Shown piece by piece: positions 1-32,000 of a stretch of DNA of 32,000 nt; positions within the stretch are counted from its first letter, which is position 1; every line of letters starts with the position of its first letter. The stretch lies in contig CAMCRD010000012.1 of NCBI GenBank assembly GCA_945877185.1, positions 1-32,000 on the forward strand, in the 5' to 3' direction. The notes below the pieces were generated by a model that was not told where the DNA came from, ran no database searches, and saw only the letters and a program-made list of their open reading frames with translations. This stretch comes from Candidatus Finniella inopinata (GTDB taxonomy: Bacteria; Pseudomonadota; Alphaproteobacteria; Paracaedibacterales; VGCI01). The translations under genes and the position numbers were made by a program.

Positions 1-135
1 TTTGCTTGGATTGGACGTTATAGAAGAATGAGCAAAGATTATGAATTCTTACCTCAAACCCAGGAAACTATGATGTTTCTGGCTATGACTAGAACCATGC
101 TGAAAAGGACGGTCAAGACCATAAATCAAATTTGA
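1..135 (+). CDS. IS5-family transposase, C-terminal end (partial)
   Basis: An open frame enters from the left edge and ends at TGA 133-135, giving the last 44 residues of a DDE transposase. It begins FAWIGRYRRMSKDYEFLP, which matches the stretch just after the catalytic Glu in IS5-family (IS427-like) transposases, where W-x-x-RYRR-x-SKDYE is the recognisable signature. The remaining TMMFLAMTRTMLKR also fits the usual C-terminal helix. The catalytic Asp and Glu residues lie outside the window, so it cannot be said whether the element is intact. The right end of the element is probably at about 144, where GACACCCTC would be the terminal repeat, but the other end is not visible. An antisense frame over the same bases is a shadow. 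Confidence 0.8.
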   Translation, partial: FAWIGRYRRMSKDYEFLPQTQETMMFLAMTRTMLKRTVKTINQI

Positions 136-263
136 AGACACCCTCTTAAGAGCCATAGTTTTATAGAAAAAATGATTATATAAGCGGCAACTCATTTTTA
201 AAAAACCATAAAGGCTCCTTCTACTGTCCAAAAACTTTATTTTCATTAATTTTAATAAATTTG

Positions 264-292
264 TTGACAATAAAGTAATTCAGCAGTATTTT
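264..292 (+). promoter_or_regulatory. sigma70-type promoter of the MHS transporter
   Basis: TTGACA at 264-269 is a perfect -35 box. A 17-base spacer separates it from TATTTT at 287-292. Transcription would start near 299 and leave a leader of about 115 nt before the ATG at 415. A good Shine-Dalgarno (GAGGGAG, 401-407) precedes that ATG. Confidence 0.65.
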
Positions 293-414
293 TTTCTTTA
301 AATCAATTCCTAAATAAAATATTTTCGCCCAGAAGCGAGAAGGATTTGAAGCTTACTAAAGATCATAAATAAGCTTAAAAGAGCACTTTAAACAAATCAT
401 GAGGGAGTAAGTAT

Positions 415-1722
415 ATGGCATCTGAAGCTATACTCAAACGCACACAGACTCCTAGATACGCCTTAACTTTAGAATCAATCCTTGGCAAAAAAGCCTCTCT
501 CCTTCTTATCTCGCTCTTTGGCAATGCTTTAGGATATTTCGAATATACCATTTATGGGTTTTTAGCCCCTGTCCTCGCCCTTCATTTTTTCCCAAATGAA
601 GACCCTACGGTTTCGCTCATGAAAGCTTTTGGCATTGTCGCAGTCGCACCTTTTGCAAAGCCCTTGGGAGCGTTAATTTTTGGCTATTTAGGCGATACCA
701 AAGGACGAAGCATCACTTTGCGTTATACGATGATTGGTATTGCCATTCCAACTTTTATTGTGGGGTGCCTTCCTACTTATAAAGACTGGGGGTTGCTCGC
801 CGTCTTTCTATTAGTCCTTTGTCGTATCCTTCAGGGAACGTTTATGTCCGCAGAATCTGACGGGGTACGCATATACGTATTTGAACATTTTGGGCAAAAG
901 TTTCCCTGCTTCATCAGTTCTTTCATCAGCTCCGGTGCTTATACAGGCATTGGATTGGCAGCTTTGGTAGCTTCTCAAGTTCCCTCAGAAGGGGAAGTCT
1001 GGCGGTGGGTTTTTTTCGGAAGTGGTATTTGCGGCCTTTTGCTTTATGTTTTAAGGAGTCACCTGGCTGAAACACCACCCTTTTTACAGTTGCAACAAAA
1101 TCCTAAAAAAACTATTTCACTTAAAAATATTGTGAGAACGCGTTGGACTTCCCTTATTCGAACAGCCATGATCTGTGGGTCTGTCGGGGGTGTTTATCAT
1201 TTCTACCTTGTTTTTCAAGGAACTTATCTATCCAGAATTTTGCATTTAATATCTCCAGAGTTTGCATCTCAGCTTAGTTTGTACCTCATTAGTTTATACG
1301 TTTTCACCCTTCCTCTCGCCGGTTGGGCCGCAGATCGTTGGGGTTATGTCAAGGTTGGGAGAACAGGGGGAATAACGACCGTTGGCCTTGCCATTATTAA
1401 TCTTATCCTTATCATTGATGGGATCGTTTTTATCCCCATTATGCTTTTAACAACGATAAGCATGTCCTTCTTTGTCGCCCCCGCATACCTTTTTTTAACT
1501 CAGCAATATGATGTTAACATTCGGTTCCGTTGTTTGAGCTTAGGCCATGCCATTGGTTCCATGATTTTTTCAGGAACAACCCCTGTTATTTGCCTCTTTC
1601 TTTGGCAAGCTACCGGCCTGTCTTATGCTCCCTTCGCCTATTTCTTGTTTCTTGTGACCATAGGCGCTACAACCTTCATTTGGAGATCAAAAGAAAATGC
1701 CTACAACGCCTGGTTTCTTTGA
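415..1722 (+). CDS. MFS transporter, metabolite:H+ symporter (ProP-like, MHS) family
   Basis: 435-residue inner-membrane protein with about 12 hydrophobic segments, the usual length for the MHS branch of the major facilitator superfamily (ProP, KgtP, ShiA relatives). The MFS motif A between TM2 and TM3 reads GYLGDTKGR (residues 90-98), with the conserved Gly, Asp and Arg. The CRILQGTFMSAES stretch (about 136-148) matches the TM4 region of ProP-like carriers, where a Glu/Asp after the GE(F/M) position is typical. Such carriers import osmolytes or organic acids with protons; the substrate cannot be read from sequence. Residues around EYTIYGF (43-49) match the TM1 signature FEWYDFGIYG only loosely. 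The gene is monocistronic, with its own promoter and terminator. A second paralogous carrier is encoded at 15283-16623. Confidence 0.85.
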   Translation: MASEAILKRTQTPRYALTLESILGKKASLLLISLFGNALGYFEYTIYGFLAPVLALHFFPNEDPTVSLMKAFGIVAVAPFAKPLGALIFGYLGDTKGRSITLRYTMIGIAIPTFIVGCLPTYKDWGLLAVFLLVLCRILQGTFMSAESDGVRIYVFEHFGQKFPCFISSFISSGAYTGIGLAALVASQVPSEGEVWRWVFFGSGICGLLLYVLRSHLAETPPFLQLQQNPKKTISLKNIVRTRWTSLIRTAMICGSVGGVYHFYLVFQGTYLSRILHLISPEFASQLSLYLISLYVFTLPLAGWAADRWGYVKVGRTGGITTVGLAIINLILIIDGIVFIPIMLLTTISMSFFVAPAYLFLTQQYDVNIRFRCLSLGHAIGSMIFSGTTPVICLFLWQATGLSYAPFAYFLFLVTIGATTFIWRSKENAYNAWFL

Positions 1723-1749
1723 CAGCGCCAATAAGAAATTCCTATTATT

Positions 1750-2337
1750 TTAATCTTGATCTTCAAGCGCCTTCGGGCGCTTTGGTTTGTATATTTTTCT
1801 AAAATATGGCAGTTTTGATTCCACTTTGAAAAATTTTTCGAGACACTCTCGGGATTTGAAATGCTCTATTCCATACGGGGCATAAAAAGTTTTCTGCTTC
1901 TTCCAGGTCATGCCTTCTCCTGAATAATCAATTTCATGCCATTGGCGTCCGATGATATGAGAGATATTTTCATCAAAAGCACCCACATTCTGAAATTGAA
2001 AGGCTTCTATTACCCCTTTCAAATAATCCGCCATTAATTCTGCTTCCTCCTTTGGCAACTCTCGTTTATGAATCGCCATAAGCAGTTCGAGGGTGGTTTT
2101 GGGTAACACGACTTGAAGTTCCTCTAAATGCGGAAAGTTGTGAGGAGAATTTAGGGAGTTTTCTAGACTCACTGCTTCGGATTCTTCAAGCTTCATTTTC
2201 GATTGTGTCTGCGCAACTCTCGCATTCAAAATGCAACACAATTTTTGCCACTGTTGAGGTAATTGACATTCTCGTGCAACCGTAGAGGGAATCAGGAGTA
2301 ACCCAGCGAATATAATCGTCATCATTATTTTTTTCAT
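1750..2337 (-). CDS. Small exported protein of unknown function
   Basis: 195 residues. The start at 2337 is preferred over an ATG 27 nt upstream because AAGGTG sits 6 nt before it and the protein then begins with a classic Sec signal peptide: MKK, a hydrophobic run (IMMTIIFAGLLLIP), and a likely cleavage after STVA. The mature protein has Cys residues near its N-terminus (RECQ, LCC), a mostly helical middle and a basic end (KPKRPK). I do not recognise the family. It is probably periplasmic or secreted. The gene's 3' end overlaps the terminator of the convergent transporter, and its promoter region holds two matched palindromes at 2374-2426, so expression is probably controlled by a dedicated repressor or activator. 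Confidence 0.65.
   Translation of the reverse strand: MKKIMMTIIFAGLLLIPSTVARECQLPQQWQKLCCILNARVAQTQSKMKLEESEAVSLENSLNSPHNFPHLEELQVVLPKTTLELLMAIHKRELPKEEAELMADYLKGVIEAFQFQNVGAFDENISHIIGRQWHEIDYSGEGMTWKKQKTFYAPYGIEHFKSRECLEKFFKVESKLPYFRKIYKPKRPKALEDQD
1765..1798 (+). terminator. Rho-independent terminator with UUCG tetraloop
   Basis: A perfect 7-bp stem AAGCGCC/GGCGCTT (1765-1771, 1776-1782) closes a TTCG loop through a C-G pair, the extra-stable UUCG tetraloop. It is followed by a T-rich tract (tggtttgtatattttt). It lies 42 nt after the stop of the upstream transporter. The same bases encode the last residues of the convergent gene, so the hairpin overlaps coding sequence on the other strand. 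Confidence 0.75.
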
Positions 2338-2373
2338 ATTTTCACCTTTTTGATAACCTGACAAAAATATAGA

Positions 2374-2426
2374 TTTATAAGATATATCTTATAAAATGAC
2401 ATCAAAAATATAAGGTATATCTTATA
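2374..2426. promoter_or_regulatory. Twin palindromic operator upstream of the exported protein
   Basis: TATAAGATATATCTTATA at 2376-2393 is a perfect 18-bp palindrome, which extends to 22 bp at 2374-2395 with one more TT/AA pair on each side. A second copy, TATAAGGTATATCTTATA at 2409-2426, differs by one base. Their centres are 33 bp apart, three helical turns, so two dimers would bind on the same face. They lie 37-89 bp upstream of the start at 2337, where the promoter of that gene must be. The -10/-35 boxes cannot be fixed in this AT-rich stretch. Confidence 0.6.
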
Positions 2427-2468
2427 AAAAACTCAGGAAATTTAATGTTTTCTTAATAGAAACAATAT

Positions 2469-3530
<1,062 letters not shown>

Positions 3531-3622
3531 TTATGTGTTTGAATAAAATTATTTTTCTATATTGTGGTCTATCCTTAGCTGAAACACCTCAAAAAATCAA
3601 AGATAATCTGGGAGGAGTGTCC

Positions 3623-4594
3623 TTAAAGTTTGTCTTTAATCTCTATAAGGGTGTAACGTTTTTTCTTTAATTCATGGATTTTTTTGATTCTCTCAACCAT
3701 TTCATAAGAATAAAGCTGATAACCAGAGACGGTAATTTCTGAGACATCCAACAAACCTTCTTTTGTCCAGTGACGAATTGTAGAGTTTGATTCCCCCGTC
3801 ATTCTGGCTAATTCGCCAATTTTGAGGCTTTTTTCCATCTCGTTTTGAGCCTCGTCTTCTCCCCGAATGGCTTTCAGATAAATATCCAAAGAGCGCTCAA
3901 TGGCTTTATTGATCAGTTTTAAATAATCATCCTTTGATCCCCCTAACTGGGCTTTTTCTAAGGAAGCAATATACGCAAGACGGTCTTGTTTACGAATGAT
4001 AGCTGGGGGATACCCTTCCTTCATCAGAATCATGTTCATCAAAAGGCGGGCCGTTCGCCCATTACCATCGACAAATGGATGGATTGTCACAAGGCGATAG
4101 TGGGCCTCTGCTGCCCATTCAACAGAATGCCGTCCTTTTTTTTCTTGCATCCACGTACAGAATTCTTCCATCAACTGGGGAACTTTGCGGGGATTTAGCA
4201 AAATAACGGTCGATCCAGAAATCCGAACAGGCACATTTCTATAGTGCCCAGCGATCGTATCATCGATGCCTTTTAGAATGATTTCATGAATTTTGAGGAT
4301 GTCTTTTTCTGTAACCTCATGATGTTTGTTCTTAATCTGCTCTTTTACCCAATCGAGCGCTTGGGCATGGTGGGTAGCTTCTAGGTGTTCAATGAGGGAT
4401 TTACCACCGACCGTTAGTCCCTTTTCAACCACAAGAGCCGTCTCACGCCGGGTGAGCGTATTTCCCTCAAGAGCATTACTGGTATAGGTCAGCTCGATTC
4501 GAAACCAATCATCAAGATTTTGCACCAACGCCTCCGGAAAGGGGCGATGTTGGTCAAGAATTTTCTTTTTCTCAGTTAAGGCATCATAATTCAT
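3623..4594 (-). CDS. Fic-domain AMP-transferase with C-terminal MerR-type DNA-binding domain
   Basis: 323 residues from the ATG at 4594. The Fic core motif HPFVDGNGRTAR (172-183) is complete: catalytic His172 and the GNGR loop that grips ATP. Upstream, SNALEGN (about 39-45) is the class II inhibitory motif ((S/T)xxxE(G/N)), whose Glu43 blocks the active site. The enzyme should therefore be auto-inhibited and AMPylate a hydroxyl of a target protein when released. From about residue 257 the protein becomes a MerR-type winged helix (LKIGELARMTGESNSTIRHW, then SGYQLYSYEMVERIKKI). In-frame starts also exist at 4606 (ATG) and 4630 (TTG). The 4594 start is chosen because the predicted -10 box ends only 7 nt before it. 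The domain fusion and the palindrome in the gene's own promoter suggest autoregulation. Confidence 0.88.
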   Translation of the reverse strand: MNYDALTEKKKILDQHRPFPEALVQNLDDWFRIELTYTSNALEGNTLTRRETALVVEKGLTVGGKSLIEHLEATHHAQALDWVKEQIKNKHHEVTEKDILKIHEIILKGIDDTIAGHYRNVPVRISGSTVILLNPRKVPQLMEEFCTWMQEKKGRHSVEWAAEAHYRLVTIHPFVDGNGRTARLLMNMILMKEGYPPAIIRKQDRLAYIASLEKAQLGGSKDDYLKLINKAIERSLDIYLKAIRGEDEAQNEMEKSLKIGELARMTGESNSTIRHWTKEGLLDVSEITVSGYQLYSYEMVERIKKIHELKKKRYTLIEIKDKL

Positions 4595-4601
4595 ACCATA
4601 A

Positions 4602-4630
4602 AGCATAAACCATAACGTTATGGTTTTCAA
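4602..4630 (-). promoter_or_regulatory. fic promoter with a 20-bp palindrome filling the spacer
   Basis: On the minus strand TTGAAA (4630-4625), a 17-nt spacer and TATGCT (4607-4602) form a plausible sigma70 promoter. The spacer is occupied by the perfect palindrome AAACCATAACGTTATGGTTT (4607-4626). MerR-type regulators bind dyads in exactly this -35/-10 position, and the downstream protein carries a MerR-type domain. The predicted start of transcription falls at or next to the ATG at 4594, so the mRNA may be leaderless. The promoter call is an inference; the palindrome is directly visible. Confidence 0.5.
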
Positions 4631-4717
4631 TAAAATATTCGCAGGGCATCCTCGTACCTTGTGATCCCTGCCACAAGAGGTTAAAGTACCTTCAAAAATC
4701 AGAGGGAAGAAAGGCTA

Positions 4718-5398
4718 ATGAAAAAACTCATTATTTTTGACTGTGATGGTGTTCTCGTTGATAGTGAAATTATTGCACATCAGGTCGGTATTGAAGCTTT
4801 AGCTCGTACCAACTATTCGATCACCCTCGAGGAAAGCCTTAAGCGTTTTACGGGTTTGAGCGGTATCAATGAACGAAAAATCATTTTTGAGGAATCTGGT
4901 ATTGACCTTCCCGAAGATTTCTTTTCCAAGACGTGTCAGCCACAAATCCTAAAAGCCTTTGAAACTGAGCTACACCCCCTCCTTCAGGAGGTTTTATATG
5001 CGCTCCACCAACAAAATATATCTCAATGCGTTGCGTCAAGCAGCCCAAGGGAGCGCGTGGTTCGCGCCCTTGAAATTACCGGACAAAAAATATTTTTTAC
5101 TGACGAAACCATTTTTACGGCTCAGCAAGTTCAAAAAGGAAAACCTGCGCCTGATTTATTTTTATTTGCCGCAAAGCAGATGGGATGCCTTCCCAAAGAT
5201 TGCCTGGTCATTGAAGACAGCCCAGCCGGTATAGAAGCAGCTCTGGCCGCGAATATGCAGGTTATTGGATTCTTAGGGGGTACGCATGCACGCTATGATT
5301 GGTATCAGGAAAAAATAAACCATTATCAAATACCCGTGGTTTATAGCGCTCAAGAATTACAAGCTTTATTAACAAGTAGAAAGAATGAAGCTGCATAA
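4718..5398 (+). CDS. HAD-superfamily phosphatase, beta-phosphoglucomutase-like
   Basis: 226 residues, typical for the class with a helical cap. Motif I is FDCDGVLVDSE with nucleophile Asp8 and Asp10. Motif II is the Ser run in CVASSSPRERV (about 107-109), motif III Lys142 in GKPAPD, and motif IV EDSPAGIEAA with Glu166-Asp167 for Mg2+. The cap inserted between motifs I and II (about 17-80) is the four-helix type shared by beta-phosphoglucomutase, phosphoglycolate phosphatase and GS1-like hydrolases. The substrate is probably a small sugar or nucleotide phosphate but cannot be named. The start has a GAAAGG Shine-Dalgarno 5 nt upstream. It is transcribed divergently from fic. Confidence 0.88.
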   Translation: MKKLIIFDCDGVLVDSEIIAHQVGIEALARTNYSITLEESLKRFTGLSGINERKIIFEESGIDLPEDFFSKTCQPQILKAFETELHPLLQEVLYALHQQNISQCVASSSPRERVVRALEITGQKIFFTDETIFTAQQVQKGKPAPDLFLFAAKQMGCLPKDCLVIEDSPAGIEAALAANMQVIGFLGGTHARYDWYQEKINHYQIPVVYSAQELQALLTSRKNEAA

Positions 5399-5453
5399 CC
5401 ACGTATGCCATTTATAGAAGCTGGCTTTCTCTTTCATCTGAGAATCCATCCCC

Positions 5454-5482
5454 TTGAACATCCGTGCCCTTTAATCTAATAA
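5454..5482 (+). promoter_or_regulatory. Candidate promoter of the petABC operon
   Basis: TTGAAC (5454-5459), a 17-nt spacer and TAATAA (5477-5482) lie 39 nt upstream of the petA ATG. The -10 box is a weak match, so the call is tentative. An AAGG Shine-Dalgarno (5511-5514) precedes the ATG at 5521. Confidence 0.35.
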
Positions 5483-5520
5483 TAAATAATCGAAACCCAT
5501 GTGACTTTTGAAGGTACCTG

Positions 5521-6084
5521 ATGTCAGACGCCAAGGATCAAAACACGATTTCCCCCGTCGTAGCCCACCCAACCCGCCGCGAATTTATTCATTTAACCGC
5601 AGGCGCTATGGGGGCTGTGGGACTTGGCGCCGCCGCATGGCCTTTTATCAACAGCATGAATCCATCTGCCGATGTTATGGCTTTATCTTCCATTGAGATT
5701 GACATCTCTGGAATCCAAAAAGGTCAAACCCACACGGTCATGTGGCGCGGACGGCCCGTTTTTGTCCGGCATCGCACCGAAGAAGAAATCAAAGAGATGC
5801 GTAGCACTCCCTTAAAAGCGCTTCCGGATCCAGAAACCGACGAACACCGGACAAAAGATCCGAACTGGCTCGTCGTTGTGGGCGTTTGTACCCACTTAGG
5901 GTGCATCCCAACACAACGAAAAGCCATGCAGTCGTCCACAGACCAGGACATAGGCTGGGTATGCGCCTGCCATGGATCAAAGTATGATTATTCCGGTCGC
6001 ATCATCAGCGGCCCTGCCCCCAGGAACCTGGAAGTTCCCGTTTATGAGTTTATCAACCCCAACGCCGTTCTTCGAATCGGTTAA
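5521..6084 (+). CDS. petA: Ubiquinol-cytochrome c reductase, Rieske iron-sulfur subunit
   Basis: 187 residues, normal length for a bacterial Rieske subunit. A twin-arginine motif TRREFIHL (about 18-25) leads into an uncleaved membrane anchor (about 24-45), the usual Tat-exported topology. The [2Fe-2S] cluster is held by Cys123 and His125 (CTHLGC) and Cys148 and His151 (CACHGSKYD). Cys128 and Cys150 form the stabilising disulfide. The middle residue of the second motif, usually Pro (CPCHGS), is Ala149 here. Its job is to accept an electron from quinol at the Qo site of the bc1 complex and pass it to cytochrome c1. It is the first gene of petABC, 21 bp before petB. Start set by an AAGG site. 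Confidence 0.96.
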   Translation: MSDAKDQNTISPVVAHPTRREFIHLTAGAMGAVGLGAAAWPFINSMNPSADVMALSSIEIDISGIQKGQTHTVMWRGRPVFVRHRTEEEIKEMRSTPLKALPDPETDEHRTKDPNWLVVVGVCTHLGCIPTQRKAMQSSTDQDIGWVCACHGSKYDYSGRIISGPAPRNLEVPVYEFINPNAVLRIG

Positions 6085-6105
6085 GCAGCCATCGAGCATA
6101 AAGCC

Positions 6106-7302
6106 ATGAGCATTTTAAAATGGATTGACCGACGCCTTCCTTTCATCAGCCTGATTAATCATGAGCTGCGGGACTATCCAACCCCAAAAAACCTTTCCTA
6201 TATGTGGAATTTTGGATCGCTGGCCGGGATCATTCTGATAATTATGATCGGGTCGGGTGTTTTTCTAGCCATGCATTATGTCCCTCATGTGGACCATGCC
6301 TTTGACAGCGTTGAGCATATTATGCGCGACGTGAATGGAGGTTGGCTTCTTCGTTATATTCACATGAACGGCGCCACCATGTTCTTTATCGTCGTTTATA
6401 TCCATATGTTCCGAGGGCTTTATTATGGATCTTTTAAAGCGCCCCGGGAGTTGCTATGGATTCTCGGCGTGATTATCCTCCTCCTTATGATGGCCACAGC
6501 CTTTATGGGGTACGTTCTTCCTTGGGGACAAATGAGCTTTTGGGGCGCCACAGTGATCACCAATCTTTTTTCCGCCTTCCCTTTTGGGGACAGCATTGTC
6601 CATTGGCTATGGGGCGGATTTGCCGTTGATAATCCCACCCTCAACCGGTTCTTTGCCTTGCACTACCTTCTCCCTTTTCTCATCCTTGGGGTCAGCATGC
6701 TCCATCTGGTCGCCTTGCATCAATTTGGCTCCAACAACCCGCTTGGTATTGAGCGAAAAGGGCCTGAGGATAGCATTCCCTTTCACCCCTATTACACGAT
6801 TAAAGATACCCTTGGCCTCAGTATTTTCTTGCTGGTCTATTGTGGATTTATATTTTTTGCCCCCAACTTCTTTGGCGAACCAGACAACTATGTGCCCGCC
6901 AATCCGTTGGTCACTCCTCCCCACATTGTACCGGAGTGGTATTTTTTGCCGTTCTATGCCATCTTGCGCTCTATTCCCAACAAGCTCCTCGGTGTGTTGG
7001 CTATGTTTGGCGCTGTCATGGTTCTCTTCGTGGTTCCGTGGCTGGATACACACCCGGTGCGCAGCTCTCGCTTTCGTCCCTATCATCGCTGGTTATTTTG
7101 GCTTTTTGTGATTGACTGCTTCGTTCTTGGTTGGGTTGGCGCTAACCCACCGGAGGGGATGTTCATCCTCATTGGACGCGCGGCAACCCTCTATTACTTT
7201 GCTCACTTCTTTCTCTTCCTACCGGTATTAAGTCGACTGGAACCTATTATGGCCCTACCTTTGAGTATCAGTCGGCCCGTCCTTGGGGAGACCCCAAAAT
7301 GA
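6106..7302 (+). CDS. petB: Cytochrome b of the bc1 complex
   Basis: 398 residues, eight-TM full-length cytochrome b (not the split b6/subunit IV form). The four heme ligands are visible as two pairs spaced by 14: His86/His100 and His186/His200, coordinating bL and bH. The Qo-site PEWY motif is at 276-279, followed by [14 protein letters not shown], and the cd-helix region reads [16 protein letters not shown] (138-153). It oxidises ubiquinol at the periplasmic side and reduces quinone at the cytoplasmic side (Q cycle). The stop overlaps the petC start (ATGA, 7299-7302), which implies translational coupling. Several long antisense or shifted frames inside the gene are shadows. Confidence 0.97.
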
Positions 7303-8054
7303 ACCGCAAATTTTTCGCGTATATGACAGCCTTCATAATAACTCTGACCGCGACTTTAGCTGAAGGAGACACGTTACCCATTCCGAAACAAAAGTGGTCT
7401 TTCGAGGGGCCTACGGGAACTTTTAAACAGGATGCGTTGCAACGTGGATACCAAGTCTTTAAAGAAGTCTGCTCCGCTTGCCACGGATTAAATCGAATTT
7501 CTTACGAAAAATTGATGGGTATTGGATTATCTAAAAACACCGTCAAAGCCCTTGCCGCAGAACATGACCAGCCAGATCTCAATGATGAAGGCCAACCCAT
7601 TCAACGCAAAGGGATTATCTCTGACAAGATTCATTCGCCTTATGCCAACGATAAGGCCGCACGCGCCTCAAATAATGGGGCTTTGCCACCCGACCTTTCC
7701 CTTATCACGAAAGCCCGTGCAGGGGGGTCAAACTATATTTATGCCCTGCTTACAGGATTTTGTGCAGCCCCTGCCGATACACCGGTAACCGAAGGAATGC
7801 ACTATAACCCTTATTTCTCCGGTCGGCAAATTGCCATGGCGCCACCTCTTTTCGATGGGCAAGTCACCTATACAGATGGCACTAAAGCCACCGTAGATCA
7901 GATGGCAAAAGACGTTGTCACTTTCTTGTCCTGGGCCGCAGAACCCGAGATGGAACAGCGCAAACAAATGGGCGTCAAAGTTATCTTTTACCTTCTCATC
8001 ATGAGTATTGTTCTTTATCTCTCAAAGCGCAAAATTTGGAAGGATGTGAAGTAG
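7299..8054 (+). CDS. petC: Cytochrome c1 of the bc1 complex
   Basis: 251 residues. A signal peptide (about 1-22) exports the protein. The heme c site CSACH is at 58-62 in the typical [17 protein letters not shown] context, and the distal Met ligand is the one in IAMAPPLF (about residue 179). A single C-terminal TM helix ([20 protein letters not shown]) anchors it with the heme domain in the periplasm. It takes electrons from the Rieske centre and delivers them to soluble or membrane cytochrome c. The start overlaps the petB stop by 4 nt. The protein is shorter than mitochondrial c1 but typical for alphaproteobacteria. Confidence 0.96.
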
Positions 8055-8070
8055 TATTATCAAAACTTCT

Positions 8071-8099
8071 TTGACAGCGTTGAGCCAGAACGCTATATT
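8071..8099 (+). promoter_or_regulatory. Promoter of the tRNA gene
   Basis: TTGACA (8071-8076), a 17-nt spacer and TATATT (8094-8099) place the start near 8106, about 5 nt before the tRNA. The spacer is bounded by the inverted repeat AGCGTT (8076-8081) / AACGCT (8089-8094). There is no T-tract, so it is not a terminator for petC. Confidence 0.7.
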
Positions 8100-8110
8100 G
8101 ACTTTACTTT

Positions 8111-8187
8111 GGCGGGGTAGCTCAGTTGGTTAGAGCAGCGGAATCATAATCCGTGGGTCGGGGGTTCAAGTCCCTCTCCCGCTACCA
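8111..8187 (+). tRNA. tRNA-Met (anticodon CAT), elongator type
   Basis: A complete 77-nt cloverleaf with encoded CCA. The acceptor stem GGCGGGG pairs with TCCCGCT through G-U at both ends. The D arm contains AGCTCAGTTGGTTAGAGC, the anticodon stem GCGGA/TCCGT encloses the loop ATCATAA with anticodon CAT, and the T arm contains GGGTTCAAGTCCC. The G1-U72 end pair argues against an initiator, where position 1 is unpaired. CAT also occurs in tRNA-Ile2, whose C34 is changed to lysidine; similarity to alphaproteobacterial elongator Met tRNAs makes Met the better call. No second copy of the 3' end is present in the window, so there is no evidence of use as an attachment site. Confidence 0.92.
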
Positions 8188-8354
8188 AATATTTCAATGT
8201 GTTAAGAGATCTTCTGAAACGAGCAAAAACATAATCACTAACAAATATCTAACAATAGGAAAAATTGAAAGGATTAAAACCATGCTGAACCCTGCACCAG
8301 GTATGGACGGTCATCTAAAATTTTCAATAACAAATAGCAAATAGATAACTTAAT

Positions 8355-8600
8355 TTGACTAAAAGTATCATCAAGAGGTCTGTTGTTATTTCGGGTCACG
8401 CAACAAGCGTTTCTTTAGAGCCTGAATTCTGGGAAGTGTTGCGGGAAATTGCTGTGGCAGAAGATATATCAGTTGCCGCCCTTATCCGCCAGATTGATGA
8501 GAACCTTGTTCGATCCAGGCATCACAACCTTTCCAGTACCATCCGGATTTTCATCTTAAAACAATTACAAGAGCAGATAAAAAGTAAAAATATATCTTGA
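8355..8600 (+). CDS. Ribbon-helix-helix (RHH_4-type) small regulator
   Basis: 81 residues. The sequence VKRSVVISGHATSVSLEPEFW followed by LREIAVAEDISVAALIRQID and NLSSTIRIFIL matches the RHH_4 family (PF13467), common in alphaproteobacteria. In this family an N-terminal beta strand (around RSVVISG) and two helices form a dimeric DNA- or RNA-binding fold. The start must be the TTG at 8355, because an in-frame stop lies 7 nt upstream and no ATG exists near the N-terminus. No good Shine-Dalgarno is visible, so expression is probably low. It sits 167 nt after the tRNA and may belong to either the chromosome or the accessory region that follows. Confidence 0.75.
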   Translation: MTKSIIKRSVVISGHATSVSLEPEFWEVLREIAVAEDISVAALIRQIDENLVRSRHHNLSSTIRIFILKQLQEQIKSKNIS

Positions 8601-8743
8601 CTGCCCTTTAAGCTGCATACTAATGTCCACACCAGCTTGGCTCGATGGTGAGCAAGGCGTGGAATCCAGGCGACAGCGAATCACCTGAATCCCACTAACC
8701 AAGACAAACTAAGTAGGAGTTCATCGTGGCTCAGATCAATCTA

Positions 8744-8763
8744 GCCCTGAGAGGGCATTTTTT
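8744..8763 (+). terminator. Rho-independent terminator
   Basis: The stem GCCCT (8744-8748) / AGGGC (8752-8756) has a GAG loop, followed by A and six T residues (8758-8763). It is 144 nt past the RHH_4 gene and could end that transcript or a separate small RNA from the intergenic region. Confidence 0.65.
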
Positions 8764-8925
8764 CAAGTTTTTCGTAAAGTCGGCCTTCGGGTCGAATTAT
8801 TTACTTTTACGGCTCACATAAGCTGAGGCGACGGGCTTTTCTCCCTGTTTGGGCGTGAAGCTTTTTTTTGCTGGCTGTTGTGGGACGTAAGGGTATGTAC
8901 TTAATACGCTCAAATTCACGCTTAA

Positions 8926-8949
8926 CCTTGTTTTGAGCAAGGCTTTTTC
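8926..8949 (+). terminator. Weak terminator-like hairpin
   Basis: CCTTG (8926-8930) pairs with CAAGG (8938-8942) around a 7-nt loop and is followed by CTTTTTC. The stem is short and the T-run is interrupted. Confidence 0.3.
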
Positions 8950-9063
8950 TTAATCGTCACACGACAGCCTTATTCTAGCCTGACTCTTTATGGGTTGGGT
9001 TCCTAAAGCTTGTTTTGCCGTAGAGCGCAGAGCAAAGCTGTTGACCCAAGAAGGAAGTTGAAT

Positions 9064-9462
9064 ATGTTAGTACTTACTAAAAAGGATGGCACACCCATCG
9101 CAGTGTTTGAAAATTATCCAGAGCTTTATCAGCATATCCGGAATCAAGAAAACTCGAAGCTTCTGGAAAGCCACCCCGAATTTGGCCAATCTTTCTGGAG
9201 CTTTCTGGTGCATTTGCCAGAAAGGATTCCAGAGCTTATTAATACGTTAAAAAAAGACCATGACGTAGAAGTCTTGCGTGAGGCTTGGCGTCAGCAACTC
9301 TCAGTCGTTGAAATGTGTGAAGGCGACTTTAAAAATATCCGGCAGATTTTGGTGACGCCAAATATTAACATTGATGCCTTACGGGAGGATTGGTGCCTGG
9401 ATTACTGTGATGCCCATGGCATGTCTGTCACTGAATCTGATGAATACTTTAAAAAACCATGA
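9064..9462 (+). CDS. Hypothetical protein, 132 aa
   Basis: Not recognised. The start at 9064 is preferred over an in-frame ATG 54 nt upstream because GAAGGAAG lies directly before it, and MLVLTKKDGTPIAVFENYPELYQHI reads like a natural N-terminus. The protein is soluble, acidic and largely helical, with no signal peptide or membrane segment. It carries two similar short stretches, LREAWRQQL and LREDWCLDY, possibly a degenerate helical repeat. It stands alone between two long non-coding regions rich in inverted repeats, suggesting an accessory or mobile cargo gene. Confidence 0.6.
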   Translation: MLVLTKKDGTPIAVFENYPELYQHIRNQENSKLLESHPEFGQSFWSFLVHLPERIPELINTLKKDHDVEVLREAWRQQLSVVEMCEGDFKNIRQILVTPNINIDALREDWCLDYCDAHGMSVTESDEYFKKP

Positions 9463-9468
9463 TCAATA

Positions 9469-9587
9469 ATTCCGGTTGAGGGTTTGCATCAAGCAGTACG
9501 GGATAAGAACCGGAATGGAAAGGATGGTTGATTCCCCTTTTATTCCATTCCGGTTCGCCGCCTTGATTTTATTGCTATACTTGATGC
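9469..9587. repeat. Nested inverted repeat with mutually exclusive pairings
   Basis: GAACCGGAATGGAA (9507-9520) and TTCCATTCCGGTTC (9543-9556) form a perfect 14-bp stem with a 22-nt loop. An outer pair GCATCAAG (9486-9493) / CTTGATGC (9580-9587) is also perfect. In addition, ATTCCGGTT (9469-9477), just after the stop of the 132-aa gene, can pair with the same AACCGGAAT used by the main stem. The RNA therefore has two exclusive folds, an arrangement seen in attenuators, although no terminator-type T-run follows. Alternatively it is a small palindromic repeat element. Confidence 0.6.
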
Positions 9588-9677
9588 CCTTCCAGTGGCA
9601 TTCGTGTTTTCATCATAAATGGGCATAGGACGGGGAGAGGATAATTTTACGATTGCCTCCTTCAGACCACCTAAACC

Positions 9678-9747
9678 ATCTAAAGCCCTTAAAGTTGGCT
9701 TTTTCTGCTAACCTCCGGCATCTAAACTTCATCTAAAGTTATCTAAA
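9678..9747. repeat. Phased ATCTAAA boxes
   Basis: ATCTAAA occurs at 9678-9684, 9720-9726, 9731-9737 and 9741-9747, with a related ACCTAAA at 9669-9675. The last three are spaced by 11 and 10 bp, one helical turn, so a protein could bind them on one face. Function unknown. Confidence 0.4.
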
Positions 9748-9953
9748 GTTTGCTCAACCCTGTGATGAAAGGATAAGGCATGCCGAAGGCTACTTATAAT
9801 GGGTTCTGGTCAGGCAAAGAAAGGTCTTCTTGTACATTCCGCTCACGGAGGGATGGAGCAATATCCCCCTCACCCCCTTGAGGAAGGGATGAGGAATTTA
9901 GCAGCATAATTTCAGTCATTGGCTGAGGGTTGAGGCATTGGCGCGGTCATTGG

Positions 9954-10364
9954 TTAAATTTCTTTCAATTTAAAAACACGGAACGTTTGATCTTTCTTGT
10001 ATTGCCCGTAAAGAGCGGGATGATCAGCCTTAAAGCGTTCCATATCCGGTATCGACCGGTTTTGCCCCTTCCAAGTGGCAAGGACGGTCTTCCCATCCAG
10101 GAGAATTTCATGCTTCTTCATATAGGCCATGATGCGAGCCTTGGTTATTTCTTCACGCTCAATTAACTTTTTCTTGGCCTTATAAATGAGCGCAAGGATC
10201 TCCACATCTTGTTGAATGTCTTTCGTAACCTGACAACCTGTGGCTTTAGATATTGGGTATAAGGATTGAACATCATGTAAACTCCTTGGTTTTGGGGCTT
10301 TTCTTTTTAACACATGCCCCCCTGCTTCTTTTTGCGGGTCTGGTAGAAATTGTTGCTGGTTCAT
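9954..10364 (-). CDS. Stand-alone C-terminal domain of a YqaJ-type phage recombinase (relic or small protein)
   Basis: 136 residues. The C-terminal half resembles the tail that follows the nuclease core in YqaJ-type viral exonucleases: a coiled-coil helix (IYKAKKKLIEREEITKARIMAYMKKHEIL), then DGKTVLATWKGQNRSIPDMERFKADHPALYGQY and RVFKLKE. The nuclease core is absent. The N-terminal 45 residues are polar and not recognised. A plausible Shine-Dalgarno (AAAGGAA) precedes the ATG at 10364, so this may be an expressed small protein rather than a plain deletion remnant. The gene is divergent from the methylase, sharing a 117-bp region with an operator-like palindrome (10403-10422). Confidence 0.6.
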   Translation of the reverse strand: MNQQQFLPDPQKEAGGHVLKRKAPKPRSLHDVQSLYPISKATGCQVTKDIQQDVEILALIYKAKKKLIEREEITKARIMAYMKKHEILLDGKTVLATWKGQNRSIPDMERFKADHPALYGQYKKDQTFRVFKLKEI

Positions 10365-10402
10365 AACGGCAAATTCCTTTCGTATAGCTTATTGTAGCAT
10401 AA

Positions 10403-10422
10403 TGAGGTATTATAGTACCATA
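10403..10422. promoter_or_regulatory. Operator-like palindrome, GGTA-N6-TACC, copy 1
   Basis: TGAGGTATTATAGTACCATA is an imperfect palindrome with half-sites GGTA and TACC six bases apart. It contains TATAGT (10411-10416), a good -10 match for rightward transcription toward the methylase at 10482. The same element, identical at 16 of 20 bases, lies at 17927-17946 upstream of the holin gene. Confidence 0.55.
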
Positions 10423-10481
10423 AAATATTTCTTATGTGTCAAAAAATGGTTTCAATTTTTTATGTGTAAAGGAGTTATGGT

Positions 10482-12317
10482 ATGGATAGGGGTAGACCGG
10501 AAGCAATCAAGGACAGGGCGGTTCTTTTTGAGATTTTCAAGCGCGTGGAGAGCTACCTGTGGGATGCCAATGTAGAATCTGGGCTACCCCGCTTCCTTGA
10601 GCTTGCCAACCTCATATTTTTGAAACTTTTGGAAGAGCGGCAAAAAGACCCTTTATGGGCGTCACTGAAATCTGAGCAAAACAAAATACAATACCTTAAT
10701 GGGTTTATCATTCCAAGTTTACAAGCAAAATATAAGGCACAGGATATTTTCGCCGAATCTAAAATAACCAATGAAACCGTTGTCAAAAAGATTGTGGCTA
10801 TTTTGGATAATTACCATCTGGCGTCTTTTGACTCAGATATTTTAGGTGATGCTTTTGAATATTTCTTGAGGAACAACATATCGTCAAAGCAAAACTTGGG
10901 GCAATATTTTACGCCCCGTCCTATTGTCAAAGCAATGGTTGCCTTGGTATCGCCGACAAACAAAGACACGGTTTATGATCCTTTTTGTGGCACGGGCGGA
11001 CTTTTAACAGGGGCGTTCAATACCATCAAGGAAAGGGAGTCGACCGTCGACCTTGACCCCTCAAAAGAAAAAAATATAACAACCCTATTTTTTGGCAAGG
11101 ATGTTTCTATTTCAACCCGTGTTGCTAAAATGAATGCTATCCTGCACTGGGGTGACCACAGCGGCATTGAACAGGTTGCCAACACCCTTGAGCACCCGAT
11201 ACGCGAAAAGTATTCCGTCGGCCTTACAAATGTCCCCTTTGCCCGTGACTTAAAAAACTACCCGTACAATGAGTTGTACGAAAACGGGCTTGCGAGGAAA
11301 AAGACAGATGTCCTGTCCATCCTCCACCTTTTTCAATCCATCCAAACAGGTGGGAGGATGGCTGCCATTGTTCCCGAAGGTTTTTTGTTTGGCACAGAGC
11401 GTGCTGACGCCAGGCGGTTTTTAACGAACAATGCCGATCTCCGGCTTGTTGTGTCTTTGCCCCATGGGGCTTTTCTCCCCTATACGAATGTAAAGACGGC
11501 CATCGTATATTTTGAAAATATCCGTTGCCCCAAGCAGAAAGACCATTTTTGGTACTTCGATGTTGATGAGTGGCAAAATTGCCTTGACACCCTACAAAAC
11601 AAAAATTTCAATGGCTCGTCAGAAGAAGAGCTAATCTCCCTTGGTTATGTGAAAGTCCCCTTTGAAAAAATACGACAAAATAATGAAAACTGGATTGGCA
11701 AACATTATTCAGACAGCAGTGCCGCCCATTCGCTCTATCCCCTTGTACCCCTTGGCAAATTGGTCAATTTCATCTCTACGGGTTTTTCCTACAATACCAA
11801 CCAGTTATCAGATGATGGCATTCCCCTGTTCACCTTGAAATCTGTGAAAAAAGATTTTTTCCTCAATTGCGAAACAAAATTTTTGAAGTATGAAACACAC
11901 ACAGATAAAAAGAACACCTGCGTTGAAGGGGATATACTCATTGCAATGAAGGACAAGAACAGGGAATCTGCCATTCTGGGACGGGCAACTATTGCCAATA
12001 AGAATGGAATATTTTCATCTGACCTGGTTAAACTTGAGGTTGATGCAAAGAATCTGGTATTAAGCGAATACTTGTATTATTTCTTCAAAAACGAAACGTA
12101 TATCAAGGAAATCAAGAAGTTTTCTGCGGGAAGCATTGTCAAGAGCATCACTTTGGAAAATATGGCATCGATCAAAATCCCCCTTCCGCCCCTCATCGTA
12201 CAAAAGGAAGTGGTCAAGGAGTTTAACCAATATGAAAAAATGATTATGGCACAGAATGAAACCGCCAATTTCTTTCATGAGAAATGCCAGGAGCGACTGA
12301 AATCACTTTGGGCGTAA
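10482..12317 (+). CDS. N6-adenine DNA methyltransferase fused to an HsdS-like recognition domain
   Basis: 611 residues. The N-terminal helical domain (1-130) is HsdM-like. NLGQYFTPRPIVKAMV (138-153) is motif X, and DPFCGTGG (166-173) is motif I, the SAM-binding loop. The catalytic motif IV, normally (N/D)PPF/Y, reads TNVPF (249-253). Residues from about 415 form one target-recognition domain of the HsdS type, ending in the typical SITLENMASIKIPLPPLIVQKEVV and a C-terminal helix. One polypeptide thus carries methylation and a half-site specificity module and may dimerise. No hsdR or other nuclease is adjacent, so it looks like a solitary methylase, probably modifying phage or host DNA. A strong AAGGAG site precedes the ATG. 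Confidence 0.85.
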   Translation: MDRGRPEAIKDRAVLFEIFKRVESYLWDANVESGLPRFLELANLIFLKLLEERQKDPLWASLKSEQNKIQYLNGFIIPSLQAKYKAQDIFAESKITNETVVKKIVAILDNYHLASFDSDILGDAFEYFLRNNISSKQNLGQYFTPRPIVKAMVALVSPTNKDTVYDPFCGTGGLLTGAFNTIKERESTVDLDPSKEKNITTLFFGKDVSISTRVAKMNAILHWGDHSGIEQVANTLEHPIREKYSVGLTNVPFARDLKNYPYNELYENGLARKKTDVLSILHLFQSIQTGGRMAAIVPEGFLFGTERADARRFLTNNADLRLVVSLPHGAFLPYTNVKTAIVYFENIRCPKQKDHFWYFDVDEWQNCLDTLQNKNFNGSSEEELISLGYVKVPFEKIRQNNENWIGKHYSDSSAAHSLYPLVPLGKLVNFISTGFSYNTNQLSDDGIPLFTLKSVKKDFFLNCETKFLKYETHTDKKNTCVEGDILIAMKDKNRESAILGRATIANKNGIFSSDLVKLEVDAKNLVLSEYLYYFFKNETYIKEIKKFSAGSIVKSITLENMASIKIPLPPLIVQKEVVKEFNQYEKMIMAQNETANFFHEKCQERLKSLWA

Positions 12318-12369
12318 TTTTAAACAGGGAATGCCTTTTATTGTTCACGAAAACCAAGGGGTAGCTGTA

Positions 12370-13881
12370 TTAAAATCTCCACACTCCCCTTGAGCGTGGT
12401 ATTTTGTTAGTTATGAAGAAACTGGTATCATAATAATAATTTTTCAATGCTGTTATGGTAGCTCTAATTATTGGAAACAATAGGATCAATAAGCCAATAC
12501 ATAGAGGCAGGGAAGCAAGGTGCATAAAGAAAGTTCGATACCCCTCAAGAGGATTACCAACTGCAAGGGGCGTCATATCACTTACAGAAAGCTGGGCAAC
12601 AGATCCCGCCAGGTAATGCCCGTAAGCGATTGCCATAGGCCAGAAACTCATGAGGATGCCTTTAAAACGAGGAGGCGCATGTTGGGATATCTTTGAAATG
12701 CTGACGGGTGTAATCCAGCATCCCCCGATGGCTTGAATGAATAAGACGCCAACTATCCATATAAGAGGAATGGAAGAGCCATTCTCTTGATATGTACTTA
12801 ATGCTAAAATACCAAAGCTAAGTGCAAAGCATAAAAAACCGATTCCCATTTTGATAAATCCATTCATGGGCTTTGTTTTTTCAAAATATCGGCGGCATAA
12901 CAAGAAAAGGAGAGGGCTGCAGAAGAGGATAAAAAGGGAGTCCAGGGAAAGGAGAGTAGCAGAGGGGATAACCGTACCCATCACTTGACGGTTTACAGCC
13001 TTTTCATAAAACAGCATTAAGGAAGTCCCCGCTTGCTCAACGAGAGCGCAACAGAAAACAAATAATAGTAGATAAGCTATAATCGTTAAAACGTCTTTTC
13101 TTTCCTGGGAATTGCACTGATAAAATATTTTCCCAAGATAGGCAATACTTCCAACCGTTATAATTCCCATGAGGCTATGAAAGGATTCCTGGTATTTAAA
13201 AACCAGATAGAGAAAGATAATAAGAGCTAGGTTGCTCCCATAGAGTGTCCATGAAGAAAGGGATGACTCTTCCTTATGGGAGGGGTGAAAGTGCATGTGC
13301 TTATAAACAAAGTAGGTTGACCCCATAAAAACAACAGCAAGCAGCATGATTCCATACTGCCATCCATAGGTTTTTCCAACCAGACCACAAATAAGAGGTG
13401 CAATACAGTTCCCTAAACAGGCTGCTGTGAAAAGAAAGGAATATACTTTATCTTTTTCAGGGTCTTTTGGATTCTCAAAGAGCATCCCTACAGCTGTCAA
13501 AAGGTTGGGCTTGGAATAGCCTGACCCAAGGCTTGTTAAAGCTAATCCCAAGAACATGAAATCAATAGAAGGAGATAAAACACATAAAAGTCCTAAAGAA
13601 CTTAGGAACCCTCCCAGCATGATAGTTTTTTTAACACCCAGCCCCTTATCAGCCATATAGCCGCCAAGGAGAGAGGTTCCATAACAGAGCATCATAAAGA
13701 TGGCGAAAAGATGGACTGCTTGGGTTTCCTTTAAAAAAAACTGGTTGATGGCGTAAAGAACAAAGATGGCTCTCAAGCCATAAAAGCCCCCGTTAAAAAG
13801 AATTTGGGTCGCATACACAGATTTAAAGTCTGTGAAATGTTGTTTCAAGTTATGCTGTTTTACTTTTGGCGTGTACCTCAT
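12370..13881 (-). CDS. POT-family (PTR2) proton-coupled peptide transporter-like MFS protein
   Basis: 503 residues with 12-14 hydrophobic segments. GGYMADKGLGVKKTIMLGG (73-91) matches the POT signature GG-x-x-AD-x-x-x-G, and LTSLGSGYSKPNLLTAVG (116-133) matches the TM4 region (GxGxxKPN). The TM1 motif ExxERFxYYG, whose acidic residues couple protons, is replaced by ILFNGGFYG (27-35), so substrate or coupling may differ from classic peptide carriers. POT relatives in intracellular bacteria import peptides and other nutrients. AGGAG lies about 8 nt before the ATG. The gene is 11 bp downstream of a 223-aa gene and probably co-transcribed with it. Confidence 0.85.
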   Translation of the reverse strand: MRYTPKVKQHNLKQHFTDFKSVYATQILFNGGFYGLRAIFVLYAINQFFLKETQAVHLFAIFMMLCYGTSLLGGYMADKGLGVKKTIMLGGFLSSLGLLCVLSPSIDFMFLGLALTSLGSGYSKPNLLTAVGMLFENPKDPEKDKVYSFLFTAACLGNCIAPLICGLVGKTYGWQYGIMLLAVVFMGSTYFVYKHMHFHPSHKEESSLSSWTLYGSNLALIIFLYLVFKYQESFHSLMGIITVGSIAYLGKIFYQCNSQERKDVLTIIAYLLLFVFCCALVEQAGTSLMLFYEKAVNRQVMGTVIPSATLLSLDSLFILFCSPLLFLLCRRYFEKTKPMNGFIKMGIGFLCFALSFGILALSTYQENGSSIPLIWIVGVLFIQAIGGCWITPVSISKISQHAPPRFKGILMSFWPMAIAYGHYLAGSVAQLSVSDMTPLAVGNPLEGYRTFFMHLASLPLCIGLLILLFPIIRATITALKNYYYDTSFFITNKIPRSRGVWRF

Positions 13882-13892
13882 GGCTACAACTC

Positions 13893-14564
13893 CTAACCGA
13901 AAAATTTTAAGCAGGGGTTAGATTTTAAATAATTTCGGATAGCGGGGTTGGCACTTTGATCCTCCCATAACGTTTGCCGGAAATCTCGGTTAACGTCATC
14001 CATAAGGTCGATCAGTTTATCAAAGGTTTTTTGACTTGCAGGGATCAGCAATTGCGTTTTTGTACCTGTTATTGTGGGAACCTTGTCCTTATGGGTAGCC
14101 AGTTGTTCATACGCAGCCAAAATATAACCATCTGGCCTATCTTCTGCTTCCACAAGCACGTTTAAAGCGTCCGCATGGTCACCACAAAATAAAAGGATTC
14201 GTTCCAAGGTTTTCAACTGGAATTGAATGAGGATCATGCCATGCAACGTTTCATCTTCTTCGATCAATTCGTCGAGGTCGTCCGTTGCGATATCAGGAAA
14301 GTGGCAAACGACAGTTCCGTCTTCTAGTTCTTCTCCCTGTTCATCGCTATGGATTTTCAAGTTGATTTCACATTCCAGCCTGTGAAAAAGGTCACAAGCA
14401 GCAAGGGTATAATGGGGATGCCCTTTCTCTTGGATTTCGGTTATAAACCCTGTGACTGGGTTTTGAAGTGATTTTTTCTTTTGAACAGGGGTGGGGTTAG
14501 AAACTACGAGTTTTAAGTGGGCGTTTTTCTTCTGAGCTTTGGGATCATTAAAAGATACTGACAT
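13893..14564 (-). CDS. Hypothetical protein, 223 aa
   Basis: Not recognised. The first 45 residues are basic and disordered-looking (QKKNAHLKLVV, VQKKKSLQ). The rest is an acidic soluble domain with a strongly negative stretch (DLDELIEEDE) followed by an amphipathic helix (LIQFQLKTLERILLF). No membrane segments or catalytic motifs are visible. It is the first gene of a likely operon with the POT carrier, reading from the minus-strand half of the symmetric promoter at 14610-14646. The phage-like neighbourhood suggests accessory cargo, but no function can be given. Confidence 0.6.
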   Translation of the reverse strand: MSVSFNDPKAQKKNAHLKLVVSNPTPVQKKKSLQNPVTGFITEIQEKGHPHYTLAACDLFHRLECEINLKIHSDEQGEELEDGTVVCHFPDIATDDLDELIEEDETLHGMILIQFQLKTLERILLFCGDHADALNVLVEAEDRPDGYILAAYEQLATHKDKVPTITGTKTQLLIPASQKTFDKLIDLMDDVNRDFRQTLWEDQSANPAIRNYLKSNPCLKFFG

Positions 14565-14606
14565 AATGTTGTTTCTCTTTTTCTAAAATTGATTTATGTA
14601 TCACTT

Positions 14607-14649
14607 ATATTGACATATATAAACGTATATAGTATATATATGTCAATAT
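14607..14649. promoter_or_regulatory. Mirror-symmetric divergent promoter in a 15-bp inverted repeat
   Basis: ATATTGACATATATA (14607-14621) and its exact reverse complement (14635-14649) flank a 13-bp centre. Each arm carries a perfect TTGACA. On the plus strand TTGACA (14610-14615) is followed after 17 nt by TATATA (14633-14638). On the minus strand TTGACA (14646-14641) is followed after 17 nt by TTTATA (14623-14618). Both would be strong promoters, facing the 14908 regulator and the 14564 operon. The two polymerase sites overlap completely, so only one direction can be occupied at a time. Confidence 0.7.
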
Positions 14650-14766
14650 TATATGTGTTGTAACATAAAAATTTCAGCTAAAAATTTGCCGTTAATGCCA
14701 TTTAATTGATTTTGTCAGCAAAGATGTTGTCCATAATCAAATGAATTGAAGTGTCCTTAAAATAAG

Positions 14767-14796
14767 TTGTAAATGATTCTGAAATTTATTTATAAT
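14767..14796 (+). promoter_or_regulatory. Candidate proximal promoter of the Xre-type regulator
   Basis: TTGTAA (14767-14772), 18 nt, then a perfect TATAAT (14791-14796), about 110 nt upstream of the ATG at 14908. The surrounding AT richness lowers confidence. Confidence 0.4.
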
Positions 14797-14907
14797 TTAT
14801 TTATAATTTATAGATATATTTAAGATAAAACGAAGGGGGCTGGTTATATTGATAAATGGTGAGATTTATGTTATGCTTCTTTATCTAAATAAGAAAGATT
14901 CTATTTT

Positions 14908-15201
14908 ATGAATAAAAAAAATATCCCCCGAGAGCCAGGGCTGAGGCTTCGTAATTTAAGGGAACAGCTAGGTCTTTCAAGGGCAGAGTTTGCCGCAATT
15001 ACAGGCACAAGTGCCAGTACGATGAGGTCTTTGGAAATTGGCAACCTCGAACTCGCTCCCTCCAAAGCTCTCTTATATTCTAATCTGTTCATGTATATGT
15101 TTGAGGTAGATTCTGACGAGGCTAGTAGTGATATGATATTGTATGGTGAACAAAGAGATACCCAGCCAAGTAGAAAGAAGATCATTATCAGGAAGGCTTA
15201 G
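14908..15201 (+). CDS. Xre-family helix-turn-helix regulator, 97 aa
   Basis: An HTH_3-type domain spans about residues 10-60: LRLRNLREQLGLSRAEFAAITGTSASTMRSLEIGN contains the Q/R-x-x-L-G-L-S-x-x-x-F/L-A pattern, the turn and the recognition helix. A basic tail (PSRKKIIIRKA) ends the protein. Such small proteins repress prophage, plasmid or accessory operons, often their own promoter. The divergent symmetric promoter to its left is the obvious candidate target, but this is inference. The Shine-Dalgarno is weak. Confidence 0.8.
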   Translation: MNKKNIPREPGLRLRNLREQLGLSRAEFAAITGTSASTMRSLEIGNLELAPSKALLYSNLFMYMFEVDSDEASSDMILYGEQRDTQPSRKKIIIRKA

Positions 15202-15282
15202 TGTTTAAGCTGGAACCGTACCCCCTTTATAATCCAAGGTAAGTCCGGAATATTTTTTGGGTCATTTCCAGTGCCATACGAT

Positions 15283-16623
15283 TTATATAGCGGGAATAGA
15301 TTTATTATATAACCTGCGTTTACGTTGTAATTCTGTAAAATGTTTGATTCCATAGAGAAAACCAAAGGCGGTAGGCAAAGTGATAATCCAAAGCCCGAAG
15401 TGACCAAAGCAACTTCCCAGGTATATGAGTCCGAATGAGGTTATTACATACATCAAGGCTCTGGATATTGACCATAGAATGCTTGCGAAAGTGAACCGAC
15501 GATAAACCGGAAAATGACTCATAAAAACAGCATATGACGGCATCGCCTCTAATGCCATAATAACAGTTAATGCCTGTATGAAGAATAACTGGGTGGCACT
15601 TGTCAAATTTATAGCCAAAAAAGGCAAGGATATCAGCAAAAAAAGCCCCAAAGTTCCTCTTATCCTGTTGATCTTTAGGGGATGAATTCGATAACTGAGG
15701 TATGTTACAAAAATACTGCAAATTAGAGCAATTAAGGACAAAAAGAAATTATGTCTGATAATATCTTCAGGAGAGTATCCGAAACTTTCTTTTAGGGTCG
15801 GATTAAAATAAAAATATGTTATGTACATACACAGAGGTACCCCACAAGATATCAAAAAATATGATACCAAAGTTTTAGTTTTTACAGGCTCTTTCCAAGT
15901 CGCATTGACTACTGCTCCCTCCTCTGTTCCGAGACGAGCATCGGATTCAAGGTGTGTTTTCTGTGTCTCTTCTTTCATCCATAGTCTTTCCATTTCGAGA
16001 AATTCAGGAGTTTCTCGAAGGCGAGTTCGAGCAAATGCGCCGACAATCGCAATAGCTGCTCCAACCCAAAAGGCATAACGCCAATTCAAACCGGAATTGG
16101 TAACAAAAAAAGCAATGCCAAGAGCGAACAATACCCCTAAATTAGCAGATACGTCTAAAAATGCAGTGGCTGGATAACGAGCAGGAAGTTGAATCGACTC
16201 TGTTAGATAAATTTCCGCTGCTGTAATTTCTCCCATAGATGAGATGCCTTGAGCGATTCGACAGAATATCATAATCCAAGACGCAGCTATGCCGATTTGG
16301 GCATAGGTCGGAAGGTTGGCCATCGCAATGCAGGAAATCGCCATCATGACGGTTGTAATAATGATCGTTGGTTTTCGACCAATACGATCGCCAATTCTTC
16401 CAAGGATCAGGGCGCCAATTGGCCTGAAAACGAAGGTAGAACAAAATGCGGTAGCCGCCAGAATAGATGTTGTAAAGGGATCAGTTTTGGGAAAGAAAAG
16501 TTCATTGAGAAGCACAGCCATGTGTACATAGAGCATCAGGTCAAAATATTCCAGGAATGTACCGACCTGTAAGAGAGCAATCGATTCTTTTTGCTCTCGG
16601 CTTAGAGATGAAAGTAGTTGCAT
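15283..16623 (-). CDS. MFS transporter, metabolite:H+ symporter (ProP-like, MHS) family
   Basis: 446 residues, about 12 TM segments. FLEYFDLMLYVHMA (23-36) is close to the MHS TM1 signature (FxExFDFxxYG), GRIGDRIGRK (75-84) is MFS motif A, and CRIAQGISSMGEITAAEIYLTE (121-142) matches the QG-x-x-x-GGE region of ProP/ShiA-like carriers. LRETPEF (about 209) is the typical MHS loop after TM6. The substrate is unknown; ProP-type osmolyte or organic-acid proton symport is likely. AAGGAAG stands before the ATG. It is a paralogue of the carrier at 415-1722 and sits between phage-like genes. Confidence 0.87.
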   Translation of the reverse strand: MQLLSSLSREQKESIALLQVGTFLEYFDLMLYVHMAVLLNELFFPKTDPFTTSILAATAFCSTFVFRPIGALILGRIGDRIGRKPTIIITTVMMAISCIAMANLPTYAQIGIAASWIMIFCRIAQGISSMGEITAAEIYLTESIQLPARYPATAFLDVSANLGVLFALGIAFFVTNSGLNWRYAFWVGAAIAIVGAFARTRLRETPEFLEMERLWMKEETQKTHLESDARLGTEEGAVVNATWKEPVKTKTLVSYFLISCGVPLCMYITYFYFNPTLKESFGYSPEDIIRHNFFLSLIALICSIFVTYLSYRIHPLKINRIRGTLGLFLLISLPFLAINLTSATQLFFIQALTVIMALEAMPSYAVFMSHFPVYRRFTFASILWSISRALMYVITSFGLIYLGSCFGHFGLWIITLPTAFGFLYGIKHFTELQRKRRLYNKSIPAI

Positions 16624-16654
16624 ATTTCTTCCTTTTTTCTCTTATGTCTTTGCT

Positions 16655-16684
16655 TTATTGCTATCAATGAACACCTTTGTCAAC
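16655..16684 (-). promoter_or_regulatory. Candidate promoter of the second MHS transporter
   Basis: A perfect TTGACA lies on the minus strand at 16684-16679. The -10 is poor: CAATAA at 18 nt spacing (16660-16655). The gene starts at 16623 with a good Shine-Dalgarno. Confidence 0.35.
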
Positions 16685-16794
16685 CTTCTAATCGTTGTGT
16701 CATCTTGTTCTTTTTGACGCATATATCCCTAAACAATTGATAATCTATCTATTTTGGTTAAAGCTTACAAGAGAAAAGAAACGTGAGAAAATCT

Positions 16795-17433
16795 TTATTG
16801 TCCTGCTTTGAATAATCCAAAAAAGACGACCGCTATTTTTTGGAAAATAGATGGGCTTGCAGATACCCTTGGCACAGATGAGCGGGGCTTCCGGTATTGA
16901 AAAGGCAGGATATCTGGACGTGGCTTTAGGGGCATAATCTCATATTCTTGGCTGAGAAAGAGCATTCTTTCCCTCCGCCTTCGGGACACTAGCCCTGGAA
17001 ACTTTATTAATCCTTTGGCGGGGTGCCTTCCATAAACCCATCGGTCAAACTCAAGGCTTGCGGCCTTATATTCTTTCCGGTTGAGCTTTTGCCGCAAGGT
17101 AGACGACTGAAACCGACCAGACCCCAGATTGAATATAAACGACACAAGGGCTGCTTGCTGGTTGTCCGTTAAGGGGACATGAACAAGACGGAAAAGGGTT
17201 TGATAAGCTATCACCATATCGGATTCGAGGAACTGCAATGCCCTGTCTTCCGTAATAGTGTCACCTATCTTCAAACAATCACGTGCTTCAAGGACATGCC
17301 CCCAACCAACGGTTTCGTAGCCCGCTGGACAGATATAGGCGATAAGCTTCAGCTTTTCCTCTTTTTTAATAAAGTCCTGGGTTGGGAGGAACGAAGGAAG
17401 CTGCCGGATGTTTACCCTGTTCTGGTTCGACAT
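16795..17433 (-). CDS. Phage endolysin, GH24 lysozyme with E-C-T catalytic triad
   Basis: 212 residues. FIKKEEKLKLIAYICPAGYE and TVGWGH carry the GH24 active site: Glu26, Cys35 and Thr41, with the 9- and 6-residue spacing of phage P1 lysozyme, whose Cys takes the place of the usual Asp. DNQQAALVSFIFNLGSGRFQSSTL (about 88-111) is the conserved helix of phage lysozymes. It hydrolyses peptidoglycan glycan strands. The N-terminus lacks a signal or SAR anchor. Instead there is a basic, Pro-rich linker and a hydrophobic C-terminus (IFQKIAVVFFGLFKAGQ). It follows the holin by 10 bp, forming a lysis cassette. Release probably needs the holin. Confidence 0.9.
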   Translation of the reverse strand: MSNQNRVNIRQLPSFLPTQDFIKKEEKLKLIAYICPAGYETVGWGHVLEARDCLKIGDTITEDRALQFLESDMVIAYQTLFRLVHVPLTDNQQAALVSFIFNLGSGRFQSSTLRQKLNRKEYKAASLEFDRWVYGRHPAKGLIKFPGLVSRRRRERMLFLSQEYEIMPLKPRPDILPFQYRKPRSSVPRVSASPSIFQKIAVVFFGLFKAGQ

Positions 17434-17443
17434 TTACCATCTC

Positions 17444-17887
17444 CTATTTGCGTTTAAAGGCGCGGTGGCCAAACCAGAAAGAAATAATGGCGCAGAAAAT
17501 GGTTTGGTCTTCTTCAGACCAGATTTGAACGAGGGATACGGCGACATCATTGTTATAACGATATAAAAGGAAAAAGGCCGAGATTTTGATCCAGGCGTAA
17601 AGGCTGAAGAAAGCATAGCTTAAAACGGGACGAACGGATGTGGAGAGGGCGTCTATGGCTGAATTGCCGCTTTTAGCAGCAAACTGGTAAATATACTGGT
17701 TCTCATTCGCATCTGCCATCGCGCCAATTTCAGCGATGCGGTTATGGTGGCCTTTCTCCATAAACTCCATTTGCCTGTCGAGGATGGCGAGTTCATGAGC
17801 CTTGTCTTTCCGGTCTTTGACCATAGAAAATATATCCGGCAAGAGACTACTAGCAAACCCGACCAAACTACCCAATAATGCAAACAT
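17444..17887 (-). CDS. Phage holin-like 3TM protein
   Basis: 147 residues. It has a hydrophobic N-terminal segment (about 1-20), a charged helical middle with a heptad-like run (KDRKDKAHELAILDRQMEFMEKG), and two C-terminal TM segments (about 87-110 and 127-143) with SVRPVLSYAFFSLYAW. This organisation matches the 3TM holin family (PF11351, gene-transfer/phage release) found next to lysozymes. It would form membrane lesions that let the endolysin reach the wall. An AAGGAAA site precedes the ATG. A palindromic operator 40-59 nt upstream of the start suggests dedicated control of lysis. Confidence 0.75.
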   Translation of the reverse strand: MFALLGSLVGFASSLLPDIFSMVKDRKDKAHELAILDRQMEFMEKGHHNRIAEIGAMADANENQYIYQFAAKSGNSAIDALSTSVRPVLSYAFFSLYAWIKISAFFLLYRYNNDVAVSLVQIWSEEDQTIFCAIISFWFGHRAFKRK

Positions 17888-17926
17888 CGTCTTTTTCCTT
17901 ATAAATGGAGCAGGAGATCACTAAAA

Positions 17927-17946
17927 TATGGTATCATAATACCATA
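17927..17946. promoter_or_regulatory. Operator-like palindrome, GGTA-N6-TACC, copy 2
   Basis: TATGGTATCATAATACCATA. The perfect arms are 11 bp each (17924-17934 and 17939-17949) around a 4-base centre. It overlaps the likely leftward promoter of the holin gene: on the minus strand TTGCAT, 16 nt, then TATGGT inside the palindrome. It matches the element at 10403-10422 at 16 of 20 bases, including both half-sites and the spacing. Confidence 0.6.
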
Positions 17947-18010
17947 TTTATTTATCTTTTGCATGCAAAAAAATGGCTGTGTGACCTAACATAATGAGGA
18001 TCGTTTTGTC

Positions 18011-18165
18011 AATGGGCTTTAACCTTAAGCCCATTTGGTGATATCAGACAAAAAATGGGGTCAACCCCTCAAATAGATTATTGTTTATTAATGGTTCAAT
18101 GGGTTCAACCCATCTGCAAAAATAAGCAGGAAAATTTTTAAAAATAGACGATGGGTGACACCCAT
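18011..18165. repeat. Cluster of four TGGG/CCCA palindromes
   Basis: AATGGGCTT (18011-18019) pairs with AAGCCCATT (18027-18035). GGGGTCAACCCC is at 18057-18068, ATGGGTTCAACCCAT at 18099-18113 and ATGGGTGACACCCAT at 18151-18165. The last two are perfect 7-bp arms around one base and share ATGGGT/ACCCAT. Centres are about 40, 44 and 52 bp apart. There is no T-run after any of them, so they look like protein-binding sites rather than terminators. Confidence 0.6.
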
Positions 18166-18240
18166 TAAAATTAATCGCTTGTAAGCAAGAAAAGAAACAG
18201 TTACATAGAAAAATAAACACATTTTTGTTGATGGTTTTAA

Positions 18241-18468
18241 ATGGATTTTATACTTACCGTTGTGTGTTTAGGAGTTTTTGCGGGAGTCGCTCTTTCACTG
18301 CCAAAGTTGTTTGAGTTAACGGGAGAAAGAACCTGGATTGTCGCTATTATTCTAGTTGGTACTGTTCTTTTCTTAGGATGTATCAATCAAGGGTTTAGGG
18401 AAGTTTTTCGACCAGATCCGGAAGAATATGAATGGGACGGCCGTCATGCGATGCGCCTTAAATCTTAA
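18241..18468 (+). CDS. Small two-TM membrane protein, 75 aa
   Basis: Not recognised. Two hydrophobic helices (about 3-22 and 32-51) flank a short polar loop (FELTGERTW), then an acidic/basic C-terminal tail (DPEEYEWDGRHAMRLKS). The size and topology resemble class II holins or antiholins, and the lysis cassette starts 350 bp to the left. However, it runs on the opposite strand to all late phage genes, and no convincing Shine-Dalgarno precedes the ATG. It could equally be a bacterial small membrane protein. Confidence 0.5.
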   Translation: MDFILTVVCLGVFAGVALSLPKLFELTGERTWIVAIILVGTVLFLGCINQGFREVFRPDPEEYEWDGRHAMRLKS

Positions 18469-18505
18469 GTTTTATATAGTATACGCTTCATGGTGCGCCT
18501 TTCTC

Positions 18506-21500
18506 TTATTTCAAGTAACCTAAACCTAGCCCTTCCCATACGGGAGCCAACGCTGGTTCTAGGTAAAACAGATTTTGCCCAGGGAAATTCCTTTTTACGA
18601 GCTTTAAGCTTGCTTTCTTGCCTTTGTCCCAATCCCCGTTTTTTGCATCCGTAAAAAGTGCTGCAACATCGGTTACAACACCCGCCATCGGCCCTGCCAT
18701 TTCGGTTATCGCTGTGTGTCCATAACGGGAATATTCCTGAAACAAAAAGTCCCCGAATATTCCCAAACCACCTCCTTTGAGAACGGCTGCTTGCCATACC
18801 TTGCCATCGGTGGGGTCAGGTACATCCTCCCCTTTATTTATCTTATTGGTCGACATAGAAAGATAGCCCAGAACCGTTGAGCCAATCAATAACTGCCCCA
18901 TAAGATTGATGGTCGTGGGATTTTGGAGGCTTCTTACAATGTCTTTCCAGTTTCCCGTCCGTTCGGCAATTGGCACCTGATCTACGGTAACGGACTTCAG
19001 CGGCCTCATAATGAACGTTAGGGGAAACGTCTTGAACTGCATTAAGAAGCGCACAGCCTCTCCAAACGGTGTTCCTGGCGTTGTTCCTGCAAATATTAAG
19101 TACCGCTCTATTTGGCCTGGCGTTGCGATGCCTGTATCAACGCGATCTAAAATATATCCTCGAACCGCTTGGGCTAAATTTTCCTTTGCTGGCTCGATAA
19201 GATCGCCGGAAATTCCAGCCCGTTCAAAATGGGTATCTTTGATCGACAGGATTTTGTCGGGGATGAGGTAGGCGTTTCCCTCAACCATTTCTGTGGCATG
19301 GCGCAAGATGCCCCACTCCTCGCTTGAGATGCCGTAATGGGTGAGTTTATCCCTCAAGACTTTTGGCAGGGCATGGAAATCCTTAAGGGATGATTCCGCC
19401 AGATGGTTTGAGAGAAGCATCCCCATGGTATGCTTGAATGACCGATCCCACCATTCCATGCAGTTTGCCTTAAAGAAGGCGTTCGTGAGTTTTGTCATTG
19501 CTCCTGGTATTGGGCTATCGGCATTCAGGCGGGAATAGCCAAACCCGAGCAGGTTGTCGCAAGCAATCCCTAATTTACGGGCAAGGGACTTCTTCTCATC
19601 AGAAGAAAGCGAGTAGGTCAGGGCTTTCAGGATATTCCCATAAGACTTAAAGAGGTTAATGCCATTGTTTTGAAGCTCCACCGCCCAATTTGCCATATCA
19701 GGAAAGGATGAGATCACCACTTTGCCAAGCGAAGCCATGGATTTCACATTCCGAACCGTCTGGCAATACATGGCAGTTTTAGGATTTTCGGGTGTGTTAT
19801 GTCCCATCATCCAGTCGAGCATGCCGTTTAAGTGTTCCCTCTCCACCCTTTTCATTTCGGTTAAGCTTCCATCGTCCATAGACGCCCTTCCGCGCAAGTC
19901 TTCAACAAGTCTCTTCTGAAGGTTCCTGAAAGTTACTGCAGGGTTAGACCCCAAGGTTTCCAGCAAGCCAATGCTCTCCCCAATGCGTTCCAGGTTGATC
20001 ATCACCGAATCGGAGAGGCGATAGAGGCCGCAAGCTTCGTTGTATTTGAGCCAATCGTCAGCCGACTTAAAATGCAGTTTTCGGGGGGCAGAGAGTTTCG
20101 AGGCAATATCGGATGAAGAAGAGCGATGCACATGGGTGTACTCCTCAAGACACGTAAAGTGCTTGCCCGTGGCGAGGGCTTCAAAGACATTTTTTAAATT
20201 CACCTTACTTTCTACAAAAGTTTTCTCGTGATCAAGAAGGGGCATGATAAATCGCGTCCATTCTTGCAGCCCCATTTTACGGATGGCCGAATCCGAATGG
20301 GTCTGGCGGGTGATATACCCTTCTATGGGAGTGAGGTACGCTCCCGCCTTATTTGCCCGATTGATGGCGATGGTTTGCCACTTGTGGATGATCTTTGCCA
20401 GGGCTTGGGCTTGGGGGTTGTTGGTCAACCCCCCTAGGCGCGCCTGTGCCAGACCCGTCTGAGGTTGCAAGGAGGGTTTGGTCAAGGCTTCCAGTTCGCG
20501 GGCAATGTCGCCATGGTGCGCTTTATTTTTGAAAGTGCTGACTAAATCCTGTTGTTCCAGGTCGTAAAAGAACCCATTCCGCAATTCCCCTGAAGCGGTT
20601 TTTTGCCGCAATTCAACCTGCCTCAAAAGATTTTTGAGACCCAAATAAGGGCTTTTGTGACGGGTCACAAAATCGTAGGCATCCTCCAGGCGGACAGCAG
20701 AGATCGACTGTTCCCGTTGTTCTAAACCGATGGCTTCTGCCATCTCTCGCACAACACTTTCCGCTTTTTGCTCAACAGCTTCCCTTGATACAAGCTCCGG
20801 CACGCGTGTCTCTGGTGAGTTTTTCAGTTGATGAAGCTCTTCAAGCCCTGCGACAAATTCTTCCTTACCTGCAAAATTAGTGTGTTCAAGCGATTCACGA
20901 AGGGTGAGGTAGGTTGCATCATCCATACCCTGTTTGACCAATTCAACGCTTTCTGTTAATGCCTTTGATACGGACAAGTCGGTCGCTCGCCCTTCTTGTT
21001 CGACCAAATCGGGGACTTCCCATGCTTCCTCAGTCAACACGGCATCTTTTTCATAAAAGGATTCGGCCTTATGGGGTTCTTCGAGATTGATATGCTTTCC
21101 CGCGTTGATTTGGGATTTGGCGATATACAGGTCATCGATAGACAAGTCGTAAGCTTTATCTTGATATTGCTGCTCCCGAATCCGGTTGCGGATGAGCTTG
21201 TCGACTTCCTGGGTTGATTGTTGGTAGGATTCCCATTCAGGGTTGCCTTTCAATTCTTCCCTGGCTGACGATAGTTCATCCCTGGCCGCCTGAAGCTGTC
21301 CCCGCAAATTGTCGGGGATATGCGCTTCCTCGCCGCCCGTCTTGTATTCCGTATGCAACGCCTCTTCTAATTGGTAAACCTCAAGCTCTTTTTGAAGGAG
21401 GGGGCGTAACTCCGGATGGTTGGCAGCCTGGTCAAAAAGATGCCCTTTGAGTTGGTAAAGGTCTTTCAGGGGGGTCTCAGGCGTGGTGAACTGCCGTAAA

Positions 21501-22327
21501 GTCGGATCAAGGTTTTCCCACTCAACATTTTCCGGCTTGAAATGGGTCTCTCTGGCTACCTGATGGATACTATCCTTAAATCCCTGCTTCATGACTGAAT
21601 TTTGATGATCCCAAGGGGTGTGCAACTGCTCTGGGCTGGCAAAGAAACGGTTCTTAAGCTTGGATGCCCCATATCCAAGAGCATGGATGCCCGCCCCTAA
21701 AGCCGCGGCGGCAGCGATATCGAACCCCGCCTCCTTTACGCCATAGGGGGATTGTTCAAAATAACGGTTTGCCGCAACCACAGGCGTTATCCCTGCCTGG
21801 AAAACGGCATTGGCTGCCGCTCCTTTCAGCATGCCGCCACTGAACGCCCCTGCCTTGGCGATGATTTGCCCCCAACGCGCTTGCCCACCAATTGGGATGA
21901 AAGAGGCTGCAATGTTGGTGGGGGAGGCAAAAGACGTGAGTATTGAGGTGCCAAAAGAGCCTAATGCCTCAATCACCCCACCCTGACCTTTTGAGATAAT
22001 GAAATGGTTTGCCGCTTCCTGGGTTTTGCGGATATGTAACGTCTCCGCTTCTTCAACCGTCATATGGGGGTTCCACTCAAACAGACGCGTCTGGGACAGA
22101 CTCGTCTGGGAGGGTGCATTGGGGTAAAGGGATTCAAACTCTTCTTGGGAGAGTTTATCCGTATTAAAGTACCGTTCTTTCGTGTGTCCGTACAAACGAA
22201 TAGCCAGCATCTCAGGGTTATCGAGAAATGATTCCCGCCCCACCGCCCGCCAGACATCAAGGGAAGACGGGGGGTGGAGGTCAAAGAAGTTTTTATGCGC
22301 CTGGGGGGTAAAATAAATTTCAGCCAT
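18506..22327 (-). CDS. Large internal virion protein (T7 gp16-like DNA-ejection protein)
   Basis: 1273 residues. After a short N-terminal domain there is a Gly/Ala-rich hydrophobic stretch (about 115-215: GSFGTSILTSFASPTN, GAFSGGMLKGAAANAVF, AAAAALGAGIHALGYGA), then a long charged coiled-coil region and a C-terminal helical domain. The C-terminal GTTPGTPFGEAVRFLMQFKTFP and the closing GLGIFGDFLFQEYSR, EMAGPMAGVVTDVAALFTD and NFPGQNLFYLEPAL stretches recur in large internal virion proteins of podoviral prophages. It probably forms part of the ejection channel across the periplasm. I see no transglycosylase motif, unlike T7 gp16. It is the last structural gene of the module. Its start overlaps the preceding stop by one base (TAATG). 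Confidence 0.7.
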   Translation of the reverse strand: MAEIYFTPQAHKNFFDLHPPSSLDVWRAVGRESFLDNPEMLAIRLYGHTKERYFNTDKLSQEEFESLYPNAPSQTSLSQTRLFEWNPHMTVEEAETLHIRKTQEAANHFIISKGQGGVIEALGSFGTSILTSFASPTNIAASFIPIGGQARWGQIIAKAGAFSGGMLKGAAANAVFQAGITPVVAANRYFEQSPYGVKEAGFDIAAAAALGAGIHALGYGASKLKNRFFASPEQLHTPWDHQNSVMKQGFKDSIHQVARETHFKPENVEWENLDPTLRQFTTPETPLKDLYQLKGHLFDQAANHPELRPLLQKELEVYQLEEALHTEYKTGGEEAHIPDNLRGQLQAARDELSSAREELKGNPEWESYQQSTQEVDKLIRNRIREQQYQDKAYDLSIDDLYIAKSQINAGKHINLEEPHKAESFYEKDAVLTEEAWEVPDLVEQEGRATDLSVSKALTESVELVKQGMDDATYLTLRESLEHTNFAGKEEFVAGLEELHQLKNSPETRVPELVSREAVEQKAESVVREMAEAIGLEQREQSISAVRLEDAYDFVTRHKSPYLGLKNLLRQVELRQKTASGELRNGFFYDLEQQDLVSTFKNKAHHGDIARELEALTKPSLQPQTGLAQARLGGLTNNPQAQALAKIIHKWQTIAINRANKAGAYLTPIEGYITRQTHSDSAIRKMGLQEWTRFIMPLLDHEKTFVESKVNLKNVFEALATGKHFTCLEEYTHVHRSSSSDIASKLSAPRKLHFKSADDWLKYNEACGLYRLSDSVMINLERIGESIGLLETLGSNPAVTFRNLQKRLVEDLRGRASMDDGSLTEMKRVEREHLNGMLDWMMGHNTPENPKTAMYCQTVRNVKSMASLGKVVISSFPDMANWAVELQNNGINLFKSYGNILKALTYSLSSDEKKSLARKLGIACDNLLGFGYSRLNADSPIPGAMTKLTNAFFKANCMEWWDRSFKHTMGMLLSNHLAESSLKDFHALPKVLRDKLTHYGISSEEWGILRHATEMVEGNAYLIPDKILSIKDTHFERAGISGDLIEPAKENLAQAVRGYILDRVDTGIATPGQIERYLIFAGTTPGTPFGEAVRFLMQFKTFPLTFIMRPLKSVTVDQVPIAERTGNWKDIVRSLQNPTTINLMGQLLIGSTVLGYLSMSTNKINKGEDVPDPTDGKVWQAAVLKGGGLGIFGDFLFQEYSRYGHTAITEMAGPMAGVVTDVAALFTDAKNGDWDKGKKASLKLVKRNFPGQNLFYLEPALAPVWEGLGLGYLK

Positions 22328-23883
22328 TACATAAACAATGCGTCTTCAGTGGTAGTTCGGGAAATATCAACATCATCTTTCTCTATGCCTTTAAATCGCG
22401 CTATATTTTCATCCTGGCTGACGAACAAATCCACATCAAATTTATTTTGGGCAATACAATCGTAATGCCCCATGAGGATGCGCGTTGCATCTGTATAATG
22501 CAGGAGCTTTAACATGACGTCGATTGGGTCGGGTTCCATTTGAGTGTCATCTGTCATGCCGAGGTTCTTTGGAATTTCGCCACCGTTTAACACCGTACCC
22601 AGGGCGTTCCGATAAAATCGGTTATGGTGCGCGGCTTCCCAAAAAGCAAAAAGAACTGCAAACTGTTTCAACTCTTCGGGAAATTTTTGATAGAGGGAGA
22701 AACATTTAAGGTCAAAACCATAACCGTCTGATTTTATCCTGGCTAATTCCCCTTCCTTCGGCCAAGGGTTGTCAGAGTTTGCAAAATGGGCGGCTCTTTC
22801 CCTTTCCAGCTTGGCTATGGCGATAAACCGCGCAAGGATTTGCTCCTCATCAGCTTCTTGATCTGTGTTATAAATCTGGACGGTAACAGGCTCGTTTCGA
22901 GACCAAAGCAACATATGATTCCATTGCGTGACGGCTTCCGAGAGGTGAAGGGAAGTATCTATTTCCTCGTTCTCAAGTTCCGCTATGAGATTGTCGATTC
23001 CATCATCTTTAATTTCTTCTTCCTGACCGTCAATGTCTTCTATGAGGTTGCCAGTTTCATCCCCTTGCATTGCCTCATTTTTGGCTGCTTGCATAGCGGC
23101 AGCTTGCAAGCTCTCAACCTGGAAAGCCTTTAATTCCTGGTAGTCTGATTCCAGATTTTTTAAAGCTTGTTTGAGGTTTCTGATTTCAAGGTTGCCTTCT
23201 TTGGCTTTAAGCCCGTTCTGTTCTGCCAACTTTCTGTAAGCTTCAACTTTATCTTCAAGCCCTTCAATGATAAACCCTTGCTCCTCAAGTTTACTTCTGT
23301 ATTCCTCAAAAAAAGCAGAAGACACGTCCCCATCTTCTTTTATTTCTATCCCAAGTTCTCCGGTGAATGATCCCGACTCGGAAATTTCGACTAATGAAAC
23401 TGAATCACTTACTGCAAAACCGGAATCTTTTTCATCCTCCGTTTTTATGTCGGCACCGGTTGTATTGAGGTCAACACGGGAAACGATTTCAAAGATGATT
23501 TTGTCGTCTTTCAGGGAAGTCAGATACGTAGCTAAGGCTTCAAGTTTCTCTTGTGGGCTTCTGCCAACATAAATTTTTGACCTGGTTAGCTCCTGAAGCA
23601 AAGGCGCACAAAACGTGAACAAATATGTTTTACCCGAATCAGAATCAGTCGGGTTGGCTTTGGTGGATTTCCCAAGGATTGCACCAGGGGTTTGCTTAAA
23701 AAATAAAAGGTCATGCGGTTGCAAGACGACTTCATGGGTTTTCGCAAAAACAAATTTAATCTTCACGACAGAAAGTTGTGAGGGCGTCATGTACAGTTTT
23801 AGAGGCGTTTCTTTTTTTCTGGCAGCATATTTCTTGATTTTCTTTAAAAAAGCATTCTTTTTCATCTCGATTATTTTTGGCAT
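22327..23883 (-). CDS. Unrecognised phage-module protein, 518 aa, coiled coil
   Basis: The start at 23883 is preferred over a TTG 18 nt upstream because AAGGAGAC sits just before it. The N-terminus is very basic (KKNAFLKKIKKYAARKKE), followed by a beta-rich part (about 30-120), an acidic, Ser-rich middle, and a coiled coil (about 200-270: EEYRSKLEEQGFIIEGLEDK, KLAEQNGLKAKEGNLEIRNL). A polyacidic segment (EDIDGQEEEIKDDGIDNLIAELENEE) leads to a helical C-terminal domain. I do not recognise the family. It sits inside the internal-virion gene block and is translationally coupled to the next gene, so a role in the virion or its assembly is likely but unproven. Confidence 0.65.
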   Translation of the reverse strand: MPKIIEMKKNAFLKKIKKYAARKKETPLKLYMTPSQLSVVKIKFVFAKTHEVVLQPHDLLFFKQTPGAILGKSTKANPTDSDSGKTYLFTFCAPLLQELTRSKIYVGRSPQEKLEALATYLTSLKDDKIIFEIVSRVDLNTTGADIKTEDEKDSGFAVSDSVSLVEISESGSFTGELGIEIKEDGDVSSAFFEEYRSKLEEQGFIIEGLEDKVEAYRKLAEQNGLKAKEGNLEIRNLKQALKNLESDYQELKAFQVESLQAAAMQAAKNEAMQGDETGNLIEDIDGQEEEIKDDGIDNLIAELENEEIDTSLHLSEAVTQWNHMLLWSRNEPVTVQIYNTDQEADEEQILARFIAIAKLERERAAHFANSDNPWPKEGELARIKSDGYGFDLKCFSLYQKFPEELKQFAVLFAFWEAAHHNRFYRNALGTVLNGGEIPKNLGMTDDTQMEPDPIDVMLKLLHYTDATRILMGHYDCIAQNKFDVDLFVSQDENIARFKGIEKDDVDISRTTTEDALFM

Positions 23884-23916
23884 AATATTGTCTCCTTTCA
23901 AACGAGTTTCTTTACT

Positions 23917-24738
23917 TTACAGATAGCTATATTTCAACCTGTCTTTGGACAAGGCGAGAACTTCGTTGACAATGGTTTCCTCAAGGTCTGTGGGGGCTTG
24001 GTTTTGTCTATAAAAATCAACTAGGCTACTCAGGAGATTTGTGATGGTTTTTAAGGCGAGGACAAATACCTCCTCCCGCCGGAAGTCTGCCAGGGTATCC
24101 GCATTCATGAGGTTTATGATATAGTTGTGGGTATCTTTTAAAACCCGATCTAACCGTTTCTGATATCCCCTTAAACAGACCCTCGCGCTGTCATGGATAT
24201 TGCGGGATGCTTCAAGCTTTGATTCCCCATCGGGATAGAGTTCGGCATTATGGAGGCTTTTGGGATTGATCACCTGCATCAAATTGTTCTGAAACACCGT
24301 AACCAGATCATCCATGACTAAAGAGATGATTCCGCCTGTTAAAATCCTGTTTTGCTTGCGCTCCCAATCTTTCGGCATCGTGAACACACAGGATGCACCT
24401 TGGGGAATTTCCTCATCTTTCAGGAAACGGTCTCGCTCCCTTTTCGTGAGGATAGAAAGGGTAAACTGGTTGTTCCCGCCTTCCTTTTCCACAAAACCCA
24501 GCTTCAGGTATTCAAAATTGCCGGAGTCACCAACTCTGTCGAAGGTCGACCCCCTGTCCTCCAAGGGATCTTGTTGGATCAGCCGCCAGGCAAGCGGATG
24601 CTGGTACTGGCAATAAAGGGTGAGGATACCATAACCAATCAGGTTTTCTGTGGGACACAGGGTTGGGATAGACCCGACCTTGTTTTTCCGCATCAGGGTT
24701 TGAAGTACGCTTGGGGGAGCAAAATGGTAGAATTTCAT
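23917..24738 (-). CDS. Unrecognised phage-module protein, 273 aa
   Basis: The start at 24738 is chosen over an ATG 21 nt upstream because GAAAGG lies at the right distance. MKFYHFAPPSVLQTLMRKNKV and IPTLCPTENLIGYGIL suggest a compact N-terminal fold. The middle (about 90-135) is beta/charged and the C-terminal half is all helical (DDLVTVFQNNLMQV, NIHDSARVCLRGYQKRLDRVL, NYIINLMNADTLADFRREE). No catalytic motif, signal or TM segment. It lies between the gp15-like and the 518-aa gene on the same strand with gaps of 27 and 33 bp, so it is part of the late operon. Confidence 0.6.
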   Translation of the reverse strand: MKFYHFAPPSVLQTLMRKNKVGSIPTLCPTENLIGYGILTLYCQYQHPLAWRLIQQDPLEDRGSTFDRVGDSGNFEYLKLGFVEKEGGNNQFTLSILTKRERDRFLKDEEIPQGASCVFTMPKDWERKQNRILTGGIISLVMDDLVTVFQNNLMQVINPKSLHNAELYPDGESKLEASRNIHDSARVCLRGYQKRLDRVLKDTHNYIINLMNADTLADFRREEVFVLALKTITNLLSSLVDFYRQNQAPTDLEETIVNEVLALSKDRLKYSYL

Positions 24739-24765
24739 ATGGATTAACCTTTCTCTCATAATGTA

Positions 24766-26964
24766 TTAAAATATTAATTGTTCCCTTGCCTTGTTTAGCT
24801 CTTCTTTGATCTGTTCTTCTCTTTCTTCTTGATGGGCTTTTTGTAATTGCTCAATTTCCATTGAGGTTATGGCAAGGCTTTCAGCCAAATCAAAGGTCAA
24901 GATTTCCTGGGGATTTTTAAGGAGAATTTGCTCTGACCCATCCCTGTTGCGAATGGCATAACAAACTTGCTTTTGATTGGGGACAAGCCTGAACCGTCCT
25001 TCCCTCAACGAATTTTGGCTATACCTTCTGGCTTCATCCAGCAATGTCGGATTGTGCCGAAGGTCGGCTCCCACAGGAACAGTCCCGAACGTACTGTTAA
25101 AATCAAACGTAATTTTGCCACCAATAAGGTTTTTGCGGATATCGAGAAGCTGGGTATTGACCTGGGTTTCATCCAGGTTCATGTTTTTTCCGTTTACCAA
25201 AATGCCCTTTGGCACCATCAGCCCATCTGCTTGTGTTCGGCTGGGATCATACAAACCTGACGATGTGCGGATCGGTGTGATAAATTCATTGTTGATGAGG
25301 TCTTTGACTGCGTGGCTAACAGCGGCATCCATCTTTTCCCCTCGGTCTATCTGGTAAAACCGTGCCAAATGACGAACACCTTGAATCCTTTGGTTAACCA
25401 TAGAAACATGATGCGGCTGCCCATGCATCATGGCATTTTGGAAGGCAACCACATCGTCGTGAGCAGTTATGGTTTTTTCCAGGTCTTTTGAGTCACCGGA
25501 GGTTATTGAGCTAAACAACTGTTTCTGGATGGGTACCATCTTGAGCAACGTGGGGGCAAGGTCGCTGCCTTTCAAAGCCTGTTCCGCATAAAGGCCGACC
25601 AGCAAGGACAAGTCTTCCTTGTTGCTTAATAGCTCTTCCAGAACTTCTTTCCCGATCGCCCGCTCATGGTCTTCCATCGAGAGAAGCGACTTTATCGCCG
25701 CTTCCACTTGATAGGGGTTGTCGCTCTCAAGGGAGGCTAAAAACTTTTGCTTTTCCTCTTTCATCAGGTATTTTTGGGCGTATTCGGGAATGCCCTTTTG
25801 AGTTTGGAGGCTTTTGCGCATTTGCAGACGCTTGAGAAAAGGCAGTTGTTCGGGGATTTCTTCGGCAAACGTTTTCTCAACAAATGCCGCTGGATCACTT
25901 TTAGATTCACTGACCTGATGGCTTAATTGTTGCTCCAACAGGTGCGCCATCTTAAGTTTACTTGAGAACTCCGGATCGCCGCTTTCGGGCTTCAGGCTTT
26001 GGATCAACGCCGCCCCATCGGACAAGGAACCGACCTTAAGGCTTTGTATGGCAACCGAGGCTGTTTGGTACAAGGCTTGCTTTTCCTGGAACTCACGGGT
26101 TTGGCGTGAGTTTTCCCCGTACGCTCGTTTGACTTGATCCTCAAAGCCTGGAAGCCCTTTGCCTGTATGGAGGAGGCTGTCGAAATGGGAGGGGCTTACA
26201 GATGACACTTGATGTTGAAGCTGCACCTGGCTTTGATGCGCGAGGGTTTTGGCCTTTTCCTTAAAGCGCACGTAGCTTTCTAAATTCAATTGTTCCGCCC
26301 AAGCCGGATTATTCAAAAAAGCATTGGGGTTTTTGTGGATGGTACCCATAGCCGCCGCTTCGACAATCTTCTCGTGCGCCAGTCTTGACAGCTTATCCCG
26401 CTCTGATGGCGAATCGGCAATGGTGTTGACCACCCCCATCATGTCCGCCAGATGGGACTCAACATCCGAAGGGTTTTGATACGTGGACTTCGCCAGTTTC
26501 TCGACCGCATCCCTGATCATGACTTTGCGCTTATCGTGGATCAAATGAGCTTCATGTTCAGATAGGTTGTTGGCGACCTGGATCGTGTGGCCTTGCAATT
26601 TTGTTTCCAAAAACTTTTTGGCAAGCGGGTTTTTAACCCGTCCAAGCATTTGGAAGCCGCGCTTTTCCAAAGAGTTGAGGACATAGCGGGACAAGGGCTG
26701 GTTATGGTGGGCAAAGTCGGGATGGTTGGGCTCCATCTTTACAAGGCAGGTGAGGTTCCCCGTATGGGGGTCTGTCCCCACATCGGTCAATTGGGTCGCT
26801 TGAGTGGTGTGCGCATGCGTACTTTGTAAAAAGTCCGCCCATTCCGTCGTTGCAATCGCAGCGGCGTCTTTTTCGATCTTTTCCTTCAACAAACCTTGCG
26901 CAGTTTTGTTAACCGTACCCGCAATGTCGGCAATGGCAGCCCATGGGGACGCGAGTGTCTTCAT
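24766..26964 (-). CDS. Internal virion protein (T7 gp15-like)
   Basis: 732 residues, almost entirely helical and soluble, with long stretches of small heptad-like repeats (AIQSLKVGSLSDGAALIQSL, AAIKSLLSMEDHERAIGKEV). The beginning (WAAIADIAGTVNKTAQGLLKEKIEKDAAAIATTEWADFL) matches the start of podoviral internal virion proteins, which begin with short amphipathic helices. The family call rests on position (directly after the gp14-like gene and before the gp16-like gene), size and helical composition, as in T7 where gp14, gp15 and gp16 form the ejection machine. Its ATG overlaps the upstream stop (ATGA, 26961-26964). Confidence 0.6.
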   Translation of the reverse strand: MKTLASPWAAIADIAGTVNKTAQGLLKEKIEKDAAAIATTEWADFLQSTHAHTTQATQLTDVGTDPHTGNLTCLVKMEPNHPDFAHHNQPLSRYVLNSLEKRGFQMLGRVKNPLAKKFLETKLQGHTIQVANNLSEHEAHLIHDKRKVMIRDAVEKLAKSTYQNPSDVESHLADMMGVVNTIADSPSERDKLSRLAHEKIVEAAAMGTIHKNPNAFLNNPAWAEQLNLESYVRFKEKAKTLAHQSQVQLQHQVSSVSPSHFDSLLHTGKGLPGFEDQVKRAYGENSRQTREFQEKQALYQTASVAIQSLKVGSLSDGAALIQSLKPESGDPEFSSKLKMAHLLEQQLSHQVSESKSDPAAFVEKTFAEEIPEQLPFLKRLQMRKSLQTQKGIPEYAQKYLMKEEKQKFLASLESDNPYQVEAAIKSLLSMEDHERAIGKEVLEELLSNKEDLSLLVGLYAEQALKGSDLAPTLLKMVPIQKQLFSSITSGDSKDLEKTITAHDDVVAFQNAMMHGQPHHVSMVNQRIQGVRHLARFYQIDRGEKMDAAVSHAVKDLINNEFITPIRTSSGLYDPSRTQADGLMVPKGILVNGKNMNLDETQVNTQLLDIRKNLIGGKITFDFNSTFGTVPVGADLRHNPTLLDEARRYSQNSLREGRFRLVPNQKQVCYAIRNRDGSEQILLKNPQEILTFDLAESLAITSMEIEQLQKAHQEEREEQIKEELNKAREQLIF

Positions 26965-27503
26965 GATGATAAACCTCCCCCTTGCCTGAAGATGTTGATC
27001 AACTCAGAGCCTCCTTTGACAAGGTGTGCCATATCCTGGAATGACCCACCCTCCCGTATTTTCCCAATCCCGTGCCGCAGCGATTCCTTGTCCATAGACT
27101 TCGGTTTCGGACGATGGTAGACCATTTCCGCTTCCGCGGCGCGAGCAGCCATCTCATCCTGATATCCCTGGAAGCGCAGCATCAGCCCCGCAGAATCCGT
27201 AGGCGTGATACCCATACCGGATTCGAGCATCGTGTAAGCCAGCTGGTGCCGCTTGGAAAGCTGGTTTTGGCGCACCTGGTCAATCTGGTAGGACACAATC
27301 GCCCCGTACTCTTGTTGCGCTTCGGCAACCTTTTGGTTCTCTTCGTCGAAATACGCCATCGCCCGTTTTGCTTGCCAGATGTGTTCGCTTCGCTGTTCCC
27401 GTTGCGCCCTCATCCCTGCATAGGTATTAAACAGGGACGCCCCCACCGAAAACATTCCCGTACCTCCCGTGTTCCCAAAGAAATTTAAAAAGGATTCAAA
27501 CAT
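26961..27503 (-). CDS. Small internal virion protein (T7 gp14-like)
   Basis: 180 residues. A Gly-rich, mildly hydrophobic N-terminus (GNTGGTGMFSVGASLFNTYAGM) is followed by a long helix rich in Gln, Glu and Ala (RAMAYFDEENQKVAEAQQEYGAIVSYQIDQVRQNQ). LESGMGITPTDSAGLMLRFQGYQDEMAARAAEAE then has the pattern seen in gp14-like proteins, where a SG-x-x-x-x-S-G-S turn joins two helices. In T7, gp14 forms the outer-membrane end of the ejection channel. AGGGA precedes the ATG by about 10 nt, and the gene starts 13 bp after the tail gene stop. Confidence 0.65.
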   Translation of the reverse strand: MFESFLNFFGNTGGTGMFSVGASLFNTYAGMRAQREQRSEHIWQAKRAMAYFDEENQKVAEAQQEYGAIVSYQIDQVRQNQLSKRHQLAYTMLESGMGITPTDSAGLMLRFQGYQDEMAARAAEAEMVYHRPKPKSMDKESLRHGIGKIREGGSFQDMAHLVKGGSELINIFRQGGGLSS

Positions 27504-27516
27504 GGGCGACTTTCCC

Positions 27517-30500
27517 TCACACCTTATACCGATCGAGCAATTGCGCTTTCGTACTCACTTTAAGCAACGTAAAAGGGGCGGGCGTATTGACGGTGATGGT
27601 GACGCAAACATCCCGTTTGATCCCTTCTTTCATCGGAATTTCCAGCCACCCCGATTGATAGGGTGGGGCTAAGATTGCAGCAACCTCCTTGACCAAATAT
27701 CCCTTGTCCGATGTATGGTAATTGAAATGGTTGTGCGGCAAGATACTACTTCGCAAGGAATGCATAACTACGGTGCCGTCTTCCTGATGCTCTTCCACCC
27801 ATCCGTCTTTCGTATTGTAAACCTTCAGCCCTAGGGTGACGTTTCGTTTGGGAATGGCGTCAACCTCTTCGTTGAATGCCAACGGAAAGAGCTTGAGAAT
27901 GGAGGTATAGTTAAACCCAATGGAAAACGCCTTGATTGGCTTCGTTAGTTTGATCTGCTCACCTTTGATGGTAAATGGCTGCTCGTAAAAGCAATTGTCG
28001 GCAACCAAGGTGAGCTTGTCGGAGGGGAAGCTTTTCAGGAAAGGCATGGTAAAGACTGTTCTCTCTCCAGAGTCCGCCTGAATTAAATCCGTGTACGTAT
28101 CCAGGCTAACCGTCTTGAACAGGTCTTGGTAAAGAGCCATATTCTTTACATCCAAAAAGCAGTATTTAAAAAACCGGAACGTATTTTTTTCCGCCCATAA
28201 ATTAAGGTTCTTCTCGGAATTTCCTTGATCGGACAACAACAGGTAATGCCGCTCTATATAGTTCCTCACCGTATTCATCCGTGCATACAGTTCCAGCATT
28301 AAATTGTCGTATTCGCGCTGAATGTCGAAGGTCCACCCCCGGTTGCCCCCTGAAGCCCACACAGGCTCAGGGTCTCCTCCTTCAATCGCCCGATTCAGGT
28401 CTTCGTCTTCATTCTCTGCTTCAAAAACCTCTTCCGCGCTCGAACCGGATATGTCCGTATCAGAGGAACTGGAAATAAGTGAAACATGGGAATCATATCC
28501 TTGATCGATGCCTAACTCTGCTTCATATTCTCTTATCCGTTCAATGGTGGGGGTGATATTCCCGTCTTTGACAGTATGGGTCAACGCATTGGCCGCCACA
28601 GCGAAATCTATGTCTAGACCAAGGCTTGCACAGACATCTAAAATGATTTGGGTTTTATCCATAAAGGCCAAATTCATATTTTTGGGGACAAATTGGGTTT
28701 GGGGGCGTATTTTGATATGCTCTTCTTTTTCTTCCAGGAGCTTGTTGAGTTCATCCTTGAGGAATAAAACCTTGCGCTCTGTATCCAATTCAGCGAATGG
28801 CGTGCCTTTATAGTTTCCTTCTTCTGTTTTGTCTTTTATCCATTGGATGATTTCTTCTGTGGCAAATATGCTTTGGGAAATAAGATCAAAGGAAAACGCA
28901 TTTTGCCAGAAGCTTTTGGAATGATAACTTTTATCTTGAAGAAAGCTGATTTGTTCAAAGAAATTTCCCCGCTTGCTTTCAAACGCTGCCATAAATTCCA
29001 GAAACGACTTGTTGATGTGAGTAACAAACGACTGGATGGTTTCAAAATCATTCCGAAGCCCGATATTGTCCAGGAACGGCTTAAACAGTTCCAAAAAGAT
29101 ATCCAATATCCTGTGAAACTCGTCTATGGCGGCCTCTTTTAAGCGCAACGTGTCTTTTTGGCTATGGAAATTGATATGGGGCTTTGTTTTGTGGGTGACA
29201 ACAAAGTCTCTGTGATCAGTGATAAAAAGGTCAAGCTGGTCTGTCCTTATTTTTTCCAGGATCTCGCGTAAGCTGTCAACTTGCCTCGATACGCTATAGA
29301 AGTTAAAGCTTTGGACGGACATGTCTTGTGGAAACCGGATAAGCTCTTGCAGTCCTCCAAGGAATGCGCTCCAACGGCCAATATTTTTAAGGATCGCTTT
29401 GCGGGCTGTTTTAAAATACCTCTTCAAAAACTTCATGGATTCCCGTTTTAAAGGATCAGCCCCCACAAGCTTGCCGTACAAGAACTCTGGCTCTTCGTAA
29501 TTGCCGTCAATGGGGTAATCTTCTGTGAAAAGGCCATCCAAAAAACTGCCCTTGATGAAGGGGGATGCATCAAGAAGGTTTTCGACCTCTTCATCTTCTA
29601 CCGGATTATTGGGGATAAAATGGCCTCCAATCAACTCATCTTCTGCCATTGCGCCTTCGACAGGGTGTCGACCTTCGACAAAAACGCCACTGGCGAGGTT
29701 GTCCCATGGCACGCCGTCGATCAGAAAGTCCTTGACGTCAAACTGTTCCGCATCCCGATCAATCTGGTGATGAAGCTGCCTCGATAGCAGGGCATATCCT
29801 TGGCAGACGCGTCTGTGAGGCAGCATGTCCAGCGGGAGTCGGCCTTCGACTTCTTCAAAGAATTCATTGGAATCAATGAGGGACTGAACGGCTTTATCAA
29901 TCACAATTTCCGCCTCATCCTGAAGTTTGCTGGAACAATCCAAAAACGTTCCTTCCCGAACGAGCGTTGAGCAGGTAGAAATTTGTCCGGTTCTCAAGAC
30001 TTCCAGATACTCAATCCCGTCCCGTACGCACCAGAAAAAAACCATGTCGTCTTTCAGGGTGGTCATGGCGCACATGTCGATAATACGGGCATCCCCGCCC
30101 AAATAATGCTGTGTCCAGCCTAGGATTTTTAAATCCGCATCATGGGTGAAGACGTTAAAATGTCCGTCCCCAAGTAAGACAAAGAGCATGTTGAAAGGCG
30201 TGTGGACGGCCTCTAACCGGACGATACTGCTGGTAAACAAATGGTCTGCATAAGCGGTAAGGGAATGAACCTGATAACCTCCCCGCTCTCTTGACCAGGT
30301 GAGGCAGGAAATGTTTTTGCGGTTGCCTTCCACAAAAAACAAAGCCTTGTCCAATACCACAGGCTTGATCGGGGCGACCCCCATGTGCAGTTCCTTATGG
30401 ATTTTAACAAATTCCCCTTTATCCCGTTGCCCTTCTTTCAAAACATAGATGCCGTCCGTGGTTGCGATCAGAAGCTCTTCCCCAAAAGGCACAGCCCATA

Positions 30501-31311
30501 AAACAGCATCAAAGGTTTCCGAAACAAACGTGCCAATGATCGGGCTTAACGGGTTTCTGGCATGCACCAACGAGGGATAAGCCACGTCAAAATCAGAAAA
30601 GTCCCCCTTCGCGCTGGCTGTAATCTGGTGGAAATTGGTTGGCGACCCGAAACACCACAAACGGCTTGCAAAAGGGGCAACTACTGCGGTACGTAAAAGG
30701 GAGGCGTCCTTATCGTTTTCTTCTTCTGACGCCTTTTGCAGCGTCTCGTTAACTTTTTCCGCATCTACCTGAAGCATTTCCGTCAGATGCTCTGGCGTAT
30801 AAGTGGTCACAGGCCATTCCAAAGCCTCAAAAGCAAACAGAGCTTTCAGGATATCGGGGTTTTCGAGTTTGACCTTTTCAACGACTTGTTGATGGTGGTA
30901 ATACGCTGTGAGGTCTTCTAAAACAGGCATGCCTGGCACAAACTCATCCTCAATTGCCGAAAAATCTTCTCTGGCTTCGATTTCGGCAGACAAGTCTGCT
31001 TGCTTGTCCTCATAAATCTTGTTGACCTCATCATTAAATTTAACAAGCGCATCTTCATCAATCCTGAAACGGTAAAGCGGATGCTTGATACCGAAGCAAA
31101 CATATAAAACGCCTTGATAGGCTGAGTAAGTCATGGTTTTCAGGGAAACCGGACGCCCTGTTTTGTAGGTCAAGGTTTCTACCAGAATTTCCCCGTTATA
31201 AAACACATAGATACGCAAAGCACCAGAGGGGGTACGCTCAAATCCCAGCAATAGCGATAGTTCCCTTGAATAAGGAAGGCGAACCATTAGTTTTTGTGTA
31301 CTGTATTTCAT
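27517..31311 (-). CDS. Podoviral tail hub/tubular protein, main part (downstream of an in-frame TGA)
   Basis: 1264 residues. The N-terminal part (VRLPYSRELSLLLGFE, LRIYVFYNGEILVETLTYKT, YQGVLYVCFGIKHPLYRF) continues a domain that in related phage tail proteins follows directly after the RRPGT motif, found here in the gene before it. A beta-rich, propeller-like region extends to about 440, with EELLIATTDGIYVL typical. Residues about 480-1040 are an acidic, helical insertion. The C-terminal 200 residues (YTSILKLFPL, RNVTLGLKVYNTKDG, GWLEIPM, PFTLLKVSTKAQL) are again the conserved beta domain. There is no good Shine-Dalgarno at the ATG. The only barrier to the upstream frame is one TGA, 18 nt before this ATG. 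Confidence 0.75.
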   Translation of the reverse strand: MKYSTQKLMVRLPYSRELSLLLGFERTPSGALRIYVFYNGEILVETLTYKTGRPVSLKTMTYSAYQGVLYVCFGIKHPLYRFRIDEDALVKFNDEVNKIYEDKQADLSAEIEAREDFSAIEDEFVPGMPVLEDLTAYYHHQQVVEKVKLENPDILKALFAFEALEWPVTTYTPEHLTEMLQVDAEKVNETLQKASEEENDKDASLLRTAVVAPFASRLWCFGSPTNFHQITASAKGDFSDFDVAYPSLVHARNPLSPIIGTFVSETFDAVLWAVPFGEELLIATTDGIYVLKEGQRDKGEFVKIHKELHMGVAPIKPVVLDKALFFVEGNRKNISCLTWSRERGGYQVHSLTAYADHLFTSSIVRLEAVHTPFNMLFVLLGDGHFNVFTHDADLKILGWTQHYLGGDARIIDMCAMTTLKDDMVFFWCVRDGIEYLEVLRTGQISTCSTLVREGTFLDCSSKLQDEAEIVIDKAVQSLIDSNEFFEEVEGRLPLDMLPHRRVCQGYALLSRQLHHQIDRDAEQFDVKDFLIDGVPWDNLASGVFVEGRHPVEGAMAEDELIGGHFIPNNPVEDEEVENLLDASPFIKGSFLDGLFTEDYPIDGNYEEPEFLYGKLVGADPLKRESMKFLKRYFKTARKAILKNIGRWSAFLGGLQELIRFPQDMSVQSFNFYSVSRQVDSLREILEKIRTDQLDLFITDHRDFVVTHKTKPHINFHSQKDTLRLKEAAIDEFHRILDIFLELFKPFLDNIGLRNDFETIQSFVTHINKSFLEFMAAFESKRGNFFEQISFLQDKSYHSKSFWQNAFSFDLISQSIFATEEIIQWIKDKTEEGNYKGTPFAELDTERKVLFLKDELNKLLEEKEEHIKIRPQTQFVPKNMNLAFMDKTQIILDVCASLGLDIDFAVAANALTHTVKDGNITPTIERIREYEAELGIDQGYDSHVSLISSSSDTDISGSSAEEVFEAENEDEDLNRAIEGGDPEPVWASGGNRGWTFDIQREYDNLMLELYARMNTVRNYIERHYLLLSDQGNSEKNLNLWAEKNTFRFFKYCFLDVKNMALYQDLFKTVSLDTYTDLIQADSGERTVFTMPFLKSFPSDKLTLVADNCFYEQPFTIKGEQIKLTKPIKAFSIGFNYTSILKLFPLAFNEEVDAIPKRNVTLGLKVYNTKDGWVEEHQEDGTVVMHSLRSSILPHNHFNYHTSDKGYLVKEVAAILAPPYQSGWLEIPMKEGIKRDVCVTITVNTPAPFTLLKVSTKAQLLDRYKV

Positions 31312-31329
31312 TGTTTGCAGGTTGCTTTC

Positions 31330-31833
31330 TCAAATTCCGTGATTGTCCATGTCCTGGTTCTCTTCTTGTCTTTGGAGCGCACCTCCTTGTGGTGCGTCTC
31401 TTTGTGGATCAAAATAAACCGCGTCCTCCCTGTCCAGGATGCCGTAATCAAAAAACAGGCCATGTTCCTCAAGCTTGTTTCTGAGGCGGCACAATCGGGA
31501 GGTCAGATCTTGGGCGGTTGGCATCGGCATTGCTTCGTCATCTTCCAGGTTACGGTCATTATCTTCAGAACCACTGCTTGTGTCGCTGCCGCTTGTGCCA
31601 AAAAGGGAGAACGTCTTCGCTGGTGTCTCCGATACGGGTGCCTTTGCCCAGATAAACACGGTTCCTGGACGGCGCGTGACGCCGCCGGATGGCAGGATCA
31701 TCCAGTTAATGATCTTCTTTGCCCCGTTCTGGTAGAGGGGCAAATCTGCCCGCCCTTCGATGGTGGGTGTTAGCTCACCCGCCGAAAAAGATGACTTGGT
31801 TCCATAAACCCAATTGGGGGTCTCATTTGCCAT
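31330..31833 (-). CDS. Podoviral tail hub/tubular protein, N-terminal piece
   Basis: 167 residues from the ATG at 31833. An ATG 102 nt upstream would add 34 residues derived partly from insertion-element sequence; AGGGGA before 31833 and family starts favour the shorter form. SSFSAGELTPTIEGRADLPL and QNGAKKIINWMILPSGG plus RRPGT (15-58) are the hallmark N-terminus of T7 gp12-like tail proteins. After residue 60 it turns into a Ser/Asp/Glu-rich segment (GSDTSSGSEDNDRNLEDDE) and a charged tail not typical of the family. The stop is TGA at 31332-31330; the same frame then continues into the 1264-aa gene. It may be half of a split protein or part of a read-through product. Confidence 0.7.
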   Translation of the reverse strand: MANETPNWVYGTKSSFSAGELTPTIEGRADLPLYQNGAKKIINWMILPSGGVTRRPGTVFIWAKAPVSETPAKTFSLFGTSGSDTSSGSEDNDRNLEDDEAMPMPTAQDLTSRLCRLRNKLEEHGLFFDYGILDREDAVYFDPQRDAPQGGALQRQEENQDMDNHGI

Positions 31834-31957
31834 ACTGTTTATTTCCCCTAGATAACCTGAACTCGATATAAGGGGGTTGGAAAACAGGAGAATTCCTTGA
31901 TTTTTTGTGAGAGCAACCATAGAATCTTGAAACATTTGACTAAAAATGGAGATTGAT

Positions 31958-32000
31958 ATGGTCCCTCTCGAAGAAATATTCTGCTTTATTGATGATTTTT
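31958..32000 (+). CDS. IS982-family transposase, N-terminal start (partial)
   Basis: The ATG at 31958 opens MVPLEEIFCFIDDF before the window ends. IS982-type transposases begin with just such a stretch (L-x-x-(I/L)FC-x-(I/V)DDF). A GGAG Shine-Dalgarno lies 6 nt upstream. The left end of the element must lie between this start and the tail-gene start at 31833, possibly near 31871, but the terminal repeat cannot be verified with only one end in view. The element is oriented away from the tail gene and separates it from any head genes. Confidence 0.6.
   Translation, partial: MVPLEEIFCFIDDF

Follow-up and report, generated by a model that had tools for sequence, protein, structure and literature searches.

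Operators of the host rplM-rpsI type in an alphaproteobacterial prophage, and a host-derived RHH_4 protein as their candidate regulator

Arc and Mnt of phage P22 are small phage-encoded ribbon-helix-helix repressors that act on short palindromes; to our knowledge both lie outside the RHH_4 family (PF13467), and we know of no host counterpart of either that controls ribosomal genes. In two further systems, a phage draws upon a regulator of its host. TgrL of Caulobacter phage phiCbK is a phage copy of a class-wide alphaproteobacterial regulator with the host XRE counterparts CdxA, RtrA and RtrB; TgrL and the host proteins bind a common set of genes and influence virion production and activators of lysis (PMC10688885). 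The temperate phage GIL01 carries the operator of host LexA on its lytic genes (PMC4551915). Phage copies of a host regulator and phage use of a host operator are thus both already known (PMC10688885, PMC4551915). The Wolbachia repressor of Liberibacter phage genes is a 56-aa protein that, according to its authors, lacks homologues in other Wolbachia (PMC5463029).

The prophage described here shares with phiCbK a phage-borne copy of a host regulator and, we propose, common targets; it differs in that TgrL is an XRE helix-turn-helix protein of a lytic phage with adhesion and gene-transfer-agent targets, whereas here the protein is a ribbon-helix-helix, the candidate host target is an operon for ribosomal proteins, and it is a prophage's own packaging and lysis units that bear the operator. 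With GIL01 it would share a lytic switch that reads host physiology through a host regulator's operator; however, GIL01 relies on LexA and the SOS response in a Gram-positive host and uses a phage co-factor, in contrast to the putative ribosomal-operon regulator and its phage-encoded copy considered here.

Two palindromes and the prophage that carries them

The window (the whole 32-kb stretch analysed) belongs to contig C12 of a 1.85-Mb alphaproteobacterial genome and holds most of a T7-like prophage, the rest of which is on contig C7. Its relevant features are as follows.

8137–8153, + strand: 17-bp attachment core AGCGGAATCATAATCCG, inside tRNA-Met (8111–8187), repeated at C7:14139–14155 behind the integrase
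8355–8600, + strand: phage-borne RHH_4 ribbon-helix-helix protein, 81 aa, first gene inside attL (PF13467, E = 3.1e-24)
9954–10364, − strand: YqaJ/RecE-type exonuclease remnant, 136 aa, corresponding to residues 182–299 of the 303-aa intact relative on contig C74
10403–10422: operator 1, TGAGGTATTATAGTACCATA, between the yqaJ remnant (−) and the methylase gene (+); 25.3 bits with a matrix trained on rplM operators (below)
10482–12317, + strand: N6 DNA methylase fused to a type I specificity domain (PF02384, PF01420), 78% identical to the C74 copy
16795–17433, − strand: phage lysozyme/endolysin (PF00959, E = 5e-34)
17444–17887, − strand: putative holin, 147 aa, first gene of the lysis pair (phrog_6637, a family of unassigned function; position before the lysozyme)
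17927–17946: operator 2, TATGGTATCATAATACCATA, 39 bp 5' of the start codon of the lysis pair (− strand); 25.8 bits with the same matrix
18506–32000, − strand: late virion genes, continuing after a gap on C7:1–14007

Because gene order and attachment core agree, we assign C12 and C7 to a single prophage interrupted by a gap; there is no overlap between the contig ends, and the join is probable on those two grounds. C7:1–14007 carries, in the orientation of the late genes in the window, an integrase, primase, helicase, terS (phrog_4044), terL, head-tail adaptor, major head protein and tail protein, and the window supplies the remaining virion genes, the putative holin and the lysozyme. Part of a second, related prophage lies on C74 at a tRNA-Arg, with RHH_4, a 150-aa gene, recT, an intact yqaJ, a perfect operator, the methylase and a lysozyme; over the 750 bp that include RHH_4, the two prophages share 81.5% identity. 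In the window, neither the catalytic domain of the YqaJ/RecE-type exonuclease nor the recT downstream of it survives, whereas the neighbouring operator does. Methylase and lysozyme adjoin in C74, so the ~4.5-kb insertion at 12370–16623 of the window (two MFS transporters, a 223-aa protein and an Xre gene) looks like cargo or host DNA in a decaying prophage. At 3623–4630, the window also encodes a Fic domain joined to a DNA-binding domain of the MerR type (PF02661 + PF13411).

A first-pass annotation had described the two palindromes as a shared operator with 16 of 20 bases alike, each copy overlapping a promoter. Coordinates and likeness were both confirmed in the sequence, and the reading as one operator overlapping a putative promoter at either site is upheld; operator 1, which is conserved in C74, overlaps −10-like hexamers on both strands. 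The pattern GGTA-N6-TACC occurs exactly twice in the window against an expectation of 0.15, and the 20-bp element, with up to three mismatches allowed, was found there only at operators 1 and 2 and in none of 100 shuffles. As these counts exceed both expectation and shuffles, the palindromes are real and beyond chance.

The annotation had also seen no similar full element in other non-coding sequence, which holds within the window at that mismatch limit and fails for the genome as a whole, where further copies lie on C7, C74 and C83: at C7:7867 (5' of terL), C7:10257 (5' of terS), C74:7237 (the yqaJ–methylase junction of the second prophage) and C83:4194 (upstream of rplM-rpsI). The genome-wide motif scan that it proposed returned few matches, with none or one for a reversed control, as well as these copies beyond the two sites: the reversed pattern gave no matches in the first scan, and the looser pattern GGTANNATNNTACC was met at seven places in the genome against one for its reversed control. 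The window pair accounts for two of the seven, and C7:7867, C74:7237 and C83:4194 for three more; the remaining two fall in a coding region (C17) and 5' of a transposase (C99). One prophage therefore has at least four operators (one each upstream of terS, terL and the lysis pair, and one separating the yqaJ remnant from the methylase), and the same prophage encodes a candidate regulator, RHH_4, inside attL. The earlier reading had overlooked the operators of the terminase genes, that of rplM-rpsI in the host and, at 8355 of the window, the RHH_4 gene. Several inverted repeats of the form ATGGGT-n-ACCCAT lie within 18020–18170, in non-coding DNA that separates the lysis operator from the gene at 18241. 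Occurrence of the exact pattern in 66 viral contigs was close to chance expectation, and an operator match inside a conjugation gene (genome G014, locus L030), like single matches in coding sequences, was judged to be chance.

The operator upstream of rplM-rpsI

An element of the form RGGTA-nn-AT-nn-TACCY precedes rplM-rpsI, a ribosomal operon, in the host and in Alphaproteobacteria more broadly. Within the order, 29 of 30 genomes have it with at least six of the eight half-site bases (21 of them perfect), and it was found in most of the class genomes examined, GC-rich ones included, always upstream of a TTGAC-type promoter and 12 to ~37 bp upstream of the −35 box. When the exact form GGTANTATAATACC was sought in 142 class genomes, every site outside the prophages of this genome preceded rplM. 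A scan of ~85,000 species with WATGGTATNATNATACCATW placed 10 of 11 alphaproteobacterial sites and 0 of 69 others at rplM, among the matches listed; the eleventh alphaproteobacterial match listed is near a contig end. No consistent neighbour of rplM was found that could be its regulator gene. In one genome (G016), tandem copies of the operator stand ~23 bp apart upstream of rplM (GGTACCATAATACC ... GGTATTATGGTACC), and in a genome of the host genus (G002), which has RHH_4, one half of the rplM operator is gone (ATCACACTATAATACCAT); these loci are L108 and L117, respectively.

A scoring matrix was built from 49 rplM operators of genomes other than this one. It gave the four prophage sites 25.8, 25.3, 27.4 and 21.4 bits and the C74 site 23.5 bits, as compared to 17.6 bits for the best of 100 random copies and 11.5 bits for the next match in the prophage. 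Because a matrix trained only on rplM ranks them so far above chance, we conclude that the prophage operators are identical in type to the rplM operator. What the prophage sites share with the rplM-rpsI element is the palindrome and not the position upstream of a −35 box, since they overlap the −10 region.

That overlap raises the question of whether the palindromes are simply sigma-70 promoters firing in both directions from symmetric −10 boxes (TATTATAATA), with no dedicated regulator: divergent genes flank two of the sites, and both strands offer a TATAAT or TATTAT. However, it is the GGTA and TACC arms that are conserved and the centre that varies (GGTACCATAATACC, GGTAAAATGATACC), and at rplM the element is upstream of a separate TTGAC promoter and persists in GC-rich genomes, making this explanation very improbable.

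RHH_4 as the proposed reader and its host origin

The protein at 8355 scores 85.3 bits against PF13467, for which the curated cut-off is 25, and is predicted to form strands at residues 6–12 and 15–21 and helices at 23–35, 40–53 and 61–77 (mean pLDDT 71). In structure comparison, its best PDB match is 3kk4, with Arc also listed as a weak resemblance. The 3kk4 entry, BP1543 of Bordetella, is the only solved structure related to RHH_4 by sequence (E = 2.8e-7); it comes from another proteobacterial class, is uncharacterised and has no known operator.

The family is present in 111 of the 142 class genomes, and all 31 of those with an exact rplM site are RHH_4-positive. Among 70 genomes scored for both half-sites upstream of rplM, these were found in 37 of 42 with RHH_4 versus 2 of 28 without (Fisher p = 4.5e-12, not corrected for the tree, the class genomes being nearly all from different families). 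Some RHH_4-positive genomes were added by hand; since none of them had an exact site in the 142-genome scan, their addition works against the association. There are exceptions in both directions: G174 (class) and G026 (order) have an operator without a detected RHH_4, and G051, G057, G074, G131 and G159 have RHH_4 without a clear operator. This co-occurrence suggests that RHH_4, in its host and phage copies alike, probably recognises these operators. No operator was found upstream of the RHH_4 genes, which argues against autoregulation.

Two other readers have to be weighed. The first-pass annotation had favoured the Xre-type protein at 14908, which does have a helix-turn-helix domain and a gene lying between both sites. 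However, of the 42 order genomes only three, all of one genus, have a homologue, as compared to an rplM operator in nearly all, and the gene lies in the ~4.5-kb insertion missing from C74, which retains a perfect operator. Xre is not found wherever the operator occurs, so we reject it as a general reader, and that it should be the regulator at all is barely credible. Alternatively, one could envision another conserved alphaproteobacterial DNA-binding protein, with a distribution like that of RHH_4, reading the operator while RHH_4 is a passenger. The link to RHH_4 is one of co-occurrence, two genomes (G174 and G026) manage without a detected copy, and further class-wide regulators exist, such as the XRE protein CdxA (PMC10688885). 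Yet GcrA, an alphaproteobacterial regulator examined as a control, is associated with the operator much more weakly (p = 9e-5) and not significantly once RHH_4 is considered, whereas the RHH_4 association stays significant within both GcrA-positive and GcrA-negative genomes; moreover, RHH_4 alone is also carried, in host-derived form, by both operator-bearing prophages. We therefore find a different reader improbable and continue with RHH_4.

The analysis shows the phage copies to be of host origin. RHH_4 is present in 39 of 42 order genomes, in single copy in all but this one, which has three: one of the host and one in each prophage, the gene lying just inside the attachment site in both. 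The copy at C7:17789 adjoins an EipB-like gene, as in relatives, and is taken to be the chromosomal one for that reason. In the tree, the prophage copies group together (92/78) within the clade of the host genus (98/96), and the phage RHH_4 is derived from the host genus's own. The 8355 protein is 83% identical to the C74 prophage copy and 70% identical to the host copy. Along the N-terminal strand and into the beginning of helix 1 (IIKRSVVI-GHATSVSLEPEFW), host and phage differ only at one alanine/serine position, consistent with binding of the same operator.

As a phage gene, RHH_4 is not common: no match was found in 50,697 phage records, and the two remote matches in IMG/VR are both without the operator. 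A relative of the putative holin, with 77% identity, is found in viral contig L286 (IMGVR_UViG_3300045996_004298), which represents another kind of phage with its own portal and terminase and a related lysozyme, from which it appears that the lysis pair moves between phages. No operator is present at the lysis pair of that contig, ruling out phage-wide conservation of the holin operator. Taken with the absence of RHH_4 from phage records, this indicates that the arrangement is rare. A search of the open-access literature for RHH_4/PF13467, the palindrome, or DNA-level control of rplM-rpsI in Alphaproteobacteria yielded nothing relevant, and the class-wide regulator behind the prophage system appears to be undescribed.

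Proposed control of the lytic units and its significance

We consider it likely that the operators are the sites of an RHH_4 regulator taken from the host, which would activate rplM-rpsI and repress the phage units; both the binding and its sign we infer. On the chromosome, RHH_4 probably binds a single operator 5' of the promoter of rplM-rpsI (ribosomal proteins L13 and S9), where the position upstream of the −35 box suggests activation. In the lysogen, host and phage RHH_4 together would repress the packaging (terS, terL), lysis (holin-lysozyme) and recombination/modification (yqaJ and methylase) units: the phage operators overlap the −10 region and binding would block the promoter. They contain the only −10-like hexamers present there (TATAAT or TATTAT, often on both strands); that the phage promoters are otherwise weak by consensus weighs against the proposal. 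Silencing of the lytic genes in the lysogen and their release upon induction are what such a placement would predict. The suggestion of the first-pass annotation that one regulator ties the methylase or the YqaJ-like gene to lysis is probably right.

Repression is not the only sign that could be assigned. RHH_4 might bind these operators and instead act as a positive late regulator, switching on the late units of the phage, and its element at rplM, upstream of a complete promoter, does have the geometry of an activator site. In the prophage, however, the operator ends 30 bp before the start codon of terL, 39 bp before that of holin and 38 bp before that of yqaJ (59 bp for the methylase and about 270 bp for terS), which in the first three cases leaves no room for a promoter in between, and it overlaps the only −10-like hexamers available. 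We judge late activation unlikely and retain repression.

Each RHH_4 should act on the targets of the other as well, because the DNA-contacting strand is shared. A candidate signal for release from repression is growth state or ribosome supply, given the link of the host copy to rplM-rpsI. In its broadest form, the proposal is that RHH_4 is a class-wide factor dedicated to rplM-rpsI and that the prophage has made of it a two-way link, in which lysis and packaging read the host regulator and the phage copy acts on the host operon; on this our judgement is evenly balanced.

For ribosomal protein operons, the control known so far acts mostly through feedback at the mRNA, and it would be unexpected for alphaproteobacterial rplM-rpsI to have a conserved regulator dedicated to it at the level of DNA. 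If the proposal is true, it gives a function to the RHH_4 family, and reuse of a switch of the host growth machinery for lysis and packaging would constitute a new input to the lytic decision. The lineage has few genetic tools, and it is through the prophage that the idea becomes open to test. Packaging and lysis of the virus may be wired to a regulator of host ribosome synthesis.
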